Under the pieces are notes generated by a model, which was not told the DNA's origin, made no database searches, and worked only from the letters and a program-made list of their open reading frames with translations. A stretch of 64,000 nucleotides of DNA from Rhodopseudomonas sp. AAP120 (lineage in GTDB: Bacteria > Pseudomonadota > Alphaproteobacteria > Rhizobiales > Xanthobacteraceae): the NCBI RefSeq assembly GCF_001295845.1, contig NZ_LJIC01000015.1, forward strand, positions 62,001-126,000. The letters run 5' to 3'. The translations under genes were made by a program, and so were the position numbers. This document shows positions 1 to 64,000 of the stretch, one piece after another; within the stretch, counting starts at the first letter, position 1, and every line of letters starts with the position of its first letter.

Positions 1-346
1 CATGCGCGACATGCTGCATTTCATGATTGCGCGCGACACGATGCATCAGCAACAGTGGTTGGCGGTGATCGAGGAAATGGGAGGCGCCGCCGCGCTTCCG
101 ATCCCGAACAGTTTCGATCAGAGCCAGGAGCACCAGCGCTTCAGCTACTTCATGATGGGCACCGGCCGCGATGGCGATCCGCTGCCTGAAGGCCGCTTCT
201 CGTCGGGCCCCTCGATGGATGGACGCGGCGAATTCTACGCCGGGCACTTCGAGCCGCTCGGCGAAGAACCGGTCCTGGGCCCAGCTCGGCCCTTGTCCGG
301 CGCACAGGCCGAACAGATCGACCCGACTGGAGCCAAGGTCAAGTAA
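1..346 (+). CDS. Manganese catalase, C-terminal part (cut by window edge)
   Basis: This is the last ~115 residues of a non-haem manganese catalase, which splits hydrogen peroxide at a di-Mn centre. The opening segment MLHFMIARDTMHQQQW is the typical late helix of the family, with His and Glu residues in the four-helix bundle, and the Pro/Gly-rich tail (GEEPVLGPARPL) is also typical. The reading frame is open to the window edge, so the start lies outside. The stop is at 344-346. Identification rests on recognisable family character, not on a search. Confidence 0.85.
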   Translation, partial: MRDMLHFMIARDTMHQQQWLAVIEEMGGAAALPIPNSFDQSQEHQRFSYFMMGTGRDGDPLPEGRFSSGPSMDGRGEFYAGHFEPLGEEPVLGPARPLSGAQAEQIDPTGAKVK

Positions 347-405
347 TAGCCGGCCGACTGCGATGCCGTGGGTGCAGCGCCCCCCGGCATCGCGACCGTG
401 GCGCC

Positions 406-633
406 TCACTCAGTACGCAAGGCCTCGCGTCGCAGGCCGCTCCGGTTGGCCGCAGCATGACCCGCAGCCTCCAGGTCTTGCAAAGAACAGGCTCCCGCTC
501 GCGCGCATTCGGCGATTTTTGCAGCGAGATGGGCCCGCACGGCGTGCTCTTCGCCATTCTCCAGAGTTCCGCAAACACGATCGAGGGCCATGCTCATGTT
601 GGCCAGAGTCCGGGCGTCGAAATCGTCCATCAT
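406..633 (-). CDS. Small conserved rhizobial-type protein of unknown function
   Basis: A 75-residue soluble, helical protein beginning MMDDFDARTLANMSMALDRVC. I recognise it as a small protein family common in Bradyrhizobiaceae genomes (pattern: DARTLANM, ALDRVC, then an R/K-rich helix and an ACS-type segment), with no known function. ATG 631-633 is chosen because GGAGGAACAACC stands directly before it on the minus strand, while the upstream in-frame ATG has no such site. It stands alone between convergent neighbours. The 634-926 stretch beside it shows no other gene. Confidence 0.6.
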   Translation of the reverse strand: MMDDFDARTLANMSMALDRVCGTLENGEEHAVRAHLAAKIAECARAGACSLQDLEAAGHAAANRSGLRREALRTE

Positions 634-926
634 TGGTTGTTCCTCCAGCGCGAGCCTCATTCGCTCGTCAAGTCGTTACAGGCGATCCAGACAGGACGAT
701 GCTAGCCCGGCTTCGAGGTCCCGTCTCTAACCTATGGCAAAAGCTTGTCGCCAGGGCGGCGGCTTCTCACCCGTGCGGTAGGGATGACGCCTTGGCTTGG
801 CTACGCCGGGGGGACGCTCGGAACACTGAGCACAGCTTCGGGTTGACCAGCCAGCGTCGAGAACTCGGGCATCGCAACACGATCGTGCAACGCCATAGGT
901 GGCCTCCGACGCCGGCAGGAGCACTC

Positions 927-3083
927 GTGGACGCAGAACAGATTAAATGCCTCGCCTCGCGCTACGGGATAGCGCTCACCTTCGAGGATGCCCGCGGCAA
1001 CACCGTCGAGACCGATATCGAGGTCATCCGCAAGCTGCTGATCAGCATGGGAGTGCTGCCCCCGCACGGTGATCTGGCAGACCAAGCGGACCTCTCCCCC
1101 TTTCCGCCCGCGCTGGTGCTCCGCCCCCGGAATGGCGCGATTACGATCGATCTCGCCCCCGGTGTTCAAGAGCCCGGTTCGAAGTGGCAACTCGTCCTCG
1201 AGGATGGCACGACGCGGCGGGGCCGCACCGCGACAACCGCCGCGACCGGGACGTCCTCAGCTCGCCTGGTCCTGGCCGACGTCCCCTACGGCTATCATCA
1301 ATTTACACTGGGCGGGTCCGGGGCACAGACGACGCTCATTGTTACGCCCGGCACTTGCTGGCTGCCCGACAGCTTCGAACGCAACGAGCCGAGCTACGGG
1401 CTGTCGCTCCAGCTTTATCTTCTGCGGACAGAGCGCAACTGGGGGATCGGAGACTTCACCGACCTGGGGCAGATGGTCCGACTTGCAGCGGCTCGCGGTT
1501 GCGATGTTCTCGGCCTGAATCCGTTGCATCAAATGTTCACCGACAACCCGGAGCACGCCAGCCCCTATTCGCCGGCCAGCCGGCGCTTTCTGAATATTCT
1601 CTACATTGATGTCACGGCGGTCCCGGAATATCGAGCATCGCGGATGACGCAAGAGCTGGTGACGTCGTCTGGCTTCCAGGAGCGGATCGAACAGGCGCGG
1701 CGGTCTTCCCAAGTCGACTACGCGCTTGTCGCCACCCTCAAGCTGGAAGCACTGCGCCTCCTCCACGCCGAGTTCCACAAGCAGGCGAACGCAACCCGGC
1801 GCGCCGACTACGAGCGGTTCGTTGCAAGCGAAGGCGAGAGCTTGGCGAGCGCTTCGCTGTTCCAGGCTTTGCGGGACCATTTCGCCTCGGTCGAGCCGGC
1901 TGCCGTGGACTGGCATCATTGGCCCGACGCCTACCGCTCTCCGACCGCAGAGGGCGCGCGCGCTTTCGCTCGCGAACATTCAGACAAGGTGGATTTCCAT
2001 AACTGGCTGCAATGGATCGCCGATCAGCAACTCTCAGCTGCGAGGGACGCCGCCACGGCGACCGGCATGAAGGTCGGGCTTTATCTCGATCTCGCCGTCG
2101 GCTGCGACCGCAGCGGGTCGGAGACGTGGGCGAGCCCGTCGGATTACATGGCCGCCGCCGAAGTCGGGGCGCCGCCCGACATCTTCAATCCGGCCGGTCA
2201 AAACTGGGGGCTGCCGCCGCTCAATCCAGTGTCGCTGACCGCGCAGGGTTATCGCCCGTTCATCGAGCTGCTACGCGCCAACATGCGGCACGGAGGCGGA
2301 TTGAGGATCGACCATGCGATGGGACTGCAGCGGCTGTATTGCATCCCTGAAGGATCGCCGCCCTCAGCGGGAGCCTATGTGAGCTATCCGATGGCAGATC
2401 TCGTCGGCATCCTGGCGCTGGAGAGCCAGCGGCATCGCTGCCTCGTGGTCGGCGAGGACCTCGGCACCGTCCCGGCGGGCTTTCGGGACCGCATGGAGGA
2501 TGCCCGCATCCTGTCGTACCGAGTGTTGTTCTTCGAGGCCGATGAAGACGGCGAGTTTATCCCCGCAGGTAGCTATCCTCGGCTCGCAGTGGCCGTGGCC
2601 GGAAGCCATGACCTTCCCACCCTGCCCAGTTGGCTGGAGGGAAGCGACATCGAGCTCAAGGATCGACTCGGGTTGTACCCCTCACCGGACGATGCCATAG
2701 CTCAGCGGCGGGCGCGGGAAACGCAGCGAGACGCGGTGCTTCGCCTTCTCGGGTTGCAGGGGACCGCACAGCAACTTAACCCCGACGCCTTTTCGGCGGC
2801 CGTCCACCGCTTCCTCGGAAGCAGCGCCGCGTTGCTCGCGATGACGCAGCTCGATGATCTGATCGGTGAGCACACCCCGGTGAATGTGCCTGCCACCTCC
2901 ACAGAGCATGCGAACTGGCGGCGGAAATATGCGTTGACGCTCGAGCAAATTGAACAAACCGACGGATGGAAGCTGTTGGACATTCTGGCGGCGGAACGCA
3001 GATCGGCGATCGCGAGTATCGGTGAAAGGCGCTCCTCCGGCCCTCCAGATCCGGCTTCCATGCTTGAACGCAAGCGGCGCTGA
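927..3083 (+). CDS. malQ: 4-alpha-glucanotransferase (amylomaltase)
   Basis: A GH77 enzyme of 718 residues that transfers alpha-1,4-glucan segments in glycogen and maltodextrin metabolism in the cytoplasm. The GH77 core is clear: SLQLYLLRTERNWGIGDF, NPLHQMF, the nucleophile region GLYLDLAVGCDRSGSE, RIDHAMGL, VVGEDLGTVP (acid/base Glu) and GSHDLPTLPSW. The first ~150 residues form the N-terminal extension found in long MalQ proteins. The frame is open far upstream, but GTG at 927 is the likely start because AGGAG lies 5 bases before it and the upstream sequence is Arg-rich junk. No glycogen genes are adjacent. Confidence 0.92.
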   Translation: MDAEQIKCLASRYGIALTFEDARGNTVETDIEVIRKLLISMGVLPPHGDLADQADLSPFPPALVLRPRNGAITIDLAPGVQEPGSKWQLVLEDGTTRRGRTATTAATGTSSARLVLADVPYGYHQFTLGGSGAQTTLIVTPGTCWLPDSFERNEPSYGLSLQLYLLRTERNWGIGDFTDLGQMVRLAAARGCDVLGLNPLHQMFTDNPEHASPYSPASRRFLNILYIDVTAVPEYRASRMTQELVTSSGFQERIEQARRSSQVDYALVATLKLEALRLLHAEFHKQANATRRADYERFVASEGESLASASLFQALRDHFASVEPAAVDWHHWPDAYRSPTAEGARAFAREHSDKVDFHNWLQWIADQQLSAARDAATATGMKVGLYLDLAVGCDRSGSETWASPSDYMAAAEVGAPPDIFNPAGQNWGLPPLNPVSLTAQGYRPFIELLRANMRHGGGLRIDHAMGLQRLYCIPEGSPPSAGAYVSYPMADLVGILALESQRHRCLVVGEDLGTVPAGFRDRMEDARILSYRVLFFEADEDGEFIPAGSYPRLAVAVAGSHDLPTLPSWLEGSDIELKDRLGLYPSPDDAIAQRRARETQRDAVLRLLGLQGTAQQLNPDAFSAAVHRFLGSSAALLAMTQLDDLIGEHTPVNVPATSTEHANWRRKYALTLEQIEQTDGWKLLDILAAERRSAIASIGERRSSGPPDPASMLERKRR

Positions 3084-3120
3084 TCGAACCGCTGCCGTCG
3101 GCCATGCAGGAAATCGCCCC

Positions 3121-3840
3121 GTGACGGATCATCCCTTTTTGCGCAAGTTGCGCCACGGCTCCCGGCTGACGACCGAGGACGAACTGCTTCTGGTCAGTCT
3201 CTTAGATCCAGCGCGCGCGATCGGTGCACGGGAAGATGTCGCCGAAGAAGGAGCCGAGCCGTTTTCGCTTCCGTTGATTGTGGACGGCTGGGCATGCCGC
3301 TACTCCACACTCGAAAACGGTCAACGACAGATCATCTCGCTGTTCGTACCGGGTGACCTGTGCGAACCTTTCGGGATGCTCCCGCGGTTCATGGATCACT
3401 CGGTCGCGACCCTCACACCGGTGATGATGTCTCCGGTGCGTGTCGGGCCGATCAAGAACGCCGCTCTGGCCAGCCGCCGGATTGAGGAGGCGCTGTGGTG
3501 GGATCTATTGGTCGCCACCGCGATTGATCGCGAGCACCTCGTCAGTCTGGGACGCCGCACCGCAACCGAGCGTCTCGGCCACTTGTTTTGTGAGCTGCAT
3601 TTGCGGCTGGAGATGGTCGGATTGGTCGAGGGTCTAAGCTACGAGATGCCGATAACGCAAGCCGACCTCGGCGATCTGCTCGGCCTGTCAATGGTACACG
3701 TCAACAGATCGCTGCAGGAACTGCGACGGACGGGGCTGATGTCGTTGCGCGGCCGGCGGCTCGCGATCCACGATCTGCAAGGGTTGCGCGAATTGTCGTT
3801 CTTCGATGAGGGCTATCTTCATCCAGAGGGAGCGAACTAA
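3121..3840 (+). CDS. Crp/Fnr-family transcriptional regulator
   Basis: A 239-residue regulator with an N-terminal cyclic-nucleotide-binding-like fold (about residues 30-140, including SLFVPGDLCEP) and a C-terminal winged helix-turn-helix (about 165-225: ITQADLGDLLGLSMVHVNRSLQELRRTGL). The recognition-helix pattern TxxDLGxxLGLSxVxVNRxLQxLR is characteristic of this family in Hyphomicrobiales. No Cys cluster for an FNR-type Fe-S centre is evident. GTG at 3121 follows a GGAAA-type site. It lies 42 bp upstream of a histidine kinase and near a response regulator, so the group may act in one stress or redox response. The signal is unknown. Confidence 0.85.
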   Translation: MTDHPFLRKLRHGSRLTTEDELLLVSLLDPARAIGAREDVAEEGAEPFSLPLIVDGWACRYSTLENGQRQIISLFVPGDLCEPFGMLPRFMDHSVATLTPVMMSPVRVGPIKNAALASRRIEEALWWDLLVATAIDREHLVSLGRRTATERLGHLFCELHLRLEMVGLVEGLSYEMPITQADLGDLLGLSMVHVNRSLQELRRTGLMSLRGRRLAIHDLQGLRELSFFDEGYLHPEGAN

Positions 3841-3882
3841 TGAGCGGGGCGCGATGCCGGCAGGCAACGAGTAGCGGAGGCC

Positions 3883-4539
3883 ATGATGGTCGATGAATCC
3901 TCAAGATCTCGGATCGCGGCTCTGGAGGCCGACAACGCGCGGCTGCGGCGGTTGCTCGATCAGCAGGACGCCCCCGGCGAGCTCCGCCACCGGCTGCGCG
4001 GAACGGTCGCGTTGCTCCGCATGATCATTCGAAAGTCTTCCGAAAGCCGCAGCGACCTCGACTCGTACATGGGGCTTCTCGAGGACCGGCTCGATGCGAT
4101 CGCACGCGTCCAGTCGATTGCGGACGAGCAAGGCGCGATCGAACTGCAAAAGCTCCTCGCAGACGAACTGCTGCATTACCGTCCGCTGGAAGGCGTCCGG
4201 GTGCGACTGGCGGGGCCCGAACTCGCACTGCAGCCGCGCATGGGCCAGGTCTTCGCGCTCGCGGTCCACGAACTCACCGTGAATGCCATCGAACATGGAG
4301 CCCTCGGCAGCGACACCGGGCGGGTCGATATCAAATGGCGCGTATCGGCCGCCGGTACCGAGTCGAAGCTGATCTTCGTGTGGAATGAAAATGACACGGC
4401 CACCGTCGGCAAACCGAGCCGGCAGGGGTTCGGCACCGAAGTGCTGACGCGGACGCTGGTCTATGAACTGCGCGCCACTACAAATCTGGAATTCGAGCCG
4501 GACGGGCTTCGCTGCACCATCGAATTCCCGCTGCCCTGA
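3883..4539 (+). CDS. HWE-type sensor histidine kinase lacking a sensor domain
   Basis: A 218-residue kinase with a short N-terminal coiled segment (IAALEADNARLRRLLDQQ), a phospho-acceptor helix (ELRHRLRGTVALLRMII), an N-box (VHELTVNAIEHGAL), the W-x-E motif that names the HWE family (VWNENDT) and a GFGTEVL glycine box. There is no PAS, GAF or membrane segment, so input must come from a partner protein. GGAGG precedes the double ATG. The downstream receiver protein at 4956-5366 is a plausible phosphotransfer partner, and the upstream Crp/Fnr gene may be co-regulated. Both links are inferred from neighbourhood. Confidence 0.82.
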   Translation: MMVDESSRSRIAALEADNARLRRLLDQQDAPGELRHRLRGTVALLRMIIRKSSESRSDLDSYMGLLEDRLDAIARVQSIADEQGAIELQKLLADELLHYRPLEGVRVRLAGPELALQPRMGQVFALAVHELTVNAIEHGALGSDTGRVDIKWRVSAAGTESKLIFVWNENDTATVGKPSRQGFGTEVLTRTLVYELRATTNLEFEPDGLRCTIEFPLP

Positions 4540-4761
4540 ACGCCGGGCTAACCGACCAAGCAACGTGCCCGGGAGCGATTGACACGATCGTACGGAAGCC
4601 GACCGTTCGCCATAATCGACACACTTTCATATACGGGTCATCCCGCCGGCCGCGACCTCCGGACCGGAGCGCGAGCGCACTTACGAGCCTCCCATTAGCA
4701 TAAGTGAATGCCGCAAGGAGTCCGCGACGCTAGCCTGCCTGAAACCACAGAAAGGCGATGC

Positions 4762-4959
4762 GTGAAGAAGCGACGCAACAGGATCAAACAGCAAACGTCC
4801 CTCGAAGAACGGCTTTCGGCCTGTTCGGAACGCTGGAAACGTGAAGCGGAAGCGAGCGGTGACAGCGAGTTGCTGGGACATTTCCAGGAGCACGCGAGGT
4901 CCGCGGAGGCCGCGCTCGGCATCATCGCTTGGCTCGAAGGGCGGGAGGATAATCGCTGA
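4762..4959 (+). CDS. Small basic/helical protein of unknown function
   Basis: A 65-residue charged protein (KKRRNRIKQQTSLEERLSA...). The pattern RNRIKQQxSLEERL followed by an Ala-rich helix and a closing short Trp-Leu segment matches a small Bradyrhizobiaceae family I recognise but whose role is unknown. GTG 4762 is preferred because the conserved part starts there. An upstream ATG at 4708 would only add a non-conserved leader. Its stop codon overlaps the likely start of the receiver protein, so the two are probably translationally coupled. Confidence 0.55.
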   Translation: MKKRRNRIKQQTSLEERLSACSERWKREAEASGDSELLGHFQEHARSAEAALGIIAWLEGREDNR

Positions 4960-5366
4960 CCCCGGGCGCCTCCACATCGCGCGCCATAGGCGCTGACGGG
5001 TCAGGCCATGGGCGGCTGTTTGGCCGCAGCATCCTCGTGGTCGAAGACGAATATTTCATTGCCGACCATCTGATGCGGCAGGTCGAGCAATGCGGCGCCA
5101 ATGTGATCGGTCCGGTAGCAACTCTCGACGAAGCTCGCAGCTTGGCGTGGGCTAACCCGCATCTGGACGGGGCCGTACTGGACATCAATCTGCGCGGCAC
5201 GTGGGTGTTTCCGCTTGCGGATGAATTAGCCGAGCGCGGCGTGCGATTCATCTTCGCCACCGGCTACGATGCCAGGATGATTCCTGCGCGGTTTGCGCAC
5301 GTCGGACGATGTGAAAAGTGCGCGGACGCCGCCGAGATTACCGCGGCGCCGTTTGCGGAGTCTTGA
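4956..5366 (+). CDS. Single-domain response regulator, probable CTG start
   Basis: A stand-alone receiver domain. The beta1 strand and acidic pocket are SILVVEDEYF, the phospho-acceptor Asp is in AVLDINL, and beta4 with its Thr/Gly turn is FIFATGYD. There is no output domain. Starting at GTG 5037 would cut the first strand. The open frame reaches back to 4953 and contains no ATG, GTG or TTG before 5037. CTG 4956 overlaps the preceding stop (CTGA) and is preceded by GGGAGG at 4943-4948, so I choose it (136 aa, normal receiver length). Probable partner: the HWE kinase upstream. The start is inferred. Confidence 0.72.
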   Translation: MTPGASTSRAIGADGSGHGRLFGRSILVVEDEYFIADHLMRQVEQCGANVIGPVATLDEARSLAWANPHLDGAVLDINLRGTWVFPLADELAERGVRFIFATGYDARMIPARFAHVGRCEKCADAAEITAAPFAES

Positions 5367-5453
5367 AACAGATCGCGAGGCCAATGCGGAGCCGGCTCCG
5401 AGCCCGGGGCACCGGCCTTCCAGGCAAAGCAGCGGGGTTCGAGTGTCGCAGCA

Positions 5454-6728
5454 TTATTGACTGTAGCTCTGCGCAAGCCCAAGACCGATCGTGACGGTCA
5501 GCAGAATGCCCGCAGCAGGAATGCACAGCGCATTGTCGAGCAGCACCGAGGTCGCGCCCAATGCCAGCCCGACAGCCGCAACGGCGGGATAGATCCAGTC
5601 GCGTCCGCGCTCTAAGGCAGCCCCGGCTAGCTTGACCAAAATGGCGGATCCGGCCGCGGCTGCGCCGACGCACCCTAGCCAGCCCAATTCGACCGCACCC
5701 GCGACGGCGACCGTCGGGGCCGTTGCGACGCCGGACGCACCCCCGCCCTGATAGAGCCGCGCCAGATCCTGGAACGCGCCCGCGCCGGCTCCCAGCCATC
5801 TCGCATCGGCAACCATCGCTTCCAGTTGCGGCATGTCTTGCGAAGGCGCGACGAACCGCAGCAGCAAGGATCCGGCGGCGGCGTTCTCGTCGCCCAGCCA
5901 GACGATCAGAACCGCCGACGCGACTCCGCCAATGACACATAGAACGACGGCGGATGCTCGCGACATATCGAAGCGCCGGATCACAGCCAACGTCGTGAGA
6001 CAGCCAACACCGAGACCAACCGCCACGATCTGCGGCAGGCCTCCGGCGCGGATGAGAACCGCTCCGCTGATCAGCAGCCCTATAATGGCGATCAACACCG
6101 TCGGCGCGATTTCAGCCGCGGCGGACCGGCGGGCCGTAAATCGCTCGAGCGCGGCGATGACGAGGGCGGCGTCCAGCACGATCGCGAGACTCCCGATCAG
6201 CGCGACGGCGTCTGGCCTCACGGCCGAATGCAGCGGCAGTCTGGCATCGATCAGGCTGACGACGAGGGCGGCCAGGCCCATCAGGGTGGCGACAGCCGCG
6301 GCGCCCCGCAGCGTCAGTTCGGCACGGCGCCGATCGCGCGCAATCGCGACCGTGACGATCAGCAGCCCGAGCGTCGACGCAGCGGTCATCAGCGCGAACA
6401 AGGTATCGCCGCGATCGACCGTGATGGCCGAAACGGCGGACATCTGTAGAGCCTCGCCGGCGCTCTTCCAGATCGTGTGCGCGACGGGGCCAGGCAACGG
6501 CAGCAGTTGAACGATCAAATACAACGGCATCAGCAGCACGGCCCACCCGACCCCGGCAAGCGAACGCCTGATCTGATCGACGTCGGAACCGCGCAAGCCG
6601 ACCGCCAAGGATATCAGCCCGACGCCGACGACGATTATCTTCGCCTCGCCCGCGCCCTGGCTCGACAGAAGCGACAGCAACGGGGCCAGGCCAAGCAGGG
6701 CGAGAAGAGAATTAAATGGGGCAGCCAC
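5454..6728 (-). CDS. Polytopic membrane protein, O-antigen ligase/polymerase-like
   Basis: A 424-residue protein with about ten hydrophobic helices and few polar loops. The central loop (about residues 275-330, LRFVAPSQDMPQLEAMVADARWLGAGAGAFQDL) resembles the large periplasmic loop of Wzy_C/O-antigen-ligase proteins, where the segment '...GxGxGxF' is common. It is the first of three such proteins in the polysaccharide locus (others at 10141 and 29406) and is transcribed away from the Wza/Wzc genes. It could polymerise repeat units or attach glycan to an acceptor. Family assignment is moderately secure, substrate unknown. Confidence 0.6.
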   Translation of the reverse strand: MAAPFNSLLALLGLAPLLSLLSSQGAGEAKIIVVGVGLISLAVGLRGSDVDQIRRSLAGVGWAVLLMPLYLIVQLLPLPGPVAHTIWKSAGEALQMSAVSAITVDRGDTLFALMTAASTLGLLIVTVAIARDRRRAELTLRGAAAVATLMGLAALVVSLIDARLPLHSAVRPDAVALIGSLAIVLDAALVIAALERFTARRSAAAEIAPTVLIAIIGLLISGAVLIRAGGLPQIVAVGLGVGCLTTLAVIRRFDMSRASAVVLCVIGGVASAVLIVWLGDENAAAGSLLLRFVAPSQDMPQLEAMVADARWLGAGAGAFQDLARLYQGGGASGVATAPTVAVAGAVELGWLGCVGAAAAGSAILVKLAGAALERGRDWIYPAVAAVGLALGATSVLLDNALCIPAAGILLTVTIGLGLAQSYSQ

Positions 6729-6741
6729 CGCGAACCATTAA

Positions 6742-6760
6742 ATCGCGAACCCTTCGCGAT
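6742..6760. promoter_or_regulatory. Perfect 8-bp inverted repeat
   Basis: ATCGCGAA-CCC-TTCGCGAT, a perfect dyad with a 3-bp spacer, lies in the 50-bp gap between the minus-strand genes at 6779-7117 and 5454-6728, immediately upstream of the latter's start. It could be an operator or an intercistronic hairpin. No T-run follows on the minus strand beyond TTTAAT. Confidence 0.5.
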
Positions 6761-6778
6761 CAAACAACATGGTCCGCG

Positions 6779-7117
6779 CTATTTTTTCAATGATAATTTT
6801 CCGACGATGCTCTTCGCGCGGCCGGAGGGAGCGACGTCCGGGCTCCCGCCCTTCGAAGCAGAGGGACGGCTTAATCGCAGACGCCGCTCGACGAACGGCA
6901 GCATGCCGATCAACGATCCGAGCACGTACCCGACCTGCAGTGCGATGCAGGCGACGACAGCCGCCCATAATGCCGTCCGAAGGCTTTCTCCCAACAACAG
7001 CCCGATTGCGACAATATTCAGCCCGCCGATGACGCACACCGGCAGCAGCACGACGAGCCGATAGCGGATCCCGAGAACAAGGCCGGGGAGTCCCCCCAAA
7101 ACAACGAGATCGAGCAT
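6779..7117 (-). CDS. Small integral membrane protein of the polysaccharide locus
   Basis: A 112-residue protein with three predicted membrane helices (MLDLVVLGGLPGLVLGIRY; LVVLLPVCVIGGLNIVAIGLLLG; TALWAAVVACIALQVGYVLGSLIGML) and a basic soluble tail rich in Ser/Lys. Small membrane proteins of this size next to rhizobial exopolysaccharide genes sometimes act as production modulators (ExoX/PsiA type), but no specific motif allows that assignment here. It lies 50 bp upstream of the O-antigen-ligase-like gene on the same strand and is probably in its operon. Confidence 0.6.
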   Translation of the reverse strand: MLDLVVLGGLPGLVLGIRYRLVVLLPVCVIGGLNIVAIGLLLGESLRTALWAAVVACIALQVGYVLGSLIGMLPFVERRLRLSRPSASKGGSPDVAPSGRAKSIVGKLSLKK

Positions 7118-7183
7118 CTTCGCGCGCCGCTCCAGACATCTTCTGGAACCCTAGCAGCCCCCCAAAGCCGGGGCAAACAAGCG

Positions 7184-7777
7184 TCATTGCGCGCACTTTG
7201 CCATCATCTCCGCGAAAGCCGACGGCAACCCGTCAAGCTCGATCCGGCCCGCCACATCGCGGCCATTCTCGGTGACTTTGACGTCGAGACGGTCGAGCCC
7301 CCGCCAGGGTCCCGACAACAACCCCGCGGCGCCATCCGGCAAAATGATCGCCGTCCCTCCGGGCGCTACCCTGCCCTCATAGAGCTGACCACCGCCCGCC
7401 GAATCGAATCGGACCATCGGACGGCTGCGTGGCGCGAACGGCGCGGCAACGACCAGCGCCACCTCGACCTTGATCGGAGGGCTGCACCGGATCATCAAGC
7501 CGACCATCTCCGGATCGGAATTCCGCGTGTCGGCGATCTTGGTCATGGACACGGCCGAGCGCCCCTGATCGTCGGGCACCCCTCGCACCAACTTCCAGCT
7601 CGGGCGGGGCAGCGACCTCGCTGCTGACGGACCGCCGTTCACCACCGGCGGCTCCGCCGGCTCGGGCGCCCCCGCCGCCACCACTGCGTCTCGACCAGCC
7701 GCTGCCGAGGTCGCTGCGACGGCCGCGAGAACCAAGCCCAGCGCCCCCCGCCGGAGGCACGAACAGACAGACTGCAT
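7184..7777 (-). CDS. Exported protein of unknown function
   Basis: A 197-residue protein with a signal peptide (RRGALGLVLAAVAATSAAAG), a Pro/Ala linker to about residue 65, and a compact C-terminal domain with two Cys that could pair (MIRCSPP and MAKCAQ). It is probably periplasmic. ATG 7775-7777 is chosen over upstream ATGs because the signal peptide begins there. A TTAAATG/CATTTAA palindrome covers its ribosome-binding region. It is transcribed divergently from the Wza-type gene, so both may share control. Function not recognised. Confidence 0.65.
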   Translation of the reverse strand: MQSVCSCLRRGALGLVLAAVAATSAAAGRDAVVAAGAPEPAEPPVVNGGPSAARSLPRPSWKLVRGVPDDQGRSAVSMTKIADTRNSDPEMVGLMIRCSPPIKVEVALVVAAPFAPRSRPMVRFDSAGGGQLYEGRVAPGGTAIILPDGAAGLLSGPWRGLDRLDVKVTENGRDVAGRIELDGLPSAFAEMMAKCAQ

Positions 7778-7778
7778 A

Positions 7779-7795
7779 TTAAATGTTCCATTTAA
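7779..7795. promoter_or_regulatory. TTAAATG-N3-CATTTAA palindrome (copy 1)
   Basis: A perfect 7-bp inverted repeat with a 3-bp centre (TTC), directly upstream of the minus-strand start at 7777 in the intergenic space shared with the Wza-type gene. The same dyad recurs at 37887-37903 in the other divergent polysaccharide promoter region. Next to it, 7796-7811 forms a GTTGC-N6-GCAAC dyad. A regulator-binding role is inferred from the recurrence. Confidence 0.5.
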
Positions 7796-7918
7796 GTTGC
7801 GCATCTGCAACATAATCTGATTAAATTCGGCATTATCTAATTTAAATCAGAGGATCAAGTTGAAAGCCGCTCGATGCCCCCGTAGTACTCGACTATCGAG
7901 GGGATGTAGGGGCTATTC

Positions 7919-9124
7919 ATGACGACATCGTCAATTCTATCCAAATGGTCACATCTTCTTCTGCTCGGATCGGCACTCGCGTTGGCGGGCTGCGGAACGA
8001 TAACGCCGGCGTCAGGACCTCAGTCCGACGATATTAAATCACAGCGCACCGAAAACGGGCCAAACTACGAACTGGTGAAGCTTTCGCCCGAGATCATCGC
8101 AATTCTGCACACCCACGAGCCGAAGGGTTTGGCGGGTGCGTTCACCGACCGCCGACCGCCGTCTCAGATCGTGTTCGGCATCGGCGACATCGTCAGCGTC
8201 ACCGTCTTCGAAGCCGCCGCAGGCGGCTTGTTCATTCCGGCAGAAGCCGGCGTGCGTCCCGGCAACTACGTCACCATTCCGGATCAGGCCATCGACAACG
8301 ACGGCTTTATCACCGTGCCCTATGCCGGGCAGATCCCGGCGGCCGGACGCACCGCGCTCGCAATCCAAAACTCGATCGTCGAGCGGATTCGCAACCGCGC
8401 CATCGAACCGCAGGCGGTGGTGGCGATGAGTACGCAGCGCACGTCGCTCATCAGCGTGCTCGGCGAAGTCAACACCCCGGCGCGATACCCGGCCAGCGCA
8501 GCGGGCGCCGGCGATCGCGTCCTCGATGCCATCACCCGCGCGGGCGGCATCAAGGGGCAAGGCTTCGAAACCTGGGTGATGCTGGAACGCGAGGGCAAAC
8601 GTGCCACGGTGCCGTTCGAGAATCTGGTGATGTCGCCGCCAAACAACATCTACGTACGACCCGGCGACCGGATCTATGTTTATCGCGAGCAGCAGAAGTT
8701 CATGGCCTTCGGCGCGAGCGGCCAGAGCGGCGAATTCAACTTCGACGCATGGCGGATCAATCTCGGCGAAGCCGTGGGCAAAGCGGGCGGCCTGCTCGAC
8801 AACCAGGCCGATCCCGGCGCGGTCTTCCTCTATCGGCGCGAGCCGCGTGAAGTCGCCGCCCAACTCGGCATCGACGTGAGCCGATACCGGTCCGACACCA
8901 TTCCGGTGATCTTCAGCATCAGCTTCAAGGACCCCGGTGGCTTCTTCCTCGCCACCAAGGTGATGATGAAGAACCAGGACATCATCTACGTGTCGAACGC
9001 CAAGTCGGTCGAGGCGACCAAGGTTCTGGAGTTCATGCGCACCGTGATGGCGACGAGCGGCGATGCGCTCGATCTCGCCAACGGCTCGCTGATCTTCCGC
9101 AACAACATCAAGCTCGCGCCGTAG
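7919..9124 (+). CDS. Outer-membrane polysaccharide export lipoprotein (Wza/GumB type)
   Basis: A 401-residue lipoprotein with signal peptide and lipobox (ALALAGCG, Cys at about 25). It contains the Poly_export domain (about 85-170: FGIGDIVSVTVFEAA, NYVTIPDQAIDNDGFITVPYAGQI) followed by SLBB-type beta-grasp repeats (about 180-350: SVLGEVNTPARYP, VLDAITRAGGI, YVRPGDRIYVYRE). It forms the outer-membrane channel through which exopolysaccharide leaves the cell, working with the Wzc-type protein at 12599. AGGGG precedes the ATG. Upstream lies an AT-rich segment (7800-7860). Confidence 0.93.
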   Translation: MTTSSILSKWSHLLLLGSALALAGCGTITPASGPQSDDIKSQRTENGPNYELVKLSPEIIAILHTHEPKGLAGAFTDRRPPSQIVFGIGDIVSVTVFEAAAGGLFIPAEAGVRPGNYVTIPDQAIDNDGFITVPYAGQIPAAGRTALAIQNSIVERIRNRAIEPQAVVAMSTQRTSLISVLGEVNTPARYPASAAGAGDRVLDAITRAGGIKGQGFETWVMLEREGKRATVPFENLVMSPPNNIYVRPGDRIYVYREQQKFMAFGASGQSGEFNFDAWRINLGEAVGKAGGLLDNQADPGAVFLYRREPREVAAQLGIDVSRYRSDTIPVIFSISFKDPGGFFLATKVMMKNQDIIYVSNAKSVEATKVLEFMRTVMATSGDALDLANGSLIFRNNIKLAP

Positions 9125-9191
9125 CGCGGGTTTGACCGCTCCGCAACGGCGCGGGCCGTGAGGTCCGATTTAATCCCGAGGAGTAACCGGG

Positions 9192-10115
9192 TTGCCGTCG
9201 TCGAGAGCATCGAGGAGATCGAGGAAACGCGAAGGGCACGAGTTGCCACGCGATAGGGTTGCCGCGGCCACAGTGCCGGTCGCGGCAACACCGCGCCCGG
9301 TGCCCGCCCGGAACGGTGATGGTTCAGCCGCAAGGTTTCGCGTACGGCTGATTGTCACCGTTCCGGCGGTGCTGTTGTGGCTGTTGCGCATGCCGGCGCC
9401 GGCCGCCACCGCTCAACAGGACGATGCGCTGGTCGGCGTTCGCTATCGTGTCGATGCGAGCGTCAGCATCGAGCAAAGCTCTCCTCTCATTGCCCGCATC
9501 CGGCAGGCCGGCGCGGTCGACGCCGAGGGGAGCGTCAATGTCCAGTTGCGGATATCCGCAAACTCGCGCGAAATTCGCTACTTCGGCATTGTCTCGAAGG
9601 ATCTTCCGCTTCGCCTGCCTCCGGCGAATCCGATTTGGTACAAAGTCTGGGAGGAGAATGTCTGCCATCAGCGCCGCGGCCAGCCGAAGCTCACCGTCGT
9701 CCGGCTGTCGGGACGATGGCCGGCTGCCAGGACGACAGGCGCGGCATCGCCGCGCGGGACCCTGTTGCCCGATGCGCCGAGGCCGACCACGCCCGACGAG
9801 GCCGCCCGGCCCCAGGATACGACCGGGAACGGTTTAATTCCGCCCACGGAAAATGCCACTCGTCCGCCGACGGCCGTCGATCATCCCTCCATAGATTTTA
9901 TTTCTGTCATCCGCCATATTGGCATGCCCCTGCGCGACGACGAACTCGTTCCGGGGATTAAATTGCCGGAAGGCGTCGACGACGTTGGACCTTATTATGC
10001 CCTGCGTGCCCAAACCAAGGACAACCGGTTGAATGCCGACCTCCGGCTCTACGCGTTCGACTGCCAGATCGACCCGGCGAGGCTCGAACCAGGGCCTGGG
10101 CAGCCGCTCCGCTGA
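9192..10115 (+). CDS. Exported protein of unknown function in export operon
   Basis: A 307-residue protein with a basic leader (~50 aa), a hydrophobic segment (VRLIVTVPAVLLWLLRMPAPAATA) that reads as a signal peptide or anchor, a compact domain (about 75-170, with VCHQRRG), a Pro/Thr-rich linker and a small C-terminal segment containing one more Cys (AFDCQID). It is probably periplasmic. TTG at 9192 is chosen because AGGAG lies about 8 bases upstream and no ATG precedes the signal segment. It sits 67 bp after the Wza-type gene and 25 bp before the O-antigen-ligase-like gene, which suggests one operon. Family not recognised. Confidence 0.6.
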   Translation: MPSSRASRRSRKREGHELPRDRVAAATVPVAATPRPVPARNGDGSAARFRVRLIVTVPAVLLWLLRMPAPAATAQQDDALVGVRYRVDASVSIEQSSPLIARIRQAGAVDAEGSVNVQLRISANSREIRYFGIVSKDLPLRLPPANPIWYKVWEENVCHQRRGQPKLTVVRLSGRWPAARTTGAASPRGTLLPDAPRPTTPDEAARPQDTTGNGLIPPTENATRPPTAVDHPSIDFISVIRHIGMPLRDDELVPGIKLPEGVDDVGPYYALRAQTKDNRLNADLRLYAFDCQIDPARLEPGPGQPLR

Positions 10116-10140
10116 CCAGGCTGGCTCGTTCGTCTCGTCG

Positions 10141-11562
10141 GTGCAGGCCGTGCGGGACCTGTTCCGGTCGGTGTTTGCCGGCAACGGTATCGCGACGGCG
10201 ATCTTGTTACTCGTCGTGGCCGCAGCGCCGTTTCCGTTCGGCTCCGCTGACGACATCCCGATCGCGTTCTGGTGCATTTGCCTTTCCCTCTGCTTGCTGA
10301 TGGTGACCTTGCGGGAGGCCACCGCGGCTCAGCTGTGGCTGCTGAGCGGGGTCGGCGTGATCGCGATCGGATACGGCATCGTGCTGCACGAGCAGCTTTC
10401 CGATACGCCCTGGTTCGCCCCCTACCACCCATCCTGGCAACACGCCTCCACCATTCTCGGAACCGAACTGCCGACCTCGGCCTCGATCGTTCGGCACGCC
10501 GCCTTTTTCGCCCTTGGCGCACCGCTCGCGAACATCCTCGCCTTGAGCATCGGATTGACGATCGGCGGCGACCGCCGCATCGCCTGGCTGCTGGTGAAGG
10601 TCCTGGCATGGTCAGGCGCCTGCTACGCGCTGTACGGGCTGCTCGCACAGGTGATCGAGCCGCAGATGGTCCTTTGGCGCGAGAAGGTTGCCTACGTCGG
10701 CAGCGTCACAGGCACTTTCATCAACCGCAACACCGCGGCGTGCTATTTCGGATCGTGCACGGTGTTGTGGATGCTGCTGATTGCCGTGAAGATCCGGCGG
10801 CACCTGCCGGGACGACGGGTCGCCTGGCGGCAGTTGCGCGCCGACCTGCGCCTGATTCCCACCGGAGAGATCGCGCTCGATCTCGCAGCCTTCGCGGTCT
10901 GCCTCGTTGCGATGTTCATGACCGGCTCACGTGCGGGCGTCGCGCTGTCGCTGCTCACCATGGTGGTGGCGTTCTCGATTTTCATCCGACGCGACCTGCC
11001 CGCACGCTCCGGCATCTGGTTGTCGCTCGGCGTCGGCTGCTTGGTCGCGTTCGGCTTGCTTCAGTTCCTCGGTGGGCGCGTCAACAGCCGCTTCGAGACG
11101 CGGGATCTGGTCGATGCAGGACGGCTCGAGGCGTGGAAGTCGACCCTCCGGATCATCCACGATAATCCGTGGTTCGGCACCGGAATGGGAACCTTCACAT
11201 CGAGCTTCCCCGCCTACCGAAGCCCCGACATCTCGATTCAGGGCGTGTGGAATGCTGCGCATTCGACGCCGCTGGAACTCGCGTCCGAAGTCGGCCTGCC
11301 TCTGGCATCGCTGATCGCCGCAGGGTGGCTGGTGATGCTGATCGTTCACGCGCGCGGGGTGGTGTATCGCAGCCGGGACGCCGTGCTTCCACTCGCCGCT
11401 GCGGCGATCGGCTGTCTGGCGATGCTGCATTCCAGTGTCGATTTCAGCTTGCAGATCCCGGGATATTCGATCCCGTTTTTCGCGCTGTTCGGCGTGGGAC
11501 TTGCGCAGTCCTTCTCCTCCGGCGCACGCGTCGAACCCGCGTCGCAGGGCTCGACGATGTAG
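10141..11562 (+). CDS. O-antigen ligase/polymerase family membrane protein (Wzy_C)
   Basis: A 473-residue polytopic protein with about eleven helices and a Wzy_C-type region at about residues 255-380: TGSRAGVALS, the large periplasmic loop with GRLEAWKSTLRIIHDNPWFGTGMGTF, and AHSTPLELASEVGLP. These are hallmarks of the O-antigen ligase/polymerase superfamily, which joins undecaprenyl-linked repeat units or transfers glycan in the periplasm. GTG 10141 is the chosen start, since in-frame sequence upstream overlaps the previous gene. A second GTG at 10150 is possible. It lies between the Wza-type and Wzc-type genes. Confidence 0.85.
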   Translation: MQAVRDLFRSVFAGNGIATAILLLVVAAAPFPFGSADDIPIAFWCICLSLCLLMVTLREATAAQLWLLSGVGVIAIGYGIVLHEQLSDTPWFAPYHPSWQHASTILGTELPTSASIVRHAAFFALGAPLANILALSIGLTIGGDRRIAWLLVKVLAWSGACYALYGLLAQVIEPQMVLWREKVAYVGSVTGTFINRNTAACYFGSCTVLWMLLIAVKIRRHLPGRRVAWRQLRADLRLIPTGEIALDLAAFAVCLVAMFMTGSRAGVALSLLTMVVAFSIFIRRDLPARSGIWLSLGVGCLVAFGLLQFLGGRVNSRFETRDLVDAGRLEAWKSTLRIIHDNPWFGTGMGTFTSSFPAYRSPDISIQGVWNAAHSTPLELASEVGLPLASLIAAGWLVMLIVHARGVVYRSRDAVLPLAAAAIGCLAMLHSSVDFSLQIPGYSIPFFALFGVGLAQSFSSGARVEPASQGSTM

Positions 11563-11727
11563 ATCGCGGCGATCCCGAGCCGGCTCGCTCATTCAATGTA
11601 AATCCGGCTCAACAAAACGGTCACAGGCATAAGTCGACATACAATTATATGGACGCATCCGCGTTAATCGTTTAAATTTGGAAAAGCGATTTATTTCATC
11701 TTTGACGGCAACTCTCGGGAGGCCTGC

Positions 11728-12354
11728 ATGGGCACCTTCAAGAATGTGCTTCGCCTAGCCGCGGTGACCGCGATCACGACGACCCTGAGTTTGGCCGCAC
11801 ACGCGGCCGTGCTGCAGCCGAATCAACAGCTTCCCGCTCAGCAGGTCACCGAATTCAAGAACACGCCGACCCTCCTGCTGCAGCGCTATCCGCAAGCGGG
11901 AGCAAAAATGATCTCCTATGTGCGTGACCTCGCCGGAACCGACCCGAGCACGCTGGCGGCGCTGATCGAGCTTCTCACCAATCCGGACATCACCCGGGAG
12001 CAGCGCACCGCGATTCTCTCCGGCCTCGCGCAGGTGTCGCGCCTCGCCTTGCGATCGGACCCCAACTACGCCAACGAGATTCAGCAAGCAGTCAACGCGA
12101 CCAATAACTCCGACATCTCGGCAGCCTATCAGGCCGCCACCGGCGACGTCGCACTCGGCATCGGCGGCACGGGAGGTGGTGGCGGCGGCGGCTCCGGAAC
12201 CGGCGGCTCGACCGGCAACACCGGCATCGCCGTGGGCGGCTCGAACAGCGGCGCAACGACGTTCGGGGGCCTGCATTATTCGAACACTGGCACCTCGTCC
12301 ACCTCCGGCTCTGTCGGCGGAACCTCGAGCGGCGCCGTCAGCCGTACGCGCTGA
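11728..12354 (+). CDS. Secreted glycine/serine-rich protein
   Basis: A 208-residue protein with a signal peptide (LAAVTAITTTLSLAAHA-AV), a helical domain (about 30-135, QQVTEFKNTPTLLLQRYPQAG...) and a low-complexity tail from about residue 148 with a Gly run and GSTGNTG-like repeats. A strong GGGAGG site precedes the ATG, and the upstream gap (11563-11727) is AT-rich with TTTAAATT. The gene has its own terminator at 12392. It lies between polymerase and co-polymerase genes. It may be a matrix or surface protein co-expressed with the polysaccharide, which is inference only. Confidence 0.7.
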   Translation: MGTFKNVLRLAAVTAITTTLSLAAHAAVLQPNQQLPAQQVTEFKNTPTLLLQRYPQAGAKMISYVRDLAGTDPSTLAALIELLTNPDITREQRTAILSGLAQVSRLALRSDPNYANEIQQAVNATNNSDISAAYQAATGDVALGIGGTGGGGGGGSGTGGSTGNTGIAVGGSNSGATTFGGLHYSNTGTSSTSGSVGGTSSGAVSRTR

Positions 12355-12391
12355 TCTCGACGCGCGCCAAGCGGCGCGACCTGGACGGATG

Positions 12392-12425
12392 AGGCGGCAC
12401 CCCCCGGGGCGTCGCCTTTCATTTT
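12392..12425 (+). terminator. Rho-independent terminator
   Basis: GGCGGCACCCC and GGGGCGTCGCC form an 11-bp stem with one wobble and one mismatch around a CC loop, followed by TTTCATTTT. It stands 37 bp after the secreted glycine-rich protein gene. Confidence 0.7.
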
Positions 12426-12598
12426 AACCATATTAAATTCAATCGTTTTAATTTTATTAAAATTTAACTGACGCCGCTCGCGTTTATCTGCGACTATCGG
12501 TAGTTAATAAATTCCGCCGAGCCGCTCCCGTATCCGCTGGTCGGCGGTGGCGCGCTCGGGACGATCGGACTTTGCGGGGCGATTTCAGGAAGCTTCAC

Positions 12599-14845
12599 AT
12601 GCTGCAGCAAAACAAGTCGACGCAAGAAATCAACCGGGGGCCGGCAGAGCTCGAAGGCGGCGAGACGCGCTCCCTCGGCTCCTATCTGGAGATCGTGCGC
12701 AGGCAATTCCCGACCATTCTGGCGATCATGTCGTCGGTCGTCATTCTGGCTCTGTTGTTCCTGTTCACGGCGGCGCCGCGATATACCTCGACCGCATCGA
12801 TGGTCATCGACACCCGTAAGGTCCAGCTGTTCCAGCAACAAATGCTCGGCGACGTCGCCGTCGATCCGGCCACCGTGCTGACCCAGATCGAGATGCTGAA
12901 ATCCGAAAACGTCAGCCAGGCGGTGATCCGCAATTTCCACCTGACCGAGGATCCGGAATTCATCGGATCGGGAATCGTCGGCAGGCTCCTCAGCTTCATC
13001 GGGCTGTCTTCCGGCAGAAAATCAGCTTCCGAACTCGAACTCAACCGCCGTGCCTTGCAGCGTTTCGAGCGATCCCGCGAGATCAAGCGTGTCGGCCTGA
13101 CCTACGTGATGGGGATCTCGTTCACGTCGCGTGACCCGGCCAAAGCCGCGCGGATCGCCAACGCGATCGCGGACGCCTACATCGTCGATCAGCTGGAAGC
13201 CAAATACGAAGCGACCCGACGCGCCAGCGTATGGCTGCAGGATCGGATCAAGGAGCTTCGGATTCAGGCCTCCGCCGCCCGGCGCGCGGTGGTCGATTTC
13301 AAGACCGCCAACAACATCGTGGACACCGGCAAGGGGTTGATGACCGACCAGCAGATCGCCGAGGTCAACAGCCAGCTGGTCCTCGCTCACGCCTCCACGG
13401 CGGAAGCTAATGCGCGCCTCGAGCGGATGACGGAAATCCTCAAGCAGGGCGTACCGGATGCGTCGGTAGCCGATGCCTTGAAGAATGACACCATCGTGAA
13501 GCTGCGCGGCCAATACGTCGACATGGCGTCGAAGGAGTCGATCTGGACGGCGAAATACGGCGCCGACCATCTCGCGGTGCTGAATCTGCGCACCCAGATG
13601 GCCGAAATCCGTAAGAACATCGTCGACGAGCTCAAGCGCATCCGCGAATCCTACAAGAGCGATTACGACATTGCCGTCACCCGCGAGGAGAGCATCAAGG
13701 CGAGCCTTGCCAACGCCGTTTCCGAATCGCAGTCGAGCAACCAGGCCCAGATCCAATTGCGTGATCTCGACAGCAGCGCGCAGTCCTATCAGGCGATGTA
13801 CGACAACTTCCTGCAGCGATACATGGAGTCGGTGCAGCAGCAATCGTTCCCGATCACCGAAGCTCGGGTGATCAGCTCCGCGTCCACCCCGCTCGGGAAG
13901 AGCTATCCCAATACGATGGTGATTCTCGCGTTGGCGGTGCTCGGCGGCCTGATCCTCGGCCTCGCCGCGGCGATCGCCCGCGAGTTTTCCGACCGCGTGT
14001 TCCGCACCAGCGGCCAAGTCGAGGAGCAGCTCGGGACCAACTGCCTGGCGATCCTGCCGCTGCTCGGCAACGATGCTGCCAAGCCGGTGCTGCCGTGGAA
14101 AGCCAAAGCCAAGACGGGCAGCCGCAAGAGCAAGGAGTTCCTGCGCTACGTGGTCGACAATCCACTATCGCGGTTCTCCGAAGCGCTGCGATCGATCAAG
14201 GTCGCGATCGACCTGAATTCGTTCGTCCGGGAAAATCGAGTGCTCGCGACGACCTCGACGATGCCGAGCGAGGGCAAGAGCACGGTCTCGAGCAACCTCG
14301 CCCAGTTGATGGCTCATGGCGGCGCGAAGGTCATTCTCGTCGACGCCGACCTGCGCAACCCGTCCCTCTCCGCGTCTCTGGCGCCGGATGCCGCGGCGGG
14401 CCTGGTCGACGTGGTCGCGCAGCGGGCCAATCTCGAGGATGTGATTCAGATCGACCCCGCGACCCAGTTGGCGATTCTGCCGGCCGGCTCGACATCGCAG
14501 CTTCTGCACACCAACGAGATCCTGTCGTCCAAGGCGATGCAGGCGCTGGTCAGCGACCTCCGCTCGAAATACGACTACGTGGTACTCGATCTGCCGCCGC
14601 TGGCGCCGGTCGTCGATGCGCGCGTCACCTCGAACTACGTGGACTCCTACGTGTTCGTGGTCGAATGGGGGAAGACCAAGCCGGACGTGATCCAACACAC
14701 GCTGCGGTCCGCGCCGGGGATCGTCGACAAGATCCTGGGCGTGGTCCTGAACAAGGCCGACACCCGCATGCTCGCGCGGTACGAATCCTATCAGGGGCGC
14801 CACTATTATCAGAAGTATTACGCCCGCTACGGCTATGCCGAATAG
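12599..14845 (+). CDS. Polysaccharide co-polymerase with BY-kinase domain (Wzc/ExoP type)
   Basis: A 748-residue inner-membrane protein. It has a Wzz domain with TM1 (about 40-65, ILAIMSSVVILALLFLF), a long periplasmic coiled region (about 150-420) and TM2 (about 435-460). The cytoplasmic tyrosine autokinase domain (about 540-740) has Walker A (STMPSEGKSTVSSNLA), Walker A' (VILVDADLRNP) and Walker B (YVVLDLPP). The tail YESYQGRHYYQKYYARYGYAE carries the expected Tyr cluster. It controls chain length and couples polymerisation to the Wza-type channel. AGGA 8 bases before ATG 12599 fixes the start. The promoter region is very AT-rich (12420-12500). Confidence 0.95.
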   Translation: MLQQNKSTQEINRGPAELEGGETRSLGSYLEIVRRQFPTILAIMSSVVILALLFLFTAAPRYTSTASMVIDTRKVQLFQQQMLGDVAVDPATVLTQIEMLKSENVSQAVIRNFHLTEDPEFIGSGIVGRLLSFIGLSSGRKSASELELNRRALQRFERSREIKRVGLTYVMGISFTSRDPAKAARIANAIADAYIVDQLEAKYEATRRASVWLQDRIKELRIQASAARRAVVDFKTANNIVDTGKGLMTDQQIAEVNSQLVLAHASTAEANARLERMTEILKQGVPDASVADALKNDTIVKLRGQYVDMASKESIWTAKYGADHLAVLNLRTQMAEIRKNIVDELKRIRESYKSDYDIAVTREESIKASLANAVSESQSSNQAQIQLRDLDSSAQSYQAMYDNFLQRYMESVQQQSFPITEARVISSASTPLGKSYPNTMVILALAVLGGLILGLAAAIAREFSDRVFRTSGQVEEQLGTNCLAILPLLGNDAAKPVLPWKAKAKTGSRKSKEFLRYVVDNPLSRFSEALRSIKVAIDLNSFVRENRVLATTSTMPSEGKSTVSSNLAQLMAHGGAKVILVDADLRNPSLSASLAPDAAAGLVDVVAQRANLEDVIQIDPATQLAILPAGSTSQLLHTNEILSSKAMQALVSDLRSKYDYVVLDLPPLAPVVDARVTSNYVDSYVFVVEWGKTKPDVIQHTLRSAPGIVDKILGVVLNKADTRMLARYESYQGRHYYQKYYARYGYAE

Positions 14846-15617
14846 CAGCGCCTCCCTCTCCCTCTGGCTGCACCGGCTCGTTCTACAGACCGCGTTCGGC
14901 GTGCTCGGGGTCTGTTCTGCGATATGGGGCGCCGGAATGCTGCCCTGGGCCGTCCTGGTCACACCAGCGCGCGACGTCGCAGAATTGATCGCATCGAATG
15001 CGCCCTTCAAGCCGGGCGTCCTGAAAGAGGTCGAGGCGGAACTCGCCGCTGCCAGACCCGAACTGACGTGGTCGAATCCGGTGGCGGCTCGCGCCAGCGC
15101 CATGGTCTCGCTCCAGCTCGCCCAGGATGCGCAAGCCCGCTCCACCTCCGAGGAAGTGGAGGCGGCATTCTCCGTCGCAGAAAGCCGAATTCGAGCCGCT
15201 CTCCGGCTCAACCCGAGCGACTCTTATCTCTGGGCGAGCGCATATTTCGTCAGAACCGCTCGTGCGGAGTTCAATCCGTCCGACACTCGCCTGTTGACCC
15301 AGTCCTACGTCACCGGACCGCACGAAGGATGGGTCTCGGCCAGCCGCAACCGGCTCGCCCTGGCCGCGTACCCGATTCTCGATCCTCGGACCCAGACTCT
15401 CGCGATCTCCGAATTTTCAGAGATGGTCGGCAGCGGCATGATCGACGAGGCCGTCGCCAATCTCCTCGGCGTCGGTTGGGGCCAGCGAGAACGGCTGCTG
15501 GCCAGCCTCGACGCGGTCGGGAGACAACCCAAGGAAGCTCTGGCGCGGCGTCTCGAAGACGAAGGCGCGCGAGTCGAGGTTCCTGGCGTTCAGTTGGAGA
15601 CGAGGCCGTGGCGTTGA
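14835..15617 (+). CDS. Membrane-anchored protein of unknown function (paralogue A)
   Basis: A 260-residue protein with one N-terminal membrane helix (TAFGVLGVCSAIWGAGMLPWAVLV) and a helical, TPR-like periplasmic part: RIRAALRLNPSDSYLWASAYF, then SYVTGPHEGWVSASRNRLALA. It starts inside the last codons of the co-polymerase gene (ATG 14835, 11-bp overlap), so it is almost certainly co-translated with it. A paralogue with the same helix, 'RAAL..P......W' and 'S[YF]xTGP' landmarks is at 48482-49168. I know of no function. Its position suggests a role in co-polymerase assembly or polysaccharide export. Confidence 0.7.
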   Translation: MPNSSASLSLWLHRLVLQTAFGVLGVCSAIWGAGMLPWAVLVTPARDVAELIASNAPFKPGVLKEVEAELAAARPELTWSNPVAARASAMVSLQLAQDAQARSTSEEVEAAFSVAESRIRAALRLNPSDSYLWASAYFVRTARAEFNPSDTRLLTQSYVTGPHEGWVSASRNRLALAAYPILDPRTQTLAISEFSEMVGSGMIDEAVANLLGVGWGQRERLLASLDAVGRQPKEALARRLEDEGARVEVPGVQLETRPWR

Positions 15618-16030
15618 GCCGGACGTCGAGGATGATCGCGCGCCCAGCGCGACGGCAACGAGCCTCTGCCGAGTGATCACGATCGGGTCATGCATCGTCG
15701 CCGCACGATGCTTCCGCGCCCGCGTACACGGCGCCACATCAGCCGCGCGAATTAAAGACCGCGATTGAATATTCCAAACGTTCAAAACAGACCGTCACGC
15801 ATACTTGTTTTAGACGCCCCTGATTTTTCGGTCGTTGATTTGAGTTGCGCGAGAGAGGCCGCCGCGTTAATCAGATCGGGAGGTTTTAAATTAAGTCTGG
15901 ACTTGGATCACCCGAGCGCAACATTCAATCTGCGGTCGACTGCACTTATTAATTGGCCGCAGCTGAACGACCGAAGCTCCGGATTGTGACGTTGCTGTCG
16001 CGCCGTCGCGGTCGAGCTTACGGACACGAC
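15618..16030. other. Intergenic region, AT-rich, probable promoter of antiterminator gene
   Basis: No convincing gene. A TTG-started frame at 15765-15989 has poor protein character and no ribosome-binding site. AT-rich words (GAATTAAAG, GTTTTAAATTAAG, TTATTAATT) are concentrated at 15748-15955, in sharp contrast to the GC-rich genes on both sides. This fits a promoter and H-NS-like silencer region for the following antiterminator. Confidence 0.4.
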
Positions 16031-16597
16031 GTGACGAAGAGATTCACCGAGGCGGACGTGCTCGCAGCAACCTCATCAACGGACCCCGCCCCGATTGCAT
16101 CGAGGCGTTGGTATGTGGGCCACACCCTGCCCCGCAGGGAACTGGTCGCCCGCACCCATCTCGAGCGCCAGGGCTTCGAGACCTTCCTGCCGCAGTTGCT
16201 GGCCAGGCGATCGCATGCGCGAAAGATCGAGACGATCAGGTCGCCGATGTTCCCCCGCTACATCTTCGTGCGGCTCGATCTTAGCCGTGACCGCTGGCGC
16301 TCGGTGAACGGCACCATGGGCATGGCTTATCTGGTAGCGACCCGTGATCATCCTTGCCCGGTCCCGTCGGGCTTCGTCGAAGACCTTCAACGCAGCGCCG
16401 ACGGCGACCTGGTCAGTTCTCCGGCGCCGGTCTTCATGCCGGGGGATTCCGTCGGGCTCCGCTCGGGACCGTTCGCCGGCCATATCGGGAAGCTACTGAG
16501 CGTCGGGCCGAACGGCAGGATCGAGATGCTACTCGCCATGTTGAACGGATCGGTGCGCCTCACGGTGGCACAGGACTTGCTCGAAATCGCGGGCTGA
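16031..16597 (+). CDS. NusG/RfaH-type specialised transcription antiterminator
   Basis: About 188 residues. The NGN domain begins at RRWYVGHTLPRRELVARTHLERQGFETFLP and contains PMFPRYIFVRLD. A C-terminal KOW segment follows (FMPGDSVGLRSGPFAGHIGKLLSV). NusG paralogues of the RfaH/UpxY/LoaP type bind RNA polymerase at their own polysaccharide operon and prevent premature termination. It stands just upstream of the 19-kb same-strand sugar operon, the expected place. The start is uncertain: GTG 16031 gives a short leader, while the frame is open back to TTG 15953 with GTG 15986 in between, and none has a strong ribosome-binding site. Confidence 0.85.
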   Translation: MTKRFTEADVLAATSSTDPAPIASRRWYVGHTLPRRELVARTHLERQGFETFLPQLLARRSHARKIETIRSPMFPRYIFVRLDLSRDRWRSVNGTMGMAYLVATRDHPCPVPSGFVEDLQRSADGDLVSSPAPVFMPGDSVGLRSGPFAGHIGKLLSVGPNGRIEMLLAMLNGSVRLTVAQDLLEIAG

Positions 16598-16828
16598 CGC
16601 GCAAGCGCCGGACCGTCTGTTAGTCGTGTTCAAACAGTGGATGAAGCAGTTCGCTTCACCCAGATGGCGGTAGCGTGCCAGGACGCTCCCACCCGCAACG
16701 ATACGCCTCACCTCCGACCCGACCGGCGGCGCGCTCGTCCGCCGGTCGATCACCCCGCGCGCTTCGACGCACGCTCCTGCGGCATCGATGGCGATGATCC
16801 AGCCCCCGCACCAAAGACCACGAACCCC

Positions 16829-17869
16829 ATGCGCTTTCTGATCACCGGCACCGCCGGGTTCATCGGCTTCCATCTGGCTCATCGCCTGCTCGCCGATGGC
16901 CATCACGTGGTCGGCTTCGACGGCATGACCGATTATTACGATCGCCGCCTCAAGCAGGATCGTCATGCCATCCTGCGACAAGCCGCGAATTTCACACCGG
17001 TAGAAGCCAGGCTGGAGGATTTCGAGGCGCTGAGCGATGCGGCGAGTCTCGCCGCGCCCGACGTCATCGTGCATCTCGCCGCTCAGGCCGGCGTCCGCTA
17101 CTCGATCGAGAATCCACGGGCCTATGTCGACTCCAACTTCGTCGGCTCCTTCAACGTGCTCGAGGTCGCCCGCGCGGTGCGACCGAAGCATCTGCTGCTC
17201 GCCTCCACCAGTTCGGTTTACGGCGGCAACGACGTGATGCCGTTCCGTGAGAGCGACCGCACTCCGTTTCCGATCACGCCTTACGCCGCCACCAAGAAGG
17301 CGATGGAGGTGATTTCGCATTCCCATGCCCATCTCTTCGATCTGCCGACCACCTGCTTTCGTTTCTTCACCGTGTACGGCCCGTGGGGGCGGCCGGACAT
17401 GGCGCTGTTCAAGTTCGTCGACGCCATCCTCAACGACAGACCGATCGAGGTGTACGGCAACGGCCAGATGCGCCGCGACTTCACCTATGTCGACGATCTC
17501 ATCGACGCGATCGTCCGTCTCACCGACAAGCCCCCGGAAATCGGCAGCCCGATCGTATTCGACGGCGGAGTCGACACTTTATCGCCCGTCGCTCCGTGGC
17601 GCGTGGTCAACATTGCCGGGGGGCACCCGGTCGGCCTGATGCAGTTCGTCGAGGCGATCGAAGCCGCGATCGGCCGCAAAGCCGAGAAGCGCATGCTGCC
17701 GATGCAGCCAGGCGACGTGCGCGAGACTTTTGCCGATCACCGGTTGCTCGAAGCATTGACCGGCCACCGCCCGGAAACACCCGTCTCCGTCGGCGTGGCG
17801 GCCTTCGTCGATTGGTACGTCACCCATCGCGCAGCGGCCGACGCCGGCTTGGTCGCTGAAGTCCTTTGA
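16829..17869 (+). CDS. NAD-dependent epimerase, probably UDP-glucuronate 4-epimerase
   Basis: A 346-residue extended SDR. It has the NAD-binding Rossmann motif at the N-terminus ([15 protein letters not shown]), the substrate and active-site Thr/Ser region ([12 protein letters not shown]) and the catalytic YxxxK (YAATKKAME). Further landmarks are [15 protein letters not shown] and RRDFTYVDD, typical of UDP-GlcA 4-epimerases (LspL/CapI type). It would turn UDP-GlcA, made by the dehydrogenase at 39173, into UDP-GalA. ATG 16829 is chosen because the Rossmann strand starts there. First gene of the long sugar operon. Confidence 0.88.
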
Positions 17870-17897
17870 ACAGTTTCCATCCACGAGCGACGATCAA

Positions 17898-18884
17898 ATG
17901 AGCAACGCACTCGGACATCGAACTGCGATCGTTTTCGGCGGGGCCGGATTCATCGGAGGCCATCTGCTTGCCCAATTGGCGGCGAGCGGGCGTTACGATC
18001 GACTGGTCTCCTACGACATTGCACCCGCCAAGGCGGCGGCGCCCAAGGTCGAGTACATCATCGGCGACGTTCGCGAGCCGATCGTGATCCCAGGCCATCT
18101 CGACGGCGCGGACATCTATAACCTCGCAGCGGTCCATACCACTCCGGGTCACCAGGATTGGGAGTACTTCTGGACCAACGTCAACGGTGCGATCAACATC
18201 TGCGCATTTGCCCGCGCCATCGGCACCCGCTTCATGCTGTTCACATCGTCGATTTCGGTCTACGGACCGACCGAGGATGCGGTCGACGAGGCCGCCCCGC
18301 CGGCACCGGTGTCAGCCTATGGCCGCTCCAAACTTCAGGCTGAAGGCATTCACCACACCTGGCGCGAGGGCGCGGACGATCGGCAGCTGGTCGTGGTGCG
18401 CCCGGCGGTGATCTTCGGTCCCGGCGAAGGAGGAAACTTCACCCGCCTCGCGCGCCTGCTGTCGCGCGGCCACTTCGTCTATCCGGGACGGCGCGACACC
18501 ATCAAATCGTGCTGCTATGTCGGCGAGTTGGTGCGCTCAATGGAATTCGCCCGCAATCTCGGCCGCCGCGAGTTCACCTACAATATGTCGTATCCGGCGC
18601 GCACCACGACCGAACAGATCTGCGCCGCCTTCGCCAAGGTCGCAGGCTTCAACGAGCCTCAGCTGCTGGTGCCGTGGTCGCTGATGAAAGCAGGCGGCCT
18701 TGCATTCGAGCTGCTCGGTGCGGTCGGCATCAAGACTTCGATCAATCGCGAACGGATCGCCAAGCTGATCAAGTCGACCAACATCATCCCGAACGCATTG
18801 ATGTCGGAAGGCTATGAGTTCGAGACAACGCTCAGCGACGCACTGACACAGTGGAGCAAGCGCTCCGGTGCCACTTTCATCTGA
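17898..18884 (+). CDS. NAD-dependent epimerase/dehydratase (extended SDR)
   Basis: 328 residues: AIVFGGAGFIGGHLLAQL (dinucleotide-binding), LFTSSISVYGPTED (Ser region), YGRSKLQAE (catalytic YxxxK) and VVRPAVIFGPGEGGNFTRL. The acceptor sugar nucleotide cannot be read from sequence. Related proteins in capsule loci act as GDP- or UDP-sugar epimerases/reductases. It follows the UDP-GlcA epimerase by 28 bp in the same direction. Confidence 0.82.
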   Translation: MSNALGHRTAIVFGGAGFIGGHLLAQLAASGRYDRLVSYDIAPAKAAAPKVEYIIGDVREPIVIPGHLDGADIYNLAAVHTTPGHQDWEYFWTNVNGAINICAFARAIGTRFMLFTSSISVYGPTEDAVDEAAPPAPVSAYGRSKLQAEGIHHTWREGADDRQLVVVRPAVIFGPGEGGNFTRLARLLSRGHFVYPGRRDTIKSCCYVGELVRSMEFARNLGRREFTYNMSYPARTTTEQICAAFAKVAGFNEPQLLVPWSLMKAGGLAFELLGAVGIKTSINRERIAKLIKSTNIIPNALMSEGYEFETTLSDALTQWSKRSGATFI

Positions 18885-18920
18885 TCTCTCAGCCGCGCGT
18901 TCCTGCTCGCGAACCTGCGT

Positions 18921-20153
18921 ATGTCTCCGTCCCATCGGGTCCTGCCCGATCCGCAACTGGAATGCCTCGTCGTGGCGAAAACTGATACCCCCGGCAAGCC
19001 CTATCGGGTCTGCTTCGTCTGCACGCACAGCCTGACACTTGCCACGCTCTACAAGGGCCTGTTTCCCTATCTCCGCAGCCGGGGCTGGGAGATCGACGTG
19101 GTCGTCGGCGATCGCGAGTATCGCGACTTTCCGGTGGAGCATTTCGGCGAGTTGCAGCCACACATCATTCCGATGCGGCGGCTGCCGTCGCCGGTCGCGG
19201 ATCTGAAGGGGCTGGCACAGTTCGTCGCGTTCTTCGCGCGCCACCGCTACGACGTCATTCACGTCTCCACACCGAAGGCGTCGCTACTGGCATCGATCGC
19301 CGCGACGCTGACATTCAATGGCCGCGTCGTGTTCGTGTATCGCCGCTGCGTCTACGAATTGATGGGCGGACTGAAGCGGGAGGTGTATCTCGGCGTCGAC
19401 CGCCTGATCGCGCGCCTCTCTGCAGTCGTCGTCCCGATCTCGCGGCAATTGCAGGTGTTCCTGCGCGACGCCAAGGTCTGCGCCGCGAACAAGTTGCTGC
19501 TGATCGGCTCGGGATCCAGCAATGGTCTCGACACGCGCCGCTTCCGGCTGACACCGGAGAACCGCGCGGCCGGCGAGGCGCTTCGTATGGAGCTTGGTAT
19601 TCCGGCCGCGGCACCTGTCGTCCTGTTCGTCGGCCGGGTGTGCGGGGAAAAAGGCGTCGATCTGCTGCCGCCGATTTTCGAGCAGGTACGCGCCAAACAC
19701 CCCGACGCTCATCTGGTGGTTGCGGGGCCGGACGATCCGCGCGACCGGGCGTCCGCCGAAACCGAACGCTACTTCACGCAGGAGCGCTTCGTGCGCCGCA
19801 TCGGCTATGTGGCCAAGACCGAGCCGTATTACGCGCTGAGCACCGTGTTCCTGTTCCCATCGTTCTTCGAAGGCTTCGGCAACGTTCTCCTGGAAGCCGC
19901 CGGGATGGAGCGCGCATCCGTGGCCTTCAAAGTGCCCGGTGTCGAGGAGGCCGTTGCCGACGGCGTCAGCGGCATTCTCGTCGGCAAGGGGGACGTCGAT
20001 GCGGCTGCGGCCGCTGTGTCCCGGCTACTTCATGACCCAGAGTTGCGGCGTGGCTTCGAGCAGCGCGCGCGACGACGGGTCGAAACCGAATTCGAGCAAT
20101 CGCGGATATGGGCCGACATCGAGTCGATGATGCTGCGACTGGCAACCGCCTGA
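18921..20153 (+). CDS. Glycosyltransferase family 4
   Basis: A 410-residue GT-B enzyme. The N-terminal Rossmann half starts at RVCFVCTHSLTLATLYKGLF. The C-terminal half contains VLFVGRVCGEKGVDLL and the donor-binding EX7E motif (FFEGFGNVLLEAAGMERA). The overall look resembles capsule and exopolysaccharide GT4 enzymes of the PglA/WbpL-neighbour type. A cytoplasmic role adding one sugar to the lipid-linked repeat is expected. The start may be ATG 18921 or GTG 18972, which both precede the first strand. Its TGA overlaps the ATG of the flippase fusion gene. Confidence 0.85.
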   Translation: MSPSHRVLPDPQLECLVVAKTDTPGKPYRVCFVCTHSLTLATLYKGLFPYLRSRGWEIDVVVGDREYRDFPVEHFGELQPHIIPMRRLPSPVADLKGLAQFVAFFARHRYDVIHVSTPKASLLASIAATLTFNGRVVFVYRRCVYELMGGLKREVYLGVDRLIARLSAVVVPISRQLQVFLRDAKVCAANKLLLIGSGSSNGLDTRRFRLTPENRAAGEALRMELGIPAAAPVVLFVGRVCGEKGVDLLPPIFEQVRAKHPDAHLVVAGPDDPRDRASAETERYFTQERFVRRIGYVAKTEPYYALSTVFLFPSFFEGFGNVLLEAAGMERASVAFKVPGVEEAVADGVSGILVGKGDVDAAAAAVSRLLHDPELRRGFEQRARRRVETEFEQSRIWADIESMMLRLATA

Positions 20154-23100
20154 TGAAAAGCCCCGCCGACGACGAACTCACGCACGGCGAGGCGCGGCAC
20201 CGCGCCGCCCGTGGCGCCGTCAGCGTGCTCGGCCGACACGCTCTGGTCCGTCTGCTGGCTTTCGCCGGAACGCTGGTGCTGGCGCGGTTGATGGTGCCGA
20301 GCGAGTTCGGCCTGTTCGCCGTCGCGCAGTTCATCTTCTCGGTGCTGCAGGCTTTGACCATCGGCGGCGTCACGGCGGCGCTGATCCGTCGCCGGGAGAC
20401 GGTCGCCGCGGCCGACTACCGAGTGGCCCTCACCGTCCAGCAAGGCTTCGCCGCGATCGCGGTGATCGCGCTGTACGCCGCCGCGCCGCAGATCGCATCG
20501 TACTGGGATCATTCGGCCGAACTCGTTCCGGTCATCAAGGTGCTGGCGCTGGCGCTGTTCCCGCTGTCGCTGCGCTCGATTCCATTCGCGATCCTGCAAC
20601 GGGCGCTGCGACACGATCAGACCACGATCTGCGAAATCTTCGAGTACGTCGTTTATCTAGTGCTCGCCATCACGCTCGCCGCGCTGGGTTGGGGTGTATG
20701 GGCGCTGGTGATCGCCACGCTCGCCCGCTACGCCGCCGGTGCGATCGTCGCCCACCTGCTGGTTCGCGGCCTCCCGCGGTTCGGCTTCGAGGCCTCGCGC
20801 GCCAAAGCCTTGCTGCACTTCGCGGTGCCGCTCCAGGGCCAGATGCTGATCGATCTGGCACAGCGCTCAGTGATTCCGGTGGTCATCGGTTCGCTGTTCG
20901 GCGCGGCCTCGGTCGGTATCGCCGCAATGGCCAATACGATGCTCGAGGCGCTGCTGCTGCAGCCCCTGGTGATGCTGGCGAGCATTCAGATGCGGATGTT
21001 TGCCCGCATCCAGCACGATCCTTCCGCCATGGCCGCGCTGCTCGAGAAATGCCTTGCGGCCGGCGCGCTGGTATTCCTGCCCCCCGTGGTGTTGCTCGGC
21101 GTTGTGGCGCCGGCCCTGATGCCGAAGATCCTGTCGGCACATTGGGCCGATGTCGGCGATTTGATCCGCTGGCTCACGCTGGCTTCGGCGCTCCAGGTCT
21201 TGGCGGTGCCGACCGCGCAGGCCGCGAAGGCGCTGGGTCGGATGCGAGCTCTGCTGATCGGCGGCATGGTCAGCCTGGTGCTTCAGATCGGAATTGTGCT
21301 GCTGCTCGCGGCTCCCCTCGGGCTAGCCGCCTACCCGGTCGCCGCTGCTATCGGTACCGGCGCAAATTTCCTGATCGTGTTCATCAACGTCGGCCAAGTC
21401 ATCGGCATGCGCCCGATCCTGGCGATCGGCCCGGCGCTGTGCGGGCTCGCGCTGGCGACGGCGATGTGGTGCACGGCGATCGTCACCTTCACATCGATCC
21501 CGCTGATCGTGGCGATGCTGCTGCTCGGTGTGCTGACTTATGTTGCGGCGGTGATCGCGCTGAGCAGCCGGCAGCTCGCCGCATTGCTGCGCTTCGCCGG
21601 CTCGAGCATGCCGCCCCGCGTGCAGCACCGCATCGAGACTTTCGCCAGCCGGATCGACGGCAAGCGTCGCACAGCTCCGACGTTGCAGAAGGCCAGCTCG
21701 GTCGCAGCCCCAATCGCCCCCGCGTCGGCCTCGATCGATCTTCCCGAAGTTTCCCATGTGCGTCTCGCAGCGGAAACCTGGTCGACGCCGGCCGTGGTGC
21801 GCTGGGGCGGCCGCACGCTGGTGATTACCGTCGATCGTAGCGGCGAGATCCGTGCGCTCGACGGGCGGGATCTCTCCATCGTCTGGAAGCGCTCGCTCGG
21901 CGCTGAGATCACGGCGTCACCTACGATCGTCGACCGCGACGGCGATGGTCGTCCGGAGATCATTGTCGGCACCCACGCCGGCGAATTGTTCATGTTCGCG
22001 CCCGATGGCTGCCTGCTGCGCCACTACAAATTCGACGACGTCATCCGCTCCTCGGTGGCCGCGGCGGACATCGACGGCTCCGGCGTCCCGACCCTGTTCG
22101 TGGCGGTCTACGGACCCGTCGTGGTCGCGGTGGGCGCCGACGGCAAACAGCGCTGGCGCCGCCGCCTGCCGAACCATCTGTTCGCCGGCCGGATGAAGCG
22201 CGGCGTCGTCTCGTCGCCGCTGGTCGCCGATGTGGACCGCGACGGCACCGCCGAGATTGTCATCGGCATTCGCTCGTCCCGGCTGTTCTGCCTCGATGCC
22301 AGGACCGGACGGATCAAGTGGTTCGCCAAGCTCGGCTATGACCCGGACTCCTCGCCCTCCTTCGTGATCGATGGCAGCGGCCGGCCGCTGGTGCTGTTCG
22401 GCGGCGGCGAACACACCGGCGGCGAAGGAGACAACGCGATCATCGCGCTCGATGGACGGACCGGCCGCCGCGTCTGGACCACCGTGGTCGGAGGCGGCGT
22501 CGATTCCAGCCCGATGTTGCTCGAGCGGCCCGGCCGCTCCCCGATCGCCGTCGCCTGTGCGCTGGCGCGGCCGGCGGTGATCGCCGTCGACGCCTGGAGT
22601 GGCGATCTGCTGTGGCGCCACGATTTCGGACCGACGGCCGAATGCGAGCATGGGCCGGATCACCGCTGCCGTCCGCCAGGGCGCGCATACTTCACCGAGC
22701 ATGCGACATGCCGCAGCTACACCACGCCGCTGATGGCCGATGTCGACGGCGATGGCCGGGTCGAGATCGTCGCCGGCTCGAACAATGGCGAGCTCGTCGT
22801 GCTCGACGCGGAAACCGGCCGATTGCGAACGCGGCTCGCCATGGGCGGCGCGGTGCGCGGGTCGCCGGTGATCGCGGATCTGGACGGCGACGGTTTTTGC
22901 GAACTCGCAGTGGTTGGCGGCAATCGTCTGAGCATCCATCGCACCCGGCACACCGGTCCGGAGACCACAATGTTCAAAGGCCGTGCCGATCACCTCGGCA
23001 CGATCGGTCCATTGCCACCTGCTGCCGCCATCGCGCCGCGTCGTCCGCCTTGGTACATGCCCATCGCGCTGTTCTGGCACCTCGGCGTCGCTGATATGCT

Positions 23101-23176
23101 GCGCCATGTGTTTCTGAAGGCCGACGAACGGATCCTGCGCCGGTGCGGTCTTCGCCTGTTCCGGTACGGCTATTGA
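20153..23176 (+). CDS. Wzx-type flippase fused to a C-terminal beta-propeller
   Basis: 1007 residues. Residues ~1-475 are a polysaccharide flippase of the MOP superfamily: GRHALVRLLAFAGTLVLARLMVPSEFG at the N-terminus, 12-14 hydrophobic helices and an MPKIL segment. After a Pro/Ala linker (~476-535) comes a propeller (~535-940). Its PQQ-like blades read LDARTGRIKW and LDGRTGRRVW. Asp-rich FG-GAP loops DRDGDGRPEI (~595), DIDGSG (~639), DVDRDGTAEI (~692), DVDGDGRVEI (~862) and DLDGDGFCEL (~908) look calcium-binding. A three-Cys stretch (CEHGPDHRC...C) and an aromatic C-terminal helix end it. The frame is unbroken, with ATGA overlap to the preceding gene. Ordinary Wzx proteins are ~400-500 aa, so the propeller is extra. 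Confidence 0.85.
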   Translation: MKSPADDELTHGEARHRAARGAVSVLGRHALVRLLAFAGTLVLARLMVPSEFGLFAVAQFIFSVLQALTIGGVTAALIRRRETVAAADYRVALTVQQGFAAIAVIALYAAAPQIASYWDHSAELVPVIKVLALALFPLSLRSIPFAILQRALRHDQTTICEIFEYVVYLVLAITLAALGWGVWALVIATLARYAAGAIVAHLLVRGLPRFGFEASRAKALLHFAVPLQGQMLIDLAQRSVIPVVIGSLFGAASVGIAAMANTMLEALLLQPLVMLASIQMRMFARIQHDPSAMAALLEKCLAAGALVFLPPVVLLGVVAPALMPKILSAHWADVGDLIRWLTLASALQVLAVPTAQAAKALGRMRALLIGGMVSLVLQIGIVLLLAAPLGLAAYPVAAAIGTGANFLIVFINVGQVIGMRPILAIGPALCGLALATAMWCTAIVTFTSIPLIVAMLLLGVLTYVAAVIALSSRQLAALLRFAGSSMPPRVQHRIETFASRIDGKRRTAPTLQKASSVAAPIAPASASIDLPEVSHVRLAAETWSTPAVVRWGGRTLVITVDRSGEIRALDGRDLSIVWKRSLGAEITASPTIVDRDGDGRPEIIVGTHAGELFMFAPDGCLLRHYKFDDVIRSSVAAADIDGSGVPTLFVAVYGPVVVAVGADGKQRWRRRLPNHLFAGRMKRGVVSSPLVADVDRDGTAEIVIGIRSSRLFCLDARTGRIKWFAKLGYDPDSSPSFVIDGSGRPLVLFGGGEHTGGEGDNAIIALDGRTGRRVWTTVVGGGVDSSPMLLERPGRSPIAVACALARPAVIAVDAWSGDLLWRHDFGPTAECEHGPDHRCRPPGRAYFTEHATCRSYTTPLMADVDGDGRVEIVAGSNNGELVVLDAETGRLRTRLAMGGAVRGSPVIADLDGDGFCELAVVGGNRLSIHRTRHTGPETTMFKGRADHLGTIGPLPPAAAIAPRRPPWYMPIALFWHLGVADMLRHVFLKADERILRRCGLRLFRYGY

Positions 23177-23178
23177 GC

Positions 23179-24465
23179 ATGCCGGCCTCCTCCTTGTGCG
23201 GCGATCCCGGCCGCTGGATCGAACGCACGCTCGATCGGTTCGTCGACCATTACGTCGACGCCGACGGGCTGCTGATCACCACGCTCGATGCCGACGGCGT
23301 CATCCTGGATCCGACGCCGTTGATCGCAGACTTCGGCGATGTCCTCCCGTTCCTGGCCAAATTCGGGCGCCGGGACTTCGTGGACCATCAGATCGAGGCG
23401 GCCGAACCCCACCTGGCGTCCGCGCTGTTCCGCAGTCGGGGCCGGATCCGGCTGTTCGACAACCACGACTGGCTGCTCGGCCTGCTCGAGCTGCACGAAT
23501 TGACAGGGGATCGGGCGCTGCTGCGGCGGGCGCAGGAAGGTGCCCTCACGCTGATCCAGACGATGTTCGTCGACGATCTGCTGATCGACGCCACAATCGA
23601 GTGGCGTGACCCGCGAAGCTGGCTGCAGCCGGCGAGTCCGTTCAACGGCGGCTATATCGAGCTCTGGCTCGAGCTCCATGCCAAGACCGGGGACGCGCGG
23701 TTTCTCGACGCGTCGGGCCGGCTCGCCGCGCGTTGGCTGCGAACCGACGGCTTTCGCCGGACCGGCGTGTTTCACCGAGAGCTGTGCGCGCGCTCGTCCG
23801 CGATCTCGCGCATCGCTGGCCTCGGCGCGACGTCGAGCGCGCGCCTGTTCAAGGACAACACCAATTTCGTCTGGAGCCTCGTCAGCCTGTGGGAGGCGAC
23901 CGGCGACGACCGCTGGAAGGAGGCCATTGGGCGCTGGATCGCCGGCTTCCGCGCGCACTTCCTGAATCACGGCGACGTCTTCCTCTGGCTCGACCGTAAC
24001 GGCGGCGGCCACGAGGTTTCGTTGAAAGCCGCTTTCGCGAGCATCGATCTGTTGTGCGACATTCACGCCGCCGGCCTGTCCACCGACGCACTGCCCTGCG
24101 CTGTGACCATCGCCCGACGATGGTCCGCTCATCAATGGAGCAGCGGCCTATTCCCGGAGCGCCCTGGCGGCCCGCGCGATCACCTCGACGCCAATGTCGA
24201 CATGGCGATCTCGCTGCTCAAGCTCGGCGGCTACACCGGCCTCGCGGACTTCACCGACCGGGCCCGCGCGACTGCCCGGGCCGTCGTGGCGCGGCACGAC
24301 TCCCCGCTCGGCCTGGTTCAGGCCGTCGATCGCGACGGACGCGTCCGCGATCCCCGTATCATCGTCAAGTACCAAGGCCTTGCTTTGAAGTTAGCTCTCG
24401 CTCCCGACGACCCGGCGGCTCTTCTTGCAGATCCTGCTCTCCTGAAACTGCTGCGAGATCGCTGA
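23179..24465 (+). CDS. Six-hairpin (alpha/alpha)6 glycosidase/lyase-like protein
   Basis: A 428-residue soluble protein built from repeated helix pairs with aromatic/acidic signatures: FDNHDWLLGLLELHELTGD, PFNGGYIELWLELHAKTGD, NFVWSLVSLWEATGD and SAHQWSSGLFPERP. The period of roughly 55-60 residues with 'xLWxATGD' ends fits an (alpha/alpha)6 toroid as in GH88/GH105/N-acylglucosamine-epimerase-like or lyase families. There is no signal peptide, so it would act in the cytoplasm unless exported otherwise. It sits 2 bp after the flippase fusion and before a GT4. A role in editing repeat units or breakdown is possible but unproven. Confidence 0.6.
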   Translation: MPASSLCGDPGRWIERTLDRFVDHYVDADGLLITTLDADGVILDPTPLIADFGDVLPFLAKFGRRDFVDHQIEAAEPHLASALFRSRGRIRLFDNHDWLLGLLELHELTGDRALLRRAQEGALTLIQTMFVDDLLIDATIEWRDPRSWLQPASPFNGGYIELWLELHAKTGDARFLDASGRLAARWLRTDGFRRTGVFHRELCARSSAISRIAGLGATSSARLFKDNTNFVWSLVSLWEATGDDRWKEAIGRWIAGFRAHFLNHGDVFLWLDRNGGGHEVSLKAAFASIDLLCDIHAAGLSTDALPCAVTIARRWSAHQWSSGLFPERPGGPRDHLDANVDMAISLLKLGGYTGLADFTDRARATARAVVARHDSPLGLVQAVDRDGRVRDPRIIVKYQGLALKLALAPDDPAALLADPALLKLLRDR

Positions 24466-24466
24466 C

Positions 24467-25651
24467 ATGAAGATCGGCTACGTCATCCATCGCTTCCCTT
24501 GGCCGTCCGAAACATTCATCAGCCGGGAGGTCGCTGACATCATCGGGCTCGGCCACGAGGTCGAGATATACTCGTTCGACGAACCGCAAGGCCGCGATGC
24601 CGAATTGCTGGGCGATCAGGCCCGCGAATTGAAGGCGAAGACGCAATACATCTCGCGCAATGAGGCCGCTGCCGCGCTACCGTCGATCTCGACGCTGGCA
24701 ATGTTCGGTGAAGAAAAGCGGCTGGCACGCACCGCGACCGATCGGAGCAATCGCCTGCTGCGCCTCGGCCGCGCAGCCGCGCTGGCGCGCCGCGCCCGCC
24801 GCGACGGGGTGACATTGATGCACGCGCATTGGCCCTACGCGACGCAATGCGCCCACCTCGCCAGCCTGGCGACCGACCTGCCTTATTCGGTCAGCATTCA
24901 TGCGCATGAGGTCGCGCACGACAACGGCCATTTCGCCGCCTGCTTCGAACGACTGCAGTTTGCCACGTTCTGCAACGGCGCAGCGATGGAGTATCTCCTG
25001 TCGCGGCTCGGGCCGGGCGCCCGCGCAAAGTCCCACCTCGTCTACCACGGCGTCGATGTCGGCACCTTCTCGGTGCAGCCGGCGGCGACAACGCCGCCGC
25101 CGCTGCGCATTCTGTCCGCAGGCCGGCTCACCGCGTCGAAGGGTTTCGACCGTCTTGTCCGCGCCTGCGCCGACGCGTCGGCTACGGGGCTCGATGTCCG
25201 CCTCACCATTCTCGGGCGTGGGCCGGAAGAAGAGACGATCCGCCAGGTCGCGGCTGCGACCGGTTTTTCCGAGCGGCTCGACCTGCCGGGCTGGGTGTCG
25301 CACGACAAGGTCACCGGCTACATGCGCGACTGTCAGGTTTTCGCTTTGCTGGCGTCCGACGATTTCAACGACGGCCTGCCCAATGTCGTGGTCGAGGCGA
25401 TGGCGTCGGGCCGGCCGGTGATCGTCTCGCCGCTGCCGGCGGCGCGTGAGATCATCGAGCCCGGCGTGAACGGCTTCATCCTGTCTGCGGTGGACGATCG
25501 GCCGGGCTTCGTCGCCGCGCTCGCTGCGCTTGCAGCCGGCGACACCGCATCCAGCATGGCAAGCGCCGCACGCAAAACCGTCGAGGAGCAGTACGACTCG
25601 CGGCGCCATATCCGCACCCTCGCAGCGTTGTTCGAGGGTGTCTGCCGATGA
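24467..25651 (+). CDS. Glycosyltransferase family 4
   Basis: A 394-residue GT-B protein starting KIGYVIHRFPWPSETFISREV, a signature of the exopolysaccharide/colanic-acid GT4 subgroup (AmsK/WcaL/ExoL-like). Further motifs are HAHWPYATQ, SVSIHAHEV, ILSAGRLTASKGFDRLV and the C-terminal donor site (FNDGLPNVVVEAMASGRPV). Cytoplasmic, it adds a sugar to the undecaprenyl-linked repeat. The stop overlaps the next start (ATGA at 25648). Confidence 0.88.
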   Translation: MKIGYVIHRFPWPSETFISREVADIIGLGHEVEIYSFDEPQGRDAELLGDQARELKAKTQYISRNEAAAALPSISTLAMFGEEKRLARTATDRSNRLLRLGRAAALARRARRDGVTLMHAHWPYATQCAHLASLATDLPYSVSIHAHEVAHDNGHFAACFERLQFATFCNGAAMEYLLSRLGPGARAKSHLVYHGVDVGTFSVQPAATTPPPLRILSAGRLTASKGFDRLVRACADASATGLDVRLTILGRGPEEETIRQVAAATGFSERLDLPGWVSHDKVTGYMRDCQVFALLASDDFNDGLPNVVVEAMASGRPVIVSPLPAAREIIEPGVNGFILSAVDDRPGFVAALAALAAGDTASSMASAARKTVEEQYDSRRHIRTLAALFEGVCR

Positions 25652-26475
25652 GCCCGACGAAACCGACGCTCGCCGTGGTGGCGATCGCGCGGAATGAGAT
25701 CCGCGACATTGCGGCTTTCATGGCCAATGTCGATCCCGTTGCCGACGAGGTCATCATCGTCGACGACGGCTCGACCGACGGCACACTGGAATATCTGCAG
25801 GGCTGCGGCTCGAAAGTCCGCGTGCTGCAGCGCCGCCTGGAGTCGGCCGGCGGCTTCGCCGCGCAGCGCAATGCCGGCTCCGCGCTCGCGACCGCCGACT
25901 GGCTGCTGCACATGGACATCGACGAACGCATCCCGCCGCGCCTCGCCGCCGAAATCGCCACCACGCTGTCGTCGACCAAGTTCGACGGCTTCCGCTATCG
26001 CCGGCTGAATTTCTTTCTGCACCGCCCGTTCCGCGCCGGAGGCTGGCAGAACTGGAACAATGTGCAACTCGGCCGCCGCGGCCGGCATCGCTTCGTCGGC
26101 GCAATCCATGAGCAGGTCGAAGTCGACGGCGGCGCGGCCGCAATCGGCCAACTCGCCGCGGAAATGTGGCACCTCAATGACGAGAGCTTCGTCGAACGCA
26201 TCGGCAAGAACGTCAACTATGCGCAGCCGACCGCGCGCGAGATCGCCAGGCGTGGGCCGGTCCGCTGGTGGCACCTGCTGTTCATACCGATGTGGCGGGC
26301 GGTGAAGGCATGGACGTGGGGCGGCGCGTGGCGCTACGGCGAGCACGGGCTGATTTTCGCCCTCTACGTCTTTGCCGGCACCTTCAACGGCTATGCGGTC
26401 GCCTGGGACGACCAGAACCGGATCGCGCGAGATGAGCTCGAAAAACGCATACTGGATGAAGGCAACGGCACATGA
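25648..26475 (+). CDS. Glycosyltransferase family 2 (WaaE/KdtX-like)
   Basis: A 275-residue GT-A enzyme. LAVVAIARNEIRDIAAFM opens the fold. VIIVDDGSTDGTLE is the nucleotide-binding region, MDIDERIP the DxD-type metal site, and RGRHRFVGAIHEQVEV is typical of the WaaE/KdtX subgroup of GT2. There are no extra membrane helices beyond one amphipathic C-terminal part. It is probably a beta-glycosyltransferase acting on the repeat unit. It overlaps both neighbours by 4 bp. Confidence 0.87.
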   Translation: MSPTKPTLAVVAIARNEIRDIAAFMANVDPVADEVIIVDDGSTDGTLEYLQGCGSKVRVLQRRLESAGGFAAQRNAGSALATADWLLHMDIDERIPPRLAAEIATTLSSTKFDGFRYRRLNFFLHRPFRAGGWQNWNNVQLGRRGRHRFVGAIHEQVEVDGGAAAIGQLAAEMWHLNDESFVERIGKNVNYAQPTAREIARRGPVRWWHLLFIPMWRAVKAWTWGGAWRYGEHGLIFALYVFAGTFNGYAVAWDDQNRIARDELEKRILDEGNGT

Positions 26476-27125
26476 TGACGCGTAACGGCTCGGTTCAACA
26501 CGACATTCAGGTCGAAGCCGACTTCTACCAGTTCACCAGCTACGTCCATCTGCAACGCTGGATCTCTTACTGGTACCAGATCGATGCGATCCTACGTCAT
26601 GCGCCGCGCACCGTTCTGGAGATCGGACCGGGCAACGGCCTGACCACCGCTGCCCTGCAGAAATCGGGCATCGCGGTCAAGACCTTCGATTTCGATCCCG
26701 AACTCGCCCCGGACTATGTCGGCGACGTCCGTCGTCTGTCGGAGATCGTCCCGGCCAAGTCGCACGATCTGGTCTGCGCCTTCCAGGTGCTCGAACATCT
26801 GCCTTTCGCCGACTTCGACACCGCGATCGGCGAACTCACCAAAGTCGCACGGCGGACGGTGATCATCTCCTTGCCGCACTGGGGCTATCCGCTCGAGCTG
26901 CGCTTTCGCTTCCTCAAGGACCGCTTCCGCTACATCTTCTCGCGCAAGCTGGCGCGGCCGAAGACCTGGGTGTTCGACGGCCAGCATCACTGGGAGCTCG
27001 GCACCCGCGGTCACTCGATCGAGCATGCGGCGGAGGTGATCCGCCGCCATCTGCAGATCGAGCGGCAGTGGTTCTGCCCGGACTACAGCTATCACTATTT
27101 CTTCGAATGCACGGTTGCCGAATGA
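26472..27125 (+). CDS. Class I SAM-dependent methyltransferase
   Basis: 217 residues. Motif I is VLEIGPGNGLTTAAL, followed by an acidic strand end (TFDFDPELAPDYVGDV) and DLVCAFQVLEHLPF (motif IV-like). The C-terminal half is rich in aromatic and basic residues (FRFLKDRFRYIFSRKLARPKTW). It probably methylates a sugar hydroxyl or terminal residue of the repeat unit. Either ATG 26472 or the next ATG could start it. It overlaps both neighbours (ATGA junctions). Confidence 0.82.
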   Translation: MMTRNGSVQHDIQVEADFYQFTSYVHLQRWISYWYQIDAILRHAPRTVLEIGPGNGLTTAALQKSGIAVKTFDFDPELAPDYVGDVRRLSEIVPAKSHDLVCAFQVLEHLPFADFDTAIGELTKVARRTVIISLPHWGYPLELRFRFLKDRFRYIFSRKLARPKTWVFDGQHHWELGTRGHSIEHAAEVIRRHLQIERQWFCPDYSYHYFFECTVAE

Positions 27126-28279
27126 CCACTGCGCGACGTGGCCGTTTCGCCGGCCTCGACATCGTCTGGCTGCAATCGCCGCCATGGCACGGCGTTTGGA
27201 CGCGGCAGAACCATTTCGCCCGCCGCCTCGCCGCCGACGGCGCTCGCATTCTCTATGTCGAGAATCCCGTCGCGATCCGCGCGCGGATAAAGGCGGGACT
27301 ACGGGCTGCCGCACCCCAGGAGGTCGAGCCCGGCATCACGGTGATGGAGCTTCCGCTGCAGCTTCCAGGATCACGCACGTCCTCGCTGATCGGCGCCATC
27401 AACGGCCATCGGTTCGCCGGCGCGGTGAAGCGCGAGTCGGCAAGACTCGGCTTCGGCTGCCCGCTGGTCTGGTGCCGTCTGCCGGCCGCGATTCACACGC
27501 TCGAGCGTCTCGCCCCCCGCGGTGTGGTCTATGACGTCACCGACGATTACGATTACTACGCGACCTCGGAAGCCGAGCGCGCGCTGACGCGCCGGCGCGA
27601 GCAGCGGCTCGCCGCACGCGCCAACCAGATCTTCACCACCAGCGAAGAGCTGCGCACCAAGCTGTGCAGCCTGGCCTCGACCCCGGTCACGCCGGTGTCG
27701 AACGGCGTCGACAGCATGTTTTTCAACGACAGCCCCAGGGACGACCCGCTGCAGGATGTGCCGCATCCGCGCATCGGCTTTGTCGGCTTGGTCGCGTCAT
27801 GGATGGATTTCGACCTGCTCTCCCGCCTGGCCGCGAAGTGGCCGAAGCAGGTCGTCATCGTCGGCCCTGTCAAACCGGAGGTCGAGCAGCGCCTTGCCGC
27901 CATTCCGGGACTGGTCCGGGTCGGCGCGGTACCGCACCGCGAGGTGCCGACCTATCTACGCGCCTTCGATGTCTGCATCCAGCCGCACGTCATCAATGAA
28001 CTTCGTCACCGCTCCGATCCGCTCAAGGTCATCGAGTATCTGGCGACAGGTCGGCCGATCGTCTCGGTCGCATTGCGATCGCTCGAACCGCTGCGGCCCG
28101 TGGTCGAACTCGCTTCGACCGCGGACGACTTCGTCCGTCTGGTCGCCGAACGCATCGACGATCCGCGCCCTGAACTGGCGTTGAGCCGGCGGGCCGTCGC
28201 GGCGACGCGCAATTGGGACACGTTGTATCTCACGGTCGCCGAACGGATCGAGCGGCTGTGGCGCCGGGAGGCCCGATGA
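27122..28279 (+). CDS. GT-B glycosyltransferase, TuaH-like
   Basis: 385 residues. The N-terminal half has IVWLQSPPWHGVWTRQNHFARRLA and VVYDVTDDYDYYA, a D/Y-rich element typical of TuaH-like transferases. The C-terminal half has RIGFVGLVASWMDFDLLSRLA and a donor-site region (RHRSDPLKVIEYLATGRPIV). The canonical EX7E is replaced by a DPLKVIEY-type element as in that subgroup. Cytoplasmic. ATGA overlaps at both ends. Confidence 0.78.
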   Translation: MTTARRGRFAGLDIVWLQSPPWHGVWTRQNHFARRLAADGARILYVENPVAIRARIKAGLRAAAPQEVEPGITVMELPLQLPGSRTSSLIGAINGHRFAGAVKRESARLGFGCPLVWCRLPAAIHTLERLAPRGVVYDVTDDYDYYATSEAERALTRRREQRLAARANQIFTTSEELRTKLCSLASTPVTPVSNGVDSMFFNDSPRDDPLQDVPHPRIGFVGLVASWMDFDLLSRLAAKWPKQVVIVGPVKPEVEQRLAAIPGLVRVGAVPHREVPTYLRAFDVCIQPHVINELRHRSDPLKVIEYLATGRPIVSVALRSLEPLRPVVELASTADDFVRLVAERIDDPRPELALSRRAVAATRNWDTLYLTVAERIERLWRREAR

Positions 28280-29409
28280 GCACGCTCAGCCGACCGGCCG
28301 GGGGGGAGCGCGCCACGATCCGCAGCGTGCAATTCCTGCGCTTCGTCGCCGCCGCGATGGTCCTGATCGGCCACCTCCAGGACGCCTTGCGCCGCGGCCG
28401 GATACCCGGCCTCGCGCCGTTCGACGATCCGACCGGCCTGCCGTGGCATTCCGGGGTGGACATCTTCTTCGTCATCTCCGGCTTCGTGATGTACATGATG
28501 GCCGCCGATCAGTTCGGGCGGCCGGGCGCGCCGGCCGCGTTCATCCGGCGCCGGCTGATCCGGGTCGCGCCGCTATATTGGGCTTTCACGCTGCTGGCGG
28601 TGCTCACCGTCATCGTTCTGCCGGAGCGGGTTCAATCGACGCAGCTGTCGTTCCCGCACATCGTTGCATCGTTACTGTTCGTGCCGTGGCGGGCGCCCTC
28701 GGGCGGACTGGTGCCGCCGCTCTCGGTCGGCTGGACGCTGAACTTCGAGATTCTGTTCTACAGTGTATTCGCTTTCGGCCTCCTGTTTCGCCGCGCAGTC
28801 GGCCTGACCGCCATCGTCGCCATTCTGTTCGCGCTGATGATTCCGCGCGTGCTGTTTCCCAATGCGGTCGGCGATCAACTCGATGCGTGGGGCTTTCCGA
28901 TCACCGTCGAGTTCCTGTTCGGAATCCTGGTCGGCCGGCTGTATCTCGCTAACATCCGGCTGCCCGGCGTAGCGCGTGTCGCCATCATCCTCGCGGCACT
29001 GCTGGCGCTGTCGTTCGGCAATCAGGCCGGCCTCAATGCGTTTCAGGATCGCTGGTTCTTTTGGGGTGTTCCGGCGGCCGCCATCGTTGCGTCGACGGTG
29101 CTCGGCCGCGATCTTCCGGATCGAAGCTGGAGCCGCGTCCTGGTGCTGTGTGGCAACGCGTCCTATGCGCTTTACCTGTCGCACCTGTTCACGCTGCGGG
29201 CGGTCGGGGTGCTGTGGTCGAGCCTTCACCTCAATTCCGTCGCCGCGTACTTCGCGCTCGCCGTCGTCAGCTCGGTGCTGGTGTCGATCGCCGTTTATCT
29301 GTGGTTCGAACGGCCGCTGCTCGCATGGCTCGGGCGACGAACCGGGTCGAAGCGCGTCAGCGCGGCTGCTGTGGGCGCGACGCCGGAGGGACTGGGAGGC
29401 TCGAAATGA
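28276..29409 (+). CDS. Acyltransferase family 3 (OafA/ExoZ-like)
   Basis: A 377-residue membrane protein with about ten helices. SVQFLRFVAAAMVLIGHL contains the conserved His. GVDIFFVISGFVMY, FIRRRLIRVAPLYW and GNASYALYLSHLF are the family landmarks. Such enzymes add acetyl or other acyl groups to polysaccharide repeat units at the inner membrane. A second member lies at 33388. Overlaps: 4 bp upstream and 4 bp downstream. Confidence 0.9.
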   Translation: MSTLSRPAGGERATIRSVQFLRFVAAAMVLIGHLQDALRRGRIPGLAPFDDPTGLPWHSGVDIFFVISGFVMYMMAADQFGRPGAPAAFIRRRLIRVAPLYWAFTLLAVLTVIVLPERVQSTQLSFPHIVASLLFVPWRAPSGGLVPPLSVGWTLNFEILFYSVFAFGLLFRRAVGLTAIVAILFALMIPRVLFPNAVGDQLDAWGFPITVEFLFGILVGRLYLANIRLPGVARVAIILAALLALSFGNQAGLNAFQDRWFFWGVPAAAIVASTVLGRDLPDRSWSRVLVLCGNASYALYLSHLFTLRAVGVLWSSLHLNSVAAYFALAVVSSVLVSIAVYLWFERPLLAWLGRRTGSKRVSAAAVGATPEGLGGSK

Positions 29410-30788
29410 AGTCGCTGCCGGTTTTCCTCGCGGTTTTCGTGTTCCTGTGCTGGGCCAGGACGTCCCGGACGCCCTGGCTGTTCTTCGGCTGGGGCTTCCT
29501 GATCACCGGCCTGCCGCTCCTACGCGGTCTGATCGGCCCGATCCCGGTCTATCTGTTCGATGTCGCGGTATGCCTGGTATGGACGATCGTTCTCACTCGC
29601 CCAGGCATCTCCGCATGGCCGCAGCAGGTTCCGCCCTGGAGCGTGCTGTTCGTCGGCATCTTGACGATCTTCGGCACCCTGCTGCCGACGCTGACTTACG
29701 GCTTCTATCCGGAGATGGTCTGGAATCTCGGCCACACCGGCCTCGCCATGACCACCATTGTGCTCGGCGCGTTCCTGCTGCGCGGCGCGACCCCGGCGGA
29801 ACGCAACGGCATACGGCTCGGCATCGCCATCGGACTGATCGTCCTCGCCGCCATTGCGATCCTGGAGAAGTCGAGTTCGGATTGGAATGCGGTGCTGGTT
29901 CGTCTGTTTTACGGCGCCGGCGACGAGACCGCCGACCAGAGCGGCAGCGTCGCGGCCGCGGAGGTTCTGAGCGCCCTCGGCCGCGTTTCCGGGCCGTTCG
30001 GTTCGCCGAACACGTTCGGCATCGTCGCCCTGATGGCGGCGCTGAACTACTGGCTGATCAGCGTGATCGATCGCCGCCAAAGCCTGCTCAGCTACGTCGT
30101 ACCGGCCAGCCTCGCGATCGTCGCCCTCGCCTGCGGATCGCGTCAGGTGATCATCGCGACGGGCCTCGTCGGCCTCGGCTACGTCATGACCACGGCTCCC
30201 GAACGGGCCCTTCCGCGCCTGTTGCTCGGCGCCGCGCTGATCGCCCCGATCCTGATTTTCGTGGATCCCAGCGCGCTGCTCGACCGCCTCGGAAATCTCT
30301 CCGCGGGCGTGGACGAGGCCAATGTCAGCGCCCGCCTCAGCGAAGGACCGCAACGCTTCTGGGAGATGCTGGTCCAGGATCCGACGCTGCTGTTCACCGG
30401 AGTAGGCCTCGAGATCCAGAAGCTGACGCGTTTCAACGTCGACATCCCATCCGAAATTCTCGATGGCTTCGTCTCGAACGGTTACCTGCTGTACATCTAC
30501 TTCTTCGGAATCTTCGGGTTCCTCGTCATGGCGGCGTTTTGGATCTGGGTCGTCCATCAAGGCTTCGTGGCTCCCAAAGCGATCCGGCCGATCACCAGCG
30601 GCGGCGCTCTCGCCCTCGCCTTCATCGTGTTCGCCGACAACCACGCGGTGCTGTCGGAGGAACTGCTGAACCACATCATGATCTTCGTCGGGATGATCAC
30701 CGCGATGACGACCGCGGCTGCCCCGGCGAGACGGCTGAGACCAATCAGAATGGGAGTGCCTTCAGATGCGCGTCGCGCTTCACAGTGA
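29406..30788 (+). CDS. Wzy-type polysaccharide polymerase candidate
   Basis: A 460-residue polytopic protein with about twelve helices and a large loop (about 290-350: GNLSAGVDEANVSARLSEGPQRFWEMLVQDPTLLFTGVGLE) similar in style to O-antigen polymerases ('R...W..ml..P..l.GvG'). GRVSGPFGSPNTFG is another polymerase/ligase-like segment. Because it lies inside the sugar operon between acyltransferase and glycosyltransferases, it is the best candidate for the dedicated Wzy. The ligase-like proteins at 5454 and 10141 could have other jobs. Confidence 0.75.
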   Translation: MKSLPVFLAVFVFLCWARTSRTPWLFFGWGFLITGLPLLRGLIGPIPVYLFDVAVCLVWTIVLTRPGISAWPQQVPPWSVLFVGILTIFGTLLPTLTYGFYPEMVWNLGHTGLAMTTIVLGAFLLRGATPAERNGIRLGIAIGLIVLAAIAILEKSSSDWNAVLVRLFYGAGDETADQSGSVAAAEVLSALGRVSGPFGSPNTFGIVALMAALNYWLISVIDRRQSLLSYVVPASLAIVALACGSRQVIIATGLVGLGYVMTTAPERALPRLLLGAALIAPILIFVDPSALLDRLGNLSAGVDEANVSARLSEGPQRFWEMLVQDPTLLFTGVGLEIQKLTRFNVDIPSEILDGFVSNGYLLYIYFFGIFGFLVMAAFWIWVVHQGFVAPKAIRPITSGGALALAFIVFADNHAVLSEELLNHIMIFVGMITAMTTAAAPARRLRPIRMGVPSDARRASQ

Positions 30789-31908
30789 CAATTTTGCGCG
30801 GCGCGCGCGTTTCGGACTCAGTCGCTATTCGCACGAGATTCATGGCGGCCTCGCCGCGCACGGCATCGACACCGTGCCGATCTCCGCGGTTTCGGATTTC
30901 GGCGACGACCAGCCCGATTGGCTGACCAAGAGCGGCTTCCGTCGTTTGCCACTCAGCCGGCGCGTGCTGGCATCGATGTGGGCGTCAGGCTCGCCCGTGC
31001 CGCGACTCGAACACTGGCTCGACCACGTCGATATCATTCACTCCCTGGATGTCGACTATCCGATCGCTACCGCCAAGCCCTGGATCATCACCTATCACGA
31101 CCTCGGCGTGCTGGTTCATCCCGAGTATTTCGGCAAGGCGAGGCCCTGGCTGCTGCGATCGTCGATCGCTGCCGCTGCGCGGCGGGCGGCTGCCATCATC
31201 TGCGTGTCGCGATCGACTGCCGACGAAGTCATGGCATTCGGCGGCGCCGCCGCGGCCGACCGTATCCACGTGATCGAGGAAGGTGTCGGCGAAGAGTTCT
31301 TCGCGCCGCCGAGCAGCGAGACACTGGAAGAATTGCCGCCGATCCTCTCCGAGCGCCCGTTCTTTCTGTTCACCGGCTCCCTGAGCCCGCGAAAGAACTT
31401 CGCCCGGGTGATCGCCGGCTTCGCGAACGTCGCCGGCCGCCTGCCGCATCGACTTGTCCTCACGGGCGCGCGCGGATGGGATACGACCGAAGACATCAAG
31501 GCGATCACCGCGACCGGGATCGCCGATCGCATCGTCGAACTCGGCTATGTGTCCGACGCGGTGCTGAGAGCGTTGTATGCGCGCGCCACAGCATTTCTCT
31601 ATCCGTCCCTGTATGAAGGCTTCGGCCTGCCGATCCTCGAAGCGATGGCCTCGGGCTGCCCTGTCGTGACGTCGAACATGGCGCCGATGACGGAGGTGGG
31701 TGGCGATGCGGCCGTCTACGTCGATCCGCGGCGCAGCGATGATGTGGCCGTCGCATTGATGAAGTTCGCCACCGACTCTGCATTTTGCGACTCGCTTCGC
31801 GAGCGCGGGCGGCTGCAGGCCCGTCGCCTGAACTGGGAGACCTGCGTGCATCGGACCATCGAGGTCTATCACCAGGTCGCGCAGGAGAAACGCCGTGCGC
31901 CACGCTGA
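30766..31908 (+). CDS. Glycosyltransferase family 4
   Basis: A 380-residue GT-B enzyme of the mannosyltransferase-like type. Landmarks are RYSHEIHGGLAAHG, WIITYHDLGVLVHPEYF, ICVSRSTADEVM, FFLFTGSLSPRKNFARVI and the EX7E donor motif (LYEGFGLPILEAMASGCPV). GGGAG about 8 bases upstream supports ATG 30766, giving a 23-bp overlap with the polymerase gene. Cytoplasmic, repeat-unit assembly. Confidence 0.9.
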   Translation: MRVALHSDNFARRARFGLSRYSHEIHGGLAAHGIDTVPISAVSDFGDDQPDWLTKSGFRRLPLSRRVLASMWASGSPVPRLEHWLDHVDIIHSLDVDYPIATAKPWIITYHDLGVLVHPEYFGKARPWLLRSSIAAAARRAAAIICVSRSTADEVMAFGGAAAADRIHVIEEGVGEEFFAPPSSETLEELPPILSERPFFLFTGSLSPRKNFARVIAGFANVAGRLPHRLVLTGARGWDTTEDIKAITATGIADRIVELGYVSDAVLRALYARATAFLYPSLYEGFGLPILEAMASGCPVVTSNMAPMTEVGGDAAVYVDPRRSDDVAVALMKFATDSAFCDSLRERGRLQARRLNWETCVHRTIEVYHQVAQEKRRAPR

Positions 31909-33163
31909 CCTGCCCGATGTGGTGGTCGTCAATGATCGCGCCTTCCCGGGCGGCGGCGCCTCGAAGGTCGCGTTGCAGTCGGCTATTGGATTGGCTCGGC
32001 GTGGCCATCGCGTCACGGTGTTTGCGGCGATGGGGCCGGCCGCACCCGACCTGACCGCCGCAGGCATCGACCTCCATCTGCTCGGCCAGAGCGATCTCGC
32101 CAGCGGCGGGCGGCTGAGGATGGCCGCGCAGGGATTGTGGAACAGCAAGGCGGCCGAGCAACTCGGCAGCGTGCTGGAGCGCATGCGACGCGGGCGCACC
32201 ATCGTTCACATCCACAGCTGGTCGAAGGCGCTGTCGGCGAGCGTGTTCGCCGCTGCCGGCCGTTCCGGGCACGCCGTGATCGCGACCCTGCACGACTACG
32301 GCTTCGTCTGCCCGAACGCCGCGCTGCACGATTTTCCGACCGGGACCGCCTGCTCTCGCACGCCGATGTCGCTTGGATGTCTCGCCGCCGATTGCGACGC
32401 ACGCGCGCGAGCCCACAAGCTGTGGCGCGTGGCGCGGCAGATCAGCCTGTCGCATGTTGCCGGAGCCTCCAGGCTGCTTGCCGCGGCGGTTTGCGTGACC
32501 GACTATTCGCGCCGCATCATGCAGCCGTTCGTTTCCGATCGACTGGAGATGGTCGTCGTCCCGAATCCGATCGATGTGGCCGATCTCGGCCCGGCCGCGC
32601 CGGCCCGATCCGGCCACTTCACTTATGTCGGACGGTTCTCGCGTGAGAAGGGTGTGCTGATTGCGGCCGAAGCTGCACAACGGGCGGGCGTGCCGCTGGT
32701 GTTGGTCGGCGATGGAGAGTTGCGGAACGACGTCGCGCGGATTGCGCCGTCCGCGACCATCACCGGCTGGCTGCCCGCCGCGAAGGTCTGCGAAGCCATT
32801 CGCGCCAGCCGCGCGGTCGTCGTGCCGTCGCTGTGGCGAGAGACCCAGGGCATGGTGGTGCCCGAAGCTCTGAGTGCTGGCGTCCCGGTGATCGCCGCGA
32901 CCGCAACCGCACCGGCGGCTGCAATCGAACCCGGCGTGACCGGTCTTCTTTTCGAGAACGGCGACGCCGGTGCGCTCGCTCATCTGTTCTCCCGCCTCGC
33001 CGCGAACGACAGGCTCGTCGCCGACCTCGGCGAAGCCGCCTATCGCAATTATTGGCAGACTCCGGCGACGATGGATCGGCATCTCGATGGGCTCGAGGCG
33101 CTCTACGAGCGCGTTTTGTCCGAGCGGAGCAAGACCCACCGCAGCGAAGCTCGATCCGCCTAG
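31895..33163 (+). CDS. Glycosyltransferase family 4
   Basis: A 422-residue GT-B enzyme: VVVNDRAFPGGGASKVALQSAIGLA, IVHIHSWSKALS, ATLHDYGFVCPN, FTYVGRFSREKGVLIAAEAA and the donor site WRETQGMVVPEALSAGVPV. The Cys-containing segment CSRTPMSLGCLAADCDA after the first domain is found in a GT4 subgroup of capsule loci. GTG 31895 is used because AGGAG precedes it. It overlaps the previous gene by 14 bp. A 224-bp gap without a gene follows. Confidence 0.88.
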   Translation: MRHADLPDVVVVNDRAFPGGGASKVALQSAIGLARRGHRVTVFAAMGPAAPDLTAAGIDLHLLGQSDLASGGRLRMAAQGLWNSKAAEQLGSVLERMRRGRTIVHIHSWSKALSASVFAAAGRSGHAVIATLHDYGFVCPNAALHDFPTGTACSRTPMSLGCLAADCDARARAHKLWRVARQISLSHVAGASRLLAAAVCVTDYSRRIMQPFVSDRLEMVVVPNPIDVADLGPAAPARSGHFTYVGRFSREKGVLIAAEAAQRAGVPLVLVGDGELRNDVARIAPSATITGWLPAAKVCEAIRASRAVVVPSLWRETQGMVVPEALSAGVPVIAATATAPAAAIEPGVTGLLFENGDAGALAHLFSRLAANDRLVADLGEAAYRNYWQTPATMDRHLDGLEALYERVLSERSKTHRSEARSA

Positions 33164-33387
33164 TTCGATGCGTCGAGGCGAACGCGACACCGACGGCTGA
33201 ATAGGTCCGCGCGGCGCCTGCGCACGAAAGTCCGAGGAGCAGCCTCGACGCCTGATGGTGGCGCCTGCAGCCGTCGTCCGTTCGAGATCGGCAGAGCGGT
33301 CCGGCCAATCCTTCGAGCGTTCCTTCGCCGGTTATCTCGTCCATTCCGATTGCGGGCATCCGCGCATCGGCGAACACAGAGATCTGT

Positions 33388-34473
33388 ATGGAGACTTCGT
33401 CCAAGGTATCGACCAGGGCTTCGATCGAGACCCTGCAGATCGGCCGCGCGTTTGCGGCACTCGCTGTCGTGCTGTTTCACGTCGAAACCACGCTCGGGCT
33501 GCCGAAATATCTCGGCCGCGAGATCTTTCCGGTGTTCGAGCCCGGTGAAGCCGGCGTTTACTACTTCTTCGTGCTCAGCGGCTTCGTGATGGTGACGGCC
33601 CACGCGCGCGATCTCGGCCGCAGCGACGTCGTTCTGCCATTCCTGTGGAAACGGTTTCGCCGCATCTACCCCGCGCTCTGGGTCGTGCTCGCCTCGCAGG
33701 CGGCATTGTTCTTGATGATTCCGCAGGACCGCATCGCTGCCGCCGAGCTGCCTTGGATCATGCTGAAGGATTTTATGATCCTGCCTTGGGGCGGCCCGTC
33801 GCTGCTGTCGGTGGAGTGGACGCTGCGCCACGAAGTCCTGTTTTATATCGCGTTCGCCATCATCCTGCTCGCGCCGGAGCGGCGCTGGGTGGTCACCGGC
33901 GCGGCGATCGCGGCGATCGCGATCGGGCACTTCGTCACGATGCCGGCGCCGTTCGACCGCGTCGTATCCGGCTACAATTTGCTGTTCGGCTTCGGCGTTG
34001 CCGCGGCCTTGCTGTATCGGCGTGACGCGGTGGCCAATCCGCGCGCCGTGCTCACGCTGGGGCTCGCCGTGTTTGTGTCGAACTGGGCGGCCCTCGCCGT
34101 CGGGCTCTACGACAAATCCATGATGGTGATCTGGGCCTATGGCATCGGCGCAGCGCTCATTATCGTCGGAGCTGCCGCGCTGGAGCGAGGCTCGGGCTTC
34201 GCTGCGCCGCCCTTTGTGCGTCTGCTCGGGGACGCCTCCTATGCGATCTACCTGGCGCACTATCCGGTGGTTTCGGCACTCTGCAAGGCTCTCACGCGCC
34301 TTCAGGCTCACGTTCCGTTTCCGGACTGGCTCGTCTTCAGCATCGTGTTTGTCGCCGCCGTGGCGGCGGGGCTGGTCTTCCATATCCTGATCGAGCGTCC
34401 GCTGATGGCCTGGCTTCCCACCCGCTTCGACGCTAGCGGCATCCGTCCGAACCGCCCCCGCCTCCGGAGCTGA
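33388..34473 (+). CDS. Acyltransferase family 3 (ExoZ-like)
   Basis: A 361-residue membrane protein with about ten helices: TLQIGRAFAALAVVLFHVET (conserved His), AGVYYFFVLSGFVMVTAH, FLWKRFRRIYPALW and LLGDASYAIYLAHYPVV. Closer in look to ExoZ-type succinyl/acetyl transferases than the member at 28276. It probably decorates the exopolysaccharide on the cytoplasmic or membrane side. 7 bp upstream of the beta-helix gene, so in the same operon. Confidence 0.9.
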   Translation: METSSKVSTRASIETLQIGRAFAALAVVLFHVETTLGLPKYLGREIFPVFEPGEAGVYYFFVLSGFVMVTAHARDLGRSDVVLPFLWKRFRRIYPALWVVLASQAALFLMIPQDRIAAAELPWIMLKDFMILPWGGPSLLSVEWTLRHEVLFYIAFAIILLAPERRWVVTGAAIAAIAIGHFVTMPAPFDRVVSGYNLLFGFGVAAALLYRRDAVANPRAVLTLGLAVFVSNWAALAVGLYDKSMMVIWAYGIGAALIIVGAAALERGSGFAAPPFVRLLGDASYAIYLAHYPVVSALCKALTRLQAHVPFPDWLVFSIVFVAAVAAGLVFHILIERPLMAWLPTRFDASGIRPNRPRLRS

Positions 34474-34480
34474 GCTCAGC

Positions 34481-35938
34481 ATGATCGCCGACCGCCCGCA
34501 CCCGACCGCTTCACGCCTCCTCCTTCTCGCACTCGCCCTCGGACTGATTGTCCCTCTGCAGCTCGCCGCCGCGGCCCGGGCCGCAGCAGCCGGCACATCC
34601 CTCGACGTTCGCGCCTTCGGCGCCCGCGGTGATGCGACCAGCGACGACACCGCGGCCTTCCAGGCCGCCGTCGATCGCGCCGCCGAGATCAAGGGCACCG
34701 TCCACGTCCCCGCCGGTCGCTACCTCGTGGGGTCGATCGAACTGCCCTCTCACATCGCGATCGAAGGCGAAGGCGACGCCTCGGTGCTGACACTGCGGCC
34801 GCAGCCGCTCGCGCATGAAGGTCGTTCGCCGCTTCGGCCCGGACACATGTTCCTGCCGAAAGCCATGAACGCCGTGGCGGCGGTGGAGGACGTCCGGATC
34901 TCGCGGCTGACGCTGCTCGGCAACAGCCGGGCGCAAAACAACGGGCGGCCGATGCCGCTGTCAGGCGCCATCCACGGCATCGCGATTCTCGGCGGTAAGG
35001 GGTGGACGGTCGATCACGTCCGCGCCGAAGATTTCGACGGCGACGGCATCTATCTGGGAGCGAACACTGTCTATCCAGGCGCGATCGACATCGGCAACGG
35101 CAAGCTGCGTTGGCCGCACGGACAATCACCTGACGGACAGCCGATGGCCGTCGGCAATCTGATCGAAAACAACATTGTCCGCGGCAATCTTCGCAACGGC
35201 ATGATGATCGCGCACGGCGACGGCAACGTGCTGCGCAACAACCTGTTCGAACGTAATCAAATCGGGATCGTCTGCGAGCCTCGGCCCGCCAAGGGCGAGC
35301 CGTGCGCAACGCCCGACTCCTTTCCGAAATACTCACCCGCGGTGTACGAATCGGCAGAAATCGACCTCGAGCCCAACCGCATCAAGATGCGCCCCGGCGA
35401 ACCGGTGATCTGGCAGCAGGTCACCAACACGCTGATCGAAGGCAATACGTTCCGAGACGGTCCGCGGATGGCGATTCAGATCGTCAAGGGCGATGCCGAG
35501 ATCTCCGGCAACAAGATCGTCCGCAACACCTTCGTCGACAACGCGGCGGGCGGCATCTTGATCTTCGCTCCCGGCGCCACCCGCAACATCATCGCCGACA
35601 ACGACTTCAGCTGGAAAGACGCGACCCACCTGCCCTGGATTCTGCGCATCCACGGCGGCAACGGCAATCGGATCGTCGGCAACCGCTTCCGCGGCGAGCG
35701 GCCGGCTGGTGGACGCGTGGTGCAACTGGAGCCGGGCACGCGGCTGAGGACGACACGCTGCACGATCTTTGCCGACAATGTCATCGACGTGGCGGCTTTG
35801 CCCAGCACCGCGCTCGTGAGCGTCGACTCGACGCTCGCCGACACGATCGTGTCCGGAAATCGCTTCCTGCGCGGCGGCACCATCGACATCGCCGCCAGTT
35901 CGCGACTGAGCGGAGACGCATCGGCCTGCAATCAGTAA
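34481..35938 (+). CDS. Secreted right-handed beta-helix protein (pectate-lyase-3 type)
   Basis: 485 residues with a long signal peptide (LLLLALALGLIVPLQLAAAARAAAAG). The N-terminal element LDVRAFGARGDATSDDTAAFQAAVDRA is typical of pectate_lyase_3/glycosidase beta-helix proteins. Parallel-helix coils follow (NLIENNIVRGNLRNGMMIA, NVLRNNLFERNQIGI, NTLIEGNTFRDG, NKIVRNTFVDN, NIIADNDF). At the end of the polysaccharide operon it is likely a periplasmic lyase, hydrolase or C5-epimerase acting on the product. Catalytic residues cannot be named from sequence alone. Confidence 0.82.
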   Translation: MIADRPHPTASRLLLLALALGLIVPLQLAAAARAAAAGTSLDVRAFGARGDATSDDTAAFQAAVDRAAEIKGTVHVPAGRYLVGSIELPSHIAIEGEGDASVLTLRPQPLAHEGRSPLRPGHMFLPKAMNAVAAVEDVRISRLTLLGNSRAQNNGRPMPLSGAIHGIAILGGKGWTVDHVRAEDFDGDGIYLGANTVYPGAIDIGNGKLRWPHGQSPDGQPMAVGNLIENNIVRGNLRNGMMIAHGDGNVLRNNLFERNQIGIVCEPRPAKGEPCATPDSFPKYSPAVYESAEIDLEPNRIKMRPGEPVIWQQVTNTLIEGNTFRDGPRMAIQIVKGDAEISGNKIVRNTFVDNAAGGILIFAPGATRNIIADNDFSWKDATHLPWILRIHGGNGNRIVGNRFRGERPAGGRVVQLEPGTRLRTTRCTIFADNVIDVAALPSTALVSVDSTLADTIVSGNRFLRGGTIDIAASSRLSGDASACNQ

Positions 35939-36275
35939 CTGCGGTGCTCCATCGCACCGCTTCTGCGGAACGCTTGCGCCGCTACGCGGCTAACAGACGC
36001 CTTCATTGCATGATTCACGATCGCGTCCTCGGCAGCGTTCCAATGCGGCGCGCCGCTATCGACCAAAGATCGCTCCGCTCGGGCGCACCTTAACGGCGTG
36101 CCGAGTACAGCCAGCGCTCCCGCCTCCTCCGACAACACACGCGCACCGGGCCGCTGCGTCGCCTTACGCCCAGCGCTTCGAGGGGCCTCGCCGAAGCCCG
36201 CGGCCTTGCGAAAGAGACGCTCCCGGGCTCACGCTTCGTCCTTCCATCATTTCCAAGCGATCGTGGCTGACGGCC
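35939..36275. other. Intergenic region between convergent genes, one hairpin
   Basis: A hairpin GCGGTG-N8-CACCGC at 35941-35960 stands immediately after the stop of the beta-helix gene and may end the operon, although only TTCTG follows it. The rest, to 36275, shows no gene with believable protein character on either strand. Confidence 0.4.
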
Positions 36276-37757
36276 TTAGTACGCCGACGGTTGGTGGAAG
36301 CCGACCAGCAGAGTCTTGAACAAGATCGCGATGTCGAGCGCGATGCTCCAATTATCGATGTAGCTGAGATCGTACTCGACGCGCATCTGCATCAGCTCCA
36401 GTGTGTTGGTCTCGCCGCGATAGCCGTTGACTTGGGCGAGACCGGTGATGCCGGGCTTGACGTGGTGGCGGAACGCGTAATTGGCGATGATCTGTTCGTA
36501 TTCGGAGTTATGCGCGGTGGCGTGCGGCCGCGGTCCGACCAGCGACATCTCGCCTTTCAGGACGTTGAACAGCTGCGGCATTTCGTCGATCGAGGTTTTC
36601 CGCAGCCAGGCCCCGATCCACGTCACGCGCGGGTCGTTACGAGTGGCCTGAACGATCTTCGGACCGTCCTCGAGCACCCGCATGGTGCGGAACTTGAAAA
36701 TCTTGAAATCACGACCGGTGAAGCCGTTGCGGGTCTGACGGAAAAACACCGGCCCCGGCGAGCCGAGCTTGATCAGGACCGCGGCGATCAGCATCACCGG
36801 CGCGAACAGCACCAAAGCGACCGATGCACCGACGATGTCGACGACGCGTTTGACGGCCCGCTCGCTCCAGCTTAGCGGCGCGCGCCGCAACTCGGCCGTC
36901 CAGGTACTGCCGGCATTGACCAGCGGATAGCTGAGAAACCGCGATACATTAGCGTCGGGAACCAGATAAACCGGGATCGGCAGGATCTTCAGGATATCGA
37001 GCAGACCGTCGATGGCGTTCTGCCGATCCCAGCGCATCAACAGCAGGATCTGGTCGATCCGGTTTTGACGGCAGTAGCCGATCAGATCGTTGAGGCGTGG
37101 CGCGATCGCCGACATCATGAACGGCGACGTCAGATCGTGGGAGTTGATTTCCAGCGTACGGTTGACGCGGTACCCGTGGCGCCGCAATTCGAGCATGGCA
37201 TCCGAGGATTTGTGCATGTCGGATTCAGAGATGACGACGACACGGCCGTTGGCAAAGGCGCCCGACTGCAGTGCGTAGACCGTCAGGCGCGACACCAGAG
37301 CCTTCCAGCCGAGCAGCGCGACCAAGCCGAGCACGAACATCGACAGCGTGACGCCCCGCGAGAATTCGCCGCTGACCTTCATGGCGAAGGCGATTGCGAG
37401 CAGTGCGGCGAACACCGCCGTCCAGGTCGCGATCGTCATCTTGATCTGCTGCGACAGCTCGACCAGGTTCTTCACCCGATAGCCGTCCTGCAACATCATG
37501 AGCAGGCAGAAGTTGACCCCGATCAGCAGGCTCGCGGACGCATAGGTCTCGATCGTGAAGGGACCTGTGCTGGGGAACAGATCGTAGAACAGAACGCAGG
37601 CGACACCGCAGATGATGCTGATCAAGCCGTCCGCCACCGGCAGCAGGCGCTCGATCACGGCGGGCCTCAGCCAGTTTCGCCGCGGCTCCAACGGCAACAC
37701 CCCTGCCGTCGCGCCGTCGTCGGGATGGGGCAGTTTATTCGAGGTGGTGATTGTCAT
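36276..37757 (-). CDS. Undecaprenyl-phosphate sugar-1-phosphate transferase (WcaJ/ExoY type)
   Basis: A 493-residue priming enzyme that puts the first sugar phosphate (commonly glucose-1-P) on undecaprenyl phosphate. It has four N-terminal helices, a CoA-binding-like Rossmann domain (about 165-280, ANGRVVVISESD) and TM5 (DIVGASVALVLFAPVMLIAAVLIKLGSPGPVFFRQ). The catalytic bacterial-sugar-transferase domain follows (FKIFKFRTM, RKTSIDEMPQLFNVLKGEMSLVGPRP, KPGITGLAQVNG). The Asp-Glu pair in SIDEMPQ and the PRP motif are the catalytic signature. It is transcribed opposite to the operon from an AT-rich promoter. Confidence 0.93.
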   Translation of the reverse strand: MTITTSNKLPHPDDGATAGVLPLEPRRNWLRPAVIERLLPVADGLISIICGVACVLFYDLFPSTGPFTIETYASASLLIGVNFCLLMMLQDGYRVKNLVELSQQIKMTIATWTAVFAALLAIAFAMKVSGEFSRGVTLSMFVLGLVALLGWKALVSRLTVYALQSGAFANGRVVVISESDMHKSSDAMLELRRHGYRVNRTLEINSHDLTSPFMMSAIAPRLNDLIGYCRQNRIDQILLLMRWDRQNAIDGLLDILKILPIPVYLVPDANVSRFLSYPLVNAGSTWTAELRRAPLSWSERAVKRVVDIVGASVALVLFAPVMLIAAVLIKLGSPGPVFFRQTRNGFTGRDFKIFKFRTMRVLEDGPKIVQATRNDPRVTWIGAWLRKTSIDEMPQLFNVLKGEMSLVGPRPHATAHNSEYEQIIANYAFRHHVKPGITGLAQVNGYRGETNTLELMQMRVEYDLSYIDNWSIALDIAILFKTLLVGFHQPSAY

Positions 37758-37877
37758 CGATTAAACTTTCCGTTCCGGAAGATTGGCTCACGAACGATCT
37801 GCATTCGAGTTAATTCGTCGAGCTCGCGACCCACCCAACAGATATTTCAATCCGCCCGTTTTGCCTATTTAATTTTT
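37758..37877. promoter_or_regulatory. AT-rich divergent promoter region
   Basis: 120 bp between the divergent priming-transferase and substrate-binding-protein genes. It turns sharply AT-rich at its right end (TTTAATTTTTATG...), like the other control regions in this locus, and leads into the palindrome at 37887. Confidence 0.5.
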
Positions 37878-39062
37878 ATGTTTAAATTAAATGCACCATT
37901 TAATTCGGGATCAAAGTTGCCACGGAAGCAGAATAAAAAGCGAACACAACGGCGACTGCTGCGGATCGCGGCAGCCCTGCTCACCGTCATGGCGTTGCTC
38001 GGCTCGGGCTGGCTGATCGTGAGACCGGAATCGCCGCCACCCCGCGATGGAATCTCGCCTCATCGCGTCGTGAAGCGTGCTGATTCGATACCATCGGCCC
38101 TGCTGATCGATGGGCAACTCGGACCGCGCTTTGCCGGCGAGATCGTGGCCCATCGCAGAGGACTGCTGCCGCCGCATGTCGATGTACGAGCCGAGCCAGG
38201 CGCTCCCGATTTCGTCGCGGACGTCGTCCGGCGCGGCGCGATCGGCGTGACGACCGGCGCCGCCTTTCTGGCCGCCGCATGGCGCGGCGTTCCCGTCACA
38301 GCTTTTGCGGCGAGTCTTCTGGAGACACCTACGGTGATCCTGACGCTGGAATCGTCGGGACTTCGCCGCCCGTCCGATCTGATCGGCAAAACCATCGGTC
38401 ATCGCAGGGGCAGTGAAGGCGACATCGTCGTCGACGCGATGCTGACGCAGCTCGGCCTTCCCCGCAGCCGCATCAGCAAGATCGACGGGGCCGACTCGAT
38501 CGCGGCGCTGCGTACGGGAACGGTGGATGCGATCATCTCGTCGGTCGACCGATTGCCGCAGCCCTCGGACGCCGACTTCGTTCGCACCAACCGGATGGCG
38601 CCTCAGGACTTTGCCATTCACGTTCCGGGCTTGGTCTATTTCACCAGCACGAAACTCCTCCAGGAACATCGCGCCGAAGTGCTGGCTATTCTCGAAGCCC
38701 TGATCGATGGGTGGAGATTTGTCTACGCCGACTACGCGCGAAGCGTGCCCGTCATCGTCGGCAGCGATCCCGGCCGGTTGCGGGCCGAGCGCGTCCGTTT
38801 CGACCTCGACCAACAGCGCGACCTGGTGTTGCCCACTGGAGGCCGGATCGGCGATTATGATGACAGCCGCTGGCGCACGCTGCGCGACGTTCTGATCTTC
38901 GCCAAGGTCGGCGACGAGACCGTCCCACTGCCGCAATCCGTCGATTTTCAGTTGCTACGGGAGGCGTATCGACGAGCGCGCGAGACCGCGTCGTCGGCCG
39001 CGATCGGGCGCGGCAGCGATGCGGTCGGCTTTCCGGAATCGACGTCGAGCGTCGTCAAATAG
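37878..39062 (+). CDS. Orphan NMT1/SsuA-type substrate-binding protein
   Basis: A 394-residue protein: basic N-terminus, an uncleaved-looking membrane or signal segment (LLRIAAALLTVMALLGSGWLIV), then a periplasmic-binding fold of the ABC nitrate/sulfonate/thiamine-precursor type. Landmarks are FAGEIVAHRRGLLPPHVDV, IGVTTGAAFLAAAWRGVPVTAF, LIGKTIGHRRGSEGDIVVDAML and ALRTGTVDAIIS. No permease or ATPase gene is nearby. The first ~13 codons from ATG 37878 run through AT-rich control-like DNA, so TTG 37917 could be the real start. The link to polysaccharide synthesis is positional only. Confidence 0.75.
   Translation: MFKLNAPFNSGSKLPRKQNKKRTQRRLLRIAAALLTVMALLGSGWLIVRPESPPPRDGISPHRVVKRADSIPSALLIDGQLGPRFAGEIVAHRRGLLPPHVDVRAEPGAPDFVADVVRRGAIGVTTGAAFLAAAWRGVPVTAFAASLLETPTVILTLESSGLRRPSDLIGKTIGHRRGSEGDIVVDAMLTQLGLPRSRISKIDGADSIAALRTGTVDAIISSVDRLPQPSDADFVRTNRMAPQDFAIHVPGLVYFTSTKLLQEHRAEVLAILEALIDGWRFVYADYARSVPVIVGSDPGRLRAERVRFDLDQQRDLVLPTGGRIGDYDDSRWRTLRDVLIFAKVGDETVPLPQSVDFQLLREAYRRARETASSAAIGRGSDAVGFPESTSSVVK
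37887..37903. promoter_or_regulatory. TTAAATG-N3-CATTTAA palindrome (copy 2)
   Basis: A perfect 7-bp inverted repeat with centre CAC, identical in both arms to the copy at 7779-7795. It lies at the divergent control region of the priming transferase and the substrate-binding protein, overlapping the extreme 5' codons of the latter if ATG 37878 is used. Confidence 0.5.
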
Positions 39063-39130
39063 CGCCGCGGCGCGGAAGCGGCCTCGCCTTAAACGGCCGG
39101 CGCAAGCGTCTCCGCCTGAACACTGGAACC

Positions 39131-39152
39131 GGGCGCGCGGATCGGCGCGCCC
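39131..39152. terminator. Hairpin between convergent genes
   Basis: GGGCGCGC-GGATCG-GCGCGCCC, a perfect 8-bp GC stem, lies between the ends of the substrate-binding protein (39062) and UDP-glucose dehydrogenase (39173) genes. No T-run on either side, so probably a weak or Rho-assisted bidirectional terminator. Confidence 0.45.
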
Positions 39153-39172
39153 GCCCTGCTACGCCCGCCTCG

Positions 39173-40516
39173 TCAAGCCGGAACCGGTTCGGGAACGATC
39201 GTTGTCCGATGGTGCGCCCGTCCGATACTGAAGTAAGCGAAGCCCGATTCGCTCATCTGGTCGGGACGATAGACGTTCCGGAGATCGACGATCACCGGCT
39301 GCTTCATCGCCTGCTTGAGGCGGAGCAGATCCAGCGCGCGGAAGTGAACCCACTCGGTGACGATCACCAGCGCATCGGCACCATGCGCACAATGATAGGC
39401 GTCCTCGCAATAGGTGATGTCCGGCAGCTCGTCGCGCGCTTGCGTCATGCCGGCCGGGTCGAAGGCACGGACACGCGCGCCCATGTCCATCAGGCCGGTC
39501 ACCAGCGGAATCGACGGCGCTTCGCGCATGTCGTCGGTGTCCGGCTTGAAGGTCAGCCCCAGCAAAGCGACGGTCTTGCCGCGCAGCTGCCCACCGAGAG
39601 CCTGCGAGACCTTGCGCGCCATCGCGCGCTTGCGATTGTCGTTGACCGCCAGGACGGCCTCGACAATGCGCAATGGCGTCTCGTGGTCGAGACCGATCTT
39701 CACCAGCGCCCGCGTGTCCTTGGGGAAGCACGAACCGCCGAAACCCGGGCCCGCGTGCAGGAACTTCGGACCGATCCGATTGTCCATGCCGATGCCGCGT
39801 GCGACGTCCTGAACGTCGGCGCCGACCTTTTCGGCCAGATCCGCCATCTCGTTGATGAAGGTGATCTTGGTCGCCAGGAATGCATTGGCGGCGTATTTGA
39901 TCAGCTCGGCCGTGCGACGGGTGGTGTAGAGCAGCGGCCCCTGATTCAACGACAGCGGCCGATAGATCTCGCCGAGCACTTTACGCGCACGTTCGTCCGA
40001 CGTGCCGATCACGATACGATCGGGAAACTTGAAATCGCGGATCGCGGCGCCTTCGCGCAGGAATTCGGGATTCGACGCCACCGCGAAATCCGCGCTTGGA
40101 CGGGCATCGCGGATCAGCCGCTCGACTTCGTCTCCGGTGCCGACCGGAACGGTCGACTTGGTGACCACGACGGTGAAGTCCTTTAAGGCGGCGGCGATTT
40201 CGCGCGCGGCCGCATAGACGTAGCTGAGGTCGGCATGACCGTCGCCGCGGCGCGACGGCGTTCCCACGGCGATGAAAACGGCATCCGCTTCACCGACCGG
40301 CACGGTCAGATCAGTCGTAAACCCCAGTCGCCCCGCCCTGACGTTCGTGGCGACCAACTCGTCAAGCCCGGGCTCGTAGATCGGGATCTCGCCACGATGC
40401 AGCGCGGCGATCTTGTTGGCATCCTTGTCGACACAGACGACGCTGTGACCGAAATCGGCGAAACACGCGCCCGACACCAGGCCCACATAGCCCGTCCCAA
40501 TCATCGCTATTCGCAT
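39173..40516 (-). CDS. ugd: UDP-glucose 6-dehydrogenase
   Basis: 447 residues. It oxidises UDP-glucose to UDP-glucuronate with two NAD+, supplying uronic acid for the polysaccharide and substrate for the epimerase at 16829. The N-terminal Rossmann motif is RIAMIGTGYVGLVSGACFADFG. The catalytic Cys sits in FGGSCFPKDT. STVPVGTG and NPEFLREG are family motifs, and the C-terminal half has VALLGLTFKPDTDDMREAPS. Length is normal. The upstream region (40620-40700) is AT-rich with repeated ATTAAATA words. Confidence 0.96.
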   Translation of the reverse strand: MRIAMIGTGYVGLVSGACFADFGHSVVCVDKDANKIAALHRGEIPIYEPGLDELVATNVRAGRLGFTTDLTVPVGEADAVFIAVGTPSRRGDGHADLSYVYAAAREIAAALKDFTVVVTKSTVPVGTGDEVERLIRDARPSADFAVASNPEFLREGAAIRDFKFPDRIVIGTSDERARKVLGEIYRPLSLNQGPLLYTTRRTAELIKYAANAFLATKITFINEMADLAEKVGADVQDVARGIGMDNRIGPKFLHAGPGFGGSCFPKDTRALVKIGLDHETPLRIVEAVLAVNDNRKRAMARKVSQALGGQLRGKTVALLGLTFKPDTDDMREAPSIPLVTGLMDMGARVRAFDPAGMTQARDELPDITYCEDAYHCAHGADALVIVTEWVHFRALDLLRLKQAMKQPVIVDLRNVYRPDQMSESGFAYFSIGRAHHRTTIVPEPVPA

Positions 40517-41542
40517 CGGTTACCTTTTCTGCTGCATCAATGAGGTCGACCTGAGACGCTTGGATTCACCAGGTGGGCCGTCGGTCCGGAGCACTCGCCG
40601 CAGGTCTCGGCACGCACTCGCGGGAACCCGCCAGACCACCATTAAATAAAACTTGTGCGCAGCACAATATAATACGAGACAAACTACAGAATTAAATACA
40701 TTAAATATTCATCCACCGCCCCGGACAGCAATCCAGCTTTATCGCAGGCGCCGAAGCGGAGTTCGATCAGGGTCGGAGCTCGCCAGCGCGACATAGGGCG
40801 CCGGCCGAACGTGGCATCCGGTATCAAGAACGGAGCTGCTTGGGAAACTGCGATCCAAGCCGCTGTATAAAATGGAACAAGAAACCATCTGTCGAAATTA
40901 TATGCAGGGCTGATCAAGATGGTGGCTATTTAAAGTACGCCCCTATTGCGGTGAGTTAAAGAGAACAGGTTTCTCCGGAGCCTCCCTCCTGCTGAGTTCG
41001 TCCGCGTTATCCTTCGCGGAAGAAGAACGCGTTGATGCGACAATTTGTCGCATTTTGCGCATCCCCTGCGTCTCCCGTGCGGTGGATAAGTGAACCTCTA
41101 TCCGGCCCTATCCTGGATTGCATGCGCCGAACGACTCGCGCGAACGAATCGGCCGAAGAACGTGCCGACGGCTGCTCGCGCGAACCTGCGCGGCGCGATT
41201 TTGCGTCGGCGCCGTTTGCGCCCCTCTCTCGCGGGCGCCAACACGTCGAGATTACAGCGGCCTTTCTGAACACGTATGACGCGATTTCAAAAAATTCCCG
41301 GCTCGCAGCGATGCCGGTTGTCTAGACGGCTTCCAGGGTCGCCTCGCTGGGCGTGGGTGAGTGCCTCATGAGACCCAGGCCGCGTCAGTGGTGCGCCCCT
41401 GCGGGAGAAACTCGCGCCAAACACCCACGCCGCCAGGAGGGATGACGCCAGGCAGCATGCCTCAGCGCAACTTGAAGCGGCCTAAAAACCGAAAGGCCGC
41501 TGCGTGATGCAACGGCCCTTGAAAGCTCGGCTCGGTCAGCGC
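40517..41542. other. 1-kb region without a convincing gene
   Basis: The first 200 bp is AT-rich (ATTAAATAAAAC, GAATTAAATACATTAAATATTC) and probably contains the UDP-glucose dehydrogenase promoter. Open frames at 41032-41325 (+) and 40684-40917 (-) lack ribosome-binding sites and protein character. Inverted repeats occur at 41350-41431 (10-bp closing stem) and 41477-41499 (GCGGCC-N11-GGCCGC). The latter lies downstream of the H-NS-like gene and could help end its transcript. Confidence 0.4.
41350..41431. ncRNA. Possible structured RNA (82-nt stem-closed element)
   Basis: GGCGTGGGTG (41350-41359) and CACCCACGCC (41422-41431) are perfectly complementary and enclose a 62-nt GC-rich interior. No gene covers it. 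Strand and function are unknown. A chance repeat in GC-rich DNA is possible. Confidence 0.25.
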
Positions 41543-42013
41543 TCAGCGCGCCTTCCTGCGTTTGCTGGTCGGCTTATCTATCAGAAAATCGTTCAGGGTC
41601 TTACCGTCCTTCATCTCGGCCAGCAGCCAGCGTGGCTGCTTTCCTCGGCCGGCCCAGGTGAGCGACGGATTCCGAAGGCTGCGGTACTTCGGATAAACCT
41701 TCGGATATGGCCGCCGCGCCGGCTTGGCAGCCGCCTCCGGCTCGGGCTCCGCCTCATTCACCGTCACCAGCCCCGAACGCAGCTTGGAGAGATGTGCCTG
41801 CAGCTTCTCCTGATCCAAACGGACCTTGGAACTCAGCGACTGGAGCTTGGTGCACAGCATCTGCCCAACACGCTCGTGAAACAACAGCAACTCATCGACT
41901 GTCATCACTGTCGGATCCAGCGTCTTCCAAGCAGCTTCCAAACGGCTGTTGCGCTTCTCCGATCCGCCGCTCACCGCGTCTGCGGCGGTAGAGCGCAGAT
42001 AGTGCACCCTCAT
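41543..42013 (-). CDS. H-NS family nucleoid protein (HvrA type)
   Basis: A 156-residue H-NS-like protein. The N-terminal dimerisation helices are MTVDELLLFHERVGQMLCTKLQ..., a Glu/Pro/Ala linker follows, and the C-terminal AT-hook-like DNA-binding motif is PKYRSLRNPSLTWAGRGKQPRWL, the classic TWxGRGxxPxWL signature. Such proteins bind AT-rich DNA and silence or tune genes. GGAGGG precedes ATG 42013, preferred over ATG 42058. The many AT-rich islands before the polysaccharide genes are natural targets (inference). Confidence 0.9.
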   Translation of the reverse strand: MRVHYLRSTAADAVSGGSEKRNSRLEAAWKTLDPTVMTVDELLLFHERVGQMLCTKLQSLSSKVRLDQEKLQAHLSKLRSGLVTVNEAEPEPEAAAKPARRPYPKVYPKYRSLRNPSLTWAGRGKQPRWLLAEMKDGKTLNDFLIDKPTSKRRKAR

Positions 42014-42718
42014 GATCGACCCTCCGACTCGTTCTTGCCTGCTGTTTCCACGTGCCATGGCTTTAGGCGTCTGATGCTTCTCCGAAGTAGAACGCGCACG
42101 CGTGCTACAACTCGGTGACTTTTTGTGAGACGACGGACGTGTGCACTATTATACAAAATGCCGCCCCGCAACTATTCGTCTAAATAATAACTAAAATCGC
42201 TTAACGCGAGTGTACTTTGACTGCGCACTCGGGGACTGCGGACCCGGGCTGAGCCGCAGTTCCAATGCTGCGTCGCAAAACCAATCTCCGAACTGCTCAT
42301 TCATAACTCTCCGCCGCCCATCGCCTCTCGGAGCGCGTCCATTTTACGACCGATACGCCCCAAACTTCGCTCGGAGCATATTTAATAACCGCGCTCCTCT
42401 GCGTCGTCCCAAGGTAGTGAATACTCTGACGCTTAATTGGTTGCTGTGAGGCGGAACAAAATCGCGTGTCCGTGTAGCGGTCCCCCCGCACATCTCATGC
42501 GCGACAATGTGAGTGAGTTCCAACAGCGCTGCGCGCCGCCAATAACCTCTCCTCGCCACGCACGTGGCCATTTAAGCAATTCCCGCTGCGACGGCGTGTC
42601 CCTCCAGATACAGGCGGCGCCCACCAACTCACAACTCGAAGCACCACCGTCTCGGCCTGCGCCACGGGATGCATCAGTACGGCTGGGCCGACGCACCGGC
42701 GGGACTGCCAGCCGACGA
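42014..42718. other. 700-bp region without a gene
   Basis: Promoter side of the H-NS-like gene. 42130-42200 is AT-rich (ATTATACAAAATG, TCTAAATAATAACTAAAATC). Open frames here are Arg/Pro/Ser-rich shadows on both strands with no initiation signals. I see nothing else. Confidence 0.4.
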
Positions 42719-43285
42719 TCACTCCCCCACGACTCGACGGTCTCTCCGCTTCCTCGACGGTTGCCCCTTTTGCGCAGGAGACCGCGCGCTACGCCGGAGC
42801 GTCGGAAGAAGTTTCTTCTGCATCAAGAAAGCCAGCAACGCGATGCCGCCTTGATAGATGAAGTCGGCCTCGGCCCTGATTTCGGCAGCCGTGACCGGAA
42901 TGAGTTCTCCACTCAGTTCACCTCGCGCGCCTCGCGTCGCGATCAGACATTCACCCGTCTGAGGATCGAGGCAGACCGAGTTGTGGATGTAGATCGCAGC
43001 GCGTTCGAAACCGTAACTGATTTGCTGGAGGAGTTCACCGAGGCGATCGCGGTCGGCATCCACGATCGCGCTTGCCGCGAGGCTGTTCAACGCGTTCTCG
43101 AACGAACGCGTTGCCGCGCGCGCGGTCATTCCCTTGGCAGCCGTGGTGTCACCACGCCCGCAGCCTCGGATCGCCAGCTCCACGACGTACTCGGTATGAG
43201 CCGACGCGACCGCAACCTCGCCGATCGCAGCCAGCAAGTCCGCCGGGATCGCGTGTGGATCGAAGTTGTACTCTTTCTGCGGCAT
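42719..43285 (-). CDS. Hypothetical protein of unknown function
   Basis: A 188-residue soluble protein starting MPQKEYNFDPHAIPADLLAAIGEVAVASAHTEYVVEL. It is mainly helical with a normal amino-acid balance, and its tail from about 160 is Arg/Lys-rich. A longer plus-strand frame over the same bases is Arg/Ser-rich and rejected. ATG 43283-43285 is the only plausible start. It is isolated between two long gene-free stretches. No family is recognised. Confidence 0.55.
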   Translation of the reverse strand: MPQKEYNFDPHAIPADLLAAIGEVAVASAHTEYVVELAIRGCGRGDTTAAKGMTARAATRSFENALNSLAASAIVDADRDRLGELLQQISYGFERAAIYIHNSVCLDPQTGECLIATRGARGELSGELIPVTAAEIRAEADFIYQGGIALLAFLMQKKLLPTLRRSARSPAQKGQPSRKRRDRRVVGE

Positions 43286-44799
43286 CGAAAGTCTGGAACT
43301 TTCCCTAAACTTGGAGGAAAACGAAAGCGGCCACGATCGCCATCAGGCGATGTGTCGTCCGTTTCGCGAATCGCGAGTTGTTTGACCTGATCGAGCATCC
43401 CGACTCTGCGTCCTCCCCCGGCGGGCACCGATTAAAGCTATGGCGTGAGCCAAGAGGGCGAGCGAGTTGCTCAGCGCGCATGATGCTTGCGTAAACTTCC
43501 AAAAATGTCGAGTCCATTCGATTCCGTACAAGCGTTCCTAACCGGTTGTTGGAATCCAATCGTGCTCGAAGAATGGCAATTCGCAACGCGCGTCGCGCCC
43601 AATACCCGCGCCTTCGCGAAGATGAACAAAACAATCGTGAAAATGAACAAACTCATCGGGAAGACGAACGGCGCATTTTATATCGACCGATAGCAGCGCG
43701 CGGCGATCTTCGAAAAGCGCCCGTTTTAGCGGTCTTTTTGCAACTACTCGAAAATTTAAATGAACGCCTTCACGATAATTTAGCCGGCACACAAAACTCG
43801 ACACGCGACTCCGCGAGCCGAACGCGGCATTTATTTCAACCGCGCCGGATATTTATTTCTGAACGCCGACGGACGATATGCGATCGTCGTCCGCAATACG
43901 GACTACGTAGTATTACGAGGATTTGCCTAAACTTCGATGCATCCGCCGTGAGAGCGGCGCGCAGTGCCGAGTTCAATCCGCATTCGAACCTCGACTAAGT
44001 TTGAGCGTGGCGATCTTGTCCTCGCCTCATGCGGCGTCGCGGCGAATGCCCGACGAGGAACTCACCGAGAGCCACAGCGATCGAGCCAGATGGTTCAACG
44101 CGACTGCGCGGCAGAACCGCAGCCCCGGACTTTGCAACTAAGCGCGAGGATCGCGGAATGCTTCCAGGAACAGCCGCCGCTCGATGACGTCCAGCGCGCC
44201 GACGCCGCCAACGGGCGAGCTGTGAGGCTGCAACGCTCCGACATGGGGCAGCTCACGAACATCGCTTACAACTGCAGGCGCCCGCTCACAGCCGCGTGAT
44301 GTTCGGCGGTCGGCCCAGCGGGCTTCGTACGCCCCCGTACGACTGACAAACGCGCGCCAGGAGCGTTCGCGGCGCATTCTCGCGCGGATGACCACCAGCC
44401 GGTGGATCCAACCTCGAGAGAAGACCAGACCAGCGCGCCTAGCCGGCTCCTGCGCACGCATTCTGGCCGGCTTGATAGAGCTGCCAGACGACCAAGCCGA
44501 GCGACAAACAAGCGATTGCGAGAGATCCGATCAACAACTGCAGCCGCTCATCTACAATCATTCATCCCTCCCTCATCCGGCTCAGCCTCCCCCGGCCGCC
44601 GTCAGGATCATTCGGGGAACGTGTCGCAGTTCCGCTCCGGGACCGACCGGGCCATCCTGGACATTCTCCGGCCCCCTTAAACATTTATATTATATTTAAT
44701 TCTCAAATTTATCTCTCCCGGGGCGCGACTTAGAGTCGAATCTATTGGCGACCGCAGCGAAGCGCCCTATTATAATCGCGATTTAATTCGGGGGCGAAC
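43286..44799. other. 1.5-kb region without a convincing gene
   Basis: Base composition is lower in GC than neighbouring genes in parts (43500-43900) and changes abruptly. A possible 62-residue frame at 43505-43693 (+), MSSPFDSVQAFLTGCWNP..., has reasonable residue balance but no ribosome-binding site. Others, including a 150-residue frame at 43546, are Arg-rich. 44680-44790 is strongly AT-rich (CATTTATATTATATTTAATTC) and probably holds the promoter for the small gene at 44800. The remainder looks like decayed DNA. Confidence 0.4.
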
Positions 44800-44946
44800 G
44801 TGGCGGACATTGCGCGGAGGATACGAACCGGGGTGGGAACCGCGATTTTCCTGGCGGGTTGCCTGATCGCCTACATCGCCGTAGCCGGCGTTACCTTCGG
44901 CGCGATCGCCTGGACATGGGTGCGCAACGAGCCCGGCGCACATTGA
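44800..44946 (+). CDS. Small single-span membrane protein (48 aa)
   Basis: GTG 44800 opens a 48-residue frame ending TGA 44946. It has a basic N-terminus (MADIARRIRTGVG), one hydrophobic helix (TAIFLAGCLIAYIAVAGVTFGAIAWTWV) and a short polar end. A promoter-like AT island lies just upstream, and the next gene starts 90 bp downstream in the same direction. Clean positive-inside topology supports a real small membrane protein. Function unknown. Confidence 0.6.
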   Translation: MADIARRIRTGVGTAIFLAGCLIAYIAVAGVTFGAIAWTWVRNEPGAH

Positions 44947-45036
44947 ACCGCAGGTCCCACGACATCCGGACAGAAACGAAACTCCGGCTCGCGATCAGTC
45001 GCAGTCGGCTCGGCAACAGGAGGCGCAGTCGGAGTG

Positions 45037-45429
45037 ATGTTCAAGCTGTTCGCACGCACACAGCCGGATGCTATGTTCCGGGCCCGCTCGCCGGAACGCG
45101 ACCGCCGCTCCGACGCGCTACGCGTCGCCTCGATCGCCGGCAGCATCGACGCCGCCCTCCAGGCCTCCCGCGTCGAGCATGCCGGGCTCGACAGACGACT
45201 GAACGATGTGCTGGCGCGTGCCGCGATCACAGTCGGCAACGATGCGGACGAATATCTGGATCGGGAGCCCGCCAACACACATCTGCAGAACGTGTTCAGC
45301 TTCGAAATCGCCAACGGCGAACGCCGCCTGCGTGAGTTGGAGGCGAATATCCGTCATTTCGAGACGTTGAAGGCCACGCTCGTGGCCAGCTTTCCGGAGC
45401 ACGCGGACGCGCTCGCGACGAACAGGTAG
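45037..45429 (+). CDS. Hypothetical small cytoplasmic protein
   Basis: A 130-residue helical protein (MFKLFARTQPDAMFRARSPERDRR...LRELEANIRHFETLKATLVASFPEHADA) with a probable coiled segment in the last 40 residues. ATG 45037 follows GGAG. It is convergent with the membrane-anchored gene at 45442 with a 12-bp gap. No family recognised. Confidence 0.6.
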   Translation: MFKLFARTQPDAMFRARSPERDRRSDALRVASIAGSIDAALQASRVEHAGLDRRLNDVLARAAITVGNDADEYLDREPANTHLQNVFSFEIANGERRLRELEANIRHFETLKATLVASFPEHADALATNR

Positions 45430-45441
45430 CGAACGCCGGCG

Positions 45442-46647
45442 TCAGCCTCCTGGACAAGGCATGTAGAACATGCCGTTCGTCGCGTTGACCCGCTCCAAAC
45501 ACTGCTGCGGATCGGTAACCGGCCCGTCGATCGAAAGGTCGTAGGCCTGCCCTTTGATGACCAGAGCGTAGCGCCCCGCCGGCAGCGGCCGGTCGTCGGC
45601 CTCGGGCTGGATCATCACCATCTCGGACTGTCCTTCGATCGGCGCGGCCCGGTAGGGAAACGAGATATTGCGGATGACCCAAACGTCCTGATCCCGAGCG
45701 GCGGCTGATGTAGTGTCTCGACGCCCCGCCATGGCAGTTTTCACCTTGGCTACAATCCGGAGCTGCACGGCATCGGGTACATTGGCGACCAGATCTCGCC
45801 TGAAAACCACAAAGCGCGGTCGGCTGGAGGCAAGATGCGCGTCGCTCGGCGTGGCGATGGCCGCGGAAATCGCAACCCGCGGATCGGGAACACGACCGGG
45901 CAGCGCTTTCAGCTCGACCAGCCGGTCCGCGTCGATCACGTAGACGCCGAAACTTGTCGGCAACGGGAAGCCCGGCCCGGCCGGCGCAGCAGACGCCGGT
46001 GTCGTCTGGGGCATAACCTCTGGCGCGGTGCCTTGGCCCACGACCGAACGGAGTGGCGCATCGGCAACGGCCGGCGCCCCCCTTAATTCGACGATGGCCC
46101 GGTGCAGCCGGCTCCAGTTCACAGCCACAGCGCCGCTGACCACGACGAGGGCGCCAATCAGCACCAGTCGTCCGACCACCGCAAGACCCGCGATGGTGGA
46201 GCCGTCTTGCGACAATCGCCGGCCTCGCGCCGTGGCCACCGGATCGCGCTGCCTCGCATTGCCGGCGCCAGCCTCGCGCCCGGCGTCAGCCGTTACGTCG
46301 CCCTGCAAGAGCGCGCGCGCAACGACGAAGGGCGGCACCACATCGTCTGGCGCGGCCAGTCGTGACAATGCCGACGGCCAGCGCGGCTCCGGCACGCGCC
46401 CCTCCGAACAACACTCCAAGCCTTCGATCGCGCCGTCGAGCGCTGCTGCCAGACGTGCGATGTCGCCGTCGTCCCGGCTGCGGAACTCATCTCGGAGCTT
46501 GATCCGCGCGAGTTCGTAGACCGTATGACGGAGCTGCGCCTGATCGGCCTGGGCGGTTTCGATCAGACGCGACAGGACCAGCGCAAAATGCACCTGCAGC
46601 GGATCATCTGCCGGTGGCAACACCAATTTCGTAGCGTTCTCGGTCAT
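45442..46647 (-). CDS. Single-span membrane protein of unknown function
   Basis: 401 residues. The N-terminal cytoplasmic domain (about 1-150, DDPLQVHFALVLSRLIETAQ...TVYELARIKLRDEF) is a style I recognise from Bradyrhizobiaceae hypotheticals. One membrane helix follows (about 160-180, VGRLVLIGALVVVSGAVAV). The periplasmic C-terminal domain (about 225-401) is of beta character (QDVWVIRNISFPYRAAP, GRYALVIKGQAYDLSIDGPV) with a Cys near the end. ATG 46645-46647 is chosen since upstream residues are non-conserved in character. AT-rich CATTTAAAT repeats lie beyond the start (46768-46805). Confidence 0.65.
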   Translation of the reverse strand: MTENATKLVLPPADDPLQVHFALVLSRLIETAQADQAQLRHTVYELARIKLRDEFRSRDDGDIARLAAALDGAIEGLECCSEGRVPEPRWPSALSRLAAPDDVVPPFVVARALLQGDVTADAGREAGAGNARQRDPVATARGRRLSQDGSTIAGLAVVGRLVLIGALVVVSGAVAVNWSRLHRAIVELRGAPAVADAPLRSVVGQGTAPEVMPQTTPASAAPAGPGFPLPTSFGVYVIDADRLVELKALPGRVPDPRVAISAAIATPSDAHLASSRPRFVVFRRDLVANVPDAVQLRIVAKVKTAMAGRRDTTSAAARDQDVWVIRNISFPYRAAPIEGQSEMVMIQPEADDRPLPAGRYALVIKGQAYDLSIDGPVTDPQQCLERVNATNGMFYMPCPGG

Positions 46648-46901
46648 GTCTCGACTTGAGTTGTATCGGCTGCCGGAACGCTCGGCGTTCGGAGGCAGCA
46701 AAAATCCGCCCAGCCGCTCGACATCGCGCCCCTGCGACGGCCGTCCGCCGGTTACGGCGACGCAACACATTTAAATCATTTCTGTCCGGAGCCTGCGACA
46801 TTTAAAGCCCGCGGTGCATTCGGGCCCCGATCGGAACGTCGCCGGCATCCGAGAGTTGGCTCGCGAAGGTCGTGCCGCCCCACTGACGCCCGGAGTTCAC
46901 C

Positions 46902-47153
46902 ATGCGGATTATTGTCGCGGCAGCAGCGCTCCATTTCGCGATCTGCGGCTCGGTTGCCCGTGCGCAGGGCGTCAACGATCCGCCAACTTCGGCTTCCGGC
47001 CCGACCAACTCCGGCGCGTCCGCCTCGACGCCGTCTCGCCCGACGTCGACACCGAATCTCGGCCCTCCGAGATCCAGCATTCCGCTCGGCATTCGCCCGC
47101 CACTTCGCGAATATCGAAACTTCAGGCAAGACGGCCGTCCGCGCGACAGATAG
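46902..47153 (+). CDS. Small secreted protein (family I)
   Basis: 83 residues: signal peptide MRIIVAAAALHFAICGSVARA-QG, then a Ser/Pro/Thr-rich chain ending REYRNFRQDGRPRDR. The mature start AQGV, the Ser/Pro/Thr middle and the basic Y-R-rich end recur in the small secreted protein at 47737-47967, so the two are probably paralogues. Unknown function, likely periplasmic or surface. Confidence 0.55.
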   Translation: MRIIVAAAALHFAICGSVARAQGVNDPPTSASGPTNSGASASTPSRPTSTPNLGPPRSSIPLGIRPPLREYRNFRQDGRPRDR

Positions 47154-47219
47154 CAACGAGCCTTCCGGCCGGGCCGGACAGAAGCACGGCCCGCCGCGCT
47201 CCTCCGAGCAAGATTTCCC

Positions 47220-47483
47220 TCAATAGGCGCGGCGCAGCACCGGCTCGCTGGGCTCGGAGCAGACGCGTTCCCAGTACCAGCCATACTCAGTCTGAACTCG
47301 CACCAGCGGACAGCGCCGCCAGCCCGTGTACCCCTGCGGATAGGGCCGTGCCCAGAACGACGCCGGAACGACGTCCGCGCGGTGCGCCAAGGGCACCGGC
47401 GACATCGCGGCACTCGCGACAGACGGCGCGGCGATCGCAGCCACGACAGCAAGAACTCCAACAGACACCAAATTCCGCACCAT
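47220..47483 (-). CDS. Small secreted aromatic/Arg-rich protein
   Basis: 87 residues with signal peptide (MVRNLVSVGVLAVVAAIAAPSVASA) and a mature part with two Cys (WRRCPLVRVQTEYGWYWERVCSEP) that could form a disulfide. Small periplasmic proteins of this 'GY..W..C..V.v.t.yGwyWerVC' look are frequent in Bradyrhizobiaceae. ATG 47481-47483 is chosen for the signal-peptide start. Confidence 0.65.
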   Translation of the reverse strand: MVRNLVSVGVLAVVAAIAAPSVASAAMSPVPLAHRADVVPASFWARPYPQGYTGWRRCPLVRVQTEYGWYWERVCSEPSEPVLRRAY

Positions 47484-47736
47484 CCAACACCCCCTCGCCA
47501 TCGGCATGTGCAACCGCCAGGAAACGGCTCGGCCGGTTCGCCGGGTTACGCATGCGGATTATATTAAATCCGACCGGCTTCGAACAGCGCGAACCCGCTT
47601 TCACTATTTAAATTTATGGGAGTGTGGCTATTCGGCGTGCCGTCATGCCTCGGACCGCGTCGGCAGATTTAATATCTGGAAACAATTGTGATCCCTCGCT
47701 ACACTCCGATCAACTTTAAATGCGGAGGAAATCGAA

Positions 47737-47967
47737 ATGCTCCGAATTACGCTGATTTTGGCCGCCATGACGAGCGTCACGGCCGCCGAGGCACAGGGCG
47801 TCAGGCAAACCGCGACCTCGGGAGCGATCAGGCCGACCGGCCAGAGTGCGACGGTCCAACCCTCGCGTCCCACCGCGATCCAGAATATTCCGAACAACGC
47901 GCTGCCTCCCGGCAGAGCCGTTCAACGCACCTACCGGGACGGAAAATTGCAGTCCCACCTGCGCTGA
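47737..47967 (+). CDS. Small secreted protein (family I paralogue)
   Basis: 76 residues: signal peptide MLRITLILAAMTSVTAAEA-QGV, Thr/Pro/Gln-rich middle, and a basic end VQRTYRDGKLQSHLR. See the related gene at 46902. A GGAGG site precedes the ATG. The upstream region has TTTAAATG and a CAGAT-N5-ATCTG dyad near 47665. Confidence 0.6.
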   Translation: MLRITLILAAMTSVTAAEAQGVRQTATSGAIRPTGQSATVQPSRPTAIQNIPNNALPPGRAVQRTYRDGKLQSHLR

Positions 47968-48002
47968 ATGCCGATTGCGAGCGCAGAGTCGGAAAGCGAA
48001 GT

Positions 48003-48245
48003 TCACTTGGCCGGGGATGCGTCGGCCGCTGGAGACGGCAGTTCGCCGTTCTTGTCGATGCAATCGCGCCGAAATTTCTCGCGTGCCTCGACGCCCGACA
48101 TGGTGCCGACGCGCTGATTTGGAAATGCGAGAAGCGCGGCGGATTGGCATTTTTTCGCCACCGCCGCCGAGATTGCCGAAGCGGGCGACGCCGCCATGAT
48201 TATCCAAAAGGTCGCCGTGACGAGCGACAGCACAAAGCCAAACAT
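48003..48245 (-). CDS. Small periplasmic protein
   Basis: 80 residues: signal peptide MFGFVLSLVTATFWIIMAASPASA, then AISAAVAKKCQSAALLAFPNQRVG...AREKFRRDCIDKNGELP with two Cys. I recognise the style (AxxKC...A.P....G...G....R..F...C..K.G) from small periplasmic proteins in Bradyrhizobium and Rhodopseudomonas. Function unknown. A longer in-frame extension upstream is Arg-rich and rejected. Confidence 0.62.
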   Translation of the reverse strand: MFGFVLSLVTATFWIIMAASPASAISAAVAKKCQSAALLAFPNQRVGTMSGVEAREKFRRDCIDKNGELPSPAADASPAK

Positions 48246-48481
48246 CCGTGCCAAAGACGTTCCCCCTCTTGCCCGGCGTATTTGCACCACAGGACCGGGA
48301 GGAACGCAATTCGTCCCCAAATTAAATCTTGCGATTTCGGCTGAGGACGCAGGGATGGTTAAATCCCCGCCGTGTCCGGCCGATCCCGATCGCCGTCGGC
48401 ACCCGGCGACACCACTGACGCGGCGTAAAGTGGATGGCGAATTTGGCAGTTTCTGCCGGCTTGGCCGCGATGCGGGCGGAC

Positions 48482-49168
48482 CTACTGCAACGTCGCGGCA
48501 AACCGGCCATCGACTGCGGACACCGCAGCCCGCAAGAACGCGCGTCCGGCGGGCGTGGCCTCGCGGTAGATCGCGCGCAATTCGTCCCCCTGCGCGGCCG
48601 GCGTCGGGTTCAGCATCGTCCGGATATCCGCCTGTGCCAACAGCCGGATCTCTTCGTCGTCGGCGGCCGCTGTGGTCGCCACGGCCCGCAGCCGCGTGGC
48701 CGTCGCGCCGGCCGGGATCGGCCCGGTCAAGAACGACAGTTTCAACGACGTCGACGCCGGCTCGCCCGCTTGGCGATTCAATAAGGCGAGCAGCAGCCAG
48801 TGTTCGGCCGAGAGTGGCGAAACAGACAACGCCGCCCTCAGCGCGGTCTGCGCATCTGAATTGGCTATCCGCAGTCCTGAGGCTTCGGCCGACGGCTCGG
48901 CGAGCAGCCGGCGAGCGCGCGCCTCCGCATCGTGCGACAAGGCCGGTCCGTCGAGCGACCAAAGCGCCACCGCCCTACCCGCCCCGTTCAATTCACCATG
49001 CTCGGCGCTCCAGGGCAGCGCGATCCGCGCAGCCGCATACAGCAGCAACACCGCGCCCAGCCCTGCGGTGGCGATCCGCCAGGTGGCGGCGCCATGTCCG
49101 CTACCGACTTTGCGCATCGGGCGCCCCGGCGGCATCGGCGACGCATCGCGATCGAGAATTTGCAGCAT
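48482..49168 (-). CDS. Membrane-anchored protein of unknown function (paralogue B)
   Basis: A 228-residue protein with one membrane helix (WRIATAGLGAVLLLYAAARIALPW) and a helical exported domain: TALRAALSVSPLSAEHWLLLALLNRQ, then SFLTGPIPAGATATRLRAVA. These landmarks align by eye with the protein at 14835-15617 in the polysaccharide export operon, so the two are paralogues. 11 bp downstream of the phosphatase gene's end on the same strand, so likely co-transcribed with it. Confidence 0.65.
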   Translation of the reverse strand: MLQILDRDASPMPPGRPMRKVGSGHGAATWRIATAGLGAVLLLYAAARIALPWSAEHGELNGAGRAVALWSLDGPALSHDAEARARRLLAEPSAEASGLRIANSDAQTALRAALSVSPLSAEHWLLLALLNRQAGEPASTSLKLSFLTGPIPAGATATRLRAVATTAAADDEEIRLLAQADIRTMLNPTPAAQGDELRAIYREATPAGRAFLRAAVSAVDGRFAATLQ

Positions 49169-49179
49169 CGGCCCCCGAT

Positions 49180-49917
49180 TTAAATCGCCACCATCCCGTC
49201 GTCCTGCATGGCGAGCAGAGTGAGCTTTCCGGTCGCGTAGGCGCCGGTGTCGATATTCACCCGGTTCGGGTGGATCTCCGGCTCGGCCACCGGCGTGTGG
49301 CCGTGAACGATATATTTGCCGAAATCGGCCGAGCTGTTGAGGAACTCATCGCGGATCCAGAGCAGGTCTTCGTCCCGCTGCGCCTCCAGCGCGACGCCGG
49401 GCCGCACGCCAGCGTGGACGAAGTAATAATCGCCGATGCTGAACGAGGATTGCAAGTCCCGCAGGAAGGCCAGATGTTCGGTCGGCATCGCCACTGCGAG
49501 GCCCGCCACCAGATCGGCCTGCTCGTCCGGCCCGGGATTGACGCTCGGCCGCAGCCCGTAAGACAGCAGCGTCGGCAAACCGCCGAACAGCCGCCAGTCC
49601 GCGACCTTGCGCGGCTCCGCCAGGACGTCGAGCATGAAGGCTTCGTGATTGCCTTTGAGGCACATCGTCTCGCGAGCGCCTCGCCGCTCGATCAACAGAT
49701 CGAGGACGCCGCGCGAGTTGGGTCCGCGGTCGACATAATCTCCGAGATACACCTCGATCGCGCGAGCGACAGGCCGAAGATGAAGATCGGCGTCGATGGC
49801 GGCGAAATTCCGCGCCAGCAGGTCGGCTCGTCCGTGAATGTCGCCCACCGCGTAGATCCGGACGCCGGATGGAAGGCGCGGCTTGGGCGTGCTGGATTTA
49901 AATCGGAGAAGCGCCAT
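49180..49917 (-). CDS. PPP-family metallophosphatase
   Basis: A 245-residue Ser/Thr-phosphatase/diadenosine-tetraphosphatase-like enzyme with the complete PPP signature: YAVGDIHGRADLL (GDxHG), YLGDYVDRGPNS (GDxVDRG), LKGNHEAFML (GNHE), then late metal His residues in FVHAGVRPG and YIVHGHTP. Binuclear metal centre, cytoplasmic. It could dephosphorylate the tyrosine or Ser kinases of the locus, but that is speculative. GATTTAAATC lies within its first codons. Confidence 0.9.
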   Translation of the reverse strand: MALLRFKSSTPKPRLPSGVRIYAVGDIHGRADLLARNFAAIDADLHLRPVARAIEVYLGDYVDRGPNSRGVLDLLIERRGARETMCLKGNHEAFMLDVLAEPRKVADWRLFGGLPTLLSYGLRPSVNPGPDEQADLVAGLAVAMPTEHLAFLRDLQSSFSIGDYYFVHAGVRPGVALEAQRDEDLLWIRDEFLNSSADFGKYIVHGHTPVAEPEIHPNRVNIDTGAYATGKLTLLAMQDDGMVAI

Positions 49918-50477
49918 GACCTCGTTTACAACACAGATCTCGCGAAATCGAACACGAACTGGTCGGTCAAGCCGCCGGCTTCACGCGGCAGATCCCGCAC
50001 CGAGCCAATCCGCCGACCGGACACTCGTCGCCCAATCTCATCATGTCGTCGCATCCGGCCCGCACACACCTTGCCGAGCACGACGGCGGAGCGCGTGAAC
50101 GCCGTCTGTGGTGACTGATCGTGGTGAATTTGTGCCTGCACCCGATCGTGCCCATCATCCGTCTGATGTATCGGGGACAGGGTTCGAATTGCGTCGGCTT
50201 CCGACTGCGCGCTACACGAGCGGGGTCGTCTAGACTTGGTTACGGCTCTGGCGGGACGGCAGGCGTGCGTGCCACGCGTGGCGCAGCCGTACCAAATCAG
50301 GACGCCTCCACGTTGCTCGGCTTCGAACGACGACGGCCGGCGATCTCAGCGACCTCTGCGCTGACGTCGGAGCACCTGCGCAGCTCGACGCGTATGTGGA
50401 CTTCAGGGGCCGGTGAATTGCCAGTGGCGACTTGTCATGTTTACTTTTTGCCGCCGGATTGAGGCCGAGGATCGAGT
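49918..50477. other. 560-bp gap upstream of cas genes
   Basis: No cas3 remnant can be read in any frame. A 63-residue minus-strand frame (49967-50158) ends with a Cys-rich stretch (CVRAGC...ECPVGGLARCGIC) that looks like a tiny zinc ribbon, but it has no clear initiation signal (low confidence). The immediate leader of cas5 (50420-50477) contains GAGGCCGAGGATC before the ATG. The region may be a deletion scar. Confidence 0.35.
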
Positions 50478-51173
50478 ATGGCGTATGGCGTTCGCCTCCG
50501 TGTGAAGGGGCGATGGGCATTGTTCACGCGGCCGGAGATGAAGGTCGAGCGGGTCTCCTATGACGTGATGACCCCGTCCGCCGCGCGCGGCATTCTCGAA
50601 GCGATCCACTGGAAGCCGGCGATCCGCTGGATCATCGATGAGATCCACGTCCTCAAGCCGATCCGCTTTCAGTCGATCCGCCGCAACGAGGTCGGCGCCA
50701 AGGCACCGGTCGCGACGATCCGGAGGGCGATGAAAAGCGAAGAGATCGGAGACCTCGCGCTGGTCATCGAGGACCATCGGCAGCAGCGTGCAGCGACGTT
50801 GCTGTCGAACGTCGACTACGTGATCTGCGCGCATTTTGCGATGACCACGAAGGCCGGCATCGACGACAACGAAGCCAAGCACCTCGACACGTTCAATCGG
50901 CGAGCCCGCAAGGGACAGGCGTTTCATCAGCCATGCCTCGGCACGCGCGAGTTTCCGGCGAGCTTCGAGCTTCTGGAGCCGCACACGCCGTTGCCGCAGC
51001 CGGATCCGGAGGATCGTACGGCGGGGCTCGGTTTCGGAATTCCGCGCGACCTCGGCTTCATGCTCTACGATATCGACCACGGCGGCGACGGCGGTTCGGT
51101 GCTGTTTCGCGCCACGCTCGACCGCGGAGTCGTCAAGGTGCCGCCGCCCGATTCACCGGAGCTGCGGCGGTGA
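50478..51173 (+). CDS. cas5c: CRISPR-associated protein Cas5, type I-C (Cas5d)
   Basis: 231 residues, normal for Cas5d. YGVRLRVKGRWALFTRPEMKVERVSYDVMTPSAARGILEAI is the family N-terminus (RAMP fold, 'FTRPE.K.ERVSYDV.TPSAARGIL'), and KGQAFHQPCLGTREFPASF is the second landmark. In type I-C this protein replaces Cas6 and cuts pre-crRNA. The Lys-His pair at about residues 134-135 is a candidate for the catalytic pair, not aligned. First gene of a three-gene operon, overlapping cas8c. No cas3 precedes it as it would in a complete I-C locus. Confidence 0.95.
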   Translation: MAYGVRLRVKGRWALFTRPEMKVERVSYDVMTPSAARGILEAIHWKPAIRWIIDEIHVLKPIRFQSIRRNEVGAKAPVATIRRAMKSEEIGDLALVIEDHRQQRAATLLSNVDYVICAHFAMTTKAGIDDNEAKHLDTFNRRARKGQAFHQPCLGTREFPASFELLEPHTPLPQPDPEDRTAGLGFGIPRDLGFMLYDIDHGGDGGSVLFRATLDRGVVKVPPPDSPELRR

Positions 51174-52918
51174 GCGCGCTGGCCGCCCTCGTTCGCGTCT
51201 ACGCGCGTATGGAGGCGCGCGGCGAGCTCCCGCCGTTCGGGTACTCGCACCAACGCATCGGTTTTCTGATTTCGCTGCATGCGGACGGCACCGTGGCCGG
51301 AAAGCCGATCGATCTTCGCATCGGCACCGGTCGCAAGAAAACCTCGCGGCTGTTGGCCGTGCCGCAGCCGGCCAAGCGGACGTCGGCGATCGCGCCGAAT
51401 TTCCTGTGGGACAAGACCGCCTATGTGCTCGGCGTGACCGCGAGCGAGGCCAAACGGACCGCGCAGGAGCACTGCGCCTTTCGCGACCAGCACCACGCTT
51501 GGCTGGACGACAGCCACGACGAAGGCTTGCGAGCGCTCCTGCGCTTTCTCGACAGGTGGAGACCGGAGCAGTTCGCGGAGCGTGGCTGGTCCGCCGAGAT
51601 GCTCGATCAGAATGTGGTGTTCGCGCTCGAGGGCGAACGTCCGCTCTCGATCTTTCTGCATGATCGTTTGGCGGCCCGTGCCGCATGGACGCGGCTGATG
51701 GATGGTGGAGACAAGGCCGATACGATTTGTCTGCTGTCCGGCGAACGGGGCCCATTGGCCCGGCTGCATCCCGCGATCAAGGGAGTGACCGGCGCGCAAT
51801 CGTCGGGTGCATCGATCGTGTCTTTCAATCTCGATGCCTTTACCTCCTACGGCCATCAGCAGGGCGCCAATGCGCCGATCTCGGAAGCAGCGGCCTTCGC
51901 CTATGGCACCGCGCTCAACCGGCTCCTCGACCGCGGCAGCGGCCATCGCCTGCAGATCGGCGATGCCACGAGCGTGTTCTGGGCCGAAGCGGCCACTCCG
52001 GCCGCGGCGACGACAGCCGAGCTGATCTTCGCCGGTTTGCTGAACGCCGATGACAACACCGAGTTCTCCCGCGTCGGCGCGATCCTGGAGCAAGTCGCCG
52101 AGGGCCGACCGATCGGCGCACTCGATCTGGGCCTTCCCGCGGGCGTCCGCTTCCATGTGCTCGGACTGGCGCCAAACGCCGCGCGACTTTCGCTCAGGTT
52201 CTACGTCGAGGACGATTTCGACGTCATTGCCGAGCGCTATCTTCAGCATCTGCAGAGACTTCGGATCAGTCCGCCGCCGCGCGAACCGACTCCCTCGCTG
52301 CGGCGTTATCTGATCGAGACCGCCGTGCTGCGCAAGAGCGAGAACATCTCGCCCCATCTTGCCGGCGAGTGGCTGCGCGCGATCCTCACCGGCTCGCACT
52401 ATCCGCTTACACTGCTGTCGGCCCTGATCACGCGGCTCCGCGCCGACCATGACGTCAACGCGTTGCGCGTCGGCCTGATGAAGGCGATTTTGATCAAGAA
52501 TTTCAGAATGGAGGTCCCGGTGGCACTCGATCCGGACTGCACCAACAAGGGGTATCTGCTCGGGCGGCTGTTCGCCGTCTACGAGCACATCCAGACAGCG
52601 GCGCTCGGACGCAACGTCAACTCCACGATCAAGGACAAATTCTACGGAGCCGCCAGCGCTCAGCCGCGCAAGGTGTTCCGAATACTTGACAACGGCTCGT
52701 CCAATCATCTTTCCAAGATCGGCAAACAGCGACTGGGTCATCGCGCCCACCTCGAGAACGCTGTCGGCTCGATCATGGAGGCGATGTCGCCGGGCGACGA
52801 TCCCTTCCCGGCGATCCTCTCCGAGAAGGAGCAAGCGATGTTCTCACTTGGCTATTACCACCAGCGCAACGAGTTCTTCCGCAAGACCGGGAGCGGCGTG
52901 CCGGAGATCGCGGCATGA
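51170..52918 (+). CDS. cas8c: CRISPR-associated protein Cas8c (Csd1)
   Basis: A 582-residue large subunit of the type I-C effector, normal family length. Landmarks are YSHQRIGFLISLHADGTV near the N-terminus, PNFLWDKTAYVLGVT, DKADTICLLSGERGPLARLHPAIKGVTGAQSSGASIVSFNLDAF, ATSVFWAE, and LSALITRLRADHDVNALRVGLMKAILIK towards the Cas11-like C-terminal part. GTG 51170 is the start: it overlaps the cas5 stop (GTGA). The upstream open frame is Arg-rich. It recognises PAM and positions target DNA. No frameshift or stop is seen. Confidence 0.95.
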   Translation: MSALAALVRVYARMEARGELPPFGYSHQRIGFLISLHADGTVAGKPIDLRIGTGRKKTSRLLAVPQPAKRTSAIAPNFLWDKTAYVLGVTASEAKRTAQEHCAFRDQHHAWLDDSHDEGLRALLRFLDRWRPEQFAERGWSAEMLDQNVVFALEGERPLSIFLHDRLAARAAWTRLMDGGDKADTICLLSGERGPLARLHPAIKGVTGAQSSGASIVSFNLDAFTSYGHQQGANAPISEAAAFAYGTALNRLLDRGSGHRLQIGDATSVFWAEAATPAAATTAELIFAGLLNADDNTEFSRVGAILEQVAEGRPIGALDLGLPAGVRFHVLGLAPNAARLSLRFYVEDDFDVIAERYLQHLQRLRISPPPREPTPSLRRYLIETAVLRKSENISPHLAGEWLRAILTGSHYPLTLLSALITRLRADHDVNALRVGLMKAILIKNFRMEVPVALDPDCTNKGYLLGRLFAVYEHIQTAALGRNVNSTIKDKFYGAASAQPRKVFRILDNGSSNHLSKIGKQRLGHRAHLENAVGSIMEAMSPGDDPFPAILSEKEQAMFSLGYYHQRNEFFRKTGSGVPEIAA

Positions 52919-53868
52919 ATCCACTCGCTCACCGTTACGACATCGTCTTTCTGTTCGACGTCACGCGCGGCAATCCCAACGGCGATCCTGATGCCGGCAA
53001 CCTGCCCCGGATCGATCCGGAGACCAATTTCGGCCTGGTTACCGACGTCTCGCTCAAACGCAAGATACGCAACTACACCGAACTGGCGAAAGGCGACCAG
53101 CCCGGCTATCGCATCTACGTGCAGGAAGGTGCGATCCTGAACGAGAAGCATCGCGAGGCCTACAAGGCGGTGCGCGGCATCGGCGACAAGGTGGCGAAGG
53201 CCGACAAACTCAATCCACAGAGCGATGATGAAGCGCGCGCCGTCACCAAGTTCATGTGCGAGAATTTTTTCGACGTGCGAGCCTTCGGTGCGGTGATGAG
53301 CACCGGCATCAATGCCGGACAGGTCCGCGGCCCGGTTCAGGTCACGTTCGCGACCTCGATCGAGCGGATCCTGCCGCTGGAGATTTCCATCACCCGCATG
53401 GCTGCCACCAGCGCCAAGGAGAAAGCGGAGCGTGAGAGAACCGACGGCGAGGACGAGCGGATCGAGAATCGCACCATGGGTCGCAAACACATCGTGCCCT
53501 ATGGGCTCTACCGCGCTCATCTGTTCGTCAACGCCAAGCTCGCCGAACGCACCGGGTTCAGCGAGGACGATCTCGACCATCTCTTCACCTCGCTTTCGGT
53601 GATGTTCGAGCACGACCGCTCGGCGGCGCGGGGCGAAATGGTGTCGCGCCGCGCCATCGCGTTCAAGCACGCGTCGACGCTCGGCAATGCTCACGCGCAG
53701 GCGCTGTTCGACCGGGTCGAAGTCCATCGCCGCGTCGGCGACGATCTGGTGGACCCCGGCGATGCCCGCCTCGACACGTGTCCGCCGGCAAGACGCTATG
53801 CAGACTATCAAGTCACGGTGCACCGCGACGGGCTGCCCCAGGGAATCGAAGTGGTCGAACTGTTCTGA
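52915..53868 (+). CDS. cas7c: CRISPR-associated protein Cas7, type I-C (Csd2)
   Basis: The 317-residue backbone subunit that coats the crRNA. The N-terminus YDIVFLFDVTRGNPNGDPDAGNLPRIDPET is the Csd2/Csh2 signature. FFDVRAFGAVMSTGINAGQVRGPVQVTFA is the second family block, and HIVPYGLYRAHLFVNAKLA the third. Length is normal and the frame intact. ATG 52915 overlaps the cas8c stop. In complete I-C loci, cas4-cas1-cas2 follow; here the operon ends and degenerate repeats begin 84 bp later. Confidence 0.95.
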   Translation: MNPLAHRYDIVFLFDVTRGNPNGDPDAGNLPRIDPETNFGLVTDVSLKRKIRNYTELAKGDQPGYRIYVQEGAILNEKHREAYKAVRGIGDKVAKADKLNPQSDDEARAVTKFMCENFFDVRAFGAVMSTGINAGQVRGPVQVTFATSIERILPLEISITRMAATSAKEKAERERTDGEDERIENRTMGRKHIVPYGLYRAHLFVNAKLAERTGFSEDDLDHLFTSLSVMFEHDRSAARGEMVSRRAIAFKHASTLGNAHAQALFDRVEVHRRVGDDLVDPGDARLDTCPPARRYADYQVTVHRDGLPQGIEVVELF

Positions 53869-53952
53869 TCGATCTGTCCTCGGGTCGAGCCAACGAATGA
53901 GGCCATCTCTGCAGGTTCTAGTTTACCACAGCGACATCAATAGACGTTTCCC

Positions 53953-54100
53953 ACAGCTTCCGCGTGGCGGCCTGGATCCAAATCGGGATCTAAAAAGTTA
54001 TCCCGCCAGGTCGCTTCCGCAGTGAAGCGTGGATCGAAACTACTTAGGGGAAGGCTGAGGACCTCAACGATCGCTCTCACCCGGGAGCGCGGGTCGTAAG
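53953..54100 (+). CRISPR. Degenerate type I-C repeats (relic array or crRNA-like element)
   Basis: 54010-54040 reads GTCGCTTCC...GAAGCGTGGATCGAAAC, close to I-C repeats in stem and in the 3' GTGGATYGAAAC handle. 54070-54100 reads ATCGCTCTCACC...GGGAGCGCGGGTCGTAAG with the same stem but a decayed handle. 53953-53983 is a weaker third match (about 20 of 31 positions to the first by eye). Starts are 57 and 60 bp apart, shorter than the usual ~66. The first interval contains a CGGGAT-N10-ATCCCG hairpin (53984-54005). Orientation is the same as cas5-cas8c-cas7. No further repeat follows to 54246. Confidence 0.7.
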
Positions 54101-54246
54101 CCTGGAGGAGCGGACATCCATGGGACCGTTCAGCATGTGACGCATCTCAGTCGATCCGTCGCAGCTGGCAACGATCACCTAATGTCCGTTCCTCCGCGCC
54201 CGCGATGTGGCGCGCGAGATCCTGCAAGAGAATTCACGACCGTCAT

Positions 54247-54789
54247 TCAGGCCGGCGGCGGTGAGGTCGCACCCGCGCCGAGCGAGCGCTGCACCATCAC
54301 AGTGTCCGCCCAGCGCCCGAACCGATAGGCGACCCCCGGTAGCCGTCCCACCGTTACGAAGCCGAAGCTGGTGTGCAACCCCAGCGAAGCGGCGTTGTCC
54401 GCATCAATATAGCCGATCATCTGCCGGGAGCCCGCCGCCGCACAGGCATCGATCAGCTCGCGCATCAGAAGGCGTCCGATGCCGCAGCCGAGATAATCGG
54501 GATGGACGTAGATCGAGTGCTTGACGGTGTGGCGATAGGCCGGACGCTTGCGGAACAGCACGACGTAAGCGTAGCCAACGACGACCCCGCCGCGAAGCGC
54601 CACCAGATGCGGAAAACGGCGGTTGCGCAGGTTCTTGCGCCGTTCCTTGAGATCGTCGGGCTGCGGCGTGCCATGGTCGTCGATCCCCTCGTCGAGTCCG
54701 CGACGGATGTAGTAGCGATAGATGTCGAGCATCGCTTCGACGTCGCCGTCGTGCGACGGACGGATCAGGATCGGCAAAACGCTATCCAC
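54247..54789 (-). CDS. GNAT acetyltransferase, phosphinothricin/methionine-sulfoximine type
   Basis: 180 residues: LPILIRPSHDGDVEAMLDIYRYYI at the start, then GYAYVVLFRKRPAYRHTVKHSIYVHPDYLGCGIGRLLM, with the Q/RxxGxG/A acetyl-CoA loop seen as GCGIGRLL, and AADNAASLGLHTSFGF. The 'AYRHTVKHSIYVHPDYLGCGIG' block is typical of the Pat/MddA group that acetylates phosphinothricin-like or amino-acid analogues. GTG 54787-54789 follows GGGAG. Cytoplasmic. Confidence 0.85.
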   Translation of the reverse strand: MDSVLPILIRPSHDGDVEAMLDIYRYYIRRGLDEGIDDHGTPQPDDLKERRKNLRNRRFPHLVALRGGVVVGYAYVVLFRKRPAYRHTVKHSIYVHPDYLGCGIGRLLMRELIDACAAAGSRQMIGYIDADNAASLGLHTSFGFVTVGRLPGVAYRFGRWADTVMVQRSLGAGATSPPPA

Positions 54790-54814
54790 GGCAACTCCCG
54801 TACACGTCGGACGA

Positions 54815-57172
54815 TTATTCGGCGACCACATAGGTGTAGAGCCGAACACGTCCCGCTTCGTCAAACTCGCGGTACACGCCCTGGATTTCCACCTCGAAGC
54901 CGGGGAACTGATTGAAGCTGTGCTCGAACATCTGCAGATAGTCGAGCATCGGCTTCGCGCGTTCGCTCAGCCGCTCGCCGGGCACGATCGTGGCGATGCC
55001 AGGCGGATACACCACGAACGGCGTGGTCGCGATGCGGCCGGCGATTTCGCTGATCGGCAGGTAGTCGACATCGTTGCGCACCAGGCAACGCGCCGCATCC
55101 CGCGGCGTCATCGCGATCTCCGGCAGATGCTCGGGAAGAAACTGCTTGGCCTGTAGGCCGCTGACGTCGGCATCGCGGAAGAAGCGATGCATCTGTCCGC
55201 ACAGATCGCGCAATCGCACTCCGGTATAGCGTAGCGGCCGGCGCCGGCAGAATTCCGGGATGACGTCCTCGAGCGGCGCGTTGTCATCGTGCAGCTTCTT
55301 GAAGGCGACCAGGCCGCTGATCAACGTCCCCGCCTTGCTGGCCTCGACGCCGGGCGTCAGCAAGAACAGCAGCGAGTTGAGGTCGTTCTTCTCCGGCACG
55401 ATGCGGTTCTCGCGCAGATATTGCGCCACCACCGGGGCCGGGATGCCGTGCTCGGCATAGCGCCCGGTCGTTCGGTCGAAGCCGGGCGTCAGCAGTGTGA
55501 GCTTGTTCGGATCGGTCATGACGAAGCCGGGCGTCATGTTGGCGAAGCCGTGCCAGCTGGCGTCCGGCGCGATCTGCCAGAACGCCGGATGGGTCGCGAG
55601 CTGATCGGTGCTCACCGCTTCCCAGGCGACGTCGTGTACCGCGCCTTCGCGCGCCGTATCGGCGATCGTCACCCGGTCGGGCACGAACGGATCGAAGAAC
55701 CAGCGCCGGTCCGGCCGTGCCTCTTTCTCCTCGAACTCACGCCGCACCGCGCGGATCTTCTTGCGCAGTTCGATGCCGAGCCGGATCGTATCGTCCCACA
55801 GCACCTCGCCGGACCGCCCCTTCATCATCTGCGCGCCGACATCGAGCGAGGCGAACAACGGATAGAACGGCGAGGTCGAGGCGTGCTGCATGAAGCTCTC
55901 GTTGAAGCGCCGGTGCTCGACCCGCCGCTTCTGGCCGCGGATGTGGCGGTCCTTGATATGGATCTGCGAGGCCTGCGAGAAGCTGGCGAGCTGCTTGTGC
56001 GTGGACTGCGTCGCGATGATGCCCGGCGCGTCATCGCCGAGATCGGCCAGGCCCATGGCGAAGCGCCCGGCGTAGAGCGGATGAAACTTCATGAAGCCCG
56101 CCCAGGCCTCGTCGAACAGGATGTAGTCGCACAAATGGCCGATGCGGCGCAGGATCATCTCGGCGCTGTGGATGGTGCCGTCATAGGTGCACTGTTCGAC
56201 CACCGCGACGCGGAACGGCCGCGGCTTGCGCCACGCCTCCGGGTCCTTGACCAGCGGATGCGTGCGGATGCGTTCGCGCAGCGCGGTCTCGTCCAGCGCA
56301 TCCCAGGCCATCGGCCCGATCAGCCCCCAGGCATTGCGGACGGTGGGCACATAGACCGGAATGCCGCCGGCGATCATCAGCGCGCCGTGATGGGCGGCCT
56401 TGTGGTTGTTGCGGTCGAACAGCACGAGGTCGCCGTCGGTGACCAGCGCGCCGAGCGCGACCTTGTTCGAACTCGACGTGCCGTTGAGCACGAAGTAGGT
56501 CTTCTCGGCGCCAAAAATCTGCGCGGCTTCCTGCTGCGCGCGCAGCGCCGGCCCTTCGTGGGTCAGGAGATCGCCGAGGTCGAGCACCGAATTGTCGAGG
56601 TCGTCGCGAAACACCGCCTCGCCGAGATGTTCGATGAACACCCGGCCGATCGGGCTGCGGCTGTAGAACATGCCGCCATTGTGGCCCGGGCAGGTCCACA
56701 GCTGGTTGCCCTCTTCCGCATAGTCGACCAGCGCGCCGAAGAACGGCGTCTTCAGCGTGTCGGCATATTGCTTCAGCCGGCTGATCAGATTGCGCGCGAT
56801 GAAGGTCGGCGTCTCTTCGGACAGGAAGACGTAGCCGTCGATGAAGTCGAGCACCTCGACCGGCACTTCCTCGAACCGCTTGCGGCGGATCAGCAGCACG
56901 ATCGGGAAATCGAGACCTCGCCGGCGCATCAAATTGATCAGCGCGGCGGTCTTGCCCTCGAGCCCCTTCTTGCCCCAGTCGACCACCATGCAGCCGATCG
57001 CCGCGTCGGTCTGCACCGCGATCTCGGCATCCTCGAGCTTGCGCGCCTTGACGATCTCGAAGCCGGACCGCTCGATCTCGGCGACAATCTGGTTGAAGCG
57101 AAGCCCCTCGAGATCATCCGCGTCGAAGGTGGGAGCCGAGAACAGGAAGGTGAAGCGCCTGAAATAGTCCAT
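54815..57172 (-). CDS. Orn/Lys/Arg decarboxylase (PLP, biodegradative type)
   Basis: 785 residues. The N-terminal receiver-like wing domain has IVLLIRRKRFEEVPVEVLDFIDGYVFLSE. The PLP fold contains GNQLWTCPGHNGGMFYSRSPIGRVF, NGTSSSNKVALGALV, DEAWAGFMKFHPLY and the PLP-lysine region STHKQLASFSQASQIHI. The C-terminal domain ends with the FEHSFNQFPGFEVEIQGVY segment. It decarboxylates a basic amino acid to a diamine, giving polyamine supply or acid resistance. Exact substrate is not readable. ATG 57170-57172 is used. An in-frame upstream extension to 57250 is possible. Confidence 0.92.
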   Translation of the reverse strand: MDYFRRFTFLFSAPTFDADDLEGLRFNQIVAEIERSGFEIVKARKLEDAEIAVQTDAAIGCMVVDWGKKGLEGKTAALINLMRRRGLDFPIVLLIRRKRFEEVPVEVLDFIDGYVFLSEETPTFIARNLISRLKQYADTLKTPFFGALVDYAEEGNQLWTCPGHNGGMFYSRSPIGRVFIEHLGEAVFRDDLDNSVLDLGDLLTHEGPALRAQQEAAQIFGAEKTYFVLNGTSSSNKVALGALVTDGDLVLFDRNNHKAAHHGALMIAGGIPVYVPTVRNAWGLIGPMAWDALDETALRERIRTHPLVKDPEAWRKPRPFRVAVVEQCTYDGTIHSAEMILRRIGHLCDYILFDEAWAGFMKFHPLYAGRFAMGLADLGDDAPGIIATQSTHKQLASFSQASQIHIKDRHIRGQKRRVEHRRFNESFMQHASTSPFYPLFASLDVGAQMMKGRSGEVLWDDTIRLGIELRKKIRAVRREFEEKEARPDRRWFFDPFVPDRVTIADTAREGAVHDVAWEAVSTDQLATHPAFWQIAPDASWHGFANMTPGFVMTDPNKLTLLTPGFDRTTGRYAEHGIPAPVVAQYLRENRIVPEKNDLNSLLFLLTPGVEASKAGTLISGLVAFKKLHDDNAPLEDVIPEFCRRRPLRYTGVRLRDLCGQMHRFFRDADVSGLQAKQFLPEHLPEIAMTPRDAARCLVRNDVDYLPISEIAGRIATTPFVVYPPGIATIVPGERLSERAKPMLDYLQMFEHSFNQFPGFEVEIQGVYREFDEAGRVRLYTYVVAE

Positions 57173-57435
57173 GAGGATGCCCGGTTGATTGCCGGACACT
57201 CTCTCGCTGCGTTGTGTGACAGTGTGGTGACATGGGGGGGCATCGCTCACGCCAGCGTCGCCGGGCGACCATGCCCCGCCGGCGTGGCCGCAACAGCTGC
57301 ACCATCAATCTCGAACGCATCCGTTTCGAGAAGGTTGGTATCAATCCGATTTAAATGAGATCGTGGCTGGAAGCGTCCAAGACACCACCGGCGTCTGCCC
57401 TTGATCGTCAGAATTTCTGCTTCAAGGGGAGACTT

Positions 57436-57483
57436 GGTGGGCGCACCAGGGCTCGAACCTGGGACCCGCTGATTAAGAGTCAG
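57436..57483 (-). other. tRNA-Lys(CTT) 3' fragment, attachment-site half
   Basis: Read on the minus strand, this is the anticodon arm (CTGA-CTCTTAA-TCAG), T arm (GGTTCGAGCCCTGG), acceptor 3' strand and CCA of a tRNA-Lys. Beyond the anticodon arm, the 5' half is missing and replaced by unrelated DNA. A 3'-half tRNA next to an integrase is what one junction of a tRNA-integrated element looks like. The restored full gene should lie at the other end, outside the window. Confidence 0.85.
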
Positions 57484-57670
57484 TCCGGGTCCCATTTATC
57501 AGCCTCCCAGTTCGCCACCTATGGGAAGCTAACTCGAATTAGCTTCCCATGAGATTTCAGGCATTTACCAAGAAAACGTCGGATTGCGGAGATCGTCCAG
57601 CGGGATATTGACCGCTGCACATCTGCGCGCGAGCGTGCCCCAGTTGGGACCCAGATTGGCCTGGGACCCA
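57460..57670. repeat. Four TGGGACCC copies around the attachment site
   Basis: TGGGACCC occurs at 57460-57467 (inside the tRNA T arm region), 57645-57652 and 57662-57669, and in inverted form (GGGTCCCA) at 57487-57494. The last two direct copies extend to TGGGACCCA and stand 17 bp apart just before the integrase gene. They could be integrase arm-type or directionality sites. Confidence 0.45.
57521..57550. repeat. Perfect 12-bp inverted repeat next to the attachment site
   Basis: ATGGGAAGCTAA-CTCGAA-TTAGCTTCCCAT, a 12-bp perfect stem with a 6-base loop, lies between the tRNA fragment and the integrase gene. It may be a terminator guarding the integrase or part of the recombination complex. 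Confidence 0.55.
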
Positions 57671-57689
57671 GTGATCTGGAGACGACGAC

Positions 57690-59141
57690 GTGCCCGACCT
57701 CATCACCGCCAAAGCCCTGGCCAAAGCCATCCGCGACCAGCGCGAAGGCCAGCGCTACGACATCATCGATAGCCGGGTCCCGGGGCTCGAGCTCCGCGTG
57801 AAGCCGCGCGGCGTACGGTGGTCGATGCGGTGCCGGCTCCATGGCGACCGGAAGCGCTACGACCTGGGGCCGGCCGTCGCCGGCGACCAGGACATCGGCG
57901 GCCTGTCGATCGATGGGGCCAGGTCCCGCGCAGCGCGGATCGCCGAGATGGTCCGGGCCGGACATAACCCGGCCACTTACCTGGCGGCGACGGCCGCCGG
58001 CGTCTCAATCGAGACGCAGCGCCGCGTCGAGGCCGAACGGCCGAAGCCGTCTTGGACCTGGGAGACGTCGGTCGAATCCTTCCTCGCCGACGTAATGCGC
58101 ACCAATCGCCCGGACACCCATCGCGACTACCGCGGCAAGCTCCGGGTCCCCGAACTCGGCCGGTTCGCCGGCAGGCAGGTCGCCGGAATCACCCGCAACG
58201 AAATGGCCTCCGCGATCGCCGCAGTCCACAGCCGCGGCGCTGAGGTCATGTCCGAGGGAATGGTCCGCGTCATCAAACGATTGTGGTCCTGGCTCTCTGA
58301 AGCGGTCCGCCAGGACGCGACGTCGGTGGCCGACGGCGTGATGATCAAGCTCGCGGCTCCTGCCCGCACAAGATCCGAAATCGGTGAGGAAGCCTTCGAC
58401 CCAGACGCAGAGGCCGGCGACGCGCCGCCGGAGATCGAGATCGGCCGCGCACTGGCCCTCGCCCGCCTCGGCTGCCTGCCAGATCGGATCGGGCTTGGGA
58501 TCCAGCTTCTTATCGGGACTGTCCAGCGCCGGCGGGCGGTCACCGGAGCGAACCGCTGGAGATTTCGCAGCTACGCCGAGGTCAACAGCGAGTGCGCCTG
58601 GTACATCCCGCCTTATTTCAGGAAATCAGGGACGAAGCGGGGGACCCGCAGCCATCTCGTCCCGTGCGTCGCCTGGGTCTCCGATGTCGTCGAGCGCCTC
58701 GATCGCATGTCTGACTTCGAGGGCAGCGAGGGGTGGCTCTTCCCTGCAGGAGCATCGAACAAGTCGAAGCGTCAGCACGCCGAGGCCGGGCTGCTAAACG
58801 ACTGGATTGGAGCGATGCCAGGCGTCGGCTGGTCGCCGCACGGCGTCAGGTACGCCTTCGCGTCATACGGCGAGCGCGACCTCGGATTCGCTCCGAGCGA
58901 AGCAAAATTGATCCTCGATCACATGGAAGGTGTGGAGCCGACCGACGTCACCGGGCAGTTCTACAGCAGCGACCCGAAGATTGGCCGGAAGCGATCCATG
59001 ATGCGGGCATGGACGGACTGGTGCGACGACTGGTGCAACCGCGCGATCCGCGAAAATCCCGCGCTGCGCGATCGCGATCTGATGTCCGACGAGATCAGGC
59101 GGGTGCGGTACCGACGTGGCTCCGACGATGAGGCGGCGTAG
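57690..59141 (+). CDS. int: Tyrosine-type site-specific integrase
   Basis: 483 residues. The N-terminal arm-binding domain is of the P4/DUF4102 type (LITAKALAKAIRDQREGQRYDIIDSRVPGLELRVKPRGVRWS). A central core-binding SAM-like domain spans about 130-220. The catalytic domain has Arg in GTVQRRRAVTG, SPHGVRYAFASY (HxxR), a further His (LILDHMEG) and the nucleophile Tyr in GQFYSSD. It integrates the island at the tRNA-Lys. GTG 57690 precedes the conserved N-terminus. A GGAGACG site lies upstream. Confidence 0.9.
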   Translation: MPDLITAKALAKAIRDQREGQRYDIIDSRVPGLELRVKPRGVRWSMRCRLHGDRKRYDLGPAVAGDQDIGGLSIDGARSRAARIAEMVRAGHNPATYLAATAAGVSIETQRRVEAERPKPSWTWETSVESFLADVMRTNRPDTHRDYRGKLRVPELGRFAGRQVAGITRNEMASAIAAVHSRGAEVMSEGMVRVIKRLWSWLSEAVRQDATSVADGVMIKLAAPARTRSEIGEEAFDPDAEAGDAPPEIEIGRALALARLGCLPDRIGLGIQLLIGTVQRRRAVTGANRWRFRSYAEVNSECAWYIPPYFRKSGTKRGTRSHLVPCVAWVSDVVERLDRMSDFEGSEGWLFPAGASNKSKRQHAEAGLLNDWIGAMPGVGWSPHGVRYAFASYGERDLGFAPSEAKLILDHMEGVEPTDVTGQFYSSDPKIGRKRSMMRAWTDWCDDWCNRAIRENPALRDRDLMSDEIRRVRYRRGSDDEAA

Positions 59142-59172
59142 GAAATCTCCAGCAAATATCTTACGCCTCAGA

Positions 59173-59445
59173 TCAGTCGCCGAGCTTCGACCGCATCTTC
59201 CGGCCGGCCCCCTCGACCTTGTCGGCGACCTTGCGCATCCGTCCAGCCTCGCCAATCAGCGACTCGGCGACACGCCCGTAGACGTCGTCCGTGACAGCGC
59301 GCTGGTCGCTATTGGCACCGGCCGCGATCTTCGTCAGCAGGGACGGCGAGACGCCGACGAGCCACAACATCGGAGACTGCCACCTATCGCCGTAAAGAAG
59401 CTTAGCCACCGATACGATGCGGTCGTTCCGGGTTGTTTTCGTCAT
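59173..59445 (-). CDS. Small HTH-like island protein
   Basis: 90 residues: MTKTTRNDRIVSVAKLLYGDRWQSPMLWLVGVSPSLLTKIAAG has the spacing of a helix-turn-helix, followed by VTDDVYGRVAESLIGEAGRMRKVADKVEG, a coiled helix. The same kind of small gene commonly neighbours integrases in Hyphomicrobiales islands. It is convergent with the integrase and overlaps the 3' end of the decayed nuclease gene. A regulator role is inferred. Confidence 0.65.
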   Translation of the reverse strand: MTKTTRNDRIVSVAKLLYGDRWQSPMLWLVGVSPSLLTKIAAGANSDQRAVTDDVYGRVAESLIGEAGRMRKVADKVEGAGRKMRSKLGD

Positions 59446-59917
59446 CCCGCATGCCCTCCTGGATCTCCAGGGGACCGACCACCGTTGGGGCGTGGGCGAC
59501 GCGCTCCCTCGCCATCGCCACCAGCTCGGACGGTCGTTTCATCGACGCCGGCAACCGGACGACCACCTCCTGCTCCAGGGCGCCAGCCGCCAGCCGCCAG
59601 CCGGGGATGTGTCGCCGCCGAAAGGTCGACGCCCGCCCGCCACGTCTTGTCGAAGGTCGCCGTCACCGCGCCCGGCATCCCGGGCAGCAGCTCGATCGCT
59701 CCAGTTCGCCCATGTCGACCACCGGCAGGGCCGCCGAGATCGCCTCTTGCAGCACTTCCAGATCAACGGGGCGCAGCAACCCGCCCGCGAGTCGCGCCAC
59801 CAACTGCCCCATCGTCATGATCTGCACGCCAAGCTCGCTCGAACGCGCCGCCGCCGTCCGCGCCGTGCGGCCGGCCAGCACCGTGTGAGGGATCAGATCG
59901 AGGATCTGAGACGCCAA
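59402..59917 (-). pseudogene. Broken PD-(D/E)XK nuclease (AddB-like) gene, N-terminal part
   Basis: Three reading frames join into one protein. Frame one is MASQILDLIPHTVLAGRTARTAAARSSELGVQIMTMGQLVARLAGGLLRPVDLEVLQEAISAALPVVDMGELE. Frame two is IELLPGMPGAVTATFDKTWRAGVDLSAATHPRLAA. Frame three is ALEQEVVVRLPASMKRPSELVAMARERVAHAPTVVGPLEIQ. The second shift falls in a tandem CTGGCGG repeat (about 59588-59610). The first lies near 59685-59695. I recognise this N-terminus from island-borne nuclease/recombination genes that normally run to several hundred residues more. The rest is gone. Confidence 0.75.
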
Positions 59918-59951
59918 CCTTGTTCAGGCGGAGCTACGCAGATCGCATGAT

Positions 59952-61724
59952 TCAAACGGCCGCCGTTGGCGGTGAATCCCCTTTGGCCGGGAAACTCAAC
60001 GCGACTTTCTCGATAAGGTGAGGCTGTATCCCCACCTTCGATAAATACACTGGCACCTCTGGATCGGGCCTGTTCCTCTGGTGCTTTGGATTTGGATACC
60101 AATCGCTACGATTTGGCACTCGATCCAAGCCAATAGCATACACCTCGAAGCCATCCTTCTTGAGCTTCAAGCGCACGAAGTTCTTGTATGAGCCTAGCCT
60201 GAGTGAGCTGAAACCATCATTCCGGTTCATCCGCAAGAACAGACAGGTGAACAGCATGTTCAGCCCGAAGATAGTGCCGCCGAATACGAACCCGACAGGA
60301 ACCATCTCAATCGCAAGAATTCCCAGCCATTCCCACAGCTCCCACCACCTTCCCGTCCAGGTGAAGTGATGAGCGTTGAAATCCGCAAACCAACGAGACG
60401 CCGCAATCGTCACCGCCGTCTGAACTACTGCATGCGCAAAGGATGACCCCCAGATCTTTCCTTTCTTCGAAGCCTCTTGCTTGAAGGAGTATCCGATCAG
60501 CCCCGCTGCGAAGGCGCCCAGGATGGCAACGTAAGCGTCAGGGTAGTCGTGCAGTGAGATCAGAACGGCGAACAGAAAATAGATCGCCCCCATGAGCAAC
60601 GAGAAATCCCAATTGGTAAATGCAAAGAATATATTGCCGAACGTGAGCGCTCTACTTTTCGAGAACGACGGGTACGCTGCCTCAGTGGTCCTTTTGGCGT
60701 CCGAACGATCGGTCATGACGCCCAGCTTCAGAGTCTCCCTGTGATCAACGAAAAGGACTGAAACCTCCTTTTCGAGTTGGTGCGTCGGGTGCAAGAAGGC
60801 ACCGCCGCCACCTGACGTTATGAACTGCCGGCCGCGATCGCTTTCATACCTACTATAGTGGTGCGTATCGCCCGAAAGGATGAGTGGGATTGAGTGGTTC
60901 TTACCGGCTTTGCGAGCAATGCCAGCTGCATACTCCATGATCTCCCAGGAGCTGCGGTTGGTATCTGTATACAGCCAGCCGGGTTCAGCGCTACACAAAA
61001 TGATATTTGAATTCTCCGGCATTCCTTGCGCGATGGTCGTAAAATAGTCCGCCTGCGGTTTGTCCATGTCGTCCAGAAGTTGAACGTCAGTCGCCCAAAG
61101 CCACCAGTCTTCGGTTAGCCGAACGGCAAAGTAGCTTCGACGTTGGCACGTTCTTAGACTTCCAATGTGCCAAGGCTTTTCTTTGCAGAACAGCGCCAAG
61201 AAAAGAACCAGCCCGTCGTACCAGTCGTGATTTCCTGGAATAGCAAGAACCGGCCTCCCCTTATCGTCCGATTTGTCATGGTCTGGAGATGCCCATGCGT
61301 AGGGTTGTCGAAGCTGATTGTAGTAGGCCTGTCTGCTGGCCAGCGGATACACCTCGTCGCCGCCCATGATCAGAGCCTGCCCGCGAGGCAAGGGGGTAGT
61401 GACACCTTCTACAGTCAGTGTCTTCGCGCTAAGCAGGCTCGCAACGGCATATGTACTGTCGAATCCGTCGCCAAGATCTGCCACCCAATCGATCCAGATT
61501 TCGTCTCCATCCCCGTCCAGTTTTCCGCGAAAGGCCTCCGCTCGCTGGAGATGGACCGCCGGCTCCACTGTATCGAGTGCCGCAATAATTAGGCGCCTGT
61601 CCGCGTACTGGCCAAAGATCGACGAAACAACTACGTTATTGATTAGCTTTAGCAACAGCCACGGACTGAACCATCGCGTCATTCCCGGATAGCGCTTTGT
61701 ATCGCTGAGCAACTGATCGGTCAT
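59952..61724 (-). CDS. Membrane-anchored calcineurin-like phosphoesterase
   Basis: 590 residues. The N-terminal phosphoesterase domain (about 50-330) has the metal motifs DLGDGFDS, ALIMGGDEVYP, AIPGNHDWYDG and ILSGDTHHYSRYE. Four or so membrane helices follow at about 350-490 (FSLLMGAIYFLFAVLI; AYVAILGAFAAGLIGY; WGSSFAHAVVQTAVTIAASRW; LGILAIEMVPVGFVFGGTIFG), then a ~100-residue soluble tail. The phosphoesterase probably faces the cytoplasm. ATG 61722-61724 is preferred over GTG 61733 because AAGGTG precedes it. GC is lower than neighbours. It is divergent from the membrane protein at 61873. Substrate unknown. Confidence 0.75.
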   Translation of the reverse strand: MTDQLLSDTKRYPGMTRWFSPWLLLKLINNVVVSSIFGQYADRRLIIAALDTVEPAVHLQRAEAFRGKLDGDGDEIWIDWVADLGDGFDSTYAVASLLSAKTLTVEGVTTPLPRGQALIMGGDEVYPLASRQAYYNQLRQPYAWASPDHDKSDDKGRPVLAIPGNHDWYDGLVLFLALFCKEKPWHIGSLRTCQRRSYFAVRLTEDWWLWATDVQLLDDMDKPQADYFTTIAQGMPENSNIILCSAEPGWLYTDTNRSSWEIMEYAAGIARKAGKNHSIPLILSGDTHHYSRYESDRGRQFITSGGGGAFLHPTHQLEKEVSVLFVDHRETLKLGVMTDRSDAKRTTEAAYPSFSKSRALTFGNIFFAFTNWDFSLLMGAIYFLFAVLISLHDYPDAYVAILGAFAAGLIGYSFKQEASKKGKIWGSSFAHAVVQTAVTIAASRWFADFNAHHFTWTGRWWELWEWLGILAIEMVPVGFVFGGTIFGLNMLFTCLFLRMNRNDGFSSLRLGSYKNFVRLKLKKDGFEVYAIGLDRVPNRSDWYPNPKHQRNRPDPEVPVYLSKVGIQPHLIEKVALSFPAKGDSPPTAAV

Positions 61725-61872
61725 CGGTATCACCTTGGGACGCTGAATAATTCAAACTTGACAACTTAGTGAGTCTTCACCGGACTTTCCAGCGGAGTGA
61801 CAGTCGCACTTGACACGATGTCAATCGGCTGCCTCGTTAGGACGTCTTCTAAGTACCGAAGGGTCCCGCGCA
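61725..61872. promoter_or_regulatory. Divergent promoter region of the cargo module
   Basis: About 150 bp shared by the divergent phosphoesterase and membrane-protein genes, more AT-rich on the left (GAATAATTCAAACTTGACAACTTAG; TTGACA-like element near 61755). The start of the right-hand gene could lie within it at 61810, giving a tighter gap. Confidence 0.4.
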
Positions 61873-63336
61873 ATGGTGAGCCGCATCCCAAAGTCGCACT
61901 TCAGGCTGTGCGCCTTATTGGCACTCTGCATCCTAGAGGCGATCGTATCCCGGGCAATGGCACAATCATTACCGCCTGCGCCCGCGCCTCTGAGTGTCCT
62001 CGTGTCGGCACAGCCCGCGACAGGCAAGGAGGCGCCGGCGCCCACGGCAGCGAAACTCAAGGACGCAGCATCTGGCCTACGCACATCTAAAGACTCCGGA
62101 AATGACTGCGCTGGAGGCGAAGACATGCGCAAGTTATCCGCCTCCGCAAACAGTCCGGCGATTGTCTATAATGCCAAATTTGTGCCCGCTGGAGAAACCG
62201 TCGATTTTGGACTCTCAGATACCGCAAATGCAGAAGGCTTTTACTTCGCCATCTTGACGGACGATAGCAAAACCCCTCGCGACGACAGTCGTCATCGTGC
62301 GCAAGTGCGCAAAGCTGGCCCTAACGACGACCTGGTCGTCAAGCAGTTACTTTCTCCAGGGGAGAGGATTGTTTCGCTTTACGTCCGCACAGACGTTGCC
62401 CCTTGGTGGTGGTCGAAGCGCAATCTGTACATCTACCAATGTAGCGACCGACGTCCCGTGAACGTCAGTTATGCGCCAGTCTATATAAGCCCCCAGGGCG
62501 TCAGCTGGGCGGCCGCCATTGTTATGGTAGTATGCGTATATTGGCTCGTTTCGCGTGCATTCGCCTTCGTCTCGAAGAAGAAGCTGAGCGGGTGGGACGC
62601 CGTGAACCCCATCCAAATCACCGCCGGTCAAGACCGTCGAGGAAGCCTGTCTTCTTTCCAAATTTTCTTCTTCACTATGATAGTGTTTTCGATGCTGCTC
62701 GTCGTCCTGCTGCGAACGGGTATATTGTCCGATCTGTCGACAACAATTTTGGAGCTTATCGGGATCTCGGGCATTGGCGCCGCTGCTGCCAAAGGAACCG
62801 ATAGTTCGAAAGGCAACCTATCCCCTGCGAACCTCACCTGGCTCCACAACAAAGGCTGGTATGACAGCCCCTCGGTAACCCCCCCGCGGGAACCGACGTT
62901 TTACGATCTAATCTCCAGTGACGACGCATTCGACGTATATCGCTTCCAGAGTCTCGTGTTTACCGTCGCAGTAGGCGTGGCCCTGTTGATCGGCGGACTA
63001 ACGCAACTTGCCTCCTTTACGATCCCTCAGAACATCCTCGGAATCCTTGGCTTGAGCCAGATAGTCTACATTGCGGGGAAATTAGTCAGTCCTAATGATG
63101 CCGCCAGGCTTGATGCGGCCGTAACAGAGCTGAGGGAAGCCGAAGCAAAATTTCGAAAGTCAGCACTGACGCCCGGTAACCCACCTCCCGATCTGCAGTC
63201 CGCGATTAGGCAAGCTCCGACCGAGTATGGCGACTATCGAGAAAAAGCGACCGGCGCAGCCAAGCTCTTTGAGCAAATCGCTGGAAGATCGCCTGAGGAT
63301 GGCCGCTTGGCGCCCTCGCTCGGAATTGGTCCTTAG
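61873..63336 (+). CDS. Exported multi-span membrane protein of unknown function
   Basis: 487 residues. A signal peptide (FRLCALLALCILEAIVSRAMA-Q) leads to an exported domain of ~170 residues (KLSASANSPAIVYNAKFVPAGETVDFGL...). TM2 follows (GVSWAAAIVMVVCVYWLVSRAFAF), a short cytoplasmic loop and TM3 (SSFQIFFFTMIVFSMLLVVLL). A hydrophobic GISGIGAAAAKG segment comes next, then a loop with WLHNKGWYDSP. Helices at about 345-395 and a coiled soluble tail of ~80 residues close it. ATG 61873 is chosen for the signal peptide. No family recognised. Its stop overlaps the end of the decayed gene on the other strand. Confidence 0.7.
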   Translation: MVSRIPKSHFRLCALLALCILEAIVSRAMAQSLPPAPAPLSVLVSAQPATGKEAPAPTAAKLKDAASGLRTSKDSGNDCAGGEDMRKLSASANSPAIVYNAKFVPAGETVDFGLSDTANAEGFYFAILTDDSKTPRDDSRHRAQVRKAGPNDDLVVKQLLSPGERIVSLYVRTDVAPWWWSKRNLYIYQCSDRRPVNVSYAPVYISPQGVSWAAAIVMVVCVYWLVSRAFAFVSKKKLSGWDAVNPIQITAGQDRRGSLSSFQIFFFTMIVFSMLLVVLLRTGILSDLSTTILELIGISGIGAAAAKGTDSSKGNLSPANLTWLHNKGWYDSPSVTPPREPTFYDLISSDDAFDVYRFQSLVFTVAVGVALLIGGLTQLASFTIPQNILGILGLSQIVYIAGKLVSPNDAARLDAAVTELREAEAKFRKSALTPGNPPPDLQSAIRQAPTEYGDYREKATGAAKLFEQIAGRSPEDGRLAPSLGIGP

Positions 63337-63643
63337 GCCATCTGGAGCCGAGCGGCGAACCGGGCGTCGTCGTCGGAGATGCCGAGCGTACTGCCAACCG
63401 CACCGAGAGGACGATGGCGCGCTGCGCGAAGTCCTCGAGTGGGAGTGCCTGGTCGAGGGGCGCCGGCAGCTGGCCGGCATGGGCGCCTTAGAGGTCGAGC
63501 CAATCGCGATAGACCAGGGCGACGGCAAGGCCGTCCTGTATCCTGGAGAGCGACGCCGGCCCGGCGAGCAGGCGGGCAGCGCCCTTGGCGGCCTTCTTGG
63601 GCCGGTCGAGGTTTGGGAAGTGCAGACGTATGACGGTCCTCAT
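63333..63643 (-). pseudogene. Decayed small island backbone gene
   Basis: The minus-strand frame MRTVIRLHFPNLDRPKKAAKGAARLLAGPASLSRIQDGLAVALVYRDWLDL is cut by TAA. The same frame continues GAHAGQLPAPLDQALPLEDFAQRAIVLSVRLA. A frameshift then leads to TLGISDDDARFAARLQMA and a normal stop. The pattern 'IRLHFPxLxRPKKAAK...SLxxxQxGLAxALGYRDWxDL' is one I recognise from small island proteins next to tRNA integrases. One premature stop plus one frameshift make it a clear pseudogene. Confidence 0.75.
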
Positions 63644-64000
63644 CGCGGGCGCACGCGACGTCCAGGCGGGGCCATTCGACCTCAGGCGCCCTTGATGGGT
63701 ATCCGAGGCTTCATTCCGCGAGGTTTTCGCGATCCTGCCCCGGAGGCTGCGCCAATGTGGACGGCACTGCCGGATCGGCCGCTCCAATCAGACTGGGCTG
63801 AGGCCTAAGGTCTGTCAAAGAGCGAGCGCGGGGGGTGACCACGGCACCTACGCGGGCGGTGAGTCGAACCTTGAGTCCTCTCGCGCCGCCCAGCCCAAGT
63901 GCAGCTTCGACTGAAGCTCGAGCCGAAGTTGACGTGCCTTTCGGCGCCAACATGCCGAAAACCTACTGTAACCAAATTCCGTATTTACTCCGCGCACGGG
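63644..64000. other. Island sequence without a recognisable gene
   Basis: GC-rich sequence. Frames on both strands (for example 63711-63953 minus) are Arg/Ala/Pro-rich without start signals. It may be the decayed upstream part of the pseudogene or the next island gene cut by the window. No tRNA-Lys is present. Confidence 0.35.

Follow-up and report, generated by a model that had tools for sequence, protein, structure and literature searches.

The question raised by this locus is whether a polysaccharide flippase and a beta-propeller are genuinely joined in one protein and, if they are, on which side of the membrane the propeller lies and what it could contribute to flipping. The gene concerned, P0001, lies in the window (the whole 64,000-nucleotide stretch of Rhodopseudomonas sp. 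AAP120 DNA that was analysed), within what is, judged by gene content, a Wzx/Wzy-type polysaccharide cluster whose neighbouring products are predicted to make and export polysaccharide. The genes referred to below are:

7919-9124, + strand: polysaccharide export gene (Pfam)
10033-11562, + strand: Wzy_C gene (Pfam)
12572-14845, + strand: Wzz/AAA_31 gene (Pfam)
18921..20153, + strand: upstream glycosyltransferase (Glyco_trans_1_4 in Pfam), whose stop overlaps the start of P0001
20153..23176, + strand: flippase-propeller gene P0001, an open frame of 1007 codons
23143..24465, + strand: downstream gene P0002, likely ATG at 23179, no family found

The cluster also contains a NusG-like factor, epimerases, several glycosyltransferases (24467-25651 and 30766-33163 besides the upstream one), two acyltransferases and a beta-helix protein. 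A second Wzy_C-like protein, below the Pfam cut-off, is encoded at 29061-30788 (+), and the two Wzy_C-like proteins are possibly one ligase and one polymerase. For P0002, nothing matched in Pfam, NCBIfam or PHROGs, nor among solved structures, plasmids or 110 related genomes; by eye it is of an all-helical glycan-enzyme type. The CRISPR genes Cas_Csd1 and Cas7, which we take to be of type I-C, are found at 50933-53868 (+), downstream of the polysaccharide cluster.

The single uninterrupted frame of 1007 codons described in an earlier note on this DNA was borne out, as the frame at 20153-23176 showed no internal stop and the identical frame, again stop-free inside, was recovered from the whole genome on a contig of 237,833 bases. 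The upstream glycosyltransferase stop and the P0001 start overlap in a TGATG at 20151-20155, and the likely ATG of the downstream gene follows 2 bases past the P0001 stop, joining P0001 to both neighbours as in an operon. At third codon positions the flippase part has a G+C of 0.85 and the propeller part one of 0.83, and the codon usage of the two parts correlates with that of the neighbouring genes at r 0.89 and r 0.95, respectively; the lower values of the short linker (r 0.75) and the C-terminal tail (r 0.69) come from few codons each. Neither composition nor codon usage points to a frameshift or chimera. An assembly chimera would fit the occurrence of the fusion in one draft genome of 228 contigs with no second copy found, but the frame is in register and uninterrupted, overlaps its neighbour's stop, lies within a 238 kb contig and shows little change of base composition at the junction, which makes this explanation very improbable. 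The flippase-propeller fusion is real, intact and unusual.

P0001 divides into the following parts:

20153..21577, + strand: PST/Wzx-type MOP flippase, residues 1-475, predicted C-in (PF13440, alignment, topology scoring)
21578..21757, + strand: basic linker, residues 476-535, predicted cytoplasmic (9 Lys/Arg in residues 471-530)
21758..23017, + strand: PQQ/BamB-like beta-propeller, residues 536-955 (Pfam, model, fold search; eight blades by sequence)
23048..23173, + strand: basic aromatic C-terminal tail, residues 966-1007, helical in a low-confidence model

Compared with domain profiles, the first half was recognized as Polysacc_synt_3 and the second as PQQ_2, PQQ and FG-GAP_3, all above cut-off, so that both families proposed in the earlier note are present in one intact frame. 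Polysacc_synt_3 (PF13440) spans residues 42-334 with an E value of 6e-50 and 170.5 bits against a curated cut-off of 23, and P0001 is the only strong PF13440 protein of the genome (E 4e-51 in the genome-wide search); two further proteins match more weakly (E 3e-6 and 1e-4), though also over the cut-off, and look like MurJ by eye. P0001 shares this profile, a Wzy-type cluster context and a predicted inside C-terminus with the Wzx/PST flippases of the MOP superfamily such as WzxE and TacF, and the role predicted for a protein of this type is the flipping of lipid-linked repeat units; different from these flippases, about 530 residues follow the flippase in P0001. The flippase half had no match among solved structures by sequence at E 1, and its single-sequence AlphaFold model was poor (pLDDT 51, pTM 0.28) and was left out of the helix count.

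In the second half, PQQ_2 (69.6 bits, cut-off 27.6), FG-GAP_3 (57.5 bits, cut-off 26.9), FG-GAP and PQQ (PF01011, the dehydrogenase propeller; 47.7 bits, cut-off 26.7, best stretch residues 806-902) all exceed their Pfam cut-offs within residues ~540-920, while Beta-prop_ACSF4 with 80.7 bits stays below its cut-off of 133. Sequence comparison with solved chains (18 at E 0.001, the best at 1.7e-9) places the propeller closest to BamB, PQQ alcohol dehydrogenases and designed propellers. The model of residues 501-1007, built from the single sequence and of low confidence (pLDDT 50, pTM 0.53), matched WD40 proteins as well as BamB and designed eight-bladed propellers with Z of 23-26 and rmsd of 3-3.8 A over 280-320 residues. 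All 977 of the 977 aligned chains had Z of at least 8 and WD40 proteins ranked level with BamB, so that the fold search indicates a propeller rather than its kind. As the model matches several propeller types alike, the count of eight blades, which we infer from the sequence repeats, rests on sequence. The C-terminal ~40 residues are basic, amphipathic and predicted to be helical with low confidence; of the terminal aromatic helix described earlier, the aromatic character stands, with basic and amphipathic character added, and the helix itself is a low-confidence prediction.

How often a flippase carries so much behind it was estimated from two sets of flippase frames, in which C-terminal extensions of more than 120 residues occur in 2/58 other frames, one of 29 in each set (L030 and L075); five of the 34 rows of the second set had no locus and were left out, including one whose frame has 816 residues. 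Neither extension matches a propeller family. The first (L030 223-2820, - strand, genome G116) belongs to an 866-residue PST flippase frame with an Acetyltransf_6 (GNAT) domain at residues 643-789 (E 4e-27), and resembles P0001 in joining a PST flippase to a large C-terminal domain, but that domain is an acetyltransferase and there is no propeller. An Acetyltransf_6 domain should be cytoplasmic. The second frame (L075 1063-3438, + strand, genome G216) has 205 extra C-terminal residues with no Pfam or NCBIfam match, which look by eye like the start of a glycosyltransferase, possibly cut by a frameshift.

The side of the membrane was approached by two kinds of topology scoring. Automatic scoring of P0001 alone gave 46.4 for an N-in arrangement with 12 helices versus 38.9 for N-out with 11 helices, the C-terminus being inside from either start. 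Helices were also set by hand from hydropathy averaged over 20 aligned flippases, with N-in assumed; 15 maxima were seen, two of which (at 250 and 277, stretch 243-286) were merged as one helix to give 14. The loops of this model contain 22.4 Lys/Arg per sequence inside versus 2.3 outside over the 20 flippases, obeying the positive-inside rule as N-in/C-in. The number of helices varies with the method (14 hand-set, 12 or 11 automatic), and the assignment of the C-terminal side is consistent. In WzxE, both termini lie in the cytoplasm (PMC11706664). Taken together, the topology scoring, the inside termini of WzxE and the flippase-acetyltransferase fusion in G116 suggest that the propeller is most likely cytoplasmic. 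The earlier proposal of an exported propeller behind an odd number of helices found no support, as automatic and hand-set scoring both returned a C-in protein.

A second line of evidence came from the cysteines. The three-Cys cluster noticed earlier is indeed present as C831, C839 and C853, to which H833 is now added, and lies in a loop insert between blades 6 and 7:

22643..22711, + strand: C-x-H-x5-C-x13-C cluster, residues 831-853, candidate metal site, kept in P0004

P0004 is the sole close relative of the propeller found among 385 class genomes (E <= 1e-12), a separate protein of 443 residues (L043 1811-3142, + strand, genome G472) with 28% identity to the P0001 propeller over 272 residues. 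All four residues are kept in place in P0004, together with adjacent Pro, Gly, Tyr and Thr, and the pattern arose by chance in 15/20000 shuffles of P0001 and 11/20000 of P0004. Basic tails are likewise common to the two proteins, with a net charge of +6 over 52 residues in P0001 and of +8 over 38 in P0004, whereas P0004 has neither a flippase nor calcium loops. At its N-terminus no hydrophobic segment and no visible signal peptide were found. Since the cluster is kept by both members while P0004 lacks a visible signal peptide, the Cys-His-Cys-Cys arrangement is more suggestive of a putative site for metal than of a disulfide linked to export, a lead that comes from two members, and the hint of export formerly read into the cysteines is better replaced by this reading. 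The P0004 gene lies between an HU/IHF-like gene, which it overlaps upstream, and DUF1365; further along the locus, one gene looks by eye like a cyclopropane synthase and another encodes an MFS_2 transporter.

The five Asp-rich loops of the earlier account were all recovered, following D-x-D-x-D/S-G at residues 594, 639, 693, 863 and 909:

21932..21949, + strand: FG-GAP-type Asp loop DRDGDG, residues 594-599
22067..22084, + strand: Asp loop DIDGSG, residues 639-644
22229..22246, + strand: Asp loop DVDRDG, residues 693-698
22739..22756, + strand: Asp loop DVDGDG, residues 863-868
22877..22894, + strand: Asp loop DLDGDG, residues 909-914

Calcium-type loops were not found in P0004, and thus they do not belong to the common core of the propeller domain. 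Calcium binding by FG-GAP loops usually takes place outside the cytoplasm, which counts against a cytoplasmic propeller. These loops are the starting point of a quite unlikely alternative, in which an odd number of helices would place the propeller in the periplasm, stabilized by calcium loops and a disulfide, from where it would deliver flipped units to Wzz or to the polymerase Wzy. The five canonical loops, the three clustered Cys, the presence among the fold matches of BamB (a lipoprotein that belongs to the machinery of outer-membrane assembly) and the 15 hydropathy maxima obtained when none are merged would all suit such a placement, but the positive-inside scoring, the basic linker and tail, the C-terminal acetyltransferase fusion and P0004, which keeps the Cys/His cluster without calcium loops or a visible signal peptide, argue against it. 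The exported propeller was dropped as the leading reading on the strength of the topology scoring and of P0004.

With the propeller most likely in the cytoplasm, it could be either a catalyst or a platform. In a catalytic propeller, a metal held by the Cys-His-Cys-Cys site on the loop face would serve to alter the lipid-linked sugar ahead of flipping, and the flippase-acetyltransferase fusion may act likewise by chemistry of its own. Such a propeller is suggested by the Cys/His cluster with its adjacent shared Pro, Gly, Tyr and Thr, by that separate fusion, and by the Pfam PQQ match (47.7 versus 26.7 bits), which also weighs against a non-catalytic platform. Against this, all nine NCBIfam models listed stay under their cut-offs, with 33-48 bits versus 285-833 for those of quinoproteins and BamB, and we consider catalysis distinctly improbable. 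A PQQ enzyme in particular was set aside as unlikely, the dehydrogenase models TIGR03075 (33 bits vs 480) and TIGR03074 (35 vs 833) lying far below cut-off, even if the Pfam PQQ match passes the cut-off set for it. The BamB equivalogs were likewise unmatched (TIGR03300 48.4 bits vs 285.2; NF008351 33.8 vs 423): the P0001 propeller shares fold and repeat type with BamB/PQQ-like propellers but differs from BamB in its fusion to a membrane protein, its Cys-His-Cys-Cys insert and its distance below the equivalog cut-off.

Searches for other fusions returned the same single genome. Full P0001 at E 1e-20 gave, outside its own genome, flippase-region matches only, in two of 150 related genomes; the propeller at E 1e-12 was found in its own genome and G472 only among 385 class genomes, with no second fusion. 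A two-row propeller profile at 1e-12 matched its own genome only among 398 phylum genomes, as did a 133-column profile among 297 order genomes (1e-6) and 319 phylum genomes (1e-5), and among 76 relatives of G472 a P0004-like propeller occurred in G472 only. The genome sets share members, and scoring took in no more than 4 to 14 first-look candidates per genome, so weaker relatives may have escaped. Nothing was confirmed by pattern scans of genome contigs or by scanning viral contigs with propeller and flippase alignments. Among plasmids, 77 records match full P0001, 0/77 covering 80% of it in one place (30/77 are among the matches listed); 12 match the propeller at 1e-3 and 38 a 133-residue propeller piece at E 1, counted regardless of the Cys cluster, and none match P0004 or P0002. 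The fused architecture is present in one genome only among the sampled genomes and plasmids, and the earlier remark that no described flippase-propeller protein was known agrees with the open-licence papers listed, among which, judged by titles, neither such a protein nor a like flippase fusion is evident. For PQQ propellers with zinc or cysteine, the one open-licence paper listed concerns anammox enzymes.

This rarity bears on whether the two halves work together. In a recent chance fusion of neighbouring genes, the propeller would act as if alone with no coupled function, for which the lack of a second fusion in the samples searched and the separate gene of P0004 speak; both halves are nevertheless intact and their codon usage is common to the cluster, and we take a chance fusion to be decidedly unlikely. 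A fusion in one genome leaves no conservation to show selection.

The reading we prefer, with about an even chance of being right, is a flippase bearing a cytoplasmic, non-catalytic propeller as a docking or gating platform at its entrance. In this mechanism, the flippase, of Wzx type (PST), would span the membrane with 14 or 12 helices, an even number, and have both ends in the cytoplasm, and the basic linker would hold the eight-bladed BamB/PQQ-like propeller at its cytoplasmic mouth. The loop face with the Cys-His-Cys-Cys site could hold the finished lipid-linked unit, or the last glycosyltransferase, beside the entrance, so that flipping would be coupled to completion of the repeat unit, while the basic C-terminal tail may rest on the inner leaflet. 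What the analysis shows is an intact gene with both domain families in its cluster context, a computed C-in topology and a Cys/His cluster common to P0001 and P0004; the number of blades, the binding of metal, the partner docked, the gating and the contact of the tail with the membrane we infer. A coupling of the propeller to repeat-unit handling had been proposed earlier; the fusion behind that proposal is real and the coupling is judged reasonable, but the export side was given up. A bolder version, which we regard as unlikely, is that a metal-bearing cytoplasmic propeller reads or loads finished units and gates flipping by their completeness and by metal or redox state; the Cys-His-Cys-Cys propeller would then be the first of an unrecognised family to be tethered to a flippase.

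The docking or gating proposal draws on two parallels. The first is the intracellular domain of mycobacterial MurJ (MviN), which follows helix 14 and binds partners (PMC6180346). P0001 would have the same layout, with 14 helices in the hand-set model and a large, predicted cytoplasmic C-terminal domain proposed to bind partners, but MurJ belongs to the MVF family and has a pseudokinase where P0001 has a propeller; no kinase domain was matched in P0001 by Pfam at E 0.001, and an NCBIfam AfsK match of 23.7 bits versus 1300 covers propeller residues 865-909. The linker of MurJ is essential and its pseudokinase part dispensable (PMC6180346), which speaks against the docking reading. The second parallel is WzxE, whose C-terminal arginine cluster lies near the cytoplasmic entrance and is required for activity (PMC11706664); the linker of P0001 is likewise basic. 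In favour of the proposal is also TacF, a flippase that monitors the phosphocholine of its substrate (PMC13385700).

MOP flippases with a cytoplasmic C-terminal domain already exist, and the pairing with a propeller is seen in one draft genome; the fusion adds a propeller to the cytoplasmic domains attached to MOP flippases. To our knowledge, there is no settled answer as to how Wzx recognizes a finished repeat unit or whether it physically contacts glycosyltransferases. The natural fusion would offer a tethered module, removable or swappable, for testing the recognition of finished units by Wzx.
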